From the NCBI RefSeq assembly GCF_034479615.1, contig NZ_CP140255.1, forward strand, positions 3,720,001 to 3,784,000: 64,000 bases of DNA, written 5' to 3'. The DNA comes from Vreelandella neptunia. GTDB taxonomy: Bacteria > Pseudomonadota > Gammaproteobacteria > Pseudomonadales > Halomonadaceae. Under the pieces are notes generated by a model. The model saw only the letters and a program-made list of their open reading frames with translations, was not told the DNA's origin and searched no databases. Within the stretch, counting starts at the first letter, position 1. The number at the start of each line of letters is the position of its first letter. Positions 1 through 64,000 of the stretch are shown piece by piece. The translations under genes were made by a program, and so were the position numbers.

Positions 1-1277
1 GGTGAAAAGGCGTCCAAAATAGCGGTTAGGGCGTACTCGATGGCTTCCTCAACTGCCGCTTGGTGATGGCCTTGATGACGAAGGCACTCCCCCACCGCTT
101 CCGGCGCCGAAAGGTGAACCGGGCTACGCTGGGCCGAAAACATTGTCTCGACAGTGGCCTCGTAAGCCTGGCCAAGGCGCAGGGGGTTATCTTCGATAGG
201 CTGTAAACGACGATCGCGGAGAGGGTATTTGCTATCGTTTTGGGTTTGCTGCAGTGCACGTAAGCCATTAATAGCAGCCCGTAACGTATGGCCCGCTTCT
301 TCAAGAAACGCCTGCTGCTCTTCGCTATCACGGAAGGGAATGTCGATATCCAACCCTCTTAATAGCGGGTCGGCCCCCACATGGCCAAGGGAACGGCCAC
401 TAGGCTTTTGCCAGCGATCCTCTAACTGCTCGCCAACGGAACGTTCGAGGTCATCTATTGCCCGCTCATCCATGCTACTGCTCCTCTCTGTCTGGTTGCC
501 TGCTGTATAGCCGTTTGGCGAATGACTGCTTGGTGAATAGCCGCTTGTTGAATAACCGCTTGGTGAATAGCTGTCCGGTGAATGGCTGCCTGGCTTGCGT
601 TTGATCGCTGGCATGCGAACAGCGCCTTCGCGCCGCTCTTGCTGGTCACGCCCCACACTTCCTTCCACGCGCCGCTCGGAACCCAGCAATTCGGGCATCT
701 CTTCAACGGATTCGGAAAGCTGAGCATTGGCAGAACGAGGGTCGAGAGCAGCCATTGGGTCTTCATGCCCCACTCCACGCACTACCCCGCCAAGTGCCTC
801 CATGGGATCTTCTTTTTTGGCGGCTTCCGCACGTAGCGGCTGGTCTTCTTGAACCAACGGACGGCCATACGCATCTACAGCTTCCTGCTCTTCATTGACT
901 AACGAAGCCAGAGGTTGAGCGCCGGGTTGAGTACTCTGCCGGTCACCTAAATGCACCTTTAGGCGGTACTCGCCGACTAGCACTTCATCGCCCTCGCTCA
1001 AAGCGACCTTGCGGTTTCGGCCAATCGGTAGAGTGGCGCGATTGATAAAGGTGTGCCCGCTGCTATCAATCAGGCAGAATTTGCCGTCAATTTTGCTCAC
1101 TTGGGCATGCTGCGGGCGAATGCGGCCGGCGTGATCTTGCAATAACCAGTCATCATCGGTTGAGCAGCCCAGGGTGCCGCCGATTTCATGAAAGACATGA
1201 CTGCTTGTTGAACGGCCTTCTAGGCGCTCACTATTGGCAATGACCAGCGTTACAGCGGAAATTGGGTTGGCGTTCAT
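1..1277 (-). CDS. tagH: T6SS-associated FHA-domain protein (TagH/Fha), C-terminus cut by window edge
   Basis: The frame is open from an ATG at 1277 to the left edge, about 425 codons with no stop. The first ~100 residues form a forkhead-associated domain: an N-terminal beta-rich stretch, the GCSTDDDWLL segment, RPQHAQVS and a GHTFINRA segment match the FHA fold that binds phosphothreonine. A low-complexity linker follows, with about six S-[YH]-S-P-type repeats around residues 230-260. The visible end then enters a helical region (LERSVGEQLEDRW onward) as in the C-terminal domain of T6SS FHA proteins. In characterised systems Fha/TagH is a scaffold for threonine-phosphorylation control of T6SS assembly. 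It follows tssG with a 3-nt gap, so it is the last visible gene of the tssBCEFG operon. Family assignment is firm; phospho-regulation here is inferred, since no kinase or phosphatase gene is in view. Confidence 0.85.
   Translation of the reverse strand, partial: MNANPISAVTLVIANSERLEGRSTSSHVFHEIGGTLGCSTDDDWLLQDHAGRIRPQHAQVSKIDGKFCLIDSSGHTFINRATLPIGRNRKVALSEGDEVLVGEYRLKVHLGDRQSTQPGAQPLASLVNEEQEAVDAYGRPLVQEDQPLRAEAAKKEDPMEALGGVVRGVGHEDPMAALDPRSANAQLSESVEEMPELLGSERRVEGSVGRDQQERREGAVRMPAIKRKPGSHSPDSYSPSGYSTSGYSPSSHSPNGYTAGNQTERSSSMDERAIDDLERSVGEQLEDRWQKPSGRSLGHVGADPLLRGLDIDIPFRDSEEQQAFLEEAGHTLRAAINGLRALQQTQNDSKYPLRDRRLQPIEDNPLRLGQAYEATVETMFSAQRSPVHLSAPEAVGECLRHQGHHQAAVEEAIEYALTAILDAFS
490..592 (-). 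repeat. Imperfect ~15-nt tandem repeat encoding S-[YH]-S-P units in tagH
   Basis: Within the tagH linker the coding strand repeats a ~15-nt unit of the type ggt-tat-tca-cca-agc about six times, giving the peptide pattern HSPDSYSPSGYSTSGYSPSS followed by further HSPNGY. The units vary mainly at third positions and by a Tyr/His exchange. This is probably a flexible linker between the FHA domain and the C-terminal domain. The serine/proline content makes it a possible phosphorylation target, which is inference only. Confidence 0.7.
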
Positions 1278-1280
1278 TGT

Positions 1281-2300
1281 TTAACCTGTCATCTGAATAC
1301 GCACTCGGCGGCGTTTTGAGGCGCTGCCGGACTCGGGATTAACAAAGGTGGTCCAGCCGAGCTGGCAGGTGCCAGCATCGCCTAACTGCATCGGTTTTAC
1401 GGCGCTGGGTAACAGCTCTAGCTCGAGGTCGTAGGCCAACGGCTCGCGTAGCACAAATTCAACCAAGGTGCGCAATGGAGCATGCTCCCTGCCATCGGGT
1501 AGGAAGTCGCGAAAACGCTCCAAGGTAAGGCCAAATAAACCCAGCACGAATTTGCCGTTAACATCAGCAACGCGCTCACCGGCCACTACATCGCTGCCTA
1601 AGGTCATTGCTGCCATACCGCTTCGGCTGCGTTGATCCATCGGAATCTGAACCCAGCGATGTACCCACTCTTCAATCTGCACATCATCAAGGTCAAAGCA
1701 GTGCCCGACGATGCTGCAGACGACCTCGGGTGAACGCGAACGGCCTGCCAGCAAACCGGCATAAGCCAGCATCTTGCTCCAGTTGATAGGCGTCTCAACG
1801 CGCAGGTCACTGTCCGCCAATCCCACCAAAGCAAAAATGGCCGCCGAAAATCCATCGCTAGCGCCATCCTGATAGCGGATGTAGTGGCGATATTTACGCC
1901 AACTGCGGTGCACTAACGCCAGTAAGCGGTTATTGAAAAAATCCAGGAAATCGCCTGCAACACCGTCGTGGTGGGCGGCCTCATGCGCTAATGTTTCAAG
2001 GTAATAGCTGGGCAACGGCGACTGAGAGCCCTGCAGGCCCAAGAAGCTAACTTCCAGCTCATAATGGCCCTCAGGCTGAAAAGCCAGTGAGAGCACATCA
2101 CTGCTGGGAAAGCCTAGTGACGCGGAGGCGCTGTAGCGCACACGCTCAAAAGCGGGCGCGCCTCGCTGGCCACACTCAAGGTCATCGCCGTGATGACGAT
2201 GCAGAAGCTCTACTAGTTGATAAAAATCGTAACGCCGCGCCTTTGCCATCAAAGGGGCAAGCGCTACATCAGAGGCTGTTGCCCCGACTGTAAGGTCCAT
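1281..2300 (-). CDS. tssG: T6SS baseplate protein TssG (VCA0111/ImpH family)
   Basis: This 339-residue protein matches the TssG family in length and in the N-terminal RYDFYQLVELLHR segment, which is followed by a region ending in YSASASLGFPSSDVLSL, typical of family members. TssG joins TssF, TssE and TssK to make the wedge of the T6SS baseplate on the cytoplasmic side of the inner membrane. The ATG at 2300 lies inside the last 37 nt of tssF, so the two genes overlap and are probably translationally coupled. Starting instead at the internal methionine of MAKARRYDF would remove the overlap, but family members usually have residues ahead of that point. The stop is 3 nt before tagH. Confidence 0.92.
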   Translation of the reverse strand: MDLTVGATASDVALAPLMAKARRYDFYQLVELLHRHHGDDLECGQRGAPAFERVRYSASASLGFPSSDVLSLAFQPEGHYELEVSFLGLQGSQSPLPSYYLETLAHEAAHHDGVAGDFLDFFNNRLLALVHRSWRKYRHYIRYQDGASDGFSAAIFALVGLADSDLRVETPINWSKMLAYAGLLAGRSRSPEVVCSIVGHCFDLDDVQIEEWVHRWVQIPMDQRSRSGMAAMTLGSDVVAGERVADVNGKFVLGLFGLTLERFRDFLPDGREHAPLRTLVEFVLREPLAYDLELELLPSAVKPMQLGDAGTCQLGWTTFVNPESGSASKRRRVRIQMTG

Positions 2301-4027
2301 TTGTAGCGCTCGTGATTTTGACGGTTAATAACATGCAGCTCATGAAACGAGTTGATACTGGCGTACAGAGAGAAGAACCGCGCCAGCACACTGCCAAATA
2401 AATACAGACTCCCTTCGTCGCCAAAGGCATCTTGATCTAGCGTCATTACCGAACGCAGACCACGAATGGGCAGTCCTTTTTTCAGCCGATCAATGGGTTG
2501 GGTTTCAATGCTAACAATGCCTGCCAGTCGCTTTTGAGCCACTCGCTCGGCCTGCCTATCGACTAAGGCACGGAAATCGTAAGCACGCAGCACAGAACAC
2601 AGCGCATCACGCTCCAGTAGCGATAAGTAGTTAAGCGATAGATTAGAAATCAGTGTCCATAGCAAACTGCCGTCCAGCGTGGGGCGCAACACTGGCGTGG
2701 GGCGGGTGATATTGCGAAACATGGCATAAGAGGGGCTCTCTTCCGTTGAGTAGCAAATATCGCCTACTGTCAATCGCTCAGGCAGCTCACGGTTACTACA
2801 CGTCAATCCGAGCGAGACGGTTTCGGACATACCTATGTAGCTGCGCTCATCGCCACGCACAAAGGAGATGTCGTGATCAAACCCGTCCCCACGCAAGCTG
2901 TCGCGCACGCGTAGCCGGTAATAGGAGGCATCGTTGCCACGGTCTCTCTTGACCTGGTGTTGAAAGCTTTCAAAAGGCACATATTCACGCGGCGTACCAC
3001 GCCCCTTACCGTTCTCGCTCTCTAACCAGCCCTCGACCTTATCGACGCTAAAAATTTCATAGTGTCCGGGAGATCGACTATTGGGATGAATGCGGTATTC
3101 ACTGCGCTCACCGCTAACATCGACAGGTTCTGCATCATGAGAGAACAGGTTGATCGCCGGCGAGCAATACAAAGCAAAATGCTCGTCTTTCACCCTCGCG
3201 TCGGTCGGTAAGGTACGCTCAAACTCTAGGCGCAAAATAATCTTGTCTGCGGAAATGGCAGGCAAGTGTTGGTTCAGAGCGGTTACATCAAAGAAGTGGA
3301 AAGCTTCAGGAAAACACAGATATTCCTGCAGTATCCGATACCCTTGATACACATTCCGCGGGTAGGGTAGGAGCGCATGGTGACGGTCAAATCCCACCGG
3401 CTGCAGCAACTGCTTGGGCAGGGGCAACCGCTTACCATCAATTTCCAGCTCCACACGGGCTAAGTAATGGCTCATCCACAGGTAAAGCGTGCGCGCTGTA
3501 TAAGCGTCTCCCCCCAGGTGCAAACGCAATGTATCAATCCCCATCGCGCTGAGGGGCTGATCGCTATGTACATCAAGCGCCAACTCAACAATCGAGGCAT
3601 CGCGTGTATGGCGTGCCTCAACCCCCGCATGCTCCAGCGGATAGAGCGTCACGTCATGACAAGTGCGGAACATGCAGGTAGTGCCGTCCACTGGCTTACT
3701 GGCTAATTCCGTACCCCGCTCCAGGAGCTGGTGGGTACTCAGCGCATGCCACGTAGGGGTAAATTGCACCACCGTCATGCTAGGCACCGGGCGCAAATAG
3801 TTCGGCCATAGCATGCTGATCAGCGAATGGGTAAGTTCAGGGAACTCATCCTCCACTTTTTCACGCATGCGGCCGGTTAGAAAGGCAAAGCCTTCTAGTA
3901 GACGTTCAACATCAGGATCGGTACTACGCTCAGACAAGAAGCGACTCAGGCCGGGGTTGCCCTCCGCAAATTCTCGCCCTTGGCGCTTCAGAAAATTGAG
4001 CTCGTCCCGGTAATAGCGATTTAGCAT
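2264..4027 (-). CDS. tssF: T6SS baseplate protein TssF (VCA0110/ImpG family)
   Basis: The 587-residue product is the usual size for TssF and opens with the diagnostic MLNRYYRDELNFLKRQGREF segment, then SERSTDPDVERLLEGFAFL and FPELTHSLISMLWPNYLRP. TssF is the major wedge component of the T6SS baseplate and contacts TssG, TssK and the spike protein. The ATG at 4027 has a GAGG Shine-Dalgarno sequence five to six bases upstream. The gene lies 18 nt after tssE and overlaps tssG. I see nothing unusual in the sequence. Assignment is very secure. Confidence 0.95.
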   Translation of the reverse strand: MLNRYYRDELNFLKRQGREFAEGNPGLSRFLSERSTDPDVERLLEGFAFLTGRMREKVEDEFPELTHSLISMLWPNYLRPVPSMTVVQFTPTWHALSTHQLLERGTELASKPVDGTTCMFRTCHDVTLYPLEHAGVEARHTRDASIVELALDVHSDQPLSAMGIDTLRLHLGGDAYTARTLYLWMSHYLARVELEIDGKRLPLPKQLLQPVGFDRHHALLPYPRNVYQGYRILQEYLCFPEAFHFFDVTALNQHLPAISADKIILRLEFERTLPTDARVKDEHFALYCSPAINLFSHDAEPVDVSGERSEYRIHPNSRSPGHYEIFSVDKVEGWLESENGKGRGTPREYVPFESFQHQVKRDRGNDASYYRLRVRDSLRGDGFDHDISFVRGDERSYIGMSETVSLGLTCSNRELPERLTVGDICYSTEESPSYAMFRNITRPTPVLRPTLDGSLLWTLISNLSLNYLSLLERDALCSVLRAYDFRALVDRQAERVAQKRLAGIVSIETQPIDRLKKGLPIRGLRSVMTLDQDAFGDEGSLYLFGSVLARFFSLYASINSFHELHVINRQNHERYKWTLQSGQQPLM

Positions 4028-4045
4028 TCGGGCCTCGCAAGCCTA

Positions 4046-4477
4046 TCAGTTAAGACACTGATAGCGCTTATTATTGAGCAATAAGTCGATCGTGGCGTGG
4101 GCGTTATCTCGCCCTAACGCTACGGTGGCATGTACTTGAAAATGCAGTTGTAAGGGGTCGCCATTATTGGGTAATGACTCAACTTCAACGTGCTGAACCC
4201 GCGGCTCAAAGCGTTCGATGCATTGCCGAATGGCGCGCTGGATATTCAGCTCTAAATCCAGCACTCCGATCGTTGCATCATTGAAGTCCAGCAACCCCAA
4301 CTCAGGCTCACAGGCGCTATTGCCCGGATGACTGTTGAGCAACTCCACTAAGTGGCGTTTGATCGACTCAACAGTTTCCGCCAGCCTTTCATCCTCCCCA
4401 TGCGCTAACGGCTGTTCAGGCATCGCAAGACGCTCAAACAGACGGCTACCTAGCAGGCTGCCATGGTTAATAGCCAT
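4046..4477 (-). CDS. tssE: T6SS baseplate protein TssE (gp25-like)
   Basis: A 143-residue protein of the gp25/lysozyme-like family. The N-terminal GSLLGSRLFERL segment, the ESIKRHLVELLNSHPGNS stretch and the ELGLLDFND motif are typical of TssE; despite the family name these proteins have no lysozyme activity. TssE starts polymerisation of the contractile TssB/TssC sheath on the baseplate. It sits 15 nt after tssC and 18 nt before tssF, in the usual order C-E-F-G. The C-terminus (THATIDLLLNNKRYQCLN-like) is complete. Confidence 0.92.
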   Translation of the reverse strand: MAINHGSLLGSRLFERLAMPEQPLAHGEDERLAETVESIKRHLVELLNSHPGNSACEPELGLLDFNDATIGVLDLELNIQRAIRQCIERFEPRVQHVEVESLPNNGDPLQLHFQVHATVALGRDNAHATIDLLLNNKRYQCLN

Positions 4478-4492
4478 GATGGAGAGGTTCCC

Positions 4493-5974
4493 TTATTCCT
4501 TGTCGAGACGTCCGACTAACGACAGCTCAAAGTTGGCACCCATGTACTTAAAGTGCGGGCGCACCGACATAGATACCTGGTACCAACCCGGATCGCCTTC
4601 GACATCCGACACCTGAATAGAGGCGGCACGCAGCGGGCGGCGGCTGCGTACATCGGAGGGCGGGTTCTCTTGGTCGGCCACGTATTGGCGAATCCAGGTA
4701 TTCAGCTCACGTTCAAGGTCTTGACGCTCTTTCCACGACCCGATCTGCTCACGCTGGAGCACTTTAATGTAGTGAGCCAGACGGTTGATGATGAACATAT
4801 ACGGCAGTTGAGTACCCAGCTTATAGTTGGTCTCAGCGTCTTTGCCTTCGGGCGTGTTCGGAAATACCTTGGGCTTTTGTACGGAGTTTGCCGAGAAGAA
4901 AGCAGCGTTATCACTGCCCTTACGCATCGTTAACGAAATAAAGCCCTCTTCGGCCATCTCGAACTCGCGGCGATCCGTCACCAGCACCTCGGTGGGGATT
5001 TTAGCCTGCAGCTGGCCTAGCGCTTCGTAGGTATGGACAGGCAAGTTTTCAACCGCACCGCCGCTTTGGGGGCCAATAATGTTCGGGCACCAGCGGTATT
5101 TTGCAAAGCTGTCGGTCAAGCGCTCGGCCAGCAGGTACGCCGTATTACCCCAAAGATAATGGTCGTGATCTTCGCTGACGGTTTCACGATAGTTAAATGT
5201 CTTGATGGGGTTTTCGACCGGGTCGTAGGGCATCCGCAGCAAGAAACGAGGCGCCGTCAGACCTAAATAGCGCGCGTCTTCTGACTCGCGCAGACTACGC
5301 CAGCGCGCGTACTTGGGCCCTTCAAAGATGGCTTTAAAATCTTTGATATTGGGCAGCTCTTCAAAGCTATCGATGCCGAAGAAGGAAGGCGCCACCGCTG
5401 ACAGGAACGGCGCATGGGCCATCGCCCCTACAGCAGCCGTGTGCTGCAACAGTTTCATATCCGGGGTCGAGGGGGTGAAATCATAATGCCCGATAATCCC
5501 TGCTACCGGCTCACCGCCAAACTGACCATACCCACCTGCGTAAACGTGTTGGTAGAGCCCGCTTTGGGTAATTTCCGGGGCAAACTCAAAGTCATCCAGC
5601 AGTTCTTCTTTGGTGGCGTGAAGCACATCAAGTTTAATATTTTCGCGGAAATCGGTGCGATCAACCAACAGCTTCAAGCCACGCCATGCAGACTCCAGCT
5701 GCTGAAAGCTATTGTCGTGAAGAATCTCATCAACTTGACGACTAATTTTCCGGTCAAGCTCAACGATCATGCTATCTACAACGGCTTTATTAACCTGCGG
5801 GGCAGCGTTCTCGCCGCTTAACAGTTCGGAAATAAAAGCGGCAACGCCTTGCTTGGCAACGTCGTAGCCTTCATCCGCTGGCGCCATACGCGTCTGCGCC
5901 ATCACTTGATCAAGTAAAGAAACCTCTTCCTGGGTTTCCACCGTTTGGCTTTTCTTTTGCGCCGTATCACTCAT
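4493..5974 (-). CDS. tssC: T6SS contractile sheath large subunit TssC (VipB/EvpB)
   Basis: The 493-residue protein has the classic TssC features. It opens with an acidic N-terminus, then SRQVDEILHDNSFQQLESAW and WRGLKLLVDRTDFRENIKLD. A central part contains PFLSAVAPSFFGIDSFEELP, and the end has PGWYQVSMSVRPHFKYMGAN and a FELSLVGRLDKE C-terminus. TssC pairs with TssB to build the contractile sheath around the Hcp tube; ClpV later disassembles it (clpV is not in the window). A GAGG ribosome site lies seven bases before the ATG. tssB ends 53 nt upstream. Confidence 0.96.
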   Translation of the reverse strand: MSDTAQKKSQTVETQEEVSLLDQVMAQTRMAPADEGYDVAKQGVAAFISELLSGENAAPQVNKAVVDSMIVELDRKISRQVDEILHDNSFQQLESAWRGLKLLVDRTDFRENIKLDVLHATKEELLDDFEFAPEITQSGLYQHVYAGGYGQFGGEPVAGIIGHYDFTPSTPDMKLLQHTAAVGAMAHAPFLSAVAPSFFGIDSFEELPNIKDFKAIFEGPKYARWRSLRESEDARYLGLTAPRFLLRMPYDPVENPIKTFNYRETVSEDHDHYLWGNTAYLLAERLTDSFAKYRWCPNIIGPQSGGAVENLPVHTYEALGQLQAKIPTEVLVTDRREFEMAEEGFISLTMRKGSDNAAFFSANSVQKPKVFPNTPEGKDAETNYKLGTQLPYMFIINRLAHYIKVLQREQIGSWKERQDLERELNTWIRQYVADQENPPSDVRSRRPLRAASIQVSDVEGDPGWYQVSMSVRPHFKYMGANFELSLVGRLDKE

Positions 5975-6027
5975 AGAGATGCCTCGAATACAATCCGGTT
6001 ACTGGACTAGCACGAAAATAGCGATGC

Positions 6028-6537
6028 TTATTCGTTACGATTAGGGTCAGAATCAAGCAGCTCTAGCTCCGCCAACAGTTGCTGACGCGTTTCGTCACTT
6101 TCGAGTAGTTTCTGCAAACGATCACGAAAAGCAGGTACGTTGCCCAGTGGCCCCTTCAAGGCCACCAACGCCTCCCTTAATTCGACTAGCTTACGCAGCT
6201 CAGGCACCTGTCGAGCGATACTGTCGGGCGCAAAATCATGGAGAGATTTGAATTCCAAATTGACGGCCAAATCGCTTGCTTCACCCTCTTCTTGCAACCG
6301 ATTGGGAACCGCAGCCTGCAAACCAAGGTTCGCCTCGCGCATAACAGACTGGAAGTTGTTCTTATCAACAGAAACGGCTTCGCGCTCTTCAATGGAGGTC
6401 TCTTCCTCTCCACCTTTGAAGTCACCGACCACCAATAATTTTAACGGCAGTTCCGTCTCGGCCTGCTGATCACCTGTAGCGGGTACATATTTAATATTGA
6501 TGCGCTCTTTCGGCGCGACCGTTCCTTGCTTAGCCAT
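6028..6537 (-). CDS. tssB: T6SS contractile sheath small subunit TssB (VipA/ImpB)
   Basis: The 169-residue protein starts MAKQGTVAPKERINIKYVP and carries the ELPLKLLVVGDFKGG segment conserved in VipA/TssB, then PDSIARQVPELRKLVELREAL. The C-terminal end forms the helix that ClpV recognises after contraction in studied systems. It is the first gene of the minus-strand T6SS operon and is divergent from hcp across a 643-bp intergenic region. The ribosome site before the ATG is weak (GGGCGA). No clear sigma-54 box was found for this direction. Confidence 0.95.
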   Translation of the reverse strand: MAKQGTVAPKERINIKYVPATGDQQAETELPLKLLVVGDFKGGEEETSIEEREAVSVDKNNFQSVMREANLGLQAAVPNRLQEEGEASDLAVNLEFKSLHDFAPDSIARQVPELRKLVELREALVALKGPLGNVPAFRDRLQKLLESDETRQQLLAELELLDSDPNRNE

Positions 6538-6999
6538 GGTTTTCGCCCGTAAAAATTAGAACATTTTCAATTCAAAGAAGAATGCTTATTAATCGCGGGA
6601 AGTTACCGGATTTACGCCGAAAGTACCAAATAGCCATAAGCAGGCATTGCGACAATCTGAGGAAAGAAGATTTTCAAGATGGCGTTTTTTAACACCATTT
6701 TCGCGGACTTTAGAAGCAAAACAAAACAGACTAATTAAAACTAGCCTTTGAGCGCCGCATTTGTAAGAGATCTCTTACAAAAACTGTCACTAATTTCTTA
6801 CAAAACGACGAGCAAAATTCATACAAGAAAGGTGCTTAAATGGGCAGTACCGTCTTTTTTTTGCGGCAAAAATATTGCTCCGATGGCTCTATTTCTGCTT
6901 AAAATTCCAAGAAAGGCTTTAGCCATAAAGCAAGGTAACGGTAGATGCAACCCAGCGTTACTAAGCGCATATAGATGTAACAAGTAAGCAAGCAAGTTC

Positions 7000-7047
7000 T
7001 TGCCCTGCCAGGCAATATCTTGCCCAGCACAGGCAACTCTTTGCCCC
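7000..7047 (+). promoter_or_regulatory. Candidate upstream activator sites: phased TTGCCC/AGGCAA repeats
   Basis: TTGCCC occurs at 7000, 7020 and 7041, so the copies are 20-21 bp (two helical turns) apart. The first two are followed by AGGCAA at 7010 and 7031, giving two inverted repeats, TTGCC-N6-GGCAA and TTGCC-N7-GGCAA, plus a third half-site. They lie about 70-110 bp upstream of the -24 element of the hcp promoter, the usual distance for enhancer-binding proteins of the NtrC/VasH class. The bound protein is inferred, not seen. Confidence 0.65.
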
Positions 7048-7077
7048 ACAGAAAGAAGCGCCCCACCGTAAAAACCA

Positions 7078-7090
7078 TAAATTATTGATA
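7078..7090 (+). promoter_or_regulatory. IHF binding site between enhancer sites and sigma-54 box
   Basis: The 13 bases TAAATTATTGATA match the reverse form of the IHF consensus (YAA-N4-TTGATW) at every specified position. The site lies between the TTGCCC repeats and the -24/-12 box, where IHF normally bends DNA so that the enhancer-bound activator reaches sigma-54 polymerase. Confidence 0.65.
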
Positions 7091-7109
7091 TATAAAAAAT
7101 TTAATAAAA

Positions 7110-7126
7110 TTGGCCCTGAAGCTGCT
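7110..7126 (+). promoter_or_regulatory. Sigma-54 (-24/-12) promoter of hcp
   Basis: TTGGCCCTGAAGCTGCT has the invariant GG (7112-7113) and GC (7124-7125) exactly 10 bp apart and agrees with the TTGGCACG-N4-TTGCW consensus at most positions. The predicted start near 7137 leaves a leader of about 44 nt before the hcp ATG. Upstream repeats and an IHF box support the call. Hcp genes controlled by sigma-54 with VasH-like activators are known in Vibrio and other genera. Confidence 0.75.
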
Positions 7127-7180
7127 CTATTGTTTGAGTCCACGTGACATTTCTTTAATTTTTCAGTCAAGGAGCAGACC

Positions 7181-7699
7181 ATGCCAACACCATGTTATAT
7201 CAGCATCGAAGGCCAAACTCAGGGCAACATCACCGCCGGCGCTTTTACCCCTGACTCCGTAGGTAACATCTACGTTGAGGGTCATGAAGACCAGATGCTG
7301 GTGCAGGAATTCAAGCATGTCGTTACCGTACCCACTGACCCACAGTCTGGTCAGCCGTCCGGCCAACGTGCTCACAAGCCCTTTATCTTTACCGTTGCCT
7401 TGAACAAAGCAGTACCGCTGATGTACAACGCCCTAGCGTCTGGCGAAATGCTGCCTAATGTTGAGCTGAAATGGTACCGCACCTCTGTTGAAGGTAAGCA
7501 GGAGCATTTCTTCACCACCACGCTGACCGATGCCACTATCGTTGACATCAACCTGCGTATGCCTCACGCCCAGGACATCCAAAAATCTGAATTCACCCAG
7601 TTGATGGACGTGTCACTGGCTTACCGTAAGATTGATTGGGAACACACTGTTGCCGGCACCTCTGGTTCCGACGACTGGCGCGCCCCGATCGAAGGCTAA
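7181..7699 (+). CDS. hcp: T6SS tube protein Hcp
   Basis: A 172-residue Hcp1-type protein. It begins MPTPCYISIEGQTQGNITAG, contains GNIYVEGHEDQMLVQEFKH, and ends in the LAYRKIDWEHTVAGTSGSDDW segment typical of the family. Hexameric rings of Hcp stack into the tube that is propelled by the TssB/TssC sheath, and effectors can be carried in the ring lumen. A strong GGAG ribosome site precedes the ATG. The gene is monocistronic: a 13-bp-stem terminator follows at 7748-7777. Its own sigma-54 promoter suggests regulation partly separate from the structural operon. No VgrG or effector gene is adjacent. Confidence 0.96.
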   Translation: MPTPCYISIEGQTQGNITAGAFTPDSVGNIYVEGHEDQMLVQEFKHVVTVPTDPQSGQPSGQRAHKPFIFTVALNKAVPLMYNALASGEMLPNVELKWYRTSVEGKQEHFFTTTLTDATIVDINLRMPHAQDIQKSEFTQLMDVSLAYRKIDWEHTVAGTSGSDDWRAPIEG

Positions 7700-7747
7700 G
7701 CTGTTGTTCTTGGCCTAGCCCAGGTCTGAAAAAAGGCCTGAAACAAG

Positions 7748-7777
7748 CGAAGCCCCTTCCAACCGGAAGGGGCTTCG
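7748..7777. terminator. Terminator between convergent hcp and trpS
   Basis: A perfect 13-bp stem (CGAAGCCCCTTCC with its complement) and a 4-nt AACC loop, followed on the plus strand by TCGTTTCTGCTTC. It lies between the ends of hcp and trpS and could serve both directions. The T tract is interrupted, but the stem is very stable. Confidence 0.75.
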
Positions 7778-7835
7778 TCGTTTCTGCTTCTCGTGACAGG
7801 CATTTTGCTATGGGTATTGCAGCGAGACTTAGGGA

Positions 7836-8867
7836 TTAAACAAACCGCCCCAAGCCAACGGCCGCACGTAAACGATCCATCGTTACAGCGGCTTCTTCAC
7901 GGGCTCGCTCAGCGCCTTTCTGCAGTACCGCCTCAATATGGGCGGGGTCTTCCATCAGTGCGTTATAGCGTTCACGCGGCGCGCTCAAGTGGGCGTTCAA
8001 GTACTCAAACACTTGATCCTTAGCTGCACCCCAACCAATACCGTTTACGTACTGCTCACGCAGGCTAGCGGTCTCTTCAGACGTCGCAAAGGCGGAGTAG
8101 ATTTGAAACAGCGTGCAGGTGTCTGGATCTTTCGGCTCACCGGGTTCCAGCGAGTTGGTTTTAATCTTACGTACCAGCTTTTGCAGCTTCTTCTCAGTCA
8201 CAAACAACGGAATGGTATTGTCGTAGCTTTTGGACATCTTGCGCCCATCCAACCCATTCAGTAGCTGTATTTTGTCGTCTACCACAGCCTCAGGGAGGGT
8301 AAAGTGCTGACCTTTGTAGAGGTGGTTGAAACGCCCGGCGATATCGCGAGCCATCTCGATATGCTGAATCTGATCGCGCCCTACCGGCACCTTGTTGGCG
8401 TTAAACATTAAAATATCCGCGGCCATCAGCACAGGGTAACCAAAAAGGCCCATCGTAATGCCTTTATCAGGATCTTGGTTTTCCGCCTCTTCGTTCTCTG
8501 CAACCGCTGCTTTGTAGGCATGGGCGCGATTCATCAAGCCTTTGGCACAAACGCAGGAGAGCATCCAAGTCAGCTCTGGGATTTCTGAAATGTCCGACTG
8601 GCGGTAGAAAATCGCATTATCGGTATCCAGCCCCATTGCCAGCCAAGTAGCAGCAATTTCCAGCCGCGACGCCTGCACCCGCTTCGGGTCTGGACACTTA
8701 ATCAGCGCATGATAGTCGGCCATGAAATAGAACGACTGAACGGTTGGATCCTGGCTTGCCTCAATGGCGGGCTTGATCGCCCCAACGTAGTTACCTAAAT
8801 GTGGCGTACCGGTCGTAGTAATGCCGGTGAGAACCCGGGTTTTGGCGGTCTGGCTCATGGTTTTCAT
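7836..8867 (-). CDS. trpS: Tryptophan--tRNA ligase
   Basis: Class I aminoacyl-tRNA synthetase, 343 residues from the chosen start. The nucleotide-binding signature appears as TPHLGN at residues 21-26 (the HIGH equivalent), and the second signature is a canonical KMSKS in [10 protein letters not shown] around residue 210. The sequence opens [20 protein letters not shown], as in the longer Pseudomonas-type TrpS. The frame extends to 8942, but those 25 extra residues are not like the family. An AAGAG ribosome site lies just before 8867; a second ATG at 8858 is also possible. It catalyses ATP-dependent charging of tRNA-Trp. It sits downstream of the pilin operon where pilY1 would usually be. Confidence 0.95.
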
Positions 8868-8938
8868 GACTCTTAGTTTACAGGCTCTTAAACAAGTACC
8901 GGTATGATAACGCGCGCTTGGTCGTGTGGCGAATGACA

Positions 8939-11359
8939 TCATTGCCAGTCAATTAGCGACCATGTAAAGAGGCCATCGCTAGGAATTTCAGACAAATTGC
9001 AGCCCCCCCAACGCTCCTGCTCCTCTTCATCTAACAAGTTAAAAGCCGTACGCAATGCTTGCTCATCGAAGTTGAAGTCATTGCTTCCTCCACCACGGAA
9101 TTCAATATTAGCGGGGGAGAACTCCATGCTACCCGCATCATAAGGAGCCACTAACAACGCACCATTCAAATCACGGCCACCACCGCCTTTTTGCGTGTAA
9201 TTGCCTAATACAATTAGTAGCCCATCAAAAGCTGGATTTCCGCCTCCATCGTAGTTGCCGTTCACGACCAAAATACCTGCGCCGGAAAGATTATTGGTAT
9301 CAACATCACCATTTATGAAAGTAATTTTTTCATTCCCGACACTGCCGAAAACCGCATTATTTTTACCCACGTCATTGAGAGTTATATCGGCTCTTCTTCT
9401 TAATAAATCGATAAAATCAGCAAATTTTTCAGCACTTTCGCCACGATCAAATACACCTTTTGGAATGCCCTCTCGGACATTTCCATCAGCAGTGTTAGCA
9501 TTTGCAAATTTCTCTGCATCGCCAGTAGCAACAGTAATATCAGGCACTTCGCCTGCACCAATAAACTTTGCTCGCGAAGACGGTAAGCTCAAACGGCTCA
9601 CAGGACTGACGACCGTTAAAGGAGAAATATCTGCAAAACTGCACCACTGTTCATTGCCGGCTTCACCAGCGATGGCTACATCTGCGTAAGCACGGTCATA
9701 ATGTATCGAAGCGCCTCCACTCACATTTAGCGTGTTTGAAAAAACGCGCCCCATTAGCCGTGCCGATCCTGCAATACGCACTTCTCCAAAGGGCGCTAAT
9801 AGTTCACCATACATATCACCCGCGGATGACATATCAATAGCACTTTCACTACCTTCGTGGAGCGATACAAATGAGAAAGCTGAAACTAGACGCCCCCCCA
9901 CATCAACGACTGGCTCAAAATCGCTCATATCAAAAACATTAGACCCTTTTAAAGAAAACGTGCCTTTCGATATAACTTGGAGAGACGCCCCCTCACGTAA
10001 AGTAATCGCATCAGAACTTCCCCATAAAGCTATGTCTACGCCTGACTCTGCAACAATAACGGTTGGTCTTTCGACAACCATTCCATTACCACCTATATTT
10101 AGCTGAGCAACATGAAAAGCTTCAAATCCATTAATATTCTTTGACTCACCGAGTACAGCCGTACTTGTTGGCCCATCATAGTTGAAAGCGTTAACATCGG
10201 TCGGATTCGTATTAAAATGATATGCCTCATAAAGCTGCTCCACACCATAGTCTGGGCAGGGGTCATTTTCTTTGACAACGGTTAACTCATCACTTAAGAA
10301 ATCAGCAAAATTAACCTCAGGGTCACGGCTACTTACTTGCCCTGAAATCCTATTATCTATTTCTGAATAAACCTCAGGGGATGTTGCATCTCCGCCAATG
10401 GCATAGGATGTGCCGGCCCTAGTACTACCATCGGCTTGCAGAGCGCTCACCTCTCCCCAATTGCCTAATACTTGAATTCGACTGTTTGCAGAAACATCAC
10501 CATCAACTCGGGTTCCCACATGAAAGACAATATTATTTTCCGAATACAGGCTGCCTGTTATTAACGCATTGTTACCTCGAAGTGATATATCGCCTTTCAC
10601 ATACACATCACCATCGATGGGCATTGTGTTAGTTACTTCCATTCGACCTGCAGAATAAATATCACCGGTTACACCCGGTACAGCCCCCATATTAAATAGT
10701 AAATTGCTGTTCTCATGGACAGCTATGAGTGAAGCCTTCTCGCCACTATTATTTCCTACACCGTAGGCGCCTGCTTGAGAATCAAAACCATCAATTACCA
10801 CACCGCTCCCCCCTGTCAGGTTGGCGCCATGGCAGGTAATCACACCATCTCTGAACAGTCCGGCACCGTTGGCCCCTTCAACATCATAACGATAGACAAT
10901 AGAAGATTCACCGGAGGCGCTATTGCGCAAACCACGATCTAAAGAAGTAATTGTTATAGTTTGGGCCTGCTCGTTTACCTCAAAAATTATATCCAAATCA
11001 CCGAGAAGTTTATCGACTTCAATTTTCCGCTCTTCTTCTTCCATATCTTTATAATTATCAGGAAGCAAACCATTAACAAACTCTCTAAGCGTACCATTTT
11101 GTATCAGCTCATTTACACTTGGCGGCTCCCCACTATCCAAAAGGCTTTTAAGAGCTCTTTCACGGGCATCCTTATTTCCATCACTTGCTAATGCGGCTAG
11201 TACATTATCCGATGTCATATACGCTTGTGTTGAGGCTCGGTAGTTTCCCGCCAAACGCTCATCAATCAACGCGCTCTGCATACTTGACATACCTAGCAGG
11301 AGTGCACCTGAAAGAAACACCATCACTATTACTAATGCAGCGCCTTGTTGTTCTTTCAT
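8939..11359 (-). CDS. pilX: Very large PilX-type minor pilin (PilX N-terminal domain)
   Basis: The 806-residue protein starts [20 protein letters not shown] and has the PilX_N domain: a single N-terminal hydrophobic helix without the usual Phe/Glu prepilin pair, then [19 protein letters not shown]. The rest is a long beta-rich region with many GD/GN-type turns ([21 protein letters not shown], for example) suggesting a right-handed or bactofilin-like stack. The end ([27 protein letters not shown]) resembles a DUF7305-type domain. Typical PilX is only ~170-200 residues. It follows pilW by 63 nt, with a GGAG ribosome site. Minor pilins PilV, PilW and PilX prime type IV pilus assembly, and PilX normally presents PilY1. 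No pilY1 follows, so this protein may act as the tip itself (inference). The gene looks AT-richer than its neighbours. Confidence 0.8.
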
Positions 11360-11422
11360 CGTCAGCTCCCTATTTATAGCATTAAGACGATTATGCCGCC
11401 TGGCCTTGCTTTCAATAAAAAA

Positions 11423-11899
11423 TCACTCATCGAAGGCGTTAAATAGTAAGGAGCGATGTACCACATGAAAAATAATCGCCCCTCCATTGTTTTCTAGTGG
11501 TAATGCCACTCGATAAAGCGGCGATCCATTCACCACTTGCTCACCTAAAACATGCTCATCCTCAGCGCATTGGTTTGCTAAATCATCGTCTGGTAGGTCT
11601 TTGAGAAAGCTGACTAACGGCTGACCGCCCTCGTTTTGATCTGCAACCGTGCAATTACAACGTTCCTGGTCTAGCTCACAGCGGAGAGTATAACGCCCTG
11701 ATCCATTTTGGCGTATCTCGCTGGTAATTCGCTGAGCGATAAAGATCAAGTTTTCTTGCTTTCGACTTATTTTGTCGACGGTTTGAAAGGTTTGAAAAGT
11801 TGTTAAAAAAAGTTGCCCAGCCCCTAAGATAATAACCGTACCTATCGTCATCGCTACCATCAACTCTACTAACGTAAAGCCCTGTTGATGTTGTCTCAT
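11423..11899 (-). CDS. pilW: Type IV pilus minor pilin PilW-like
   Basis: A 158-residue prepilin-like protein. The leader MRQHQQG is followed by FTLVELMVAMTIG, a type IV prepilin site (G^F with Glu at +5) and hydrophobic alpha-1 helix. The rest includes ITSEIRQNGSG, common in PilW family proteins, and several cysteines (RCELDQERCNC, NQCAEDE). It is shorter than Pseudomonas PilW (about 270 residues), so the C-terminal beta domain is reduced. The ATG overlaps the pilV stop by 4 nt (ATGA), showing coupled translation. PilD is expected to cleave and methylate it. Confidence 0.8.
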   Translation of the reverse strand: MRQHQQGFTLVELMVAMTIGTVIILGAGQLFLTTFQTFQTVDKISRKQENLIFIAQRITSEIRQNGSGRYTLRCELDQERCNCTVADQNEGGQPLVSFLKDLPDDDLANQCAEDEHVLGEQVVNGSPLYRVALPLENNGGAIIFHVVHRSLLFNAFDE

Positions 11900-12336
11900 A
11901 GCGAATTCTCAATCCTGGGAAGAAGAAAAAAATAATCGAATTGATCGATAATGTCATCACCTAAGGCCACATTCACATTGATACGACAGCCATCACTTCC
12001 ACCGCTAGTGCCGTCATTTTTAATACTGCTTTGAGATGAAGAAGATCCACGCAATGGGTTAGCGTTGCTGCTTTGAAACCAATAATCCTTCCACTCTGCT
12101 TGCACCACAGAGGCATCAATATCTTCACAAGTTTCGCCGGGATTTAGTGTAGCCAGCTGTGCCCAAAGCCGTTCCTGTGCATCCACAGCCGCCACGCTTG
12201 CCACCGAACGCTGGTAGCCTGCATTTGCGCTTTGCAGCGCTTTAAGCTGCATGGCGGCAACGCCGATCAGGCCAATCGAGAGAACCAACAGTGCGATTAG
12301 CGCTTCTATTAAGCTAAAGCCACGCTGAGAGCTCAT
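11896..12336 (-). CDS. pilV: Type IV pilus minor pilin PilV-like
   Basis: A 146-residue protein with the PilV signature: a short leader MSSQRG, cleavage before FSLIEALIALLVLSIGLIGV, then MQLKALQSANAGYQRSVAS. Two cysteines (around GETCEDI and SDGCRIN) may form a disulphide. It starts in a 4-nt ATGA overlap with the fimT-like gene and ends in the same type of overlap with pilW, so the group is one tightly coupled operon. Role: part of the minor-pilin priming complex of type IV pili. Confidence 0.85.
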   Translation of the reverse strand: MSSQRGFSLIEALIALLVLSIGLIGVAAMQLKALQSANAGYQRSVASVAAVDAQERLWAQLATLNPGETCEDIDASVVQAEWKDYWFQSSNANPLRGSSSSQSSIKNDGTSGGSDGCRINVNVALGDDIIDQFDYFFLLPRIENSL

Positions 12337-12947
12337 GACTCACTCTCCTTCCTACGAATGCTGCCCGTTGCACGAATCACCAGCGTTACAGGAGTAATTG
12401 ATGCACTTTCCCCACTGGTATTTAACGTCATCTCGCAGGGTGAGTCAGGGCAGTTGGCAATGTCGGCGTCGCCCAAACTTTGAAAGGTAAGCGAGAACGC
12501 CTGGGTCGGCGAGGCTATATTAGCGGACTGCCCTACTCTTAGTATCTCACCCTCACTGCCTCCACCGGTTTGTACCACCCAATAGCAGCCTCCCGAGTAA
12601 CGGTAACGAATACTCGCTTCACTGTTTTCACCTAAATCTTCCTCGACTTCATTATTTCTACAGGATTCAGGGCGGCGGTTTGAATTGGGCACATCGGGTG
12701 GTGAAAAGATGACCGTCATATCGCTGCGTTGCTTTATCGCCTCGCTACGGGCAAAGCTCAAAACAGAGATCATTTCATTGACGTCGCTGGCTAGCTGCTG
12801 ACGGGTAAGAAAGCCTGTAAAAGCGGGAACCGCCATAACAGCGATGATCGTTACTATAATCAGCGTGACCAACAACTCAATCAAGGTAAAGCCGCGTTGA
12901 AGCATAAGCCTACCAGCACTCATCAGGTGATTGCGTTCCTTGAGCAT
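12333..12947 (-). CDS. Type IV pilus minor pilin, FimT/FimU (GspH) family
   Basis: A GspH/FimT-family prepilin. The motif LQRG^FTLIELLVTLIIVTIIAV is followed by VPAFTGFLTRQQLASDVNEM and LSFARSEAIKQR, the hallmark of FimT/GspH proteins. The longest frame gives 204 residues. ATGs at 12923 and 12905 are alternatives; the last gives a short five-residue leader and avoids overlap with the upstream pilE-like gene, and no start has an ideal ribosome site. An AAGGA lies upstream of 12923 with long spacing. FimT proteins have been linked to DNA binding in transformation, FimU to pilus priming; I cannot tell which applies. Confidence 0.8.
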   Translation of the reverse strand: MLKERNHLMSAGRLMLQRGFTLIELLVTLIIVTIIAVMAVPAFTGFLTRQQLASDVNEMISVLSFARSEAIKQRSDMTVIFSPPDVPNSNRRPESCRNNEVEEDLGENSEASIRYRYSGGCYWVVQTGGGSEGEILRVGQSANIASPTQAFSLTFQSLGDADIANCPDSPCEMTLNTSGESASITPVTLVIRATGSIRRKESES

Positions 12948-13350
12948 CCAGAGTCAATGGCTCGTCACAACCATCGTCTTGTCCACTCCTAGTCGTGGCC
13001 GTTAGCGTATAACCGCCATTTTGATCGCCGGTGGCTACCTCAATGGTATAGTGCTTCTCTGGCGAAGTAGTCGGCACATTATCGCAATTGGCGTAGGAGT
13101 ATGCGCGTGTGTTGCAGCGCTCAAGCTCTGAAGCAGCTCGCATTAGACCCGCATGGGCGTCGGTTCGAACTGATTTTTGCACGTAGCGGGTATAGCTGGG
13201 GTAGGCAATAGAAGCGACGATACCGATGATCACCAGCACAATCATCAATTCAATGAGGGTGAAGCCGCGCTGACCATTCAATAAAGAACGGCCAGTGAAA
13301 AGATTAGAGACATAAGACACGCGGCTTCGCTCCCGTATTAGTTGGCTCAT
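12910..13350 (-). CDS. pilE: Type IV pilin, PilE-like
   Basis: A 146-residue pilin with the segment NGQRG^FTLIELMIVLVIIGIV and YPSYTRYVQKSVRTDAHAGL, as in the minor pilin PilE of Pseudomonas. Four cysteines (ERCNT, YANCDN, DDGCDE, DECW) would form the two disulphides, including a C-terminal D-loop. The leader from the first ATG is 28 residues, longer than usual, and no good ribosome site is seen, so the start is uncertain. It is the first gene of the pilin operon, just downstream of ispH on the same strand, the same position as pilE in Pseudomonas aeruginosa. Confidence 0.85.
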   Translation of the reverse strand: MSQLIRERSRVSYVSNLFTGRSLLNGQRGFTLIELMIVLVIIGIVASIAYPSYTRYVQKSVRTDAHAGLMRAASELERCNTRAYSYANCDNVPTTSPEKHYTIEVATGDQNGGYTLTATTRSGQDDGCDEPLTLDAQGTQSPDECW

Positions 13351-13401
13351 ACTGTTTCAGTATGTCGCAAACCAATACGCTTTGCATTACGAAGCGTGCG
13401 A

Positions 13402-14379
13402 TCAGCTGCTGGCGATGACCTTTTCACGCAGCTCTTTCGGCATAGAGAAGGTAATAGTCTCTTCGCGGCCCTGTAGCTCTTCAGGTAATGCGGCGCCCAT
13501 GGTTTGCAGCTTGGCAACCACACCTTTCACCAATACTTCGGGAGCACTGGCACCAGCTGTTACTCCGACGCGCGCTACATTCTCAAGCCATTGAGGATCG
13601 ATTTGATCAGCGTTATCGATCAAGTAGGCGGGCGTACCCATACGCTCAGAAAGCTCACGCAAGCGGTTAGAGTTAGAGCTATTGGGGCTGCCCACTACCA
13701 GCAATAGATCGCTCTGGGTCGCTAGCTCACGCACCGCATCTTGTCGGTTCTGCGTTGCGTAACAAATATCGTCATTGCGTGGCCCCTGAATCTCGGCAAA
13801 CTTACCACGCAAGGCGTCAATTACCTTGGCGGTGTCATCCATCGACAGCGTCGTTTGGGTCACGAAGGCCAGCTTCGAGGGATCATTCACCTCCAGCTTA
13901 GCAACGTCTTTTTCATCCTCTACCAAATAGATACGCCCACCGTGGGAGGTGTCATAACGCCCCATGGTGCCTTCGACTTCCGGGTGGCCTTCATGGCCGA
14001 TGAGAATGCACTCCTGGCCACGCTTGGCATAGCGCAAAACTTCCAGGTGCACTTTAGTGACCAGCGGACAGGTGGCATCGAAAACCTTCAACCCCCGCCG
14101 CTCAGCATCGGCTTGCACCGCGCGGGAGACGCCGTGGGCGGAGAAGATAACGATGACATCGTCTGGCACTTCATCCAGTTCTTCAACAAACACCGCTCCG
14201 CGGGCACGCAGCGTTTCAACCACAAAGCGGTTGTGCACGACCTCATGGCGTACGTAAATCGGCGGGCCAAACACATCCAGTGCGCGGTTGACGATATCGA
14301 TGGCGCGATCCACACCGGCGCAAAAACCACGCGGATTGGCCAATTTAATCTGAATGGGCTGTGCTTGCGTCGATTGCAT
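13402..14379 (-). CDS. ispH: 4-hydroxy-3-methylbut-2-enyl diphosphate reductase (IspH/LytB)
   Basis: A 325-residue iron-sulphur enzyme that makes IPP and DMAPP in the last step of the MEP isoprenoid pathway. The start [18 protein letters not shown]-like segment contains the first cluster cysteine. The second is in FDATCPLV (with [11 protein letters not shown] before it) and the third in [12 protein letters not shown]. The TQTTLS and [11 protein letters not shown] motifs bind substrate. The frame reaches 14406, but an AAGGCG ribosome site eight bases before the ATG at 14379 fixes the start. It follows fkpB by 38 nt and ends the conserved ribF-ileS-lspA-fkpB-ispH block. Confidence 0.97.
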
Positions 14380-14417
14380 AGTATCGCCTTGATGCGTAAG
14401 CGGCATCGCTTAGTGAA

Positions 14418-14864
14418 TTAATGCGTTGTCACCGGTTTAACGTCGAGTACTTCGACCTCAAACGTTAGGGTACGCCCTGCCAGAGGGTGATTGAAGTCCA
14501 CCTCGATACGATCACCGTCAATGGTTTTGACCACACCTGGCAATTCCGTTCCCGCTTTATCGGCAAACGACATCACCATACCAATTTCCGGGGCTTCATC
14601 GCCAAAATCTGCCCGCTTCAGGGTCTGAATATTTTGCGGGTTGTGCTGGCCGAACGCATGCTCAGGGGTTATCTGAAAGGTAGCATCCTGACCTGCGGCC
14701 ATGCCTTTGATAGGATGCTCAAAACCGGGGGGCAGGTTTCCGTCGCCAAACTCGAAGGTGGCCGGTGCTTTGTCTTTGGTGGAGTCCACCAAGGTGCCAT
14801 CTTCCAGCTTTAAGGTGAAGTGCAGCGTCACTTCCATGCCGTCATCGATCAAATAGTCGCTCAT
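14418..14864 (-). CDS. fkpB: FKBP-type peptidyl-prolyl isomerase, SlpA/FkpB type
   Basis: A 148-residue FKBP of the SlyD/SlpA group. The N-terminal half-domain has VTLHFTLKLEDGTLVDST and ends in an insert-in-flap domain (TPEHAFGQHNPQNIQTL). The FKBP fold resumes with DFNHPLAGRTLTFEVEVLDV, as in other SlpA proteins. It lacks the long histidine tail of SlyD, which supports the SlpA/FkpB call. It isomerises X-Pro bonds and chaperones nascent proteins in the cytoplasm. The first frame start is a TTG at 14876; the ATG at 14864 matches the family. It lies 19 nt after lspA. Confidence 0.95.
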   Translation of the reverse strand: MSDYLIDDGMEVTLHFTLKLEDGTLVDSTKDKAPATFEFGDGNLPPGFEHPIKGMAAGQDATFQITPEHAFGQHNPQNIQTLKRADFGDEAPEIGMVMSFADKAGTELPGVVKTIDGDRIEVDFNHPLAGRTLTFEVEVLDVKPVTTH

Positions 14865-14883
14865 TGCAGTTCTCAACGTTCGA

Positions 14884-15444
14884 TTAATGGGAAGTCTTGG
14901 CCGCTTTTTTGCGCCGCCGCTCGCCCATAATGGATTCCCAGATTAAAGCGACCGCCCCCAGGGTAATCGCTATATCCGCCACGTTAAACGCCGGGTAGTA
15001 CCACCCAGCGACGTGAAACGATAAAAAGTCGACCACATAGCCATGCACCAGGCGGTCATAAAGATTGCCTAGCGCCCCACCAATAATCAGCGGCAGAGCT
15101 ATCGCCAATAGCTTTTCATCGTTTTTGATGCGCGAAAGCCACACCGTCAGCGCCACGCTTGCACCTATGGCAATCAATGCAAAGAACCAGCGCTGCCAGC
15201 CGGGATGCGTGGCTAAAAAGCTGAACGCCGCGCCAGTGTTGTGTAGCAGCGTCAGGTTAAAAAACGGCAGTACATCGACCGGCTGAGCGTAGCCCAACTG
15301 ACTACTGGCCACGTATTTAGTGGCCAAATCTAACACGATCACTGCCACTGCTAGCCATAGCCAGCGCAGCGGCCGCTGCATCGTCGGCCGCGCGCTTGCA
15401 TCAGACGTGTTTGTATCGCTCGGCGCGTTTTTATCGTTAGGCAT
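14884..15444 (-). CDS. lspA: Lipoprotein signal peptidase (signal peptidase II)
   Basis: A 186-residue inner membrane aspartyl protease that removes signal peptides from prolipoproteins after Lgt has acted. Four transmembrane segments are visible: [18 protein letters not shown], the one after [15 protein letters not shown], the [16 protein letters not shown] segment and [15 protein letters not shown]. The catalytic aspartates lie in [10 protein letters not shown] and FNVADI, and the [12 protein letters not shown] motif is intact. The ATG at 15444 overlaps the ileS stop by 8 nt, so translation is coupled; a longer frame to 15528 lies inside ileS and is not used. A basic C-terminal tail ends the protein. 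Confidence 0.96.
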
Positions 15445-18277
15445 AGTAGCGAATCTCACCGCTGCCTTCGGGGAGATTGCTGATACAGCGACCACATAGA
15501 TCCGGATGATCAGCATGAGTACCGACATCTGGGCGGTGATGCCAGCAGCGCTCGCACTTGGTGTTATCGCTGGCTTTGACGGCGACTTTCAGGCCATCAA
15601 GTTCCGTCGCCTCAGCGTCACCTACCTCACTAGCATCAGAGAGAGGCTTGAGAGTGACTTCACTGGTCAAGATGACAAAGCGCAGCTCGTCGCCCAATTT
15701 AGCCAGAGTCGCCTGCAGGTCATCGCTGACATACAGCGTGACTTCAGCTGCCAAGCTGCCTTTAATGACTTTGGCATTTCGGGCATCTTCAAGACACTTG
15801 TTGACCGAGTGCTTGACTTCCAGCACTTGCTCCCAGAAAGCACGACCCAGTTCAGCGTTGTCGTTCAGGCTGCCAAGGTTAGTGTAGTAAGTCTCCAGCA
15901 GCACGCTGTCGCCGCGCTTACCGGGGATGTTTTCGTGAATCTCCTCAGCGGTAAAGGAGAGAATCGGCGCAATCCAACGACTCAGCGCTTCCACCACGTG
16001 ATAGAGCGCGGTTTGTGCACTGCGACGCGCCAACGAATCGGTTTGCGTGGTGTACTGGCGATCCTTAATCACATCCAGGTAGAAGCCACCCAGCTCACGG
16101 GCGCAGAAACCATGCACCTGTTGGTAAACATCCAGGAAGCGGTACTCTTCGTAGGCTTTTTCGATCCGCGCCTGCAATTGGTGGGCACGATCCACCACCC
16201 ACTGATCCAGCGCCAGCATATCGCCAAACGCTACCTGGTTTTGCTCAGGCTCAAACCCGTTAAGGTTCGAAAGCAGGAAGCGAGCAGTGTTGCGAATCCG
16301 ACGGTACACATCGGAAGTACGCTTCAAAATCTCGTCCGAGACGGCCATTTCGCCAGAGTAGTCGGTTGAAGCGACCCATAGGCGCAGAATATCGCCGCCC
16401 AGCTTGTCCATCACTTCCTGGGGCGCGACTACGTTGCCCAGCGACTTGGACTGCTTGCGGCCCTGGGAGTCGACGGTAAAGCCGTGGGTCAGCAACTGAC
16501 GATACGGCGGATGGCCGTCAATCGCCGAGCCGGTGAGCAGTGACGAGTGGAACCAACCGCGGTGCTGATCGGAACCTTCCAGGTATAGATCCGCCCGCGG
16601 GCCGTTTTCGTGGCCATGGGGGTGCGAACCGCGCAGTACGTGACGGTGAGTGGTGCCAGAGTCGAACCAAACATCAAGCGTGTCAGTGACTTTGTCGTAA
16701 TCCGCCGCTTCCGCACCCAGCAGCTCTGCCGGATCGAGTTTGAACCAGGCATCGATGCCTTCCTGTTCAACGCGTTTGGCCGCCTCTTCCATCAACCCAA
16801 CGGTGCGCGGATGCAGCTCACCGGTTTGCTTATGAAGAAAGAATGGAATCGGCACGCCCCAGTTGCGCTGGCGGGAGATACACCAATCAGGGCGGTTAGC
16901 AATCATGCTGTGCAGACGCGCTTGGCCCCAAGCAGGCGTAAACGCCGTCGCTTCAATGCCTTCAAGAGCACGTTCACGCAGGGTTTTGCCGTCTTTGCCT
17001 TTGATATCCATGCCCACAAACCACTGCGCCGTGGCACGGTAGATGACCGGCGTTTTGTGGCGCCAGCAGTGCATGTAGCTATGTTTGATCGGGATATGCG
17101 CCATCAGCGCACCCACTTCGCGCAGTTTTTCGACGATATGGGGGTTGGCTTTCCAAATCATCTGGCCGCCAAAGAACGGCAGGTCGTCAACGTAAACGCC
17201 ATTGCCCTGCACCGGGTTGAGCATGTCGTCAAACTCCATGCCATGCTCACGACAGGTGATAAAGTCATCCATGCCATAAGAGGGGGCGGAGTGAACGATA
17301 CCAGTGCTACCCACCTCAGACTCGACGTACTCTGCCAGATAGACGGGAGAGAGACGATCGTAGAACGGGTGACGGAAATTGATCAGATCAAGATTCTTGC
17401 CTTGAGTAGTAGCAATCACTTCGCCTTGCAGGCCAAAGCGCTCTAGGCAGCTCTCCACCAACTCTTCCGCCAGCAGCAGCAAACGCTCACCGGTATCGAC
17501 CAGTGCATAGGTGAACTCAGGGTGAACGTTAAGCGCCTGGTTGGCCGGGATAGTCCACGGCGTGGTCGTCCAGATCACCACTGCCGCAGGCTTAACCAGT
17601 TCACTTAAACCAAAGGCAGCGGCGAGCTTGTCGGCATCTTCTACCGGGAAGGCGACGTCGATGGCGTCGGACTTCTTATCAGCGTACTCGACTTCGGCTT
17701 CCGCCAGCGCCGAGCCACAGTCAAAGCACCAGTTGACCGGCTTCAAGCCTTTAAACACATAGCCCGCGTCGACCATCTCGGCCAAGGCACGAATTTCGCC
17801 CGCTTCGTTGGCGAAATCCATGGTGCGGTACGGGTGATCCCAGTCGCCAATAATGCCCAAGCGCACAAAGTCGGCCAGCTGTGTTTCAACCTGGGCAGCG
17901 GCGTATTCACGGCAAAGCTCACGGGCGTGTTCCGGTGCCAGGTGCTTGCCATGAGTCGTTTCCACTTTGTGCTCAATGGGCAAACCGTGGCAATCCCAAC
18001 CCGGCACGTAGGGGGCGTCGAAGCCAGCTAAATTCTTCGATTTAACGATAATATCTTTAAGGATTTTATTAACGGCGTGACCAATATGAATACTGCCGTT
18101 TGCGTAGGGAGGGCCATCGTGCAACACAAACAGCGGCGCACCCGCGCGCGCTTCTCGCAGGCGCTGGTAAATGTTCATATCCTGCCACTGGGAAACCCGC
18201 CCTGGCTCCTGCTTTGGGAGCATGCCGCGCATGGGGAAATCAGTTTCAGGCAAATTCAGCGTGTGCTTGTAATCCAT
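15437..18277 (-). CDS. ileS: Isoleucine--tRNA ligase
   Basis: The 946-residue class I synthetase carries HIGH at residues 64-67 ([11 protein letters not shown]). The active-site lysine loop is KQSKS ([12 protein letters not shown]) in place of KMSKS. The CP1 editing domain and the C-terminal zinc knuckle CERCW...CGRC are present. It charges tRNA-Ile and clears mischarged Val-tRNA-Ile. The frame runs back to 18436, but the first 53 residues read through ribF and are not family-like; the ATG at 18277 ([18 protein letters not shown]) gives the expected N-terminus and lies 8 nt after the ribF stop. It overlaps lspA by 8 nt. The KQSKS form has also been seen in other IleS. Confidence 0.97.
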
Positions 18278-18284
18278 AGTCCGG

Positions 18285-19367
18285 TCAGCCGTCGTTAGCA
18301 TCAGCGGAATTTCCCGCCGAGGAAGAATCAGAAGAAGCGGTCTCACGCCCAAGCGGGGCCGAGGCCAGCGGAAGAGAATAGTATTGTTCACCATCGTCTT
18401 GCTCAGCATCGTGGTGCTGAGCACTGTCTTTCTCACCCATCGCCGCCGTTAAATAGTGGCGTGCGCGGTTCTGGTCACGTTCAATTTGCGCTTTCAGCGC
18501 TTCAAGGCCGTCAAATTTCACTTCGCCCCGCAGGCGTGCGCAGGGAAACACCGTCATACGTTGGCCGTAGAGATCCCCTTTAAAATCCAGCAGGTGCACC
18601 TCCAGCGTTGGCCGTTTCGAACCTACCGTAGGGCGGAAGCCAACGTTAGCCACCGCTGGGTAGCGCTCGCCGTTTTCAAGTTCAGCCACTACCGCATAGA
18701 CCCCACGTAGCGTTAATGGCTGGGGCATCAGCGGCAAATTGGCAGTCGGCACACCAATGGTGCGTCCCAACTGCTGGTCGCGTACCACACGTCCATGTAA
18801 CGAATAGGCTCGGCCCAGCAAACGCGCAGCGGCAGAAAAATTGCCGCTGGCAAGCAAGGTACGCACCCGCGAACTGGAAACCCGCTCGTCATCCACGGTA
18901 AAAGTACGCGTGTGCTCTACACCAAACCCCTGCTCACGCCCGACCTCCGCCAGCAGCGCGAAATCACCACGGCGATCGCAGCCAAAGCGAAAATCGTCGC
19001 CCACGACCAGGTGCTTAACGCCCAGGCCACCAATCAGCACCTGATCGATAAACTCACGCCCGGTAAGACTACGCAGCGCATCGTTAAACGGCAGAACCAG
19101 CACTTGCTCAGCGCCAAAATCGCGCAGTAGCCGCACTTTTTCGCGCAGCCGGGTTAAACGCGGCGGCGCTTGATCGCCGGCAAAAAACTCCCGCGGCTGG
19201 GGCTCGAATACCACCACTGTCAGCGGCACACTCCAGCGCGCCGCGTGCTCGCGGCACTGCTGAAGGATGGCTTGATGGCCGCGATGCACCCCATCGAAAT
19301 TACCAATGGTGGCAACGCAACCACGATGAGCCGCTCTCAAGTTGTGCAGACCTCGAATGACGCGCAT
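18285..19367 (-). CDS. ribF: Bifunctional riboflavin kinase / FAD synthetase
   Basis: A 360-residue two-domain enzyme. The N-terminal nucleotidyltransferase domain has [14 protein letters not shown] and a later [15 protein letters not shown] loop; the C-terminal flavokinase domain has [13 protein letters not shown] and [24 protein letters not shown]. It converts riboflavin to FMN and then FAD. The last ~50 residues, after [12 protein letters not shown], are an acidic and serine-rich tail ([27 protein letters not shown]) beyond the conserved domain, which may be a lineage-specific halophile feature. It lies 66 nt after murJ and 8 nt before ileS. I see no FMN riboswitch. Confidence 0.96.
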
Positions 19368-19433
19368 GGCACCTCAGCCGTTGGAGGACATAAAGCCTCT
19401 GATTATAACGAACCCACACCCCAGGATGCAGTG

Positions 19434-21017
19434 TTATGAGTGCATTTTAAAATGACGAACGCGCAAACCCAGTGCAGCCAGCCACGCGAAGTAGAGCGAG
19501 CCGCCCAGCACCACTAACCCGGTGACCCAGCTTATTCGCTGCCAAAGGCCAAACGCTAGCCATGCCTGCCAGTCGGGTGCGATAAAATAGAGTGCTGCAC
19601 ACATTAACCCGCTTCCACCCAATAGCTGCACTGAATAGCGTTTCCAACCTGGCTGAAAGACCAGCACTCCCTGCTTATGCAGTAAGTAACCCAGCAGGCC
19701 CGCGTTTAAGAAGGCAGAAAGTGCGGTGGCTAACGCCAACCCTGCGTGGGCCAGCGGCCAAATCAGCAACAGGTTAAGCACCATATTAGCGACCATGGCA
19801 ATAATGCCTACCTTCACCGGGGTTTTGGTGTCTTGGCGAGCAAAAAATCCCGGTGCCAATACTTTGATCAGCATAAAGGCTACCAAGCCAAAGGCATAAG
19901 CACGCAGACTCATGGCCGCCATCTGGATGTCGTTGTCGGTCATTGCCCCGTAATGGAACAGCGTAATCAACAGTGGTTCGGCCAACACCGCCAGCGCCAG
20001 CGCCGCAGGCAAGCCTAACAGCAATACAATGCGGATAGCCCAATCAAGCATCGCCGCAAAGTGCTCCTTGGACTGGTCAGCATGGCGTTTAGAGAGTGCC
20101 GGTAAAATCACGGTACCAATGGCCACCCCAAACACACCCAGCGGCAGTTCCACCAAACGATCCGAGTAGTAGAGCCACGATACGCTACCCGCCGCCAGCA
20201 ATGACGCCAAAACGGTATCCAACAGCAGGTTAATTTGCGATACCGATACCCCAAACAGCGCAGGCCCCATGAGTTTCAGTATGCGTCGCACGCCCTCGTG
20301 GGCAAAATTAGGCCAGGGCGTGGGCATCAATCCCAAGCGCAGTAAAAAGGGCACCTGAAAAACCAACTGTGCCGCCCCGGCGATCAACACGCCCCAGGCC
20401 AACGCCATGGCGGGCTCTTCCATTAGCGGCATTAAAAACAGCGCCGCCCCAATCAGCGAAAGGTTAAGCAGCACCGGGGTAAACGCGGGAACCGCAAAGC
20501 GGTTCCAGGTATTCAGTACGCTACCGGAAAATGCGGTGAGCGAAATCAACAGTAAATAGGGAAACGTTAAGCGCAGCATATCGGCGGTCAGTGCCAATTT
20601 TTCCGGATCACTGCCAAAGCCAGGGGCGAACACCCAAATCAGCCACGGCGCACAGAGCATCGCCACGGCGGTAATCAGCGCCAGTACCGCCGTTAAGCTA
20701 CCAGCAGTAGCATTCAGCAGCGCGCGTATTTCCTCCCGACTTCGCTGGGTGGAGTACTCCGAAAGCACGGGTACAAAGGCTTGGTTAAACGCCCCTTCGG
20801 CAAACAGACGGCGCAGAAAGTTAGGAATCTTAAACGCCACGAAAAACGCATCGGCACCATTCCCCGCCCCTAACAAGGTAGCGATCACAACATCCCGCGC
20901 CAGCCCCATCACTCTCGACAGCATGGTCATGGCACTGACCACAAGCCCCGAACGCATTAGCCCACGGCGCACGATTGCGGTGCCTGAAGATGTATTGGGC
21001 GCTTTCTTCGCTGTCAT
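19434..21017 (-). CDS. murJ: Lipid II flippase MurJ (MviN)
   Basis: A 527-residue polytopic inner membrane protein of the MOP superfamily with about 14 transmembrane helices. The N-terminal region SAMTMLSRVMGLARDVVIATLLGAG, PNFLRRLFAEGAFNQAFVPV and the cytoplasmic-loop arginines fit MurJ, including the conserved RRLFAEG motif. It flips lipid II across the inner membrane for peptidoglycan synthesis. It starts 70 bp downstream of the rpsT terminator, behind a leader holding four copies of a 13-bp repeat, and a weak GGAT ribosome site. It heads the ribF-ileS-lspA-fkpB-ispH group. Confidence 0.96.
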   Translation of the reverse strand: MTAKKAPNTSSGTAIVRRGLMRSGLVVSAMTMLSRVMGLARDVVIATLLGAGNGADAFFVAFKIPNFLRRLFAEGAFNQAFVPVLSEYSTQRSREEIRALLNATAGSLTAVLALITAVAMLCAPWLIWVFAPGFGSDPEKLALTADMLRLTFPYLLLISLTAFSGSVLNTWNRFAVPAFTPVLLNLSLIGAALFLMPLMEEPAMALAWGVLIAGAAQLVFQVPFLLRLGLMPTPWPNFAHEGVRRILKLMGPALFGVSVSQINLLLDTVLASLLAAGSVSWLYYSDRLVELPLGVFGVAIGTVILPALSKRHADQSKEHFAAMLDWAIRIVLLLGLPAALALAVLAEPLLITLFHYGAMTDNDIQMAAMSLRAYAFGLVAFMLIKVLAPGFFARQDTKTPVKVGIIAMVANMVLNLLLIWPLAHAGLALATALSAFLNAGLLGYLLHKQGVLVFQPGWKRYSVQLLGGSGLMCAALYFIAPDWQAWLAFGLWQRISWVTGLVVLGGSLYFAWLAALGLRVRHFKMHS

Positions 21018-21021
21018 AAGC

Positions 21022-21075
21022 TATCCGGAAAAACCACCTAGAAAAACCATTCAGAAAAAGCATCTGGAAAAATCA
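21022..21075 (-). repeat. Four 13-bp tandem units (TTTTTC-N7) in the murJ leader
   Basis: On the plus strand GAAAAA starts at 21028, 21041, 21054 and 21067, exactly 13 bp apart; on the transcribed strand this reads TTTTTC-N7 four times, with N7 of cagatgc, tgaatgg, taggtgg and cggatag. It fills most of the 5-prime leader between the rpsT terminator and murJ. Function is unknown; a tandem slippage product is the simplest explanation. Confidence 0.7.
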
Positions 21076-21084
21076 TCCAGACAC

Positions 21085-21112
21085 AAAAAAACCGGCCGCA
21101 GCCGGTTTTTTT
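21085..21112 (-). terminator. rpsT terminator
   Basis: A short stem ACCGGC/GCCGGT with a 4-nt loop, flanked by A7 on one side and T7 on the other, lies 16 nt downstream of the rpsT stop. It has the form of a bidirectional Rho-independent terminator, with the T tract on the minus strand serving rpsT. Confidence 0.85.
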
Positions 21113-21127
21113 ATGGCGCCTGCCGGC

Positions 21128-21394
21128 TTACGCCGCCAGTGCCTTAATACGCTTGTTCAAACGACTCTTCAGGCGAGCTGCTTTCTTCTTAGACAGCACG
21201 TCTTTGTCTGCAATACGGTCAACGACCGGCTGCATTGCCTTGAACTCTTCCATTGCCTTGGCGTGGTCGCCGGTGCTGATCGCTTTCACTACACGCTTGA
21301 TGTAGGTGCGGACCATGCTGCGCTGGCTGGATTTCAGGACGCGACGGTTCTCGGCCTGGCGGGCGCGCTTGCGAGCTTGCTTGCTGTTCGCCAC
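21128..21394 (-). CDS. rpsT: 30S ribosomal protein S20
   Basis: An 88-residue basic protein beginning ANSKQARKRARQAENRR, with SMVRTYIKRVVKAI and a C-terminal KKKAARLKSRLNKRIKALAA: the S20 family over full length. S20 binds 16S rRNA helix 44 and the 5-prime domain during 30S assembly. The start codon is GTG (21392-21394) behind an AAGGAG ribosome site; E. coli rpsT also uses a non-ATG start (UUG), linked there to feedback control. An inverted repeat lies in the leader. The gene has its own terminator. Confidence 0.97.
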   Translation of the reverse strand: MANSKQARKRARQAENRRVLKSSQRSMVRTYIKRVVKAISTGDHAKAMEEFKAMQPVVDRIADKDVLSKKKAARLKSRLNKRIKALAA

Positions 21395-21418
21395 AGGGTA
21401 TCTCCTTGGAGAATAAAG

Positions 21419-21438
21419 GTTGCCGATAAAACGGCAAC
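21419..21438 (-). promoter_or_regulatory. Hairpin in the rpsT leader
   Basis: GTTGCCG and CGGCAAC form a 7-bp stem with a six-base loop, 25 nt upstream of the rpsT start and just before the ribosome site. It may take part in S20 autogenous control or simply protect the 5-prime end; the sequence alone does not decide. Confidence 0.4.
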
Positions 21439-21689
21439 GAAATTAAATATGTGTTCGTCGGCTACGCTGTCATAGCACGACGTTTCCGCAACAACCAATT
21501 GTTTTGGCAGGCATGTTACCCTACCAAAGTGTGTAGCAGGCAGTTGAAATAAGCTGCCCGCTCACGGGACTTGTCTGAGAGGATGGCGTAGTCTATCACG
21601 CGCTTGGCGAGCTTGCTAGCTGCGCCTTTATAAGTACAACGTATAACTTTAAAAGCAGGCTGCCCGGCGCAGACTTGCTCATAGGAAAC

Positions 21690-23666
21690 ATGTCAGTGTC
21701 ATTGCGGCGTCTATATATTCGCTTACTGCTAGCCATTTGCATACCGTTGATTCTCGTATCGGCAACGTTGCTGCCTGTGCTCCATGTCCATATGGAATCC
21801 CGACTAGATAGCCTTTATACCGAAGCCGATGCCTTGTTGAAAGTTGGGCAAGAGGCGCTAACACGCGATATTAATGAAAGCCTCAATTACGCGCTGGCGA
21901 TTGCCGAAATGCCGGCATTAAGGCGGTACCTGACAGGGCAAGACGAGACATTAATAGTTGACCAGCACTATTCTCTAAGTGACTTATCGCAGCTTTCAAC
22001 GTTTTTAAACACGCTGATCAATCACAACCCCCGCTATACCAAGCTGGTACTGATCGATAACCAAGGGCGCGAAGTACTCCGCGCCCCCACAAGCAATGAA
22101 ACAGGGCCGCGAGTGACGGGCAACTATCATGCTTATACCGACTACTTCGGAGAAGCATCCTCACTGCTGCCACGCGACCTCTATATCTCACCACCGGGTC
22201 GCAACCTGCAATTTGAGCTATTGGGTAACGACGTGATCCCGGTGGTCAACGTTTCCACCCCCGTCTTTGATGCGATGGGTGTACGCCGTGGCGTGGTGCT
22301 TTTAAGCCTCAATTGGGGCTACCTCACAAACGCTCTACGCCAAGCCATGCTGCTTGACCCAAATGCGAATGCAATCCTGATCGACGCTCAAGGTCGTTGG
22401 CTGCTCGACGAAGGCATCCCCCCCCTCGACGACGCCAGCTTTGGTGGTGATTTTGCCTCCCTAGCCCCTCACTACTGGCAAGCTATCCAGCAACGCAATG
22501 CAGGTCATGCCAGCGTAGATAATCATCTATTACGTTTCCAGACCGAAGATATACGAACCCTACGCTACCGTAGTCTAGCGGGCACTATTTTCAGTGAAAA
22601 CGACTATCACCCTTGGAAGTTAGGCGTGACACTTCCACAGCCCTCTTGGCGCTCGCTGATTGAAGAAGAGACCACCGTTCTCTGGTTTCTGCTGCTTACC
22701 TACAGTGTCGCCGTCGCTTTTGGAATATTCTGGGCTCTCAGCAGCCAGCGTCAGCGGCAGCTTCGTAAGGCGGCTCAGCGCCACGCCCATGAAGTCAGCG
22801 ACCTATATGAAAATGCCCCTTGCGGTTACCACTCGCTCGATAGCACAGGACGGATCATAAAAATGAACCGCACCGAGCTCGCCTGGCTAGGTTACGCCGA
22901 AGAGGAAGTTATTGGTCATATCACATACCGAGAACTGATCACGCCAGAAACGCGCGACCGGTTTGATAAAGCCTTCGAAAATGTCAAAAACAATCATCCT
23001 GGTAGCGCCGAGTGCAGCCTATTAACGCGAGACGGAGAGCAGCGCCACGTTATGATTAAGGCCTCTGCTTTTTATCGCAATGGCCAATTTGTCCATTCAC
23101 GCGCCACTGTGTTTGATCTTACAGAACGCAAAAAACTCGAAGAAAAATTACGCGCCCAAGCCATGTCCGATCCTCTAACGGGCGTATTCAACCGGCGCTA
23201 TTTACAGGCCCAAGCGACGACAGAAATATCCCGGGCGCGGAGGCAACACCACCCAATCGCACTCATCGCTATTGATATTGACCACTTTAAACGTATTAAC
23301 GATACGTATGGTCATGACGTTGGTGATGACGTCCTAAAAAGCTTCACAAGGGTAGTGAATGAACTGCTTCGCCAGGAAGATTTACTATGCCGAGTAGGCG
23401 GCGAAGAGTTTGCGATTTTGCTTCCCAACACCTCGCTTGCACAAGCGGAACAGGTAGCCGAACGCATACGGAGCAAAGCTGCTGCCACCCCCATTAACAT
23501 CTCAGAAGAGCACTCAGAAAAAGTGCTTTGGCTGACCGTGTCACTTGGGATAACCGCTATTTTAACCACCGAAAAGGCGCTGAAACCTGCCCTTAAACGC
23601 GCAGACATAGGCCTATACCAGGCAAAAGAAAACGGCCGCAATCAAGTAGTCGTTAACACGGTGTAG
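21690..23666 (+). CDS. Membrane diguanylate cyclase (periplasmic sensor, PAS, GGDEF)
   Basis: The 658-residue protein makes c-di-GMP from two GTP. A transmembrane helix at ~10-32 and a second at ~325-350 bracket a ~290-residue periplasmic sensor, probably of the dCACHE type (ligand unknown). A PAS domain follows (YENAPCGYHSLDSTGRIIKM onward), then GGDEF. The active site is GGEEF at 570-574, with DIDHFKRINDTYGHDVGDDV before it. The inhibitory site RxxD is present as RQED at 561-564, five residues upstream, so product inhibition is likely. The frame begins with a TTG at 21675, but the ATG at 21690 has AGGAAAC before it. The last 14 nt overlap cysQ on the other strand. No EAL domain is present. 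Confidence 0.93.
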   Translation: MSVSLRRLYIRLLLAICIPLILVSATLLPVLHVHMESRLDSLYTEADALLKVGQEALTRDINESLNYALAIAEMPALRRYLTGQDETLIVDQHYSLSDLSQLSTFLNTLINHNPRYTKLVLIDNQGREVLRAPTSNETGPRVTGNYHAYTDYFGEASSLLPRDLYISPPGRNLQFELLGNDVIPVVNVSTPVFDAMGVRRGVVLLSLNWGYLTNALRQAMLLDPNANAILIDAQGRWLLDEGIPPLDDASFGGDFASLAPHYWQAIQQRNAGHASVDNHLLRFQTEDIRTLRYRSLAGTIFSENDYHPWKLGVTLPQPSWRSLIEEETTVLWFLLLTYSVAVAFGIFWALSSQRQRQLRKAAQRHAHEVSDLYENAPCGYHSLDSTGRIIKMNRTELAWLGYAEEEVIGHITYRELITPETRDRFDKAFENVKNNHPGSAECSLLTRDGEQRHVMIKASAFYRNGQFVHSRATVFDLTERKKLEEKLRAQAMSDPLTGVFNRRYLQAQATTEISRARRQHHPIALIAIDIDHFKRINDTYGHDVGDDVLKSFTRVVNELLRQEDLLCRVGGEEFAILLPNTSLAQAEQVAERIRSKAAATPINISEEHSEKVLWLTVSLGITAILTTEKALKPALKRADIGLYQAKENGRNQVVVNTV

Positions 23667-24456
23667 CCGCCCGTCCCCACACGACAAAATCGGGGTTGAG
23701 CACTTGCGCGGAAGTGGCGTCTTCTAGCATGGCATAGCCTAGTGGCTGGTCGTCAAAAGTAACCACTCGCCCCCCGGCCTGCTCAACAACCGCTTGAGCA
23801 GCACCGGTATCCCACAGACTGGTTGGCCCAAACCGAGGGTATACATCGGCATTTCCTTCAGCGATAAAACATGCCTTCAACGAACTGCCCATGGGCTGAA
23901 GATGATACTTACCCAGTTCGCCAAGCCAAGACGACAAACGGGAATCCGCATGTGAACGGCTTCCCAAAACACGCCACGGCTGCCCTTTTAACGGAGGCGA
24001 TGCCGCCCTAATCGGCTGCCACTGACCATCATCATCCGCTTTAAATGCGCCTAAACCTCTGGCGGCGAGATAAGCAAGCTTTAAGGCGGGCGCCACCACC
24101 ACGCCGAGTACTGGCCTCCCCTCTTCAATCAAGGCAATGTTAACGGTGAACTCATCGTTACGCTTGATAAACTCTTTGGTGCCATCCAACGGGTCGACCA
24201 GCCAATAAAAACCCTCGGCGTTGGCACCCTTAAAGCTTTGGGTATCCTCTTCGGAAAGTATCGGCACATCAGGAGTAAGCGCCTGCAAACCGCGGGCAAT
24301 AATCGCATGAGCCACTTTATCCGCCTCGGTGAGCGGACTATTATCAGCCTTTATCTCAACGGCGAAGTCACGGCGATATACCTGCATGATCGCCTCGCCC
24401 GCTTCCCAGGCTAACTGCTCAATGCTTTTTAGCAATGCCTTGTTAATCGTGGGCAT
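23653..24456 (-). CDS. cysQ: 3'(2'),5'-bisphosphate nucleotidase CysQ
   Basis: A 267-residue lithium-sensitive phosphatase of the inositol monophosphatase superfamily. The metal site is seen as SEED (position ~95), then DPLDGTKEFIKRNDEFTVNIAL, and SLWDTGAAQAVVEQAGG near the C-terminus. It hydrolyses PAP (3'-phosphoadenosine 5'-phosphate), a by-product of PAPS-dependent sulphate reduction. A GAGG ribosome site precedes the ATG. It lies 29 nt after the ABC transporter ATPase on the same strand, and its 3-prime end overlaps the convergent diguanylate cyclase by 14 nt. Confidence 0.94.
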   Translation of the reverse strand: MPTINKALLKSIEQLAWEAGEAIMQVYRRDFAVEIKADNSPLTEADKVAHAIIARGLQALTPDVPILSEEDTQSFKGANAEGFYWLVDPLDGTKEFIKRNDEFTVNIALIEEGRPVLGVVVAPALKLAYLAARGLGAFKADDDGQWQPIRAASPPLKGQPWRVLGSRSHADSRLSSWLGELGKYHLQPMGSSLKACFIAEGNADVYPRFGPTSLWDTGAAQAVVEQAGGRVVTFDDQPLGYAMLEDATSAQVLNPDFVVWGRAATPC

Positions 24457-24485
24457 AGTAACCTCAGGCAGTAAGGATTTAGGCT

Positions 24486-25241
24486 TTAAGGGACGGCCTG
24501 CCCGGTAGGCGCTAAAATTTTGCGCAAGAAGTGACGCGTTCGATCATCTTTCGGCGCAGTGAACAGCTCCTCTGGTGGGGCTTGCTCGACGATGCCGCCT
24601 TCGTCCATAAACACCACTCGGTCTGCCACATCCCGGGCGAACTGCATCTCGTGGGTGACCACGATCATCGTCTGGCGTTCTACTGCTAACTGCTTCATCA
24701 GGCTCAATACTTCCTCTACCCACTGAGGGTCAAGTGAAGAGGTGGGCTCGTCAAACAGAATTACATCAGCATTGGCCGCCATCGCCCGACCAATACCCAC
24801 CCGCTGCTGCTGACCGCCGGAGAGCGAAGCCGGGTAAGCATCCGCTTTATCCGCCAAACCAATGCGCTCGAGAATCTCCCTGGCACGGGCGTGGGCCTTA
24901 GTTTTCGGCAACTTATCCACTACGATCATCCCCTCGCTGATATTCTCCAGCGCGGTTTTGTTAGCGAACAGGCCGTAGTTCTGAAATACAAAGGCGGTAT
25001 GCCGGCGCAGTGCCAGGATATCAGCCCGGCTGGCATGCTGGGTATCAACACTCAGATCCCCCACCTGCAAACGGCCTGCATCAGGGCGCTCAAGAAAGTT
25101 AATGCAGCGCAGCAACGTCGACTTACCCGTCCCGGAAGGCCCAATGATCACAATGATCTCGCCCTGAGCAAGGCTCAAGTCGATATCTTTAAACACCGTA
25201 TGGCCACTAAAACGCTTGGTAATGCCCTGCAGCGAAATCAT
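24486..25241 (-). CDS. Polar amino acid ABC transporter ATPase (probably cystine type)
   Basis: A 251-residue ABC ATPase of the GlnQ/HisP group. Walker A is GPSGTGKSTLL (around residue 34), the signature LSGGQQQRVGIGRAMA, Walker [15 protein letters not shown] and the switch histidine VVTHEM. It powers uptake through the permease encoded just upstream, whose stop overlaps this ATG by 4 nt (25238-25241). Similarity of the binding protein to TcyJ/FliY and the adjacent cysQ point to cystine or a related sulphur compound as substrate; this is inference. Confidence 0.92.
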   Translation of the reverse strand: MISLQGITKRFSGHTVFKDIDLSLAQGEIIVIIGPSGTGKSTLLRCINFLERPDAGRLQVGDLSVDTQHASRADILALRRHTAFVFQNYGLFANKTALENISEGMIVVDKLPKTKAHARAREILERIGLADKADAYPASLSGGQQQRVGIGRAMAANADVILFDEPTSSLDPQWVEEVLSLMKQLAVERQTMIVVTHEMQFARDVADRVVFMDEGGIVEQAPPEELFTAPKDDRTRHFLRKILAPTGQAVP

Positions 25242-25906
25242 CGTTGGTAGGCCTTATTCAGATAAATTTCTAACCGGCGCTGCCCCCAAGAGAGCACTTC
25301 CACAATCGCCCAGTAAATCAGCGCCACCAGCAGGAATGCTTCTAAATAGAGAAAGCTGCCCGCGGCCTCTTTTTGGGTAGCGCCCATTAACTCGGTCACC
25401 CCCAGCGTAAAGGCCAACGAGGTCGCTTTGATCATATCGATGAAATAGTTCATTAGCGTCGGCGTTGCCACACGAGTGGCCTGGGGCAAAATGATACGCC
25501 GCATTAACTGCGACTGAGTCATCCCGATGGAGAGCGCGGCTTCCGTCTGGCTGCGATCAATCCCGACAATCGCCGCACGAATAGACTCGGCCATGTAAGC
25601 AGAGAAGTGCAGCGTCAGGCCTAGCACGGCGGCGGTAACGCCGGTAATCGAGATTAACGCGCTGATCAACTGCGGCAAGCCATAGTAGAAAAGAAATAGC
25701 TGAACCAGCAGCGGCGTACCTCGGAAAAACGAGATAAACAGCAGCGAGAAACCGTTCAAGAACGGCACTTTTGATACGCGAACCACCGCCAGCAGGCACG
25801 CCAAAACCAGCGCAAAAAACATGGCAATCGTTGCCATTTGAAGGGTGAGCGGCAAGTAGCGCAGCAGAACCGGCAACAGCCCCCACATATATTCAAGATT
25901 AAGCAT
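25238..25906 (-). CDS. Polar amino acid ABC transporter permease
   Basis: A 222-residue inner membrane permease of the HisM/TcyL group, with the conserved EAA-like loop GIDRSQTEAALSIGMTQSQLMRRIILPQA and the sequence LNGFSLLFISFFRGTPLLVQLFLFYYGLP. About five transmembrane helices are visible. The frame opens with TTG at 25927; ATGs at 25906 and 25888 are alternatives and none has a strong ribosome site. An intergenic hairpin precedes it. It overlaps the ATPase gene by 4 nt. A single permease gene suggests a homodimer. Confidence 0.9.
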   Translation of the reverse strand: MLNLEYMWGLLPVLLRYLPLTLQMATIAMFFALVLACLLAVVRVSKVPFLNGFSLLFISFFRGTPLLVQLFLFYYGLPQLISALISITGVTAAVLGLTLHFSAYMAESIRAAIVGIDRSQTEAALSIGMTQSQLMRRIILPQATRVATPTLMNYFIDMIKATSLAFTLGVTELMGATQKEAAGSFLYLEAFLLVALIYWAIVEVLSWGQRRLEIYLNKAYQR

Positions 25907-25929
25907 ATCAAGATCGCTTATAAGCAAAC

Positions 25930-25950
25930 GGCCGTGGCAATGCCACGGCC
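25930..25950 (-). promoter_or_regulatory. Stable intergenic hairpin between binding-protein and permease genes
   Basis: GGCCGTGGCA and TGCCACGGCC form a nearly loopless palindrome 25 nt after the binding-protein stop, with no T tract on either side. Such hairpins in ABC operons commonly stabilise the upstream message and lower downstream expression, giving excess binding protein. That role here is inferred. Confidence 0.55.
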
Positions 25951-25974
25951 GCGTTATACGGATGATCCCAGCGG

Positions 25975-26745
25975 TTAGGGCTGAGTGATATCACTATTAA
26001 ACCACTTTTCCGATATCTCGCGCAGCTCACCGTTTTCGCGAAGTTCAGCAAGGGCTGCGTCTACACGGTCGCGTTGCTCGCGGCCCGCCTCGTCGTCACG
26101 GAAGGGTAATGCGTTCTCAATGGTCGAGAAAGGCTGGCCCGCCAGCTCTAACGGCAGGCCTTTCTCTTTAATGACCTGCGTAGCACTCACGCGATCCATT
26201 ACAAAGGCTTCTACCCGGCCTAGCGCCACATCCTGTTCGATATTGGACTCATAGGTGCGAATGTCGATTTCATCGGTGTTCGGCTGCTCACGCAATAACT
26301 GCTCGTAGTTCGAGCCCAGGTTGACGGCCACGCTTTTGCCGGACAAATCCTCAACACCATGAATAGTATCATTACCTGCCTTGACGACGACCTGAGCACC
26401 GTCATACACGTAAGGCGAAGTGAACACATACTTCGCTTCGCGCTCTGGGGTAATGGTGATCTGATTGGCAATGGTATCGATACGGCCAGATTCAAGCATC
26501 CCCGCCAGGCCCGAGAAACTCGCCGTGACGAACTCGATATCATCACCGGTGATTTCACCCACCGCGTTCATGACATCAACTTCAAAACCCTTAAGCTCAT
26601 CCTGCTCAACGAAGGTAAAAGGGAAGTAACCGCCGGACATGCCCACACGGAGCGTGTCGGCTTGGGCAGCCACTGATAGCACACCACCTACCATGCTAAG
26701 TGAAAGAGCGGCAACGGTTCTTTTCCAGCGGCGTAAATTGGCCAT
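25975..26745 (-). CDS. Periplasmic amino acid-binding protein, TcyJ/FliY-like
   Basis: A 256-residue periplasmic solute-binding protein (SBP_bac_3). The signal peptide ends ...GVLSVAAQA^DTLRVGMSGG. The family blocks KGFEVDVMNAVGEI, DTIANQITITPEREAKYVFT and VNLGSNYEQLLRE are visible, and the C-terminus SEKWFNSDITQP parallels that of E. coli TcyJ (FliY), the cystine-binding protein. The ATG at 26745 follows AGAGGAAAG, a good ribosome site, so the frame start at 26769 is not used. Probably the first gene of an operon with permease, ATPase and cysQ. Confidence 0.88.
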   Translation of the reverse strand: MANLRRWKRTVAALSLSMVGGVLSVAAQADTLRVGMSGGYFPFTFVEQDELKGFEVDVMNAVGEITGDDIEFVTASFSGLAGMLESGRIDTIANQITITPEREAKYVFTSPYVYDGAQVVVKAGNDTIHGVEDLSGKSVAVNLGSNYEQLLREQPNTDEIDIRTYESNIEQDVALGRVEAFVMDRVSATQVIKEKGLPLELAGQPFSTIENALPFRDDEAGREQRDRVDAALAELRENGELREISEKWFNSDITQP

Positions 26746-27440
26746 TAGTACTTTCCTCTGTGAATACAAATAATCTGATGTAGATATGGGCGCGGGGTAA
26801 GTCGCTTATGCCTCAAACACCAGCAGAATGGCATCAAGATAGCAGCAAAAAAGAAATAATAAACCGTCTTCTTATATTTTTTAAGAATTAACACCAACCA
26901 GAGACGATATGTGGTACTTCACTTCAAGACGCCAGCGTTTCTTTCTCGAACTCCACTACCAGGTGTTGCTCGCGAGTGAGTTATACGGGCACCAAGTGAC
27001 CTGATTGCTACTTGGCACTTGTACTGTATTAGGTAAAACCTTAAGGAGTGCGGAACCCTTATGTTGCCGGTAAGAAAACATCGCCGCTTGGCGGCATTGT
27101 CAAGAATATCCAGCAACTTGTTGTAATCGCCCGCCATATCTATCCCTTCCTGCTAAAAACGGGCAAGCATAGCTTGGCGTCTTTCGAATCAGCGCTTCAA
27201 GCTTATCAATCATCTGCTGGCACTCTGCTTTTCCACTCAAGCTCCACAAAGCAAGGCTCAACAGGCCCGCCCTTAGCCTCCTGCTTGACTAAGGGAATAG
27301 TCTATGAATACACGCAGAATGCTCGGTCAATTATCACTGACAAGATGCAGGCACTAAAGTGCCTGCATCTGGTTTAGCAATTCCGTTGAGTTGGCACAAC
27401 TCGAACACACGAAACGCAGCGCTCTCCTTTAAGAAACAAC
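26746..27440. other. Intergenic region without a supported gene
   Basis: About 700 bp between the amino acid-binding protein gene and the large glycosyltransferase gene. Two short frames (27048-27377 plus, 26919-27137 minus) have no ribosome site and no recognisable product. The minus strand of 27080-27320 gives broken open stretches (for example PVEPCFVELEWKSRV and QQMIDKLEALIRK in different frames) that could be a decayed coding sequence, but I could not assign it. A perfect 12-bp hairpin lies at 27343-27370. Confidence 0.5.
27343..27370 (-). terminator. Perfect 12-bp hairpin downstream of the glycosyltransferase gene
   Basis: AGATGCAGGCAC and GTGCCTGCATCT flank a TAAA loop, 70 nt after the stop of the large TPR/glycosyltransferase gene. 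On the minus strand the stem is followed by TTGTCAGTGAT, a poor T tract; the plus side reads GGTTTAGC. Probably the transcription end of the minus-strand gene, but it could be a mobile-element remnant. Confidence 0.5.
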
Positions 27441-30400
27441 CTATAGCGGGTTCTTCGAGAATTTAGTCCACAAAGCGTCTAATTCCGCCCTATCAATACC
27501 TTGCCTAACTTTAAATACGCCAGCAGTATCAACTTGCTCGACCACCTCTAAAAATTCAAGCACTACATGGTATGGTGGTCGATTCCAAAAGTCATGGATA
27601 AAAATCCGAGCCATTTCTTGGTTATGCATATGCTCTGTAATATGGATAATTGATGCAATCGTGCATGCGACTCTGAAGCGACCGTCCACAAGAATCAAAT
27701 CAAATGGCTGTTTATGATAATGAATCGCCTGACTGTATTTAGAAAAATGATGCTGGAATTCATCTGAGACTGGCAACCCCCACTCCTTAGTTGGCCCGAT
27801 ATCGACAGATTCAACTTGACACTTATCACCCAGTTCATCTTTAAGTGCCCTTACCCATTTAGCATCACTTTCCACACCCTCTACTCTCAGGCCTTCTTTT
27901 ACCGCCCAAACTGTAGATCCGCCTGAGCCAAATTCAAAATAGCTCTTTGCTTTCTTTAAGTACTTTTTAAACAGCTTGCGTTCTGCATTTGACATGAAAG
28001 GAGCATCAGGCAACGGAAATTCCAATGCTTCATTTTTTTCCGACACCTTAGTTTTTTTGTTCGACAATGACTCCGAAGCTGTTTCGGGTTTAACGTCAGT
28101 TAATCTTTGTAGAACCAAATACTCTTCTGCCTTTTCTTTATCAATTTCAACCAATAGCTTATATGTTAGATCCTTTATGCCATACACCGTGTGCAATAAA
28201 AAAGCTAGTTTGGAGCGTTGATTTTCATTTAGCTCAGCCATCCGCTCGTGAGTGGGGAGGAAAACCGCATCGGCACTTTGAAGTTCGGTAGCTTGACGAA
28301 TTTCCGCTGGTACGCTGTTCGGCAGATGGCTTAAGTGCTGTTGGTTGTTGAAACGGTATAGACGGAAACCATGGCGTGACATCCAGTGCTGAATTTCAGC
28401 TAAGTTTGGCTGTCGTTTATGCGTCGGTTGAAAGGCAATACGCACTTGGATGACTAGCGTATCTTTAAGGGCTTTTTCACCATTCTCAAGGATTACGGTC
28501 GAATCACTTAAATCGTCCAGAATCAACCAATCCAGACTATCCAGGCCTTCGATGCTATCTAACACGATAGTATTGATTGGAAGCTTAGCAAGCACGCTTG
28601 CACCAGCAGGGTTAGCTCCGTACTGTTGTTCCACTGGCATCGGTTCCAGGGTACTGCTCAATGCTGGATCTAAGCACGAATAAAGCGTCGCCGAACTACC
28701 ATCTCCTAAAACAGCATGGGTAAAAACCTGCACATCTTTGCTGCCCTCAAACCGCTCAGTATTTATTACTTGGCTTGCGGGGTCGAAGGCAACTATACCA
28801 AATGAATTTAACTTCCTAAGTGTATCAATACCTTTTTCAACAACTAGTTTTGAACCATTATCCAGCGCTATAATCTTACTGGGTAGTGACCAGTGAAAAC
28901 CAGCCGTTTCGACTTCCAGGCTCTCTGCATAAACAACATCTACAGGCGCTTCTTCATCTTCAAATTTCGCCAGCCCTGTTTTATCGAACGTTAAAGCGGC
29001 TGGCTGCTTTCCTTCACAGTGCCGTTGCCAAATAGCGCGCATTGCATCAGTAAAATGTTTTGCAAAGCGGGAAGCATCGCATACCGGTGACTCTAATAAG
29101 ACTTGACGAAGGTGCTGCCTAATAGTGGCAAGGCTATCTAAATCAGACGCTAGCTCTAAAACTCTTTCTCGATACTCCTCCCATGAGTTAACCACAAGTT
29201 CTGGCATACCTGCATTAATCAAATGAGTAGCACTGTGGCGTCCTGCAAAGGTTGGCCCTGGGAGGGAAACCACCGGCACTCCCATTAGAAATGACTCACA
29301 TGTAGTTAAGCCACCAGAATAAGGCCAGGGGTCTAAGGAAATATCGATTTTATTATAGGCATCTAAAAGTTCGGAGTGTGGTGATGGCCCTTCTATTATC
29401 AGCCGATCATCCTCAATACCGTACAGAGCCATGGTGTCTTTAATTTTTTGGCAACGCTCCTCACTCTTATACTGCATGCTTTTGAGCATTAGCTTAGAAT
29501 TGGGTAGTGCTAGCATTATCTTAGCCCATTGGTCTAGCAATGCACTGTTTAATTTTGAAGCATTATTAAAACAACCTAGCGTTATATAGCCATTTCTAAG
29601 TGCAGGTAATACGCCCACATTTGGCTCATATCCATTGGGTGGCACATAGCAAATATAGTCATCAGGTAGACGTATTAGTTTTTCCACATAGTCTTCATCA
29701 ACACCTCCAGGTGTCTCGATGGAGTCGCTGATTAAATAATCAATGGCTGATAACCCTGTGGTATTAATCAAACCACCTACCCACTTCACCTGCACTGGAG
29801 CAGGCCGCATGCTTACCGCCAGCACCCTATTGCCAGCATTATGGCCAGCTAAATCAATTAGGATATCAACCTCATCATTCACAACCTGCTCAGCAACCTG
29901 CTGATCTTTTAACGGCTGTACACTCATCCACTGCTCAGCTACCGATTTAAGCCTTTCGGTAATACCATCGGAAGCATTGTTAGTGCTGTAAAAATAAAAA
30001 GCTATCTGGCTTTTTGAAACATGCTCTAAAGCTGATGTGATCATTCTCCCCACAGGATGTCCTCGAAAACCGTCTGAGATCAAACCAACCCTCAGAAGTT
30101 TTTGGGGGTCATTTAGCTTACTATGAGGCAGGACTGTAACGTCTGGTAAAAATTTACTTTCCCATTGCTTACATAAAGCTGTAATCTCTTCTCCTGTTTT
30201 ATCAGGATGATAGTGATAAGTAGTTATAATATTAGAAAAAGGGCCCGGTGCCTGCGGATTTACACGATGGGCTTGCCCGTAACTTTCGAGTCCTTTATCA
30301 AGATCACCAATGGCATTATAAACATTACCTAAATTATTCCATGAAAGGTAGTTTTTGGGGGCTAATCTCGCGGCTTTTTCAAGCGCATCCCTAGCACGAT

Positions 30401-30890
30401 TATATTCAAATGTCTGCAACAAAGTATTGCCCAAGGTATTGAGCATATCTACATCGTCAGGCATCAACTCACAGGCTGTTTCAGCGTGCTTTAGAGCCTC
30501 ATTAAAACGTGCCTGGGTGTAATAAATATAACCAATATAATGCTGTGCTTTGGCATAATTTGGATTTAACTTGATGGCTTCATGTAAAAACACCAGCGCC
30601 TGCTCGGGATTACCCGCTTGATGTGTTATCCGGCCTTTTAGCGCTAACGTTTCAGCATCATCAGAAACCAAAGCACTAGCTCGTTCCAGTGCTATTAATG
30701 CCTCTTCAAACTGTCCGACCGCAGAAAGCTCCGCACCCAACTGTTTCCACGCAGCTAAATTGGTTGGTTTCTGTACCGTACGCTCTTTGGCTTTCTTTAA
30801 TGCTTGCGTTGTTCCCCTCGCATCTAAGGTGCGTTGATGAGCATTGCTTGCTGAGCGATAAGGCTTTTTATTTGACATGATAGAGAACAT
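27441..30890 (-). CDS. TPR/O-GlcNAc-transferase-like protein with two C-terminal methyltransferase-like regions; probable flagellin glycosyltransferase
   Basis: A 1149-residue cytoplasmic protein. Residues ~45-240 hold about six TPR units. Residues ~264-625 are a SPINDLY/OGT-type GT41 domain with RVGLISDGFRGHPVGRM, DLAGHNAGNR (346-355), and DPWPYSGGLTTCESFLMGVP from 520. Residues ~690-880 look like a FkbM-type methyltransferase fold with QPNLAEIQHWMSRHGFRLYRF. Residues ~980-1110 contain FEFGSGGST and FDLILVDGRFRVACT, a SAM-methyltransferase-like Rossmann pattern. It lies 172 bp downstream of flagellin; this position and the GT41 domain suggest it glycosylates flagellin. Starts at 30890 or 30878 are both possible. 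The gene looks AT-richer than its surroundings. The GT41 call is firm; the methyltransferase-like parts may be binding or catalytic modules. Confidence 0.8.
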   Translation of the reverse strand: MFSIMSNKKPYRSASNAHQRTLDARGTTQALKKAKERTVQKPTNLAAWKQLGAELSAVGQFEEALIALERASALVSDDAETLALKGRITHQAGNPEQALVFLHEAIKLNPNYAKAQHYIGYIYYTQARFNEALKHAETACELMPDDVDMLNTLGNTLLQTFEYNRARDALEKAARLAPKNYLSWNNLGNVYNAIGDLDKGLESYGQAHRVNPQAPGPFSNIITTYHYHPDKTGEEITALCKQWESKFLPDVTVLPHSKLNDPQKLLRVGLISDGFRGHPVGRMITSALEHVSKSQIAFYFYSTNNASDGITERLKSVAEQWMSVQPLKDQQVAEQVVNDEVDILIDLAGHNAGNRVLAVSMRPAPVQVKWVGGLINTTGLSAIDYLISDSIETPGGVDEDYVEKLIRLPDDYICYVPPNGYEPNVGVLPALRNGYITLGCFNNASKLNSALLDQWAKIMLALPNSKLMLKSMQYKSEERCQKIKDTMALYGIEDDRLIIEGPSPHSELLDAYNKIDISLDPWPYSGGLTTCESFLMGVPVVSLPGPTFAGRHSATHLINAGMPELVVNSWEEYRERVLELASDLDSLATIRQHLRQVLLESPVCDASRFAKHFTDAMRAIWQRHCEGKQPAALTFDKTGLAKFEDEEAPVDVVYAESLEVETAGFHWSLPSKIIALDNGSKLVVEKGIDTLRKLNSFGIVAFDPASQVINTERFEGSKDVQVFTHAVLGDGSSATLYSCLDPALSSTLEPMPVEQQYGANPAGASVLAKLPINTIVLDSIEGLDSLDWLILDDLSDSTVILENGEKALKDTLVIQVRIAFQPTHKRQPNLAEIQHWMSRHGFRLYRFNNQQHLSHLPNSVPAEIRQATELQSADAVFLPTHERMAELNENQRSKLAFLLHTVYGIKDLTYKLLVEIDKEKAEEYLVLQRLTDVKPETASESLSNKKTKVSEKNEALEFPLPDAPFMSNAERKLFKKYLKKAKSYFEFGSGGSTVWAVKEGLRVEGVESDAKWVRALKDELGDKCQVESVDIGPTKEWGLPVSDEFQHHFSKYSQAIHYHKQPFDLILVDGRFRVACTIASIIHITEHMHNQEMARIFIHDFWNRPPYHVVLEFLEVVEQVDTAGVFKVRQGIDRAELDALWTKFSKNPL

Positions 30891-31002
30891 CCTGAAGGCG
30901 GTTAAGCTATGCGAACAGCGTACATGATTAACTCGCCTCGCAAAGGTAGGAAAAGCGCTGAATATAGTTGCTAACTGATTTCGAGACAGTCTTTAAAACA
31001 AG

Positions 31003-31026
31003 ACAGGCCCCCAGAAGGGAGCCTGT
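31003..31026 (-). terminator. fliC terminator
   Basis: ACAGGC/GCCTGT stem with an inner TCCC/GGGG pairing, 37 nt after the flagellin stop; on the minus strand it is followed by CTTGTTTTAAAG. It separates flagellin from the glycosyltransferase gene. Confidence 0.7.
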
Positions 31027-31062
31027 AGGTAATCCGAAAGTTCGGATGAGTATAGCGGAGGC

Positions 31063-32256
31063 TTAGCCCAGCAGAGACAGTACGTTCTGCGGCGTTTGGT
31101 TAGCCTGGGCCAGTACAGAGGTACCCGCCTGTTGCAGGATCTGAGCACGAGTCATGTTGGCCACTTCACTGGCGTAGTCAGCATCTTCGATACGTGAACG
31201 AGCAGCGGAGAGGTTAGTTTCGTTAGTTTGCAAGTTGGTTATCGCAGACTCGAAACGGTTTTGAATCGCACCCAAGCCAGAGCGAAGCTCGTCGACTTGC
31301 TTCAAAGCCTTATCAAGCTGCTCCATCGGGTTAGCTGTCGCTGAGTTCAGAAGGTCTTTTGCACCCAAGCTTGCACCGTCAACAGTATAAGCAGCAGTGG
31401 TGTTACCTGTAGTAACGGTGGCCTCAGAAGGATCAAGCGCTACTTGGAAAGTAACTGCGGTACCTGAAATAGCTTCGATACCCTGCAGACCCAAAGCTTT
31501 AACTTCTGATTCACTTGCAGCAGTAATACTGACATCCACATACCAGTTGCCGTTATCGTCTACTTGGGCTGTGCCCGCAGTAGCAACGGAACCAGTGGCG
31601 ATACCCAAATTCGTGGCTAGTTCATTCTTGAAACCAGTTGCGGAAACAGTATTATTGGCTACACCCGTACCTTCACCGTATGCTGTTGTATAGTCAGTTG
31701 CAGTTGCAGCACCAAGATTCGCACCGGGGCCATTAACGTTAAAGCTAGCCAGACTCAGTGTGTCAGCAGTAATTTTTTCCAGTGCAACGTCGATTGATTC
31801 ACCGTCGTTGGCACCTACCTGGATAGACAGGCTGCGATCTTGGGCCAGAACTTTAACGCCGTTGAAGTCAGTCTGTTCAGAGATGCGGTTGATCTCGGTC
31901 AAACGCTGATCAATTTCGTCCTGGATGGAAGCACGGTCGTCAGCAGAGTTGGTGTCGTTCTGAGACTGAACGGCCAGTTCACGAATACGCTGCAGGTTGT
32001 CGTTTACTTGGTTCAGGGCGCCTTCAGCGGTTTGCGCAACGGAGATACCGTCGTTGGCGTTACGCTGAGCCTGAGACAGACCAGTGATCTGTGAAGTCAT
32101 ACGGTTGGCGATGGCTTGACCAGCGGCGTCATCTTTAGCGCTGTTGATGCGCAGACCAGAGGACAAACGCTCCATGGCGGTAGACAGTGCGTTCTGTGAT
32201 TTGCCAAGGTTGTTTTGGCCGATCATTGCTGTGATGTTGGTATTGATCACTGACAT
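31063..32256 (-). CDS. fliC: Flagellin
   Basis: A 397-residue flagellin. The N-terminal D0/D1 region is canonical (MSVINTNITAMIGQNNLGKS, then LSSGLRINSAKDDAAGQAIA, and the TLR5-type QRIRELAVQS); the C-terminal D0/D1 ends QNVLSLLG. The central variable part, about residues 170-310, is short, acidic and Thr/Ser/Ala-rich. Serine and threonine residues there are plausible glycosylation sites for the neighbouring GT41 enzyme. AAGGAG lies nine bases before the ATG, and a sigma-28 promoter is 73-99 bp upstream. Exported by the flagellar type III system, it forms the filament. Only one flagellin gene is in view. Confidence 0.97.
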   Translation of the reverse strand: MSVINTNITAMIGQNNLGKSQNALSTAMERLSSGLRINSAKDDAAGQAIANRMTSQITGLSQAQRNANDGISVAQTAEGALNQVNDNLQRIRELAVQSQNDTNSADDRASIQDEIDQRLTEINRISEQTDFNGVKVLAQDRSLSIQVGANDGESIDVALEKITADTLSLASFNVNGPGANLGAATATDYTTAYGEGTGVANNTVSATGFKNELATNLGIATGSVATAGTAQVDDNGNWYVDVSITAASESEVKALGLQGIEAISGTAVTFQVALDPSEATVTTGNTTAAYTVDGASLGAKDLLNSATANPMEQLDKALKQVDELRSGLGAIQNRFESAITNLQTNETNLSAARSRIEDADYASEVANMTRAQILQQAGTSVLAQANQTPQNVLSLLG

Positions 32257-32328
32257 GGGATGATACTCCTTGCTTTGGACACTGGCCCTGAGGCCTGCTT
32301 TCGGCCACTGTTTGTGCCGTTATATTAA

Positions 32329-32355
32329 TTAACGGCAGCGCGTGGGGTTTCTTTA
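32329..32355 (-). promoter_or_regulatory. Sigma-28 (FliA) promoter of fliC
   Basis: On the minus strand TAAAGAAA is followed by exactly 11 bp and then GCCGTTAA, close to the consensus TAAAGTTT-N11-GCCGATAA. The -10 overlaps a 7-bp inverted repeat, GCCGTTA-N7-TAACGGC (32316-32336). The expected leader is about 65 nt. Confidence 0.85.
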
Positions 32356-32485
32356 GGGGAAGTGGTAAAAAAAGATGTAAACGTTGGTAACTGAATAGTG
32401 AAGAGTTTCATGCTTGGGCGGGGTGGCCGTGAGAGTATGAGATCGCTTCACTGGATTTGCGATGACACCGCGCTTTGGTCGCGAG

Positions 32486-32616
32486 CTAAAGCTACCTCCC
32501 ACAATTGCACCAGTCCAGCTGGAAGCAAAAAGCGTCGCAATCTAAAGCTACCTCCCACGATTGCAACAGTCCGGCTGGAAGCAGAAATCTTCGTGAGCTA
32601 AAGCTGCTTCCCACAA
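32486..32616. repeat. 56-bp tandem repeat (2.3 copies) with REP-like cores
   Basis: CTAAAG starts at 32486, 32542 and 32598, an exact 56-bp period. Copies 1 and 2 agree over most of their length (ctaaagctacctcccac, attgca, cagtcc, gctggaagca blocks); copy 3 is cut after ~18 bp. Each unit starts with a GAGCTAAAGCTACCTCCCAC-like core, which also occurs at 37844-37865, so this looks like a REP family in tandem. The region lies between the fliC promoter and the fliD terminator and codes for nothing I recognise. Confidence 0.8.
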
Positions 32617-32617
32617 C

Positions 32618-32646
32618 GACAAAACAGCGCTTAGCGCTGTTTTGTC
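32618..32646 (-). terminator. Terminator after the first fliD
   Basis: A 13-bp perfect stem (GACAAAACAGCGC and its complement) with a 3-nt loop lies 30 nt past the fliD stop; the GCGCTGTTTTGTC half gives a short T tract on the minus strand. Confidence 0.8.
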
Positions 32647-32675
32647 ATGTTAAAACAATGCCTGCTGAGATGGCT

Positions 32676-34067
32676 CTACTTTTTGCGGCCTAACTGAGCG
32701 TCAAGTGCATCAAACTGCTGGGTAAGGTAAGAGCTGGTTTGGTTCATTTGCGCGATCATGCCATCCAACTGACCAAACTGTTTGCGATAGCGGTCGATGG
32801 TGCTCTCAATGGTCTTTTCCATACGTGCGTAGCGCTCATCTAAACTTTTTACGCGATTCTCCGCTCCCGTAATGGCCCCTTTGATAGTCCCGTTATCGCT
32901 CAACAGGTTAGTTAACGTCGTGGTTAGCTGCCCAGCCATGCCACTCGCTTCATCTTTGCCTGCAAAAAAATCGCTGAGCGCGTCAGGACTGTTGGCCGCT
33001 AGATCACTTAACTTGTCTTCATCAAGTTTTAGCGTACCGTCACGCTGCAAGGTAATACCTAGCTGGTTAAGGGTTGAAAGCTCACTGCCTGCAACACTGC
33101 CTATCATCACACTGCGCAACCGAGACTCTATGGTGCGCACCGTGCTGTCTCCTAGCAGCTTGCCGGCGGTCTGGGTTTTACTATCGTATTTTGTCAGGTT
33201 ATTGATTGTGCCTTCTAAGCCGTTATAGGCTTTGACGAATGCACCTACCGCCTCGCGCACCCCCAGGGTGTTGCGTTCAACACTTACCGTACTGGTAGCC
33301 GTCCCGCCGTCTTCCAACGCTAAACTTGCAATGTTGAGTGTGACGCCTTGAATCGCATCTTCAATTTGGTTACTGGCACTGGTGATATCAATACCATTGA
33401 CCTTCAACACAGCGTCTTTACCCATCTGCTGAGTAGCGGCGTCTTCACCAAAGGGGCCAGCTACAGCCAAACCACCAGCATCCACAAAACTAAAACTGTT
33501 AATGGAGGCCTCAGCGCCGCTTTCCTTTGAACTTAACGCCAATCGATAGCCCGTACCGTCATTGATGATAGAGGCACTGACTCCCGACTCTTTGTCCGCA
33601 TTAATTGCATCACGAATATCGCTTAGACTGCTATCGGCTGTTAGGGCAATATCGACACTATCGCCATTGCCGAAGCTCAACTGAAATGCAGTTGCACCTT
33701 GTAAGTCGAGCGCAGCATCTTGATCGGTAACGCGGGTAGACGCAAGCGTGCCTGCGGTGGCCAACTGGCTAACTTGAACGCGGTAACTGCCGGGCAATGC
33801 ATCGGCTGTGGCTGTTGCTTTTACGCCCTCTCCCTGCACATTGGCAGAAAGGCTCTGATAGAGTTCAGGGTCGTTGATTTTTCCTACGGCGTCTTTAAAA
33901 GCGTTCAGCGATGTTTGCAGCTGGCCATAGGCCGAAACCTTGGCTTGCTGTTGTGTTTTCTGCTGCGTAATGGGCGCAAGCTTGCCGCGCTCTGCTTTCT
34001 GCAGTTGATCCAATAGGCCAGTCAGGTCCAGACCCGAGCCAACGCCAAGGGAGGTTATCGTCGCCAT
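32676..34067 (-). CDS. fliD: Flagellar filament cap protein FliD (copy 1)
   Basis: A 463-residue FliD. The N-terminus MATITSLGVGSGLDLTGLLD and the FliD_N block are followed by the central domain with TGYRLALSSKESG and KVNGIDITSASNQIEDAI. The FliD_C part includes REAVGAFVKAYNGLEGTINN, and the coiled C-terminus ends LTQQFDALDAQLGRKK. FliD pentamers or hexamers cap the filament and fold incoming flagellin. A GAGGA ribosome site lies nine bases before the ATG, and a near-perfect sigma-28 promoter lies 79-105 bp upstream. It is paralogous to the gene at 34276-35637; the last ~31 residues are almost identical. Confidence 0.94.
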   Translation of the reverse strand: MATITSLGVGSGLDLTGLLDQLQKAERGKLAPITQQKTQQQAKVSAYGQLQTSLNAFKDAVGKINDPELYQSLSANVQGEGVKATATADALPGSYRVQVSQLATAGTLASTRVTDQDAALDLQGATAFQLSFGNGDSVDIALTADSSLSDIRDAINADKESGVSASIINDGTGYRLALSSKESGAEASINSFSFVDAGGLAVAGPFGEDAATQQMGKDAVLKVNGIDITSASNQIEDAIQGVTLNIASLALEDGGTATSTVSVERNTLGVREAVGAFVKAYNGLEGTINNLTKYDSKTQTAGKLLGDSTVRTIESRLRSVMIGSVAGSELSTLNQLGITLQRDGTLKLDEDKLSDLAANSPDALSDFFAGKDEASGMAGQLTTTLTNLLSDNGTIKGAITGAENRVKSLDERYARMEKTIESTIDRYRKQFGQLDGMIAQMNQTSSYLTQQFDALDAQLGRKK

Positions 34068-34145
34068 ATTGACTGTTCCTCAGTAAAAAAGGCTAAACCT
34101 GAAACATTCAGCGCATGGGCACGCTGGCAATTGTGGTATGTAATT

Positions 34146-34172
34146 TTATCGGCTGATTAGCGGGCAACTTTA
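34146..34172 (-). promoter_or_regulatory. Sigma-28 promoter of fliD copy 1
   Basis: Minus strand: TAAAGTTG, 11 bp, GCCGATAA. Fifteen of the sixteen specified bases match the FliA consensus. It drives this fliD separately from the second copy, which has its own terminator at 34219-34241. Confidence 0.9.
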
Positions 34173-34218
34173 GCGCTTTTTCTTTCGCTAAGTTAATTAT
34201 TCTTCTTTTGCTAATAAA

Positions 34219-34241
34219 AACGCCTGCTTAGCGCAGGCGTT
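34219..34241 (-). terminator. Terminator after the second fliD
   Basis: AACGCCTGC and GCAGGCGTT form a 9-bp stem with a 5-nt loop, 35 nt downstream of the second fliD stop; on the minus strand TTTTATTAG follows. It ends transcription before the promoter of the first fliD. Confidence 0.85.
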
Positions 34242-34275
34242 CATTGGGGACGAGGAGGGAAAGCAACAGAGCGGA

Positions 34276-35637
34276 TTAGCCACGGCCTAGTTGGGCGTCT
34301 AATGCATCGAACTGTTGGGTAAGATAGCTGCTGGTCTGGTTCATTTGCGCAATCATGCCATCCAGTTGACCAAACTGGCTGCGGTAACGAGACATCGTCT
34401 GCTCAATTGATTGCTCCATACGGGTGTATTGCTCTACAAGCGACTTGTTGAGATTTTCCGCCCCGCTAATCGCTCCTTCCACGCGGCCATTAGAGCCAAG
34501 CAATTGTTCGACAGCTGTATTAATTTGCCCTGCCATACCCGCCTCATCCGAATCGCCTGCGAAGAAGGTTGCAAGCGCACCTTGGTTATTAGCAATGGCA
34601 TCATCAAGCTTGTCTTGATCGACCTCAAGTTTGCTATACCCCAGCCCGCTATCGTACTTGTGCGAAATACCGATATCGCTAAGAATGGAGAGCTCACCCT
34701 CCACAGCCCCACCCAGCACATCACGCAAGCGAGACTCGACGGTACGGACGGTACCGTCTCCCAACAGCTCGCCTGCCTCGCCGGTTTCAAAATTGAAGCT
34801 GGTTAAATCGCCAATTTTATCTTTGAGACCGTTATAGGCCTCTACAAAATTGGTAACAGCCTCGCGAACAGCGCGGGTGTCTTGCTCAACGGAGACCGTG
34901 CTATCACCCTCTTCTTGAAGGTTTAGCGTCACGCCCTGGATAGCGCCTTCAACTTGATTAGTGGAGCTGGTGATATCAATACCGTTAACGGTAAGCGCTG
35001 AATCAGTACCGCTTTGCAGCGTATTAGCGGTATCTGAAGTGAACGGGGCAGCACCGTCAAAACTGAAATCGGCAATAGAGGCATCTGCCCCGGTTTCACT
35101 AGAGCTAAGTGCGAGGCGGAAATTGGTACCATCATTAATAATAGTCGCGTTCACGCCAGCGTCTTCAGTGGCGTTAATCGTATCGCGAATACCTTCCAGA
35201 GTGCTGCCTGACGCTATATCGATCTCTTGGGTGGAACCATCAGCGAAGTTCAGGGTTAATTTTTGGTCAGCAGCGGTGATGCCCTCATCTGCGGCGGCTA
35301 CCCCTTCTGAAGCAAGCGTGCCGCGAGTGGCTAGAGTGTCGACGGTAACATTATAGCTACCTGGCTGTGCTTCCGCATCAGCAGCGGCGGTGATGGCTGA
35401 ACCACCCACGTTAGTGGAAAGGCTTTCGTAAAGAGTGCTGTCATTAAGCGCATCAGCGGCAGTTTGAAACTGAGAGAGCGCGCTCTTCAACTGACCATAA
35501 GCGGAAATTTTGGTCTGCTGTGTTTCCTGCCGCTCAAGAATCGGCACAAGCTTCTGTTCCTCGGCCTCTTTCAACTGATCCAATAAACCGTTGAGATCCA
35601 AGCCTGAGCCAATACCAAGTGATGAAATGGAAGCCAT
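34276..35637 (-). CDS. Flagellar filament cap protein FliD (copy 2)
   Basis: A 453-residue paralogue of the neighbouring fliD. The N-terminus (MASISSLGIGSGLDLNGLLD) and the C-terminus (LTQQFDALDAQLGRG) nearly match it, while the middle is more diverged and more acidic (DAEAQPGSYNVTVDTLATRG, EGELSILSDIGISHKYDSG). The FliD_N and FliD_C domains are complete and I see no frameshift, so the gene looks functional. A GAGGA ribosome site and a recognisable, weaker sigma-28 promoter precede it. Two caps might serve different filaments or growth conditions, but only one flagellin gene is in the window. Confidence 0.92.
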   Translation of the reverse strand: MASISSLGIGSGLDLNGLLDQLKEAEEQKLVPILERQETQQTKISAYGQLKSALSQFQTAADALNDSTLYESLSTNVGGSAITAAADAEAQPGSYNVTVDTLATRGTLASEGVAAADEGITAADQKLTLNFADGSTQEIDIASGSTLEGIRDTINATEDAGVNATIINDGTNFRLALSSSETGADASIADFSFDGAAPFTSDTANTLQSGTDSALTVNGIDITSSTNQVEGAIQGVTLNLQEEGDSTVSVEQDTRAVREAVTNFVEAYNGLKDKIGDLTSFNFETGEAGELLGDGTVRTVESRLRDVLGGAVEGELSILSDIGISHKYDSGLGYSKLEVDQDKLDDAIANNQGALATFFAGDSDEAGMAGQINTAVEQLLGSNGRVEGAISGAENLNKSLVEQYTRMEQSIEQTMSRYRSQFGQLDGMIAQMNQTSSYLTQQFDALDAQLGRG

Positions 35638-35719
35638 ACTTTACCGTCCTCTTTTATAACGTCATCACGCTACTGATTACACTGCTCGTGAAGTAATTTA
35701 TCATCCTAGTAGTTAATAA

Positions 35720-35746
35720 CTATCGACCATTTAACATTAAACTTAA
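35720..35746 (-). promoter_or_regulatory. Sigma-28 promoter of fliD copy 2
   Basis: Minus strand: TTAAGTTT, 11 bp, GTCGATAG; three mismatches in sixteen to the FliA consensus, with the same spacing as the other two flagellar promoters here. Predicted leader about 75 nt. Confidence 0.65.
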
Positions 35747-35766
35747 ACCTTTTTTTAGCTCGCTAC

Positions 35767-37095
35767 CTAATCGTGGCTTTTCCGCCCCACCCCTATGTAA
35801 CGCAGCCCCGCTTCTTCAACAGCACTTGGCGTGTACAAGTTACGCCCATCAATGACGACTTTTTCAGCCAGCTGGTCGGCTAGCCAATCAAAATCGACAC
35901 TGCGAAACTCTTTCCACTCGGTGCAGATAACCAAAGCATCAGCTCCTTTCACTGCCTGAATCCGATCTCCTGCCAGCATTAGGTCATCCCGCTCGCCATA
36001 AATGCGGCGGCACTCTGTCATGGCTTCAGGGTCGAACGCCTGCACCTTAGCGCCCGCTTGCCAGAGTGCTTCCATTAACGTGCGGCTAGGGGCTTCGCGC
36101 ATATCATCCGTGTTGGGTTTAAAGGCCAAGCCCCAAACAGCAATAGTCTTGCCACTTAGACTGCCTAGGTTGTCTTGCAGTTTTGTGAACAGGGTTTGCT
36201 TTTGACGCAAATTAACCGATTCGACGGCGCTGAGCAGTTCCGGCGTATAGCCTAGTTGACGCGCTGCCCGCTCTAATGCCTGGACATCTTTGGGGAAGCA
36301 AGAGCCACCATAACCGCAGCCAGGGTAGATAAAGTGGTAGCCAATACGTGGGTCGCTGCCAATCCCTCGGCGTACGTCTTCGACATCCACCTCGAGCCGT
36401 TCGGCAAGATTGGCGATCTCGTTCATAAAGCTGATTTTGGTGGCGAGCATGGCATTGGCAGCGTATTTGGTTAGCTCGGCAGCCCGCACGCTCATAAACA
36501 TCAACTTTTCGTGGTTGCGGTTGTAGGGGGCGTAGCACTCTTGCATATGCGCTTTCACCCGCTCGCTTTCTGTACCGACGATAATCCGCGCGCCACGAGT
36601 AAAGTCATCTATCGCTGCCCCCTCCTTCATAAACTCAGGGTTCGAACACACATCGAACGCGAGCGATACACCGCGTTGTTCGAGCACATCGCTGATAGCA
36701 GCGTGGACTTTTTCTGCAGTGCCCACCGGCACGGTAGACTTATCAATCACCAGCTTATAGCTATCCATATGCTGGCCAATCGTGCGCGCCACTTCTAGTA
36801 CATAGCGTAGGTCGGCACTGCCATCTTCGTCGGGCGGCGTTCCCACGGCAATAAACAGCAGTTCGCCATCGGCTACCGCCTGGGCAGCGTCAGCAGTAAA
36901 GCGTAAACGGCCAGCCGCCACGTTGTGGGCAACGATAGTGCTTAGCCCTGGCTCAAATATCGGCACCTCTCCGCCCTTAAGCTGATCAATTCGCTCAGCA
37001 TTAACATCCATACAGGTGACTTGATGACCAACATCGGCTAAGCAGGCGCCTGCGACAAGGCCGACATAACCGGTTCCGAATACACTGATATGCAT
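35767..37095 (-). CDS. ugd: UDP-glucose 6-dehydrogenase
   Basis: A 442-residue NAD-dependent enzyme that oxidises UDP-glucose to UDP-glucuronate in two steps. The N-terminal Rossmann motif is [18 protein letters not shown], and the substrate region has [14 protein letters not shown]. The catalytic cysteine lies in [16 protein letters not shown], and the C-terminal NAD domain has [16 protein letters not shown]. It supplies uronic acid for exopolysaccharide or LPS, or possibly sugar donors for glycosylation. It starts 173 nt from the divergent unknown gene at 37268 and lies upstream of the second fliD on the same strand. Confidence 0.95.
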
Positions 37096-37187
37096 GACTT
37101 ATTAACTCGCTAAAATATATGGTAGCGAGCGTAGCACATTGACCCACCGTTGATGAGTTCAATAGTGGGGGACTCCCTCTAAATTAT

Positions 37188-37221
37188 AGACCTTGGTCTA
37201 ACATCGACCTTGGTTTATAAT
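37188..37221 (+). promoter_or_regulatory. Sigma-70 promoter with overlapping repeats, for the gene at 37268
   Basis: TTGGTC (37193-37198), 17 bp and TATAAT (37216-37221) form a strong sigma-70 promoter. The -35 lies inside the inverted repeat AGACCTTGGTCT (37188-37199), and GACCTTGGT occurs twice, 17 bp apart (37189 and 37206), so a repressor could bind across the promoter. Its position shows that the frame start at 37220 cannot be the real one. Confidence 0.75.
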
Positions 37222-37267
37222 GCGCTGCAACAAGCCCGATTTGGTGCTGACCGCTGGAGAACATGCA

Positions 37268-37609
37268 ATGACTCCCGAGCTTACGAAAGAACACGCTGCC
37301 CCCTCGTCACATGGGCTGTCGACTACTGCGAACGTTCAACGAAGCCTTCGTCAGTGTTTATCGATTGCCGCTGAGCTGCTCTATGACAATGGCCATGTGC
37401 TTGAAACCATTACCTTGCCCCAACGCGGTTTAGCGCACCGTGAATTGCTCACACTTTGTGCCGCAGCGCCCACCTGGGCAACCTGTCAGAAGGTCATGGA
37501 AGCCAGTGAAGCGGCCACTTTCAATGAGTATGGTCGCTTTGTTTTGACCCGTCTTGGTCGTGAAATAATGTTTGATATGTTTGGCCAGGGGGCTGCTGAT
37601 TGCGCTTAA
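37268..37609 (+). CDS. Unknown 113-residue protein
   Basis: I do not recognise the family. From the ATG at 37268 (GGAG ribosome site about nine bases upstream) the product is soluble and cysteine-containing, with no signal peptide or membrane segment. The middle part RSLRQCLSIAAELLYDNGHV and the end EYGRFVLTRLGREIMFDMFG look helical. The strong promoter with operator-like repeats and the clear start support a real, regulated gene. It is divergent from ugd and has no partner in the same direction. A DNA-binding or regulatory role is possible but not shown. Confidence 0.65.
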   Translation: MTPELTKEHAAPSSHGLSTTANVQRSLRQCLSIAAELLYDNGHVLETITLPQRGLAHRELLTLCAAAPTWATCQKVMEASEAATFNEYGRFVLTRLGREIMFDMFGQGAADCA

Positions 37610-37751
37610 CATCTGCTGCTGCCACGCATTGCTGATCAGAAGAGCGTATAAGAGACTTATAAAGGCTATTCGTTATCTGATGTGGATTTAAGATTGGTTG
37701 GCTATTTTTTATCTCACAGTTCCGATCGCAACCACTAAGCCAGCTATCTGT

Positions 37752-37865
37752 TGTGGGAGGCTGCGTCAGCGGTGGTTCGACACTTCGATGAAGAGTGCCG
37801 CAGGCATCCCCTTGACTTCATCCTGCTAATAGCCCAAACATTCGCGAGCTGAAGCTCCCTCCCAC
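37752..37865. repeat. Inverted pair of REP-like elements
   Basis: GCGAGCTGAAGCTCCCTCCC at 37844 repeats the core of the 56-bp units at 32486-32616. A sequence at 37752-37770 reads as a diverged copy in the opposite orientation. Paired, opposed REP sequences between genes are typical of BIMEs spread by REP-associated (RAYT) transposases; none is encoded in this window. Confidence 0.55.
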
Positions 37866-37924
37866 GGGAGTTACACTCATGCTGGCAGAGTTAATTCCAC
37901 ACTGAGCGACGAAAAGCCCTTATA

Positions 37925-37961
37925 AAAAACCGCCCACAAGCAAGCGCTTCGGGCGGTTTTT
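37925..37961. terminator. Terminator-like hairpin with A and T tracts
   Basis: AAAAACCGCCC and GGGCGGTTTTT are complementary over 11 bp around a 15-nt loop that includes a smaller AAGC/GCTT pairing. It is bidirectional in form and lies between the plus-strand gene at 37268 and the minus-strand 24-residue ORF. Confidence 0.75.
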
Positions 37962-38017
37962 GTTGCGCGGGCTTATTTGCTAAAGCCTAGCTCTATAGAG
38001 TCTATGTTCTATATCGC

Positions 38018-38092
38018 TTAGCGCAGGCCTAGCATCGACAGAATGAACAGCACAACCACGATCAGACCAATAATGTAGATAATATTACGCAT
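38018..38092 (-). CDS. 24-residue single-helix membrane peptide
   Basis: ATG at 38092 preceded by AAGGAG with seven-base spacing; the product MRNIIYIIGLIVVVLFILSM plus LGLR has one hydrophobic helix flanked by Arg at each end. Very short proteins of this form are found next to stress or envelope genes in related genera. The good ribosome site and clean codons support a real gene, although its function is unknown. Confidence 0.7.
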   Translation of the reverse strand: MRNIIYIIGLIVVVLFILSMLGLR

Positions 38093-38247
38093 AGGGCGCT
38101 CCTTGCTTATTGCGTTTTAGAGAAATCAAAGGCTTGCTTACCCATGAGCCAACACACCCATCCTAGCAGGCTTTTTCTGCTTTTGCGTAATGTGGCTGCA
38201 TCTCCCTCTTAGAAAGTGGCTGTATTAGCGTGGCCGCATTGATAGCG

Positions 38248-38812
38248 TTATCCGAGACGCTGGCGTTTCTCGTCGAATGCTCGCTGAATCATTTTCTGCT
38301 GCTTTGCATCGATTTCTAATTCTCGGCAAAGGAATGACCATTCGGATAGAGCATCAAGGGTTTGCTCAATATAGAGATCCGGGGTTAAGTACCTGAAAGG
38401 GGCGCAAACCTGTTTGAGCTTTTTACGTGTAGCCAGGCCTGCCCCACTGAAAGATGTTGTATGCTCATCTGCATAGCCCCGGACAGGGGAATAAGTCAGG
38501 TCGTAAGCAGGAGCTAGTGTCCATCGACCTTGGTCATACAAAAAAGCGAAGTTCTTAGCGTGGTCATCGTGATAGCAGCATTCCCCAGCCATCAGGCAGC
38601 GAGTCAGCAAATGCTCCCGGTAGACCAGCAAAAAGAAGTGGATCCAGCGCCTTCTGTGGTTGGGTAGTAAAACCCATGTTCAGAGGCGACAAATTGAAGC
38701 CTTCCGCCACCCAATGAGGGTGGTAGGCAAAGTAGATGCCCTGTCGGCTAGCGACCAGCTCCCCCACAGGATTACCCGCTAACAGCACCTCTACGCTGTT
38801 GATACGCTTCAT
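38248..38812 (-). pseudogene. hipA: hipA relic with internal deletion and frameshift
   Basis: The first frame (from the ATG at 38812) encodes a HipA N-terminal domain, MKRINSVEVLLAGNPVGELV to GAFADSLPDGWGMLLSR, and stops at 38564. A second frame continues with the HipA C-terminal part, CCYHDDHAKNFAFLYDQGRW, APAYDLTYSP and the helical end. Intact HipA-like kinases have ~400-440 residues, so about 200 central residues, including most of the kinase lobe, are gone. The gene begins in a 4-nt overlap with the HipB-like gene. A Ser/Thr kinase toxin activity is therefore unlikely. A rearranged sequence or assembly error cannot be excluded. Confidence 0.8.
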
Positions 38813-39105
38813 TTTCGCCCCCGGGTACGCCCCGTCTGCTTGATCTCTTCAAGTGAGACGGGGTGTTCCTGCTCGAATAGCTCGGCAATTTGGCGTGTGG
38901 CGCCCAGCGCTGTGGCAATGAGCACTAGACCATCGAGAGTTATTTGCCCACTGGATTCGAATCGTTTAATGGTGGACTCGGAAACACCTGCCATCTGCGC
39001 CAAGGTTTTACGGGAAAGGTTCTGCGCCAGTCGCGCTTCTCGTGCATTGGCACCGACCTGCTGGGACAGTTCGCCAGGAGCAAGTAGAGAGTGAGTCAGG
39101 GCCAT
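38809..39105 (-). CDS. hipB: HipB-like antitoxin, XRE-family DNA-binding protein
   Basis: A 98-residue protein with a Cro/CI-type helix-turn-helix (LSRKTLAQMAGVSESTIKRF, about residues 30-50) and a basic C-terminal tail (TGRTRGRK). It overlaps the following hipA relic by 4 nt (ATGA), the standard arrangement of hipBA operons, where HipB neutralises HipA and represses the operon. Its frame is intact although the toxin is broken. It may still act as a repressor, or be a relic losing selection. Confidence 0.85.
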   Translation of the reverse strand: MALTHSLLAPGELSQQVGANAREARLAQNLSRKTLAQMAGVSESTIKRFESSGQITLDGLVLIATALGATRQIAELFEQEHPVSLEEIKQTGRTRGRK

Positions 39106-39311
39106 AGAAAACCTCTAAATAATGGCTCATTTATAACCCACTATATACTGAAAATGACCATAAAAGTCCAAATATGAACCTTAAAACCTCAGAAACATGG
39201 CCCCAGACTCAGAAAGTACTACCTGATCTTACTTCTAGCGAGTATCGGTTGTGGAACCTCAGCCACTTCTACACCTCGAACCTTTGCCACTTACTTGCCT
39301 AAGGTGTTGCG

Positions 39312-40334
39312 ATGCGCGCTACTGCTTTGCTTGTTTCGTTTGCTGTTACTTCGCTATTACCCGCCACCTATGCAGCCGCTAATGAGCCTTCTACAAACGC
39401 ACTTCAGATACTAGACCAGCAAACCGGCCAGCTTGAACGCGTACACAGCGTGGTGGTGGCCTACGACGGTGAGATTATCCACGAACTTCACCAGGGTGGG
39501 CCGGGAGTGGCCTCACCTGCGAACATTAAATCGCTGTCGAAAACGGTGCTGGCTGCCATTACTGGGGCGGCGATTGAAGCAGGCATCATTGAATCAACTG
39601 ATCAACCCATGGTGGAGCTGTTTGGCGAACATCTACCTAGCGGTATTGATCCACAAGTTGGGGACATTACCGTGGCCCACCTGCTCGCCCAGCAGGCGGG
39701 GCTTGAGCGCACTTCTGGCAGCAACTATGGCGCCTGGGTGGCCAGCGCCAACTGGGTGAACGATGCGATGACGCGCCCATTCGTCGATGAGCCGGGTGGG
39801 CAGATGCTCTACTCCACCGGCACCAGCCATCTACTTTCCGCTGCGCTCACCCACGCCAGCGGCGAAACGACCCATTCCCTTGCCCAGCGCCTATTGGGAG
39901 ATCCGCTTAATATCACCATTCGCCCCTGGCTACGCGACCCGCAAGGGATCTATTTTGGCGGCAATGATATGCAGCTCTCACCACGGGCATTGATTGAGGT
40001 GGGCGAGCTGTATCGGAATGATGGCATTGTGGTTAATGGGGCAGGAGACGAGCAGCGCGTTCTGCCTGAAGGTTGGGTAGAAGAGTCGTGGCAGCCGCGC
40101 GGTACATCGCGCTGGACTGGCGACGGATACGGCTTTGGTTGGTTTATTACTCAGTTGGCAGGCGAAGATGTGTACTACGGGCGTGGCTACGGCGGTCAGG
40201 CGCTTTATGTTATTCCAGAACGGGAGATGACCGTAGTGATCACCTCAGACCCTAACCCACCCTCGCCGGGTGGGCAGTTCCAACAGCGGTTAAACAGACT
40301 GGTAGACGGTTTGTTAGCTGAAAATGACGAGTAG
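39312..40334 (+). CDS. Secreted serine hydrolase, beta-lactamase class C family
   Basis: A 340-residue exported protein with a signal peptide (VSFAVTSLLPATYAAA). The nucleophile motif SxxK is seen as KSLSKTVLAA near residue 77; the second motif region reads MLYSTGTSH (Tyr retained, Asn not), and the C-terminal KTG equivalent is GYGGQALY. This pattern fits esterase, D-aminopeptidase or 6-aminohexanoate-dimer hydrolase-like members rather than true beta-lactamases. An AGGT ribosome site precedes the ATG. It runs alone, convergent with the yqhA-type gene 11 nt away. Substrate unknown. Confidence 0.8.
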   Translation: MRATALLVSFAVTSLLPATYAAANEPSTNALQILDQQTGQLERVHSVVVAYDGEIIHELHQGGPGVASPANIKSLSKTVLAAITGAAIEAGIIESTDQPMVELFGEHLPSGIDPQVGDITVAHLLAQQAGLERTSGSNYGAWVASANWVNDAMTRPFVDEPGGQMLYSTGTSHLLSAALTHASGETTHSLAQRLLGDPLNITIRPWLRDPQGIYFGGNDMQLSPRALIEVGELYRNDGIVVNGAGDEQRVLPEGWVEESWQPRGTSRWTGDGYGFGWFITQLAGEDVYYGRGYGGQALYVIPEREMTVVITSDPNPPSPGGQFQQRLNRLVDGLLAENDE

Positions 40335-40345
40335 CACAGGCACGC

Positions 40346-40906
40346 TTACTCGCCTTTGTGGCCTAGGCTCATTAAATAGAGCGCGGCCGCCAGCGCCAAT
40401 ACTGAAAGGGCTAAATAGATAGCTTCCAGGGGCGTGGCAAAACGGATATCTACCACGGCGCGGAAAAACTCAATAATCACCGCCAGAATCACCACCCGGG
40501 CGATTTTATCTTTCAGTTGGTCTAATGAGGCGACATTAAAGGGATGGCGCAAATTACTCTCTTCAGCCTGATCAATGCGGGAGACAAACAGCCGGTAAAC
40601 ACCTAAGCCGAAAATCAGCAATACGATCGCAATCAGATAGATATCCACGGCAATGATGATATCCGGCACCAGGCTGTCGTGAATGTCCTGGGTGCCACCC
40701 AGTAGGTAGTATCCCATCACATCAGCGACTACCTTGAAAATGTCCACGGTACCGACGATAAACAGCATCAACGAACCCAATAAGCTGGGTACGACCGCCA
40801 ACATCACCAAAAAGCGCGAATTCCACAGCGCCGTTTCAATGCGCCGCTCCCAGTGGTGCTGGCTCTCTGGGGGTTTAGGCGGCGGCGTTGAAACCGGATC
40901 AGACAT
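40346..40906 (-). CDS. YqhA/UPF0114 family membrane protein
   Basis: The 186-residue protein has a proline-rich cytoplasmic N-terminus and four transmembrane segments: FLVMLAVVPSLLGSLMLFIVG, IIIAVDIYLIAIVLLIFGLG, VVILAVIIEFFRAVV and AIYLALSVLALAAALYL. The conserved block FNVASLDQLKDKIARVVI identifies the family. Function unknown. A clear AAGGAG ribosome site precedes the ATG. It follows the ExoD-like gene by 31 nt and may share its operon. Confidence 0.85.
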   Translation of the reverse strand: MSDPVSTPPPKPPESQHHWERRIETALWNSRFLVMLAVVPSLLGSLMLFIVGTVDIFKVVADVMGYYLLGGTQDIHDSLVPDIIIAVDIYLIAIVLLIFGLGVYRLFVSRIDQAEESNLRHPFNVASLDQLKDKIARVVILAVIIEFFRAVVDIRFATPLEAIYLALSVLALAAALYLMSLGHKGE

Positions 40907-40937
40907 GCCGATACTCCTTTTGTTATCTCAGGTTTTG

Positions 40938-41531
40938 TTATATCAGGCTCATCGTAATGAAGGCGCAGGTGGCGCCGAACAGCACGAACCCCAGCAGTAG
41001 CACGATACCATCACGGGCAACCAAGCCTAACCCTAACAGGGTAAGCGCAAGCCCCGCCCCGTTGGCCGAAAAGGGAATAAACTCCATCGGCGGCATGGCC
41101 AAGGCAATCAATAAACACACCACGGCTGTTACCCGAATACCGATATAGCCCGTCAGCCAAGGTAACCGTACCCGCAATAGCCCATCTATCCAGCGGGCAG
41201 GCTTTTTCATCAGCTGAATGCCTTTATCGAACTTTTGCTGGGAAATCGAACGCTTCAGCAGCCAGCCGGGCAACCAAAATGCTTCACTCCCCGCTAGCAG
41301 CTGTACGGAAACCAACAGTACCAGCGCAGCCATTAACGTCGGCATGCCGGGTATATCACCGATAATGGGGGTGAGCGTAATGATCCCAGCGACCAACAGC
41401 AGCGGCCCAAACGAGCGCCGTCCAACGGCGTGAACAACATCGTCAACGCTGACCCGCGAAGCATCCTGCTCCATATGCTCAATCGAGCTGATTAGATCCA
41501 TTAAATTCGAGTCTTCGTTACGGTTATGCAT
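40938..41531 (-). CDS. ExoD-family membrane protein
   Basis: A 197-residue inner membrane protein with the ExoD pattern: a short cytoplasmic start, the RSFGPLLLVAGIITLTPIIGDIPGMPTLMAALVLL block and the FWLPGWLLKRSIS motif, then more helices. ExoD was described in Sinorhizobium as affecting exopolysaccharide and alkali tolerance; the biochemical role remains open. The ATG lies within the last 8 nt of the TerB-like gene, so the two are coupled. Confidence 0.85.
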   Translation of the reverse strand: MHNRNEDSNLMDLISSIEHMEQDASRVSVDDVVHAVGRRSFGPLLLVAGIITLTPIIGDIPGMPTLMAALVLLVSVQLLAGSEAFWLPGWLLKRSISQQKFDKGIQLMKKPARWIDGLLRVRLPWLTGYIGIRVTAVVCLLIALAMPPMEFIPFSANGAGLALTLLGLGLVARDGIVLLLGFVLFGATCAFITMSLI

Positions 41532-41988
41532 CGGGTTTATTGCGCTCCTCTACCTGCAGTTTGGTACGGATAAAATCGCTATGGCTAACATGCAGTAAGT
41601 CTGCCAAACGACGAATACGGTGTTCTTCTAAAGGGTCAACGTTGCCGTCGGCCCAGGCCAGTTGCCACATCTGCGCGACCAGCTCACAGCGCTGATCGTA
41701 GTTATAGTGCTCTTTGATCAAGCTAACAAACTGGTAGTGATCGACGGCATCATCTACTTCGGCTTGCGCCAGCGCCATTAACTCGTCCACATCGCTTGCG
41801 CTTAGACGATAGCGCTCAGTTAGCATACTACGCAGCGCGGCAAGCTCTTCGTCGGTGTTTTCGTAGTCGGCGCGAACGATTTCACACAGCAGCGCGGCAG
41901 TGGCCAGCTCCAACGTGAGCGTTTGATTTTCGCGCTGCTCGGGTTGCGCCAGGGTGCGCTGGAAGAAATCACTAATGGCGTTCAGCAT
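41524..41988 (-). CDS. TerB-family (tellurite resistance-like) protein
   Basis: A 154-residue soluble acidic protein of the TerB/DjlA-like helical family. Its repeats ELATAALLCEIVRADYENTDEE and LVAQMWQLAWADGNVDPLEE match the metal-binding TerB motif (acidic residues after A-D). It lacks a DnaJ domain and a membrane anchor. A GGAG ribosome site precedes the ATG. It overlaps the ExoD-like gene by 8 nt. No ter cluster is around it, so tellurite resistance should not be assumed. Confidence 0.8.
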   Translation of the reverse strand: MLNAISDFFQRTLAQPEQRENQTLTLELATAALLCEIVRADYENTDEELAALRSMLTERYRLSASDVDELMALAQAEVDDAVDHYQFVSLIKEHYNYDQRCELVAQMWQLAWADGNVDPLEEHRIRRLADLLHVSHSDFIRTKLQVEERNKPDA

Positions 41989-42024
41989 AGGGGGCTCCTA
42001 GGTAGCTACAGCGTCGTCCTTACC

Positions 42025-43038
42025 TCAATCCTTCTTGGTAAGCTGCTCTCTTAACTGCTTGGGCACTTGCTTGATAATCAAGCGATCCTGAGTGGCGTCG
42101 TATTCGATGCTAGAACCCAGCAGGTGCGAATCAAAACTAATAGAGACGCCACCCGCTCGGCCGGTAAAGCGGCGGAACTGACTCAAGGTGCGTTTATCAG
42201 GGGGTATCTCCGGCGAGAGCCCGTAATCGGCGTTGCGAATATGGTCGTAAAACGCTTTCGGCTGCTGTTCGTCCACCAATCCCGAAAGCTCTTCCAGCGT
42301 CATTGGCTCGCCGCGGCGCAGCTGTTCATTGGCGTAATCCACCAGCGTGTCGGTTTTTTCACGACTCACCTCGTCGTCGTAATCCTCTTTCTCAACGTAG
42401 TCGCTAAACGCTTTCAGCAGCGTGCGGGTTTCTGCCGGGGCATCGACGCCCTCTTCCATACCCAGCAATGCCACCAAGCCCTCGGCGAGTTTTTTACCGC
42501 CGCGATCTTTAAGGAACGAGACATACTGGGCACTGGGTGCCTCGCTCTGCCATTGGGTAAGGTTGATACGCGCCGCCAGGGTAAGCTGGCCGGTGTTGAG
42601 CTGGGCAGCAGGCACCGCGTGGTGACCCTCATTAATGCCAATCCCTTCGCGCTGGTGCACCAATGCCATCAGCAGCGTTTCAGTATCGCCCTGGCGCTGG
42701 TGGCTGAACACTAAGTAACCACTTACTGACAGCTGCTCCTGAAGCTGCTTGGCGAGCCTTTCGGCCAGCGCAACAGAAAGCTCAGCAAAGCTTTTATCAC
42801 CCGCCAAATAGTCGCGCAGCCACATGGCCAGGGGCCCTGCCTGTTCGCCCTCTTCGGCAAAGCGCCCCCAGCCTTTGGGCTTGGTGTTGTAGGTGTCGTT
42901 AAGCGCACCCACCAGGCTCGCCATCACCGAATCGTCACTGGGCGCTGCCTGCTCTGATTGGGGCGCGGCGGTTAGGGTTAGGCGCTCACCGTCAAGCGTC
43001 GGATCGAGGCGGTGCACAATACTTTGCAGTAGTGGCAT
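42025..43038 (-). CDS. yejK: Nucleoid-associated protein YejK (NdpA family)
   Basis: A 337-residue protein of the NdpA/YejK family, recognised by LLKAFSDYVEKEDYDDE, the SREKTDTLVDYANEQLRRGE segment and the ending RFTGRAGGVSISFDSHLLGS. E. coli YejK is found on the nucleoid and interacts with topoisomerase IV. The N-terminal ~50 residues have no basic DNA-binding motif that I can see; the protein is acidic. It lies 36 nt upstream of the TerB-like gene and 32 nt after the ABC permease on the same strand. Confidence 0.85.
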   Translation of the reverse strand: MPLLQSIVHRLDPTLDGERLTLTAAPQSEQAAPSDDSVMASLVGALNDTYNTKPKGWGRFAEEGEQAGPLAMWLRDYLAGDKSFAELSVALAERLAKQLQEQLSVSGYLVFSHQRQGDTETLLMALVHQREGIGINEGHHAVPAAQLNTGQLTLAARINLTQWQSEAPSAQYVSFLKDRGGKKLAEGLVALLGMEEGVDAPAETRTLLKAFSDYVEKEDYDDEVSREKTDTLVDYANEQLRRGEPMTLEELSGLVDEQQPKAFYDHIRNADYGLSPEIPPDKRTLSQFRRFTGRAGGVSISFDSHLLGSSIEYDATQDRLIIKQVPKQLREQLTKKD

Positions 43039-43070
43039 AAAGGTCTACTAGCTTCCAGGGTTTAAAAAAA

Positions 43071-43832
43071 TCAGGGTTTAAGGCGGTAACCGGTACGGAA
43101 AATCCAGCCAATGGCGACCAGGCAAGCCGCGAGAAAGAGGGCAATCATGCCCACACTCGCGGCAAGGCTTACATCGCTGATACCGTAAAAACTCCAGCGA
43201 AAGCCGCTCACCAGGTACACCACGGGGTTAGCCAACGTGATGGTTTGCCAGAACGGCGGCAGCATATCGATGGAGTAGAAGCTGCCCCCTAAAAAGGTCA
43301 GCGGGGTAATCACTAGCAGCGGCACCAGCTGTAGCCGGTCAAAGCCATCGGCCCAGATGCCGATGATAAAACCCAGCAGGCTAAAGGTGACGGCGGTTAG
43401 CACCAGGAAGGTCAGCATCCAGAACGGGTGGGCTATTTCCAGCGGTACAAACAAGCCCGAGGTAGCCAAAATAATCAGCCCCAGCAGAATCGATTTCGAA
43501 GCCGCCGCTCCCACGTAGCCGATCACAATCTCTAAATGCGAGATAGGCGCCGACAGCAGCTCGTAAATACTGCCGGAAAACTTGGGGAAGAAAATGCCGA
43601 AAGAGGCGTTTGAGACGCTCTGGGTGAGCAACATCAGCATAATCAGACCCGGCACAATAAAGGCGCCGTAGCTAACCCCGTTGACCTCACTGATTCGCGA
43701 GCCAATCGCGGCACCAAAGACGACGAAGTAAAGCGACGTGGAGATGACCGGCGAGACAATACTTTGCAGTAGCGTGCGGCGCGTGCGCGCCATTTCCGCC
43801 ATATAGATAGCGCGAACGGGATGCAGGTTCAT
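43071..43832 (-). CDS. ABC-2 type export permease, YadH-like
   Basis: A 253-residue membrane protein with six predicted helices of the ABC-2 permease family. It starts [20 protein letters not shown] and includes [21 protein letters not shown] and [20 protein letters not shown], blocks shared with YadH. It overlaps the upstream ATPase by 4 nt, so the two are a pair. YadGH exports an unknown compound; the only supportable statement is export or flippase-like action across the inner membrane. Confidence 0.88.
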
Positions 43833-44764
43833 GCTCGCTCCTTAACCAAATCAACAAAAATATCTTCAAGCGAGCTTTGCCGAGTATTCAGATCTTTAAA
43901 GGTGACGCCCTCTCGCTCAAGTGCGGTCAATAGCTCCGAAATCGCGTGACCGTCCTCTTCCTGGCTACCGTCGTAGGTATAGATCAGCTCATGCCCTTCA
44001 GCGGCCAGGCTTAGCTCAAAGCGCTGCAGGTTTGCAGGTATCTCTGTCAGCGGGCTGTGCAGGTTCAGGGTTAGCTGTTTGCTGCCCAGTTTGCTCATTA
44101 ACGCCGCTTTTCCTTCCACCAGCACCAGCTCACCGCGATTGATAACGCCGATGCGGTCGGCCATCTCTTCGGCTTCTTCGATGTAGTGGGTGGTTAAAAT
44201 AATCGTCACGCCGTTATCGCGTAGCTGGCGCACGACTTCCCACATATCCCGGCGCAGTTCAACGTCGACCCCTGCGGTGGGCTCATCCAGAAACAGTATG
44301 CGCGGCTCGTGGGAGAGCGCTTTGGCGATTAGCACACGGCGCTTCATGCCACCCGAGAGTGTCATCAAGCGGTTGTTGCGCTTATCCCAAAGCGCCAGCG
44401 ACTTGAGCACTTTTTCGATATGCGCAGGATTGGGCGCTTTGCCAAACAGACCACGGCTGAAACTGACGGTGTTCCAGACGGTTTCAAACGCTTCGTTGGT
44501 CAACTCTTGGGGTACTAGCCCAATACGCTCACGGGCTTGACGGTAGTGGGTAATATTATCGAAACCGTCTACCAACACATGACCCGCGGTGGGATTAACC
44601 AATCCGCAAACCACACTAATCAGCGTGGTTTTACCCGCCCCATTGGGGCCAAGCAGAGCAAATATCTCGCCGCGCTGGATAGTTAAATCGATATGGGTCA
44701 ACGCCTGAAAGCCACCCTCGTAGGTTTTGTTCAGGCCGTTAATCGTAATAATCGGGTCGTTCAA
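43829..44764 (-). CDS. ABC exporter ATPase, YadG-like (TTG start)
   Basis: A 311-residue ATPase: Walker [12 protein letters not shown], signature [20 protein letters not shown], Walker [15 protein letters not shown] and the H-loop [16 protein letters not shown], as in YadG and CcmA-type ATPases. It has a C-terminal extension of ~70 residues, usual in this group. The start is TTG at 44764 with a GAGGAG ribosome site six bases before it; no better ATG exists. A strong hairpin ends right at that ribosome site. It ends in a 4-nt overlap with the permease. Confidence 0.9.
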
Positions 44765-44777
44765 GGCGTACTCCTCA

Positions 44778-44801
44778 CGTTGCGGTCGAATGACCGCAAC
44801 G
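44778..44801 (-). promoter_or_regulatory. Hairpin just upstream of the YadG-like ribosome site
   Basis: CGTTGCGGTC and GACCGCAACG form a 10-bp stem with a 4-nt loop. Its 3-prime end touches the GAGGAG ribosome site of the TTG-started ATPase gene. It lacks a T tract, so it is more likely an mRNA structure affecting translation or processing than a terminator of the ppiC gene. Confidence 0.5.
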
Positions 44802-44847
44802 CTTGACGGCCTTTTAGGCGCAATTAAGAGCGTTTGGTTAGGAAAAG

Positions 44848-45126
44848 TTAAGTGCGTTCGGTAATTTCCAACAGATGGTAACCAAACTGGGTGTTCACCG
44901 GGCCGTGTACCTGACCTACTTCGTCGTTGAAGACAACCTTATCGAACTCGGGCACCATCTGGCCGGGGCCAAAACTACCGAGATCGCCACCTTGACGACT
45001 AGAGGGGCAACTGGAGTGCTCTTTAGCGACTTCGGCAAAGTCGCGGCCATTTTGAATTTCTTCTTTGAGTGCTAGGCACTGCTCTTCACTGCTGACCAAA
45101 ATGTGGCGGGCGCTGGCGCGTGTCAT
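44848..45126 (-). CDS. ppiC: Parvulin-type peptidyl-prolyl isomerase PpiC
   Basis: A 92-residue single-domain parvulin: [50 protein letters not shown] and [10 protein letters not shown] cover the domain, with the active-site His, Cys (SSCPS) and C-terminal His. It catalyses X-Pro cis-trans isomerisation in the cytoplasm. An AGGAGA ribosome site five bases before 45126 sets the start; a frame extending to 45183 is rejected. It is 83 nt upstream of the YadG-like gene and probably monocistronic or read with the hydrolase before it. Confidence 0.94.
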
Positions 45127-45204
45127 AAATTTCTCCTGACTGAGTTTGATGTTCTTTCTGTAATTTTCTTTCTGGGGTGTCACTTTTAAAAGGGCAATAG
45201 TTTA

Positions 45205-46332
45205 TCACGGCTTGCCGAGAGCACCGCTATAGCGCAACGCTTCACCTACGCGAGTCAAGGCTCGTTCGTGGGCACTCACCGCCGCAGGGCCGCGAGTACA
45301 ACTGACAATCACCCACGGCCCTTGTGTTGTACTATCGGCATTATCACGCTCGGCAATCCCTGCATCGCAGCTACGCCGCTGCTGAGTACCGGTTTTATGG
45401 GCGAAGCTTATGCTGCTTCCAAGGCCCGCCTTAAGACGCTGTTTACCGGAACGGGTTCGCAGCATCAGCGCCAACAGTGTTTGCCGCTGCTCGTCATTTA
45501 CATCTTCCATGGCACCTGCTTGTCGAGCAGGGTGCAGGCTGGCAAGCAGGTCGCCAAAGGCGCTTAGGGTGCCCACGTTTTCACCGGTGGCTTCGTAAGC
45601 ATCAAACGCATGGTCGTAATCAGGCTGGGCGAAAGTATCAGTGCTAACGCCTAACACGCGCGCTAACGCCTGCCCGCGCTGGCTCACCGAGTGCTGTCGC
45701 AGGGCGATAAAATCCATTCCGCCAAGTTCTCGTGCGTCAGGGTGGAGTTCACCGTAAACGCCTTGGCGCACGCCGACCAGTTTAGAGATAGGGCCCATCT
45801 CATCGGGGTTACCGCCGCTTGCGGCGATCATCGCACGGGCGCGTGCGTTAACTGCCGCCAGCCCCACGCGGTCAATCAGCATATCGGTGGCGGTGTTATC
45901 GCTGACGGTAATCATCTGCTCCATCAAGTAACGAATGGAGATAGGCGTGCCGGGGTCGTGCCAATTAGTAGGCCCCGCGCCATCGACAAAGTCACTGCGC
46001 GCCAGCGTTAACCGATCATCCAGTGTTAGCGTGCCCGCCTGACGCTCTGCGAGTACCTGTGCCGCCACCGGTATTTTAATCAGCGAGGCTAAATACCAAG
46101 GGTCATGGGCACGCCATGAAAACGCTTCGCCACTGGCGAGGTTTTGTACATAAACGCCCAGTTGACCCTCAAAGACACCTTCAATGGCCTTCAAGCGAGC
46201 GGTTAAATCACCCTGCCAAGCGCTCTTTTTATCGACCTCATAGTACCAATTTGTATTATACCCATCTGCGTAAATCGGGAGCGCAACCAGCAGCGCTACT
46301 GCCATTAGTCCACGTTGTATCCAGTGTCGCAA
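45205..46332 (-). CDS. Secreted class A beta-lactamase-like serine hydrolase (TTG start)
   Basis: A 375-residue exported enzyme of the beta-lactamase2 family. Catalytic motifs: SLIK (SxxK) after WYLA, SDN in ITVSDNTATDMLI, and KTG in FAHKTGTQQRR. Class A beta-lactamases are smaller (~290 residues); extra C-terminal sequence with Cys pairs (RSCDAG, VSCTRG) suggests a broader penicillin-recognising hydrolase. The frame goes back to 46476 through the upstream gene, but a TTG at 46332 with a GGAG ribosome site seven bases before it gives a good signal peptide (MRHWIQRGLMAVALLVALPI). ATG 46305 is the alternative. It follows the DUF1624-like gene by 29 nt. Confidence 0.8.
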   Translation of the reverse strand: MRHWIQRGLMAVALLVALPIYADGYNTNWYYEVDKKSAWQGDLTARLKAIEGVFEGQLGVYVQNLASGEAFSWRAHDPWYLASLIKIPVAAQVLAERQAGTLTLDDRLTLARSDFVDGAGPTNWHDPGTPISIRYLMEQMITVSDNTATDMLIDRVGLAAVNARARAMIAASGGNPDEMGPISKLVGVRQGVYGELHPDARELGGMDFIALRQHSVSQRGQALARVLGVSTDTFAQPDYDHAFDAYEATGENVGTLSAFGDLLASLHPARQAGAMEDVNDEQRQTLLALMLRTRSGKQRLKAGLGSSISFAHKTGTQQRRSCDAGIAERDNADSTTQGPWVIVSCTRGPAAVSAHERALTRVGEALRYSGALGKP

Positions 46333-46361
46333 TTGGTCACTCCAGCAGTTATTGATTGCTT

Positions 46362-47486
46362 TTAACGATGGTTCGCCATCCAGCGGGTCACCCAAATCCA
46401 CGCCGCGGCGCCAAGTATCAACAGGCCACCTACGCCCAGTGCCTGTGGATAGGTGTACATCCCCTCGCCTTCCCACAAAAAGCGCAGCACTAAGAAAACC
46501 ATCACAATATGGAAAATAAACGCTTTAAGGGCATCTGAACCGACCATCGTCAGCGGCAAAAGTGCCTTCGCGGCTTTGGCGCCACCGGCTAACGCAAGGG
46601 CTAACAGCATCAGCGCACCGCCCACGCTAAACAGCATAAACCCAAGCCCTGGCGGGTGTTTGCCGACATTATTGGCCACCGCTAGCATCGCCGCAGGTAC
46701 ATCGCCGCTGACAAATGCCAATGCATAAAACCCCGCCACCATCAGCGCACCCAGGCTTAACAGAGTGAGCACTAAGCGGCGCCGTTTGGCGGAGTCGAAG
46801 TAGCAGCGGAGCAGCGCTTCGCCGATAAGCAGCCCGACGAGAATCATCGGCGCACGGCTAATTTGCCCCCAGGTGTAGTGGTCTTCATGATCGACCAGCA
46901 GCGCCTTCAGAATATCGTTGCCGCCAAACGTAAGGCTTTGCAGCCAAATAGTCAGCGCGATTAACGCGCCAATGGTGGCAAGTCGACCCCAGAGCGGCGC
47001 CCGCGCCCATAGTGGCAACATTAGCGGCACCCAAAGCAGCGCGATGGCGTAGAAGCCTAAGATTTCGACCCAAATCGCAAAACGGCCATAGAGGAGCGCA
47101 TCGACGATTTCGTTGGGCGGGTAAAAGGGCAGCATTTCGATGACCAGCAGCGCCTTATACCAAAACCATACTTCTACGGCGCGTAGCCATAACTTTAACC
47201 GACGCTTAGGCCAGTCATCGCTTTGAGTGTAGGAAAGAAACGCCACCGCCAGCGCAATGCCAAAGACCAGAATAAACAGCGAAGAAGAAAATTTGGTCAG
47301 AAAATGGATCGGCACCATGCCCCAATCAGGCACGTTGCGAATACCCACTAATCCGCTGACCGCGTGGCTAATAATCATCAAGCCGATGGCGATACCACGG
47401 GCCAGGTCAATCGCCGCTATGCGGCCCTCGGCCTTGGGCAGTTGGGGCTTTTCTGCCCATTTGAGGGGCGACCAGTTCAGCGGCAT
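46362..47486 (-). CDS. DUF1624-type membrane acyltransferase (HGSNAT-like)
   Basis: A 374-residue polytopic protein with about ten helices. It begins with the signature GRIAAIDLARGIAIGLMIISHAVSG, typical of DUF1624 and heparan-alpha-glucosaminide N-acetyltransferase-like proteins, and the SSSLFILVFGIALAVAFL helix. An AAGGAT ribosome site precedes the ATG. Such proteins may transfer acyl groups onto sugars across the membrane; substrate unknown. It stands upstream of the secreted hydrolase on the same strand, a possible two-gene unit acting on the cell wall or periplasmic glycan. Confidence 0.75.
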   Translation of the reverse strand: MPLNWSPLKWAEKPQLPKAEGRIAAIDLARGIAIGLMIISHAVSGLVGIRNVPDWGMVPIHFLTKFSSSLFILVFGIALAVAFLSYTQSDDWPKRRLKLWLRAVEVWFWYKALLVIEMLPFYPPNEIVDALLYGRFAIWVEILGFYAIALLWVPLMLPLWARAPLWGRLATIGALIALTIWLQSLTFGGNDILKALLVDHEDHYTWGQISRAPMILVGLLIGEALLRCYFDSAKRRRLVLTLLSLGALMVAGFYALAFVSGDVPAAMLAVANNVGKHPPGLGFMLFSVGGALMLLALALAGGAKAAKALLPLTMVGSDALKAFIFHIVMVFLVLRFLWEGEGMYTYPQALGVGGLLILGAAAWIWVTRWMANHR

Positions 47487-47599
47487 TGGGACATCCTTGT
47501 GGGTAGCGTCGTCAAATTATTAAGCTCGCCGGTGCTTAACACCTTAGCGCGAAATTATATCGTGCGCTTTGGTTGATGCTGTTAACGGCCACACACAAA

Positions 47600-47624
47600 G
47601 ATGCCCCGCAGTGGGCGGGGCATC
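47600..47624 (-). terminator. Terminator after the small acidic protein gene
   Basis: GATGCCCCGC and GCGGGGCATC form a 10-bp stem with a 5-nt loop, 50 nt past the stop at 47675. On the minus strand CTTTGTGTGTGG follows, a mixed T tract. Confidence 0.65.
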
Positions 47625-47674
47625 CATCGACTCATCCTTGAGCCCGAGAAAAGTTATTCCTTAAAGATTGCAAA

Positions 47675-47971
47675 TTACCAGCCGGAATCATCCTCCTCTT
47701 CATCGGTGGCGGGTACTTCTTGCTCCTCTTCCTCTTCTTCGTAAGTGAATTCTTGCTCTTCCTCTTCGTACTCAGTACCTACATCCGAACCTTTATCTTG
47801 CTCAGTGTCGTAACTGTTGTAGGTGCCTGGATCATCCTGCGTCGTTTCTTCCTGTGGGGTCGGTTCGTACTCGTCGCTGCTGTCGACTTGAGCAAACGCA
47901 AGCGGGCTGGCCAACAGGCCAAATGATACACCTAGGATGCCAAGTTTCTTGAGAGATTCCGTCTTCATCAT
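47675..47971 (-). CDS. Small, extremely acidic exported protein
   Basis: A 98-residue protein with a signal peptide (MMKTESLKKLGILGVSFGLL, cleavage near AFA^QVDSS) and a mature part made largely of Glu and Asp, with runs such as EYEEEEQEFTYEEEEEEQEV and ATDEEEDDSGW. Apart from the signal peptide only one lysine is visible. A GGAG ribosome site supports the start. No domain is recognised. Such a polyanion in the periplasm could bind cations or resist salt; this is inference. It stands alone with its own terminator. Confidence 0.7.
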   Translation of the reverse strand: MMKTESLKKLGILGVSFGLLASPLAFAQVDSSDEYEPTPQEETTQDDPGTYNSYDTEQDKGSDVGTEYEEEEQEFTYEEEEEEQEVPATDEEEDDSGW

Positions 47972-48299
47972 GATACTGCTCCTATCAAACGTTGCTACTT
48001 AACATCGGTGCGAGCATCGCACTGAGTTTAATGGGTAAGAGCGTCAGGTCGTCCTACCTGTTCCACTCTTACCGACTGCATTGCAGTGCCCATGCCAGCC
48101 TGTGCCAATCGTTAACAAAAAGCATTGTTAAACAATTGCTTATATATCTCAAACACACAACAACCTTTTGATTTTATTAACAAAAACTAGCCATCTGCTG
48201 TTTAAAATAGGCACATGCCCCCCAATGAATCAGGCCATCATGGCAATAAAGGAAGGTTTTTAGAGCTGATGCCCTACCAACGATCATTACCTTTCGTGC
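47972..48299. other. Intergenic region with a two-tier hairpin
   Basis: About 330 bp without a gene. A composite inverted repeat lies at 48034-48073: GGTAAGAG/CTCTTACC outside and CAGGT/ACCTG inside, in the leader or upstream region of the acidic protein gene. The rest (48100-48200) is AT-rich and may hold promoters, none of which I can place with confidence. Confidence 0.5.
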
Positions 48300-49070
48300 C
48301 TACCCCCAGCCAGCATCAACCGCCAACTCCTGGCCGCTGATGGCTAGGCTTTCGTCGCTGGCTAGAAACAGTACTGCAGGGGCGATATGCTCAGGCTCAA
48401 GCCTTAATTTGAGGCACTGGCGGGTTTGAATGGCGGCTTCATCGTCGGGGCCAATCCACTTTTCAAGCTGCCGCTGGGTCATGACCGCCCCCGGCACCAG
48501 GGTATTTACGCGAATATTGTGCTCGCCCATATCGCGCGCCAGGCTACGGGTTAAGCCATGCACCGCCGCCTTGGCGGTGACGTAGGCGGGCAAGCCGCCC
48601 AGCGCCATCTGCACGCTGACCGAGCCGAAGTTAATAATCGAGCCGCCGCCTGCCTGAATCATCTGTTCAGCCGCCGCCTGGGCGGCAAAAAACATTGGCC
48701 GCAGGTTGAGCGACATGCGCTCATCCCAATAGGCAACATCGACATCCTGCCAGCGATGACGATCATCGCTGGCGGCATTGTTCACCAGGGTATGAATCAG
48801 CCCGACGTTTTGGCCGGTATCGGCGATAACTTTTTGCAGGCTCTCCACATCGCGAATATCACAGTGGTGGTAGAGCGGTGGTTCACAAGCCTTGACACTC
48901 AGCTCGGCGACCAACGATTCGCTTGCTTCGTCGTCAATATCGACAAATACCACCCGCGCGCCCTGGTGATGAAAGGCACGGGTAAGCGAAGCGCCAATGC
49001 CGCTCCCGCCGCCGGTAATAAAGACCACACGCTGCTCAAGGCACCCATAACGCGCTAAGTGCTGGTTCAT
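48300..49070 (-). CDS. SDR-family sugar dehydrogenase, similar to xylose 1-dehydrogenase
   Basis: A 256-residue short-chain dehydrogenase. The cofactor motif is TGGGSGIGASL and the NNAASDDRHRW segment follows; the active site is S in NFGSVSV with YVTAK (Tyr-x-x-x-Lys), and the end is SGQELAVDAGWG. The block DDRHRWQDVDVAYWDERMSL and the ending resemble Caulobacter XylB, an NAD-dependent D-xylose dehydrogenase of the Weimberg pathway. Acting on D-xylose, L-arabinose or another aldose to give a lactone is therefore likely. It is the last gene of the sugar operon; there is no lactonase in view. Confidence 0.85.
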   Translation of the reverse strand: MNQHLARYGCLEQRVVFITGGGSGIGASLTRAFHHQGARVVFVDIDDEASESLVAELSVKACEPPLYHHCDIRDVESLQKVIADTGQNVGLIHTLVNNAASDDRHRWQDVDVAYWDERMSLNLRPMFFAAQAAAEQMIQAGGGSIINFGSVSVQMALGGLPAYVTAKAAVHGLTRSLARDMGEHNIRVNTLVPGAVMTQRQLEKWIGPDDEAAIQTRQCLKLRLEPEHIAPAVLFLASDESLAISGQELAVDAGWG

Positions 49071-49113
49071 AGCGGCTCTCTCTTAATGTTGTTGTTATCT
49101 CAGGCGGCCGTCT

Positions 49114-50277
49114 TCACATATCCACCCACTGCCCACCGGCGGCGGACGAGGCCAGCGCGCGGGTAATAAAGATCAAGCCATCGACACCGTCGGCTACCCC
49201 CGGTGTTTGCATCGCCAGCGCTTCGGCGGGTTCACCCCGTTGATGGGCGTGAATTTGCACGGCGAAATCGCGATAGAGCTGGGCAAAGGCTTCGAGATAG
49301 CCTTCCGGGTGCCCGGGTGGGATGCGCGCAGCCACCATGGCGGCTTCGCCCAGGCCAGGGCCGTTGCGGGTCAAGATCCGCGGGGGTTCTCCCTGCGGTG
49401 AATGCACTAGCTGGTTGGGCGTTTCCTGGCGCCACTCAAGGCCACCTTTACTGCCATAAACGCGTAGCTGCAGGCCGTTTTCGTTGCCCGGCGCGACCTG
49501 GCTCGACCACAGCATGCCCCGCGCGCCGCCCTTGAAGCGCAGCAGCATATGCACGTTGTCATCCAGCGCGCGTCCTTCCACAAAGGTGTGCATATCGGCA
49601 GCGAGGGATTCGAGCTCCAAACCGGTCACGTAGCGCGCCAGGTGGTAGGCGTGAGTGCCTATATCGCCCAAACAGCCCGCCGGGCCACTGCGCTTGGGGT
49701 CGGTGCGCCACTCGGCTTGCTTGACACCGCTCTCTTCCAGGCGGGTGGATAGCCAGTCTTGCGGGTACTCCACCTGCACGACGCGAAGATCACCCAGCTC
49801 ACCACTGGCCACCATCTCTCGCGCCTGGCGAACCAGCGAGTAGCCGGAGTAGTTATGGGTCAAGCCGAAGAACAGCCCCGTCCGTTCCACCAGCTCGGAG
49901 AGGGTTTGCGCCTCTTCCAGGGTGATGGTCATCGGCTTATCGCAGATGACGTGAAAGCCCGCCTCAATAAAGGTGCGCGCCACGTCGAAGTGCACATGGT
50001 TGGGGGTCACAACGGCGACCACGTCGATACCATCCGAGCGGTTGCGCTCAGCTTCGGCCATGGTTTGGTAGTCGGGGTAGGCGCGGTCGGCGTCAACGTG
50101 GAGCTCCGCGGCGGCGGCCCGACTGCGCTCGGGGTCAGACGCAAAGGCCCCGGCGACCAGCTCGTAGTGGTCATCCAGCCTTGCGGCGATGCGGTGTACC
50201 CCGCCAATGAACGCCCCCTGGCCGCCGCCGACCATGCCAAGGCGGAGCCGACGCGGCGTGTCGTGTTGATTGCTCAT
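49114..50277 (-). CDS. Gfo/Idh/MocA-family oxidoreductase
   Basis: A 387-residue NAD(P)-dependent oxidoreductase. The N-terminal Rossmann motif is [32 protein letters not shown], the catalytic-type DKPMT motif and the C-terminal [11 protein letters not shown] and [16 protein letters not shown] blocks (with the catalytic His in DIGTHA) are present. Family members oxidise or reduce sugars, inositols and keto-sugars. Next to a TIM-barrel isomerase this pairing is common in keto-glycoside and inositol loci. It lies between the isomerase gene (44 nt) and the SDR gene (43 nt). Substrate unknown. Confidence 0.85.
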
Positions 50278-50321
50278 GTCGTATAGCCCTTCCCTTTGGT
50301 TAAATTAATTGAGGCTCGTTA

Positions 50322-51374
50322 TTAAAGACCGAGGATGCGGCGATTGGCGGCTTGGTCGGAGCCGCTGTCAGCGAAGTCATCAAAGGCCCGCTCGGTTACC
50401 TCAATAATGTGATCGCGGATAAAGGTCGCGCCTTCACGGGCGCCGACTTCCGGGTGCTTCAAGCAGCACTCCCACTCCAGCACCGCCCAGCCGTGATAGT
50501 CGTTGGCCGCCATCCACGAGAAGATCGACTTGAAGTCGATCTGGCCGTCACCCAGGGAGCGGAAGCGGCCCGCGCGCTCCGTCCAGGACTGATAGCCGGA
50601 GTAAACGCCCTGCTTGGGGCTGGGGTTAAACTCGGCGTCCTTAACGTGAAACATCTGAATGTGGTCGCGATAGACGTCCAGAAAGCCGCGGTAATCGAGC
50701 TGTTGCAGAATCAGGTGGCTGGGGTCGTAAAGAATGTGGCAGCGCGGATGATTGCCGACTCGCTCAAGGAACATCTCAAAAGTGATGCCGTCATGCAGGT
50801 CTTCGCCGGGATGAATCTCGTAGCAGAGGTTCACGCCCGCTTCGTCAAACGCATCCAGAATCGGCCGCCAGCGATTCGCCAGCTCGTCGAACGCTGCCTC
50901 GACCAACCCCGCTGGGCGCTGGGGCCAGGGGTAGATGAACGGCCATGCCAGCGACCCGGAGAATGTGCCGTGGTCGGTGAGGCCTAGGTTTTGCGATGCC
51001 TTGGCGGCCAGCTTGAGCTGATCAACCGCCCAGGCCTGGCGCGCCTTGGGATTACCGCGCACTTCGGGCACCGCGAAGCCGTCTAACATCTCGTCGTAAA
51101 CGGGATGCACGGCGACCAACTGGCCCTGAAGATGGGTGGAGAGTTCGGTGAGCGTCAGGCCGTGCTCGGACAGGGTGCCTTTTACCTCATCGCAGTAGGT
51201 GCGGCTCTCGGCGGCGCGTTTGAGATCGATCATGCGTGCATCCCAACTGGGAATCTGCACGCCCTTATAACCCAGCCCCGCCGCCCAGGCAGCAATGCTG
51301 TCGAGGCTATTAAAAGGGGCGTCATCACCGGCGAACTGGGCGAGAAAGAGCGCTGGCCCTTTGATTGTTTTCAT
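50322..51374 (-). CDS. Sugar phosphate isomerase/epimerase-like TIM-barrel protein
   Basis: A 350-residue TIM-barrel of the xylose isomerase/AP endonuclease-2 superfamily. Metal ligands are visible in VNLCYEIHPGEDLHDG (E, H), CHILYDPSHLILQQ (D, H), FHVKDAEF (H, D) and AVLEWECC (E). These proteins epimerise or isomerise sugars or act on keto-glycosides. The gene starts 102 nt after the binding-protein gene, behind an intergenic hairpin, with a GAGAG ribosome site. It precedes the Gfo/Idh gene by 44 nt, as in many 3-keto-sugar loci. Confidence 0.82.
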   Translation of the reverse strand: MKTIKGPALFLAQFAGDDAPFNSLDSIAAWAAGLGYKGVQIPSWDARMIDLKRAAESRTYCDEVKGTLSEHGLTLTELSTHLQGQLVAVHPVYDEMLDGFAVPEVRGNPKARQAWAVDQLKLAAKASQNLGLTDHGTFSGSLAWPFIYPWPQRPAGLVEAAFDELANRWRPILDAFDEAGVNLCYEIHPGEDLHDGITFEMFLERVGNHPRCHILYDPSHLILQQLDYRGFLDVYRDHIQMFHVKDAEFNPSPKQGVYSGYQSWTERAGRFRSLGDGQIDFKSIFSWMAANDYHGWAVLEWECCLKHPEVGAREGATFIRDHIIEVTERAFDDFADSGSDQAANRRILGL

Positions 51375-51411
51375 AGGACTCTCTCAATATCGTTTGGATA
51401 AAGTGCTTGGG

Positions 51412-51450
51412 TAGGCGCGGGAAGGAGAGGTGTGTTTTTACCCGCGCCTA
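51412..51450 (-). promoter_or_regulatory. Intergenic stem-loop between binding-protein and isomerase genes
   Basis: TAGGCGCGGG and CCCGCGCCTA form a 10-bp stem around a 19-nt loop, 26 nt after the binding-protein stop. No T tract follows on the minus strand. It probably protects the upstream binding-protein message and reduces reading into the catabolic genes. Confidence 0.5.
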
Positions 51451-51476
51451 TTAATCACTACGCAATCAATACGCGA

Positions 51477-52430
51477 TCAGAACGGCGAGTCGGGGAAGTA
51501 GTACTGCTCGGCGTTCTCCTCGGTGATCAGCGGCGAGCCCAGAATGTACTCGCCCAATACCGGGCCATTGGAGACAAAGTGCTGCACGGTGAGATCCATG
51601 GCCGTGGCGATCATGGCGGGCGGATAGAGCACGTCCACCGGCACCAGCTCGTCACCTTCCATGACCCGCTTGATGATGTCCTTCATGCCCGCGCCACCAA
51701 CGATAAATAGCTCGTCTTCACGATCCGCCTGACGCACGGCTTCAATGACGCCGAGGGCAATATCGTCATCCTGGGCCCAGACGGCGTCGATGTTATCGAA
51801 GCGCGACAGGTAGTCCTGCATGACTTCAAAGCCATCGTCGCGATTCCAGTTGGCGTGCTGCATATCGAGAATATTGACGTCGGAACCTTCGATTGCTTCC
51901 TGGAAACCTTCCACCCGCTCATCGTCGATCACGGTGGGAATGCCGCGCAGCACAACAATGTCGCCTTCGCCATCCAGGCGCTCGCGGATGTACTCGCCGG
52001 ACACGCGGCCTAACTCGTGGTTATTGCCCGCCACGTAGAGGTCTTCGATGCCCTCTTGATTGAGCCCGCGATCCACCACGGTCACAAACACGCCCGAATC
52101 CTTGACGCGCCGTACCGGATCGGTCAGCGGGCCGGATTCAAACGGCAGCACCACCAGCGCGTCGATGTTGCGCAGCGACACCAAGTCTTCGAGATCATTG
52201 GCCTGCTCACCCGCCGTGCCCGCTGTAGAGATAGTGATCTCAATATCGGGATAGAGCTCCTCAAGGCGTTTTTTGGCTTCTTCGGCATGGTAGTTAACGC
52301 CCCCCGTCCAACCATGGGTGGCGGCAGGAATGGATACGCCGATGGTATATTCCTGGGCAACGGCGGCGCCGGAAAGGCCTATTGCTGCGGCAGTGACGCA
52401 GGCCGCCACGGCTGTTTTGATGATTCGCAT
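51477..52430 (-). CDS. Periplasmic sugar-binding protein, RbsB-like (CUT2)
   Basis: A 317-residue periplasmic binding protein of the ribose type. A signal peptide (ending GLSGAAVA^QEYTIG) is followed by GVSIPAATHGWTGGVNYHAEEA, LVVLPFESGPLTDPVRRVKD and VVDRGL, then GGAGMKDIIKRVMEGD. Compared with E. coli RbsB the binding-site residues differ, so the sugar is not clear. An AAGGAG ribosome site precedes the ATG. It follows the permease gene by 127 nt and is separated from the catabolic genes by a stem-loop. Confidence 0.88.
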   Translation of the reverse strand: MRIIKTAVAACVTAAAIGLSGAAVAQEYTIGVSIPAATHGWTGGVNYHAEEAKKRLEELYPDIEITISTAGTAGEQANDLEDLVSLRNIDALVVLPFESGPLTDPVRRVKDSGVFVTVVDRGLNQEGIEDLYVAGNNHELGRVSGEYIRERLDGEGDIVVLRGIPTVIDDERVEGFQEAIEGSDVNILDMQHANWNRDDGFEVMQDYLSRFDNIDAVWAQDDDIALGVIEAVRQADREDELFIVGGAGMKDIIKRVMEGDELVPVDVLYPPAMIATAMDLTVQHFVSNGPVLGEYILGSPLITEENAEQYYFPDSPF

Positions 52431-52557
52431 AGTGGTGCTCCTTTCATGTTTGTAATTGTTTTGCTGTTTTTACTGGCTGTTTTCACTTGCTGTGTTGCGA
52501 GCTGCTAAGGGTTGATGTTGCGGACGTTCTCCCAGTTTTTACATTTGCTGCAGTGCC

Positions 52558-53575
52558 TTAAGGCGCTGATTTTCTCCACGATGCACGCTGCAAGTAGACC
52601 GCCACAATGATGATGATCCCCTGCACCGTACCGTTGAGATAGTTGGAAATGGCGTCGGTCAAATTGAGAATATTGCCGATCATGGTGAGCATGATGGCCC
52701 CCACCACCGTGCCCCAGATGCGTCCATGCCCACCCTTGAGCATGGTGCCGCCGATGATCACCGCGGCAATTGCCTCCAGCTCCCAAAGCACCCCGGTAGC
52801 ACCCGATGCCGAGCCCAGCCTGGGCACATAGATAATCGTCGCCAAGGCCACGCACACGCCCTGCAGCATGTAGGTCATGGTTTTGATGCGGTCAACGTGG
52901 ATGGCGCTGTATTCGGCGACTTTTTCGTTGGAGCCGATGGCAAAGCAGTAGCGCCCGAAGCGGGTATAGTTGAGCAGGATATAGCCAATAATCGCGACTG
53001 CCAGAAACACCCAAACCGGAATGGTGATGCCCAGGAAGCTGCCGTAATACACTGGCCGGTAGATATCGCGCACTGCCCAGTCCAGGGTGAGGGTGCCGCC
53101 ATCAGCAAGGTACGTCACCAGTGAGCGGTAAATCCCCATGGTGCCAAGGGTGACGATAAACGCCTCGATCTTGCCTTTGGTGGTCACCATGCCGTTGATA
53201 AAACCCGCGCACAGCCCCAGCAGCAGCGAGGCGCCCACGCCCAGTAGCACGGTGGTCAGCCCGGCGCCAAACTGCTCGACGAGGCTGTTCATCAGGATGA
53301 TCATCACCCCGGCAATAAAGGCCGCCATCGCCCCTACCGAAAGATCCAACCCACCGGCGGTAATCACGAAGGTGGCGCCGATGGCGATAATGCCGATAAA
53401 AGCACTGCGGGTGAGCATGTTCGAGAGATTATCCAGCCCCAAAAACGCCGGATTGATCAACACGCCCAGTAGCGCCAGAGCCACCAGCGCCACAAAAGGC
53501 CCCCAGGTTTTCAGGTCTATGGCGAAGCCTTTCTGCTTGGTCATTTTGTTAGCTGCTTTGTCAGTTGTTTTGTTA

Positions 53576-53595
<20 letters not shown>
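52558..53595 (-). CDS. Sugar ABC transporter permease (CUT2, RbsC-like)
   Basis: A 345-residue permease with about ten helices: [56 protein letters not shown] (the family signature) and [21 protein letters not shown]. The frame opens at 53664 but that part lies in the ATPase gene; the ATG at 53595, with GGGAG nine bases upstream, overlaps the ATPase stop by 20 nt and is preferred; ATG 53583 is an alternative. The N-terminal tail is lysine-rich. Confidence 0.87.
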
Positions 53596-55087
<1,492 letters not shown>

Positions 55088-55166
55088 GGGGCCACCTGAT
55101 GAAGTCTGTTGTTATTGTGTTGGGGGCTTATCAACATCGATTGCTTTAGACTGACGCTTGATTTAC

Positions 55167-55198
55167 TTTAGGTGCTAAAATAAATATCTGCATATGCA
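55167..55198. promoter_or_regulatory. Palindromes in the ATPase-ROK divergent region
   Basis: TTTAG-GTG-CTAAA (55167-55179) and TGCATATGCA (55189-55198) lie between the divergent sugar transporter and ROK genes. ROK repressors bind such palindromes with AT-rich arms. I cannot place the promoters securely, so this is only a candidate operator. Confidence 0.4.
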
Positions 55199-55299
55199 AC
55201 TTAGGTCGTATTTTGGCATTTGCGCTCAACCCCCACGATGAGAGCGCTCAGCAAAGTGCAGCACTGCTTTTTTTCAACACGCACTATAACGGCGACCCT

Positions 55300-56526
55300 A
55301 TGGCCCTACCGTCGACTGATACCAGCCGCCTCGATAACACTCTGGCGGTGATCCGTACTCTGCGTGACCAAGGATCGGTGGCACGCATCGACCTGGGCGC
55401 ACTCAATGGCATTAGCTCTGCCACCGTCACCTCGATCAGCGCCGAACTACTCCAGCAGGGATTGATCTGTGAGCGGCCGCCCGAAACACCCCGCCCCACC
55501 GGGCGTGGCCGACCAAAAACCTTGATTGAACTCGACCCTAATGCCGCCTGCGTGGTGTGCATCAAGCTATCGATCAATGAGATCCAACTGGTGGTGGGCG
55601 ATTTTTCGGGTCAGGTACGCCATAGCGAGCACCACACGGTGCCCACCCTGACGCTGAGCGCCGACGATCTGGAAGCGTTGCTGGAAGAGAAGATCAGCGC
55701 TGTTTGCGCGCAACAGCTAAAAGGGTTTCAACGCTTGGCGGGGATCTGTTTGGCCGTGCAGGGGGTGGTGTCATCGCAAAGCGGGTCGATTATCTGGTCC
55801 CCCGCTTTAAGCTTCCGGAACGCACCTATATCGGCTCGTTTAGCAGAACGTTTTCACTGCAGCGTACTGCTGGAAAACGATGCCAACTGCATCGCCAGCG
55901 TGCTAGCGGCACAGCCCGCCTATGCAGACTGCCCCAACTTGGTGGTTATTATGCTGGGCTATGGCATCGGCATGTCGGTGTTGATTAACGGCGTGCCTTA
56001 TCTCGGCGCCACTGGCTCGGCGGCTGAGTTTGGGCATAGCAAATACCAGCCCGATGGCGCCCTATGCGCCTGCGGGCGACGGGGCTGCATTGAAGCTTAT
56101 GCCAGCGATTACGCGCTCTATCGCGAAGCCGTTCGCCATTTGGCGCTGTTTAATAGCGACACCGCGTACCCTTCAGAACAGCAAATGCAGGCCCTCACGC
56201 AAATGGCACTGCAAGGCGACCCGTTGGCACAGGGTATTTATGCAAAAGCGGGCCGCGCGCTGGGGCATGGTATCGCCAACGTACTGGCGCTTTTCAATCC
56301 CGATCTAGTGCTGATTACCGGCTCTGGCGTGCGAGGCTTTGAAGCCATGCAAGCCGCCATGCATAGCGCCATTGACGAAGCGCTCGTTACAGAGCTGATT
56401 GGCACCACCCGCATCGAGAGCTGCGCCTGGGATCGCGACATGACCTGCATGGGCGGCATCGCACTGGCGCTACACGCCACCGATGCCCAGACGCTGCTGG
56501 ATAGTCAAACCGCGAGGGAGGCTTAA
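55300..56526 (+). CDS. ROK-family transcriptional regulator
   Basis: A 408-residue regulator. An N-terminal winged helix (VARIDLGALNGISSATVTSI, SAELLQQGLICER) is followed by a sugar-kinase-like ROK domain. This has LENDANCIASVLAAQ, GYGIGMSVLINGVPYLGATG and the zinc motif CACGRRGCIEAYAS. The frame extends to a TTG at 55213, but the ATG at 55300 gives the family-like start; ribosome sites are weak in both cases. It is divergent from the transporter operon and is likely its sugar-responsive repressor. It converges with the dehydratase gene (42 nt between stops). Confidence 0.85.
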   Translation: MALPSTDTSRLDNTLAVIRTLRDQGSVARIDLGALNGISSATVTSISAELLQQGLICERPPETPRPTGRGRPKTLIELDPNAACVVCIKLSINEIQLVVGDFSGQVRHSEHHTVPTLTLSADDLEALLEEKISAVCAQQLKGFQRLAGICLAVQGVVSSQSGSIIWSPALSFRNAPISARLAERFHCSVLLENDANCIASVLAAQPAYADCPNLVVIMLGYGIGMSVLINGVPYLGATGSAAEFGHSKYQPDGALCACGRRGCIEAYASDYALYREAVRHLALFNSDTAYPSEQQMQALTQMALQGDPLAQGIYAKAGRALGHGIANVLALFNPDLVLITGSGVRGFEAMQAAMHSAIDEALVTELIGTTRIESCAWDRDMTCMGGIALALHATDAQTLLDSQTAREA

Positions 56527-56568
56527 CCAGATTGGGAGTGTTGTAATACGTTAGCGACGGGAGAGCGG

Positions 56569-58314
56569 CTAATGCGAGTGACGCGGCACGACGGAACCCC
56601 GACAGCCGACCAGGAAGTCAAAGTCGCAGCCTTCATCCGCCTGGAGCACCCGCTCGATATACAGCTGGCGATAGCCGCCCTGGCTGGCGATCAGCGTCGA
56701 GGCGGCGGTGGGGTCGCTTTCGGCCAGGCGCGAGGCCAGCTCTTCATCGCTGATCTCCAGATGCAGGCCGCCGCTGGCGCAGTCGAGTTCGATCCAGTCG
56801 CCGTTGCGTACCGCCGCTAGCGGGCCACCGGCGGCGGCTTCGGGCGCTACGTGCAGCACTACGGTGCCGTAGGCGGTGCCGCTCATACGGGCATCCGAAA
56901 TACGCACCATGTCGGTAATCCCCTGGGCGAGGATCTTAGGCGGCAGGCCCATGTTGCCTACCTCCGCCATGCCGTGATAACCGCGGGGACCGCAGTGTTT
57001 CATGACCAGGATGTCGTTGGCTTCCACGTCCAAATCCGGGTCGTTGATGCGTGCTTTGTAATCGTCGAAGTCTTCAAATACCACTGCGCGACCGCGATGC
57101 TGCATCAGCTCGGCGGTCGCCGCCGAGGGCTTGAGCACCGCACCGTTGGGGGCCAGATTGCCGCGCACCACGCATATACCACCGTCTGCGGTGAGGGGGT
57201 TGTCCAGCGGACGAATGACTTCATCGTTGTACAGTGGGGCGTCCTGAACGTTCTCCCAAAGTGTTTTGCCGTTGACGGTGAGTGCGTCCTTGAAGGGCAG
57301 CCGGTCGGCTTCACCCAGGCGCCTGAGTACCGCCGGTAGGCCTCCAGCGTAGTAGAACTCTTCCATCAAAAAGCGCCCGGAGGGCTGCAGGTCGACCACC
57401 GTGGGGGTGCCGCGCCCGACGCGGCTCCAGTCGTCCAGGGTGAGGTCGACGCCGATACGCCCAGCAATGGCCTTGAGGTGAATCACCGCGTTGGTGGAGC
57501 CGCCAATCGCCGCGTTGGTGCGAATGGCGTTATCGAAGGCTTCCTTGGTGAGGATCTTGGACAGCCGCAGGTCTTCGTTGACCATCTCGACAATGCGGTT
57601 ACCCGATAAATGGGCCAGCACGTAGCGGCGGGAGTCCACCGCGGGAATCGCCGCATTGTGGGGCAGCGAGGTACCCAGCGATTCAGCCATACAGGCCATG
57701 GTGGAGGCGGTGCCCATGGTGTTGCAGGTACCGGCGGAGCGGGACATGCCTGCCTCGGCGGCCATAAAGTCGTGCAGCGAAATCTCACCCGCTTTGACCT
57801 GCTCGGAGAGCTTCCACACCACGGTGCCGGAGCCAATATCCTTGCCCTTGTGCTTGCCGTTGAGCATCGGCCCGCCAGTGACCACGATGGTGGGAATATC
57901 GCAGCTTGCCGCGCCCATCAGCAGCGCCGGGGTGGTTTTATCGCAGCCCACCAGCAGTACCACGCCATCCATGGGGTTGCCGCGAATGGCTTCTTCCACG
58001 TCCATGCTGGCCAGGTTGCGTGTGAACATGGCCGTGGGACGCAGGTTGGATTCGCCGTTGGAAAACACCGGAAACTCCACCGGATAGCCGCCCGCCTCCA
58101 GGATGCCCTGCTTCACGTGTTCCGCCAATTTGCGGAAGTGGGCGTTGCAGGGCGTCAGCTCCGACCAGGTGTTGCAGATACCGATAATCGGCTTGCCCTG
58201 GAACTCATGGTCGGGAATGCCCTGGTTTTTCATCCAACTGCGGTACATAAAACCGTTCTTATCGGCGGTGCCGAACCATTGGGCGGAGCGTAGGGGCGGC
58301 TTGCGATCAGACAT
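56569..58314 (-). CDS. IlvD/Edd-family sugar-acid dehydratase, L-arabinonate type
   Basis: A 581-residue iron-sulphur dehydratase. Diagnostic blocks: WMKNQGIPDHEFQGKPIIGI, CNTWSELTPCN (cysteine), VGCDKTTPALLMGAASCDIP, MSRSAGTCNTMGTASTMACM (cysteine), and RISDARMSGTAYGTVVLHVAPEA. Length and these segments parallel L-arabinonate and D-xylonate dehydratases of the Rhizobium/Caulobacter type, which carry a [2Fe-2S] cluster. It would convert L-arabinonate to 2-keto-3-deoxy-L-arabinonate. It follows araH by 63 nt, with a GGAGA ribosome site. Substrate is inferred from araFGH; D-xylonate or D-galactonate also fit. Confidence 0.87.
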   Translation of the reverse strand: MSDRKPPLRSAQWFGTADKNGFMYRSWMKNQGIPDHEFQGKPIIGICNTWSELTPCNAHFRKLAEHVKQGILEAGGYPVEFPVFSNGESNLRPTAMFTRNLASMDVEEAIRGNPMDGVVLLVGCDKTTPALLMGAASCDIPTIVVTGGPMLNGKHKGKDIGSGTVVWKLSEQVKAGEISLHDFMAAEAGMSRSAGTCNTMGTASTMACMAESLGTSLPHNAAIPAVDSRRYVLAHLSGNRIVEMVNEDLRLSKILTKEAFDNAIRTNAAIGGSTNAVIHLKAIAGRIGVDLTLDDWSRVGRGTPTVVDLQPSGRFLMEEFYYAGGLPAVLRRLGEADRLPFKDALTVNGKTLWENVQDAPLYNDEVIRPLDNPLTADGGICVVRGNLAPNGAVLKPSAATAELMQHRGRAVVFEDFDDYKARINDPDLDVEANDILVMKHCGPRGYHGMAEVGNMGLPPKILAQGITDMVRISDARMSGTAYGTVVLHVAPEAAAGGPLAAVRNGDWIELDCASGGLHLEISDEELASRLAESDPTAASTLIASQGGYRQLYIERVLQADEGCDFDFLVGCRGSVVPRHSH

Positions 58315-58377
58315 GGGAATCTCTCCGGAAAAAATCGGTGAAAAAGTTCATGATAAAAAAGGCATCGATATGTGGCG

Positions 58378-59394
58378 TTAGGCCCGCTGACGACGAGTGT
58401 GTTTCCAGCGGTCAAACATCACGGCCAGCAGTAGAATTCCACCGCGTACTAGGTACTGGTAAAACGTCGGCACGTTGAGCAGGCCCATGGCATTCTGCAC
58501 ACAGCCCATGATCAGCACCCCGACCACAACGCCGGTGATGGTCGCCACACCGCCCGACAGCGCAACCCCGCCCAGTACACAGGCGGAAATTACTGCCAAC
58601 TCCAGACCCATGGAGGTATTGGGGTCGCCCAGCCCCATGCGCGAAGCCAGCAGCACCCCTACGATGCCAGCCACCACACCCTGAAGACCGAAGACAATAA
58701 TTTTGAGGCGGCGGACGTTGACCCCCGCCAGCGCAGCGGCCTCGGAGTTACCGCCAGTCGCCAGCACATTGCGCCCGAAGGCAGTCATATTGAGTATTAC
58801 GCCAAAGATCACAAAGCAGGTCAGCATCGTCCATACCGGCAGGGTTAGACCGAGAAAGGAGGCGCTGCCCAGATCGAAGAAGCCCGGCACGGTAATCATC
58901 ACGGCGTCACCACCAGAGGTGATGTAAGCCAACCCGCGCACAAACTCCATTGCCGCCAGCGTTGCGATCAGCGAGTTAATGCCGAACTTGGCAATGACCA
59001 AGCCGTTAAAGGCACCGACCGCGCCCCCAGCCACGATGCCCCCTATCACGCCAATAAACACGCTACCGGTGCTGGTGGTCACCGTTGCGGCGACCACCCC
59101 TGCAAAGGCCACCGTGGAGGCCACCGAAAGATCCACCTCACCCAGCGCCAATACCAACATCATGGTGGCGGCTAAACTGCCGATTAAGGTCACCGACAGC
59201 AGCAACCCGACCATATTGCGGCCGGTTAGGAAGTCAGGGATGAGCACCGCTAGCGCGATAAACAACAACAAAAAAATCGCGATCATGCCCGAGGTATCGA
59301 GCAGTGTACGTAGCGGCTTGATAAGCCCTTGGCGCCCCGCCGGGCGAGCGGGCGCTTTATGGCCATCGCTTTGGGTTACATCGTTCGTTGTCAT
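58378..59394 (-). CDS. araH: L-arabinose ABC transporter permease AraH
   Basis: A 338-residue CUT2 permease. GMIAIFLLLFIALAVLIPDF, GEVDLSVASTVAFAGVVAAT, VISACVLGGVALSGGVATIT and NAMGLLNVPTFYQYLVRGG mark it, with about ten helices. It works with AraG and AraF. AGGA eight bases upstream of the ATG is a fair ribosome site. Assignment as AraH rests mainly on the AraF neighbour and gene order. Confidence 0.88.
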   Translation of the reverse strand: MTTNDVTQSDGHKAPARPAGRQGLIKPLRTLLDTSGMIAIFLLLFIALAVLIPDFLTGRNMVGLLLSVTLIGSLAATMMLVLALGEVDLSVASTVAFAGVVAATVTTSTGSVFIGVIGGIVAGGAVGAFNGLVIAKFGINSLIATLAAMEFVRGLAYITSGGDAVMITVPGFFDLGSASFLGLTLPVWTMLTCFVIFGVILNMTAFGRNVLATGGNSEAAALAGVNVRRLKIIVFGLQGVVAGIVGVLLASRMGLGDPNTSMGLELAVISACVLGGVALSGGVATITGVVVGVLIMGCVQNAMGLLNVPTFYQYLVRGGILLLAVMFDRWKHTRRQRA

Positions 59395-59449
59395 GATTAT
59401 CGTCCTGAGCGTGTTCTTTTAAGAGCGAGAGTGCTGAAAAAAAGCCGAC

Positions 59450-60943
59450 TTAGGCGGGCAATGCCAGCCCCAACAGGCGTTCGGGGGTGGCCGATTCCCG
59501 CGGCACCACGTCCACCAGTTCCCCGTCGCGCATCACCGCGATGCGGTCACAGATGGAACTGACTTCCGCCAGGTCACTGGAAATCACCACGACGCTTTTT
59601 CCCTGTTCGGCCAGGTCGTAGAGCAGCGAGTAAATATCTCGCCGCGCGCCCACGTCGATGCCTCGGGTCGGCTCGTCCATCACGAACAGATCAATCTCTT
59701 CAGCCAGCCAACGGGCCAGAATCACCTTCTGCTGATTACCGCCCGAGAGCTTACCAATGGGCGTTCGCGGGCCCGGCGTTTTAACGCTGAGTTGCTGGAT
59801 ATACGACTCGGCATTACGCCGTTCACGGCCAGGGTGGCGGAACATTCCCCAGCGTTTAAAAAAGCGTCGACAGCTGATATTGAGGTTGTCGGCGACGCTT
59901 GCCACCGGGAAAATACCCTGGGATTTACGATCCTCCGGGCACATGGCAATCCCTGCACGAATGGCATCTTGAGGGCTTTTAAACCGTCGCACCTCACCAT
60001 TGAATTGCACGCTACCCGCTTTGGGAGACTCGACCCCGCAGACCAGCCGCAGCAACTCGCTGCGTCCGGCGCCGACTAGACCAAACAACCCAAATACTTC
60101 ACCGCGCTTAACGGAGAAACTTACCGGTGCCTTAAGGCCACGCCCCTGAATGCCCTCGACGTTCAATATCACGTCGCCATGCTCGCGAGGGCGATAGCCG
60201 TAAACATCGTTGATATCCCGGCCCACCATCTCACTCACTAGGAGGTCGTGATTCAGAGCCGACATATCCTCGTGGGTGCGAATATGCTGACCATCGCGGA
60301 AGATCGTCACCGCATCGCACATGTCAAACACCTCTTCCATACGGTGCGTCACGTAGAGCACCACCCTACCCTCGTCACGCAGCCGTTTGACGATGCGCTT
60401 TAGCTGGCGAGTCTCTTGAATGGAAAGGCTGCTGGTAGGTTCATCAAAGGCGATAATCTTGGCGTCGCGCAGCAGTGCACGACCAATCTCAATCATCTGC
60501 TGTTGGCCGATCGAGAGATCGCGCACCTTGGTCGAGGGGTGGATATTCCCCTCACCAAGGTCGGCCAGAATCGCCAGCGCTTTTTCGCGCAACTGGCGAC
60601 GGTTAACAAAGCCCCGCCGCGTAGGCAGTTGGCCCAGCAGCAGGTTCTCGGCCACCGACATATTGGGCGAGAGCGTCAGCTCCTGGTAGATAATGGCAAT
60701 CCCTTCCCGCAGCGCTTCACGGGCGTTACTGAACACGTGGCGCTGGCCGTTGATCCACAACGCCCCTTCCGCCACGCGGTTAACACCACTCAGCACCTTG
60801 AGCAGGGTTGATTTACCCGCGCCGTTCTCGCCCATTAGCGCATGCACTTGGCCGGTGTGAGCCGCGAAGCTCACACCATCCAGCGCCCGCACGCCAGGGA
60901 AGACGACGCTAATCGCGTCGAAACGTAGATAAGCATCAGACAT
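59450..60943 (-). CDS. araG: L-arabinose ABC transporter ATPase AraG
   Basis: A 497-residue double-domain ATPase. First domain: [47 protein letters not shown]. Second: [38 protein letters not shown] and [20 protein letters not shown]. It matches AraG in length and sequence pattern. It powers arabinose import with AraH. The gap to araF is 46 nt and to araH 55 nt. Confidence 0.9.
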
Positions 60944-60989
60944 GCTTCAATTACTCCCGCGGTCACTTATCGTTACAGACGCCGTTTTC

Positions 60990-61985
60990 TTATAGACCCA
61001 GGTCTTCGCGCACTTCCTGCCAGTTCTCACGCGTCATCAACACGCCTGAGGTTTCGGTATTGGCTGGCGGTTGTTTGTCCTCGCTAATCCAGCGATAGAG
61101 ATCTTCAGCGGTCTGACGTCCGTGCATAGTAGAGCTGACAGCCACGGTACCGTGAAAGCCCGTGGGGTTATCGCGTGAGAACTCCGCAAAGGCAGCACCG
61201 GAGCCGTTAATACCTACGCCGATCACATCTTCTGGTGCCAGACCGTATTGCTCGGTAGCCCGGACGCCACCCAGCACACTTTCCTCGTTAAGGGCATAGA
61301 TCACCCAATGCTCATAATCGCCACGCTGCGAGAGCACCGGGGATGCGGCCGAGAAGGCGCTGGCGGTATCGCTGTTCTGCTGTGGCGCATCAAAGATATT
61401 GCCTTCAGGGAAGCCAGCGTCAAGTAGCGCAGCGGTGGCACCATCAGTACGCTCAACGGCGGTGGGTAGCTCGTTATTGGTGATGCGTAGCGCGGCCACC
61501 TCTTCAGGATTCCAGCCGCGCGCTTCTATTTCGGCGGCAATCGCATCGCCTACCTGCTGACCAATCTTATAACCGGACATGCCCAGGTGCGGTACGCCTT
61601 CCATCGGTTCGCCGCTCGAGTTAACGAACTGATCATCTACGGTGACTACTTTCATATCGTACTGGTTAGCACGGTTCATGATGGCGGGCCCCAGACGCAC
61701 GTCCGGCGGACAGATTACAAAGCCTTCAGCACCCTGGGCATAGAGGTTATCAATGGCGGTGAGCACTTCCTGGCCATCTTCGCCGCTTAGGCGTACCACG
61801 TCGAAACCAAGCTCTTCGCCGACTGCCGTCGCGGCCTGTTGTTCGTTAATAAACCATGCCTGCTCTGGTTTTTTAACGATAAAGCCAATCTTCACCTCGT
61901 CTTCCTGTGCCTGTACTGACCCCAGCGAGGCCAGCATGATGGCGCTGCCGAGAGCTAAACGAGTAAATGTTTTGGTTAGTTGCAT
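60990..61985 (-). CDS. araF: L-arabinose-binding periplasmic protein AraF
   Basis: A 331-residue periplasmic protein. A signal peptide ends near QA^QEDEVKIGF. VKIGFIVKKPEQAWFINEQQ, AEGFVICPPDVRLGPAIMNR, VVTVDDQFVNSSGEPM and LNEESVLGGVRATEQYG run parallel to E. coli AraF (FVICTPDPKLGSAIV, VDDQFVNAKGKPM, GGVRATEGQG), including many sugar-contact positions. An AGGAG ribosome site precedes the ATG. Galactose and fucose can also bind AraF-type proteins. It follows the aldose epimerase gene by 106 nt. Confidence 0.92.
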   Translation of the reverse strand: MQLTKTFTRLALGSAIMLASLGSVQAQEDEVKIGFIVKKPEQAWFINEQQAATAVGEELGFDVVRLSGEDGQEVLTAIDNLYAQGAEGFVICPPDVRLGPAIMNRANQYDMKVVTVDDQFVNSSGEPMEGVPHLGMSGYKIGQQVGDAIAAEIEARGWNPEEVAALRITNNELPTAVERTDGATAALLDAGFPEGNIFDAPQQNSDTASAFSAASPVLSQRGDYEHWVIYALNEESVLGGVRATEQYGLAPEDVIGVGINGSGAAFAEFSRDNPTGFHGTVAVSSTMHGRQTAEDLYRWISEDKQPPANTETSGVLMTRENWQEVREDLGL

Positions 61986-62091
61986 GGTCTTACTCCTACT
62001 TTTATTGATTATTTTTGCGTCGCTGTGAATGAGCTGTTTTTAATTGTGGCGATTGTTGCTTGCTCAGGTTGCTAGTAACGAACGCTGCGCG

Positions 62092-63303
62092 TTACTCATC
62101 AAAAGATTCCTGGGCGGAAAAACGGTATACCGTACGAGAAAGGTAAGTATCATCGGGCTCTAGGATGGTGCTGGGAAACGCATCCTGATTGGGCGAATCA
62201 GGGTAGTGCTGGGTTTCCAGGGCAAAGCCAGAACGGTGGCCGTAGGCCTTACCCTGTTTACCGGTCAGGTCGCCGTTAAGAAAGTTGCCCGAGTAAAATT
62301 GGATCGCGGGTTCGGTGGTAGTGATTTCCACCATGCGTCCGCTCTGCGGCTCCCACACCTTGGCAGCCAATACCAGTTCATCCGATGCTGCGTTATCACG
62401 GGCCAGCACAAAGTTGTGGTCATAACCGCCGCCAAAAGCGAGCTGTTCGTTGTCCTGCTCAATCCGTTCGCCGATAGGCGTCGCCTGGGTAAAGTCGAAC
62501 GGCGTGCCATCTACTGCGCGAATCTCGCCGGTAGGGATCAGCGTGTCGTTAACCGGGGTAAACGCAGGGGCGTTAATCATTAGCTGATGATCGAGAATGG
62601 TGTCACTACCTTCGCCCTTTAGATTGAAATAGCTATGCTGAGTAAGGTTAATCGGGGTGGCTTTATCGGTTACCGCCCGATAATCCACCATCAGCTCATC
62701 ATTATCGGTCAGCGTATAGGTAACTTCGGTCTCCAGCCTGCCAGGATAACCTTCCTCGCCATCTTCGCTGGTATAGCGCAGCACAAGCCCCGTGCCTTCA
62801 TCACTCTCGAACGGCTCGGCCTCCCATAGCACTTTATCGAATCCTTGATCACCGCCGTGGAGATGATTGTTGCCATCGTTAGTGGCTAACGAATAGGTTT
62901 CCCCGTTAAGAGCGAACCGACCACCCGCAATACGGTTGCCGTAACGCCCAATGATCGCCCCGAAGTAGGGGTTAGCCTGGCGGTACTCTTCTGAGAGATA
63001 TGTCTCAAGAGAGTCGAAACCCAGCGCTATGTCATCAAACTCACCCGCTAAGTTGGGGGTTTTCAGCGACAGGATGATGCCGCCGTAGTTGGTCACCCTC
63101 AGTTCGATACCATTGGCGTTGGTAAATTGATAAACATCGACCTGGCGACCATCGGGCAATTGACCAAACACCGTTACCTCCATGCCACTCTCAGCGGCTG
63201 TTTCGGTTTGTGCCTGAGCTGCATTGAACATCAATACAGCCAACCCGACGCCTAACAGTACTTTTGATCCAACGCCAGCTTTCTGGACGTATATGAGAGA
63301 CAT
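62092..63303 (-). CDS. galM: Exported aldose 1-epimerase (mutarotase)
   Basis: A 403-residue GalM-family enzyme with a signal peptide (GVGLAVLMFNAAQA^QTETA), so it acts in the periplasm. The active-site blocks FGAIIGRYGNRIAGGRFAL, NNLHGGDQGFDKVLW-type HLHGG, HSYFNLKG (catalytic His) and SGFALETQHYPDSPNQ (catalytic Glu) are visible. It interconverts alpha and beta anomers before uptake or oxidation, so an export signal here fits a role in feeding AraF. An AGGAGA ribosome site precedes the ATG. First gene of the arabinose operon, divergent from the LysR gene 170 bp away. Confidence 0.92.
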   Translation of the reverse strand: MSLIYVQKAGVGSKVLLGVGLAVLMFNAAQAQTETAAESGMEVTVFGQLPDGRQVDVYQFTNANGIELRVTNYGGIILSLKTPNLAGEFDDIALGFDSLETYLSEEYRQANPYFGAIIGRYGNRIAGGRFALNGETYSLATNDGNNHLHGGDQGFDKVLWEAEPFESDEGTGLVLRYTSEDGEEGYPGRLETEVTYTLTDNDELMVDYRAVTDKATPINLTQHSYFNLKGEGSDTILDHQLMINAPAFTPVNDTLIPTGEIRAVDGTPFDFTQATPIGERIEQDNEQLAFGGGYDHNFVLARDNAASDELVLAAKVWEPQSGRMVEITTTEPAIQFYSGNFLNGDLTGKQGKAYGHRSGFALETQHYPDSPNQDAFPSTILEPDDTYLSRTVYRFSAQESFDE

Positions 63304-63429
63304 AACTTTCTCCTGAAGAGCATCATTGTTGTTATGGGAGTGTCGTTATTAGAACGGCATCGATACCGTTGTTACAGCCCTTACAGTAGAGAACTCCGCC
63401 ATAACCAACCAATATACAAACTCATCAAC

Positions 63430-63447
63430 ATTGATACACTTCTCAAT
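63430..63447 (+). promoter_or_regulatory. LysR-type box between galM and the LysR gene
   Basis: ATTGA-N8-TCAAT, an 18-bp inverted repeat, lies 26 bp upstream of the LysR ATG in the divergent region. It is a candidate binding site for the GbpR-like regulator and may also set the galM-araFGH promoter. Confidence 0.5.
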
Positions 63448-63473
63448 ATCAACAACAACTCAAGGCTTATCCT

Positions 63474-64000
63474 ATGGGCGTTCTCGGCGATAACTGGTTT
63501 CTAGACGTGCGACTAAAGTTGCGGCATTTTCAACTTTTTTTGGCGCTGGAAGAGCAGCGCAACATGCATCGTGCAGCGAATCAGCTCAATATGAGCCAAC
63601 CCGCCGCGTCAAAGCTATTGAGTGATCTGGAAGCCCACCTGGGAATTCGGCTTTTTGATCGCCACCCCCGCGGGCTAACGCCCAACTGGTACGGCGAAAT
63701 TATGATTCGCCACGCGCACAGCATGCTTTCAGCGCTACGCCACACCGGTGAGGAACTGAATGCTCTCGGGGCGGGCAGTGCTGGCACGGTAGCCGTCGGC
63801 ACGGTAATGGCCCCGGCGGTTACGCTGCTCACTAGCGCTATCGAGCGAGTGCACCGCGACCGGCCAGGGTTAAAAATCAGCGTTGATGTGGATGTAAGTA
63901 AAGTGCTGGTACCGCGCCTACTGGAGGGCGAGCTGGATTTCGCGATTACTCGTATACCCTCAGGCATCGATACCGAGCGCTTTATCTTCGAGGAAATTGG
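63474..64000 (+). CDS. LysR-family regulator, GbpR-like (partial, cut by window edge)
   Basis: The frame is open from the ATG at 63474 (CAAGG ribosome site) to the window end, 175 codons. The N-terminal winged helix RHFQLFLALEEQRNMHRAAN, MSQPAASKLLSDLEAHLG, IRLFDRHPRGLTPN is typical of LysR proteins, and the next part GTVAVGTVMAPAVTLLTSAI begins the effector domain. It resembles GbpR, which controls the sugar-binding protein gene in Agrobacterium and Azospirillum. Divergent placement next to galM-araFGH supports a role as their regulator. Confidence 0.85.
   Translation, partial: MGVLGDNWFLDVRLKLRHFQLFLALEEQRNMHRAANQLNMSQPAASKLLSDLEAHLGIRLFDRHPRGLTPNWYGEIMIRHAHSMLSALRHTGEELNALGAGSAGTVAVGTVMAPAVTLLTSAIERVHRDRPGLKISVDVDVSKVLVPRLLEGELDFAITRIPSGIDTERFIFEEI

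Follow-up and report, generated by a model that had tools for sequence, protein, structure and literature searches.

A single-chain TPR-GT41 protein with a methyltransferase-fold tail beside flagellin belongs to a modular family built on an FkbM-derived hub domain

Flagellin glycosylation islands have been described in enterobacteria (De Maayer and Cowan, 2016; PMC4875605, where a figure of 194 strains is given), and the pairing of a GT41 glycosyltransferase with a methyltransferase beside fliC is already published for Enterobacteriaceae, so that the general idea put forward in a preliminary description of the present locus is not new. Siccibacter, Brenneria and Mangrovibacter are among the island-bearing genera named there. 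As in the locus reported below, the SPINDLY-type GT41 enzymes described in that work are encoded just downstream of fliC. SPINDLY itself (7y4i) and 5djs, a bacterial TPR-GT41 protein, share TPR and GT41 with the protein described here, but the matched chains stop at GT41, without the FkbM-derived domain (the hub) or the methyltransferase that follow it in our case. FkbM methyltransferases (2py6, PF05050) have the fold found in the hub and carry the motifs D[IV]GAN and K[IL]DxQG, both of which are eroded in it. The last domain aligns with the methyltransferase-like protein SPO2022 (3cvo; 32% identity over 183 residues), which, unlike the fused domain, is a stand-alone chain of 202 amino acids, and whose function is unassigned.

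We analysed a window of 64,000 nucleotides from Vreelandella neptunia (contig NZ_CP140255.1, positions 3,720,001 to 3,784,000). The gene at 27441–30890 on the minus strand starts with ATG and reads without an internal stop into an intact protein of 1149 amino acids. The 4.95-Mb genome holds one full copy, and the sole further match to the protein is a 25% match to its TPR. Flagellin, the presumed substrate, is encoded on the same strand at 31063–32256 (PF00669 E 1.8e-47, PF00700 E 1.1e-31) and ends 172 bp before the window gene, which lies downstream. Genes for two FliD-type cap proteins occupy 32676–34067 and 34276–35637, also on the minus strand. The claim that a single 1149-residue chain unites TPR, GT41 and two methyltransferase-like regions beside flagellin is therefore confirmed, and the domains stand in the order first given, although the FkbM-like stretch (residues 660–926) proved wider than the 690–880 originally noted.

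The TPR repeats, at residues about 31–250 (30141–30800, minus strand), are recognised by Pfam TPR families and by PDB TPR/OGT matches. They are followed by the GT41 domain (residues 259–639; 28974–30116, minus strand), whose SPINDLY/OGT-type identity is supported by a match to PF13844 (Glyco_transf_41) at 140 bits, against a cut-off of 25 (E 9.9e-41), and by matches to SPINDLY 7y4i (E 2.7e-97) and 5djs (E 1.1e-89). Alignment with SPINDLY and OGT indicates that catalytic-type residues are retained; indeed, H278, K446 and T529-T530-C531-E532 are invariant in 59/59 aligned homologues. We take H278 and K446 to be the equivalents of OGT H498 and K842. Homology and these conserved residues show that the domain belongs to the GT41 enzyme class.

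The C-terminal half reaches no Pfam cut-off and was assigned by PDB sequence match, predicted structures and kin sequences. For the last domain (residues 961–1148; 27447–28010, minus strand), the best Pfam match, PF13578, lies below the cut-off (E 0.15), and NCBIfam has no family for either this domain or the hub. It contains the FEFGSGGST and DLILVDGRF stretches noted at the outset, with YFEFGSGGST at 984–993, LVDGRFR at 1067 and HDFWNRP at 1099. The domain matches 3cvo by phmmer (E 1.4e-17), and its model (pLDDT 94.6) has 3cvo as its nearest PDB neighbour (Z 24.9, rmsd 2.0), which places residues 961–1149 in the predicted class I SAM-dependent methyltransferase fold. Its further fold neighbours, taken from the top-ranked Foldseek chains, belong for the most part to the COMT-like O-methyltransferases (Z 12–14), and TrmR and RsmD-like RNA methyltransferases are also among them. 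The Foldseek matches include the sugar O-methyltransferases MeT1 and MycE. Glycine motif I and the acidic residue after strand 2, features of class I methyltransferases, are both present: E-x-G-x-G-G-S and the S-D of VESD are invariant in 16 rows, and the motif E, G, G and S in 37. The methyltransferase fold is thus convincing and the glycine motif intact, and methylation itself is predicted from them. Fold and glycine motif are no proof of methylation, and the nearest solved relative itself has no assigned function.

The hub (residues 660–926; 28113–28913, minus strand) was placed by structure. Residues 645–937 match no Pfam family at E < 0.5, PF05050 included, and the hub profile gave only chance matches to PDB sequences (E 0.4–0.9), so that a fold search was needed. 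Even a hub-only protein, L117, scores 13.7 bits with PF05050, below the cut-off of 22.7. The model (pLDDT 88.8) predicts a full class I methyltransferase fold and superposes on FkbM 2py6 over 151 residues (Z 11.6, rmsd 2.8), so that methyltransferase folds are found in both C-terminal domains, as the preliminary description had expected. TrmK-type chains fit about equally (Z 11.7), and the assignment to the FkbM family therefore also rests on kinship with FkbM copies in the tails of relatives, one of which matches PF05050 at E 5e-22. These copies keep both motifs in all seven cases that cover them, and the six stand-alone relatives examined keep both in variant forms. Among the 82 aligned hub homologues, neither D[IV]G nor D.GAN occurs in any row, and position 790, that of the K[IL]DxQG lysine, is never a lysine. 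With its FkbM motifs eroded in every aligned homologue, the hub is probably a scaffold, and the window protein would then have one active methyltransferase, not two; the FkbM-like region thus stands as a fold, though probably not as an active enzyme. The first motif glycine (D.G) survives in 43 of the 82 rows, the window hub among them, while N678, D703 and D787 are invariant and D677 and D792 are kept in 80. The need for N678, D703, D677 and the motif glycine is not obvious in a purely structural domain. The hub is not indispensable, since L137 and L174 combine GT41 and a methyltransferase without it.

The preliminary description named no earlier protein of this exact architecture, which is not unique: a search for the same domain order beside flagellin found it on one ORF in 28 of 31 close loci. 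Carriers include Halomonadaceae, Enterobacterales (the same architecture was found in Siccibacter, Brenneria and Mangrovibacter), Parahaliea, Alcaligenes and others. Flagellin adjoins all 31 close matches; the two genes share a strand in 30 of them and diverge in L169. Across the hub family, a set of 90 proteins whose genomes partly overlap with those of the 31, flagellin ends on the same strand within 1.5 kb upstream in 84 (median 165 bp), and two of the remaining six (L056, L111) are broken genes that have flagellin next to their 5′ part. A glycosyltransferase gene beside flagellin, as in flagellin glycosylation islands, is thus a feature of both the window and the family. The survey took one locus per genome, leaving out a second-contig hub match in G135. 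Searches for the hub by class and by phylum, in which few candidates were scored per genome, give lower bounds of at least 4 of 369 genomes (two from the same genus or the species itself, two weak) and at least 25 of 398. Among the matches outside the family, those at L227, L228 and L232–L236 are FkbM-like proteins of 295–460 amino acids.

The 90 proteins display about 32 domain layouts, a rough count since some tail stretches have no class, the tail classes being in-house profiles seeded on Pfam matches. Fronts joined to the hub are GT41, GT4 or TPR-sulfotransferase; tails include GT2, GT56, sulfotransferases and methyltransferases. On a quickly built hub tree (25 of 84 inner branches starred, several long branches; L111, L133 and L137, which lack a single long hub, outside it), the front label changes 3 times and the tail label 52 times, the latter counted on 86 of 87 rows after L122, whose tail is in a separate ORF, was dropped. 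Tail types are partly inherited as well: 200 shuffles gave a mean of 62.4 changes and never fewer than 57, against the 52 counted. Among 201 genomes, the nearest (G198, locus L056) carries an unrelated tail: DNA identity of 87.6% over 4299 bp (28104–32394) runs from flagellin to residue 929, the hub end (position 28104, minus strand), beyond which similarity is absent, to return at 90% identity along 2200 bp of downstream sequence. Among proteins whose hubs are at least 80% identical, 52 pairs differ in tail; there the resemblance stops at a median of +0.3 residues from the hub end (10–90% range −47 to +8.5), and in 8 of 11 same-tail control pairs it runs to the end. Across the family, what follows the hub is a cassette open to exchange, and linkage to flagellin outlasts changes of front and tail. 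Furthermore, an extra glycosyltransferase precedes the decorating domains in all 15 proteins that have both (the GT2 position in L136, L143 and L144 being set by analogy with L145), and the window-type methyltransferase is the last module in 21 of 21. The order seen in the 15 stems partly from shared ancestry, four being near relatives, and a group with an N-terminal sulfotransferase violates the sugar-first rule. Our literature searches found no description of this combinatorial build, nor does the modular family figure in the consulted text of PMC4875605 or PMC5109656; FkbM-derived hub, GT4 or sulfotransferase fronts and exchangeable tails are not described in that of PMC4875605, whose main text lacks the terms 'halomonas' and 'sulf'. 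Neither the differing fronts nor the exchangeable tails figured in the preliminary description.

On balance, we consider it likely that the window protein is a cytosolic, single-chain flagellin decorator. Its TPR superhelix would grip unexported flagellin, and the GT41 domain would place a first sugar on Ser/Thr, the acceptor being suggested by the locus. The hub, most of its FkbM/SAM motifs lost, would act as a scaffold that joins the tail to the front, and the C-terminal domain could then O-methylate the bound sugar with SAM. Glycosylation followed by methylation, as proposed initially, remains the most economical reading of GT41, methyltransferase fold and flagellin locus, with probably one active methyltransferase. 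We do not favour two active methyltransferases, since no hub row retains D[IV]G, GAN or the second-motif lysine. A hub of altered chemistry, adding a methyl or other group so that the sugar becomes doubly modified, would accord with its full predicted fold, its invariant residues and the glycine kept in 43 rows; we regard it as unlikely, given the loss of D[IV]G and GAN and the replacement of K[IL]DxQG, and motif-intact FkbM copies have been re-added in some tails, as if the hub had ceased to supply that activity.

The target may also differ. FliB methylates flagellin lysine, and the last domain, tethered beside flagellin, might likewise modify its residues directly, independently of the sugar. 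Flagellin methylation islands do exist (PMC4875605), yet the fold neighbours past 3cvo, mostly COMT-like enzymes and with MeT1 and MycE among the matches, make this quite unlikely. GT41 enzymes act on many proteins and the tie of the window protein to flagellin is drawn from its locus, so a surface polysaccharide or another protein could be the acceptor and the flagellar position an accident; this is very improbable, as 84 of the 90 family members follow directly on a flagellin gene, each of the 31 close matches, from several orders, has one beside it, and the linkage persists through changes of front and tail. Across the family the tail cassette is a second glycosyltransferase, a methyltransferase, a sulfotransferase or nothing, and, in the flagellin decorator that we favour, exchange at the 3′ edge of the hub would alter the flagellar glycan with the front unchanged.

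More tentatively, and with rather less than even confidence, we suggest that the family is a colinear, single-chain glycan assembly line (first glycosyltransferase, scaffold, second glycosyltransferase, methyl- or sulfotransferase, terminal methyltransferase), in which the sequence of modules mirrors the steps of glycan building, with swaps of whole tails at one joint giving close relatives differing flagellar glycans. The fixed joint would be the 3′ edge of the hub, an FkbM methyltransferase that has given up its enzymatic role and come to serve recombination, and the swaps may be selected by phages or predators. If so, module order on one gene would predict, and could rewrite, glycan structure; to our knowledge, few protein glycosylation systems allow such a reading. 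It would also offer flagellar-coat engineering a natural system open to testing, and account for how quickly the surface chemistry of flagella diversifies between close relatives.

The window gene is AT-richer than its surroundings, as first noticed (GC 43.5% against 52.0% in the rest of a 20-kb piece), but we did not take this as a special sign of recent transfer: GC is below the surroundings at 68 of 90 family loci (mean −3.8 points) and is thus a trend of hub-family genes, the window deficit being a comparatively large one, exceeded at 13% of loci. In addition, the front of the gene keeps its synteny in the closest relative, at about 88% identity. A terminator-like hairpin at 31003–31026 lies between flagellin and the window gene, in a region where 11 such hairpins were found against 5.6 expected.

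The 1149-residue protein is encoded without a stop by ORF 27441-30890 (minus strand), the only full copy of the gene in the genome, and the ORF follows a same-strand flagellin gene at a distance of 172 bp, which bears out the preliminary description of a single chain fusing TPR, GT41 and two methyltransferase-like regions by flagellin. TPR repeats (residues about 31-250) precede the GT41 domain (residues 259-639), which among solved proteins is closest to SPINDLY (E 2.7e-97) and the bacterial TPR-GT41 protein 5djs (E 1.1e-89). H278, K446 and T529-T530-C531-E532 are invariant in 59/59 aligned homologues. Further upstream, beyond flagellin, are two tandem FliD-type genes (32676-35637, minus strand; 56% identical) and, beside these flagellar genes, a UDP-glucose dehydrogenase-like gene (35767-37095, minus strand; PF03721, E 1.3e-62), which might supply UDP-glucuronate.

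The sequence of residues 961-1149 matches that of 3cvo (E 1.4e-17), itself described as a 'methyltransferase-like protein of unknown function'. The AlphaFold model of this C-terminal domain (37 sequences, pLDDT 94.6) aligns with 3cvo over 183 residues (Z 24.9, 2.0 Å), followed mostly by COMT-type O-methyltransferases (Z 12-14). Conservation extends to the glycine motif FEFGSGGST and to the acidic residue that follows strand 2, and the region has a methyltransferase fold, in line with the methyltransferase-like region proposed earlier.

No Pfam family matches residues 660-926, here called the hub (the parts before and after it being the front and the tail). Its model (29 sequences, pLDDT 88.8) has a class I methyltransferase fold, with TrmK-type chains (Z 11.7) and the FkbM protein 2py6 (Z 11.6, 2.8 Å, 151 residues) as best structure matches. 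The kinship to FkbM shows in sequence too, because the hub profile detects second, FkbM-motif copies in tails: D[IV]GANP and K-I-D-I-Q-G occur in all seven copies covering the motif region (L056, L059, L062, L070, L090, L092 and L111; that in L077 is partial), and the copy of L056, the locus of the closest relative, matches PF05050 (E 5e-22). Six stand-alone relatives carry D[IV]GANP (two), D[IV]GA with other letters (three) or DVGSG (one), with K-[ILM]-D-x-[QE]-G present in every one. The main hub has D[IV]G and D.GAN in 0/82 aligned rows and no lysine at position 790; the FkbM-like fold proposed for this region stands, but with its FkbM motifs eroded. The first glycine (D.G) is still present in 43/82 main hubs, the window's among them, and N678, D703 and D787 are invariant in the 82 rows. 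We read the hub, from its sequence and model, as a probable former methyltransferase kept for its shape; a hub with altered activity is a less likely alternative.

The hub is present in 89/201 Halomonadaceae genomes, the window's included, and the C-terminal domain in 23/201. One locus per genome was taken from 90 other genomes, namely all 88 with a hub plus L137 (a GT41-methyltransferase without hub) and L139 (a stand-alone C-terminal domain); the window's protein, the 88 hub proteins and L137 make up the 90 surveyed proteins. Fronts of the 87 proteins with one long hub are GT41 (57), a GT4-type transferase (19) or other (11), the last including two hub-only proteins and five with TPR and Sulfotransfer_3 by Pfam in their N-terminal halves and no glycosyltransferase before the hub (L079, L086, L102, L104, L119), for which direct sulfation of flagellin is possible. 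Some proteins have no tail; others carry GT2, GT1/GT4-like, GT56 or glycerophosphotransferase-like domains, several methyltransferase classes, FkbM copies, three sulfotransferase classes or the window's C-terminal domain, giving about 32 layouts and ORFs of 302 to 1790 aa. A flagellin gene on the same strand ends within 1.5 kb upstream in 84/90; the other six comprise two broken genes with a 5' part adjoining flagellin, three with flagellin 1.6-3.1 kb upstream and one near a contig end.

Tails are swapped at one joint, the hub end. The window and L056 (genome G198, closest of the 201 by hub) share 87.6% identity across 4299 bp, from flagellin as far as residue 929, where the hub ends. Beyond it the tails are unrelated (methyltransferase in the window, FkbM and sulfotransferase in L056), and farther downstream the two are alike again (90% over 2200 bp). 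Across 52 non-independent pairs whose hubs are at least 80% identical but whose tail labels (domain classes) differ, similarity ends at a median of +0.3 aa relative to the end of the hub (10-90%, -47 to +8.5); with tail-less members excluded, 25/29 pairs end within 50 aa of it (median -12). Among same-label control pairs, 8/11 are similar to the end; in the remaining three, similarity stops at the hub even with both tails labelled GT2. A quickly built hub tree requires 3 changes of front type (27.5 in shuffles) and 52 of tail type (62.4 in shuffles, with 57 the lowest of 200), the two counts not being on one scale since tails are divided into many more states. Tails are therefore not random, yet much more changeable than fronts. 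Scored as a two-state label, the presence of the C-terminal domain still takes 14 changes (17.4 in shuffles; as low in 3/200). In L056:5154-9708 a split within GT41 leaves the gene as two ORFs, of 437 and 1072 aa, possibly through sequencing error, phase-variable frameshift or decay.

Module order is regular, in counts inflated by related proteins: in 15/15 proteins having both, the additional glycosyltransferase comes before the methyl- or sulfotransferase domains (GT2 position set in three by analogy with the near relative L145; L145 and L142 from Pfam matches), and in 21/21 the chain ends with the window-type methyltransferase. The sugar-first order does not extend to the N-terminal sulfotransferase group.

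Scanning the genome collection for this C-terminal domain yielded 126 confirmed relatives, 79 of them with listed loci: 31 close and 48 distant, the latter mostly small stand-alone proteins. Every close locus encodes GT41 on an ORF that also matches TPR, and adjoins flagellin (30 on the same strand, L169 divergent), and 28/31 carry GT41, hub and C-terminal domain on one ORF; L174 lacks the hub, and L158 and L175 have the C-terminal domain on a separate ORF. The same domain order thus recurs beside fliC, and the architecture is not unique. Listed taxa include Vreelandella, Billgrantia, Chromohalobacter, Salinicola, Parahaliea, Microbulbifer, Brenneria, Siccibacter, Mangrovibacter, Zobellella, Alcaligenes and MAGs of Alcanivorax and Idiomarina, several named loci coming from genomes of the host-family survey. 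In another lineage of the phylum, L235:913-3669 has an FkbM-type gene, encoding 437 aa with a VVDVGSG motif, immediately followed on its strand by an ORF that matches GT41: a two-gene equivalent of the fused protein.

SPINDLY-domain GT41 proteins are described beside fliC in Enterobacteriaceae, all but eight also having AdoMet_MTases domains (194 strains; De Maayer and Cowan, 2016; PMC4875605). A glycosyltransferase-methyltransferase fusion beside flagellin is therefore already known at annotation level. None of the open-licence papers covered describes the hub, the varied fronts or the exchange of tails. The protein is a real, intact, flagellin-linked multidomain enzyme whose newness lies in combinatorial variation on a known type and whose function we infer throughout from sequence and models.

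Elsewhere in the window, 38248-39105 (minus strand) holds small ORFs that we take to resemble HipB, then HipA pieces with the middle missing, and 1281-7699 an ORF cluster presumably resembling type VI secretion genes.
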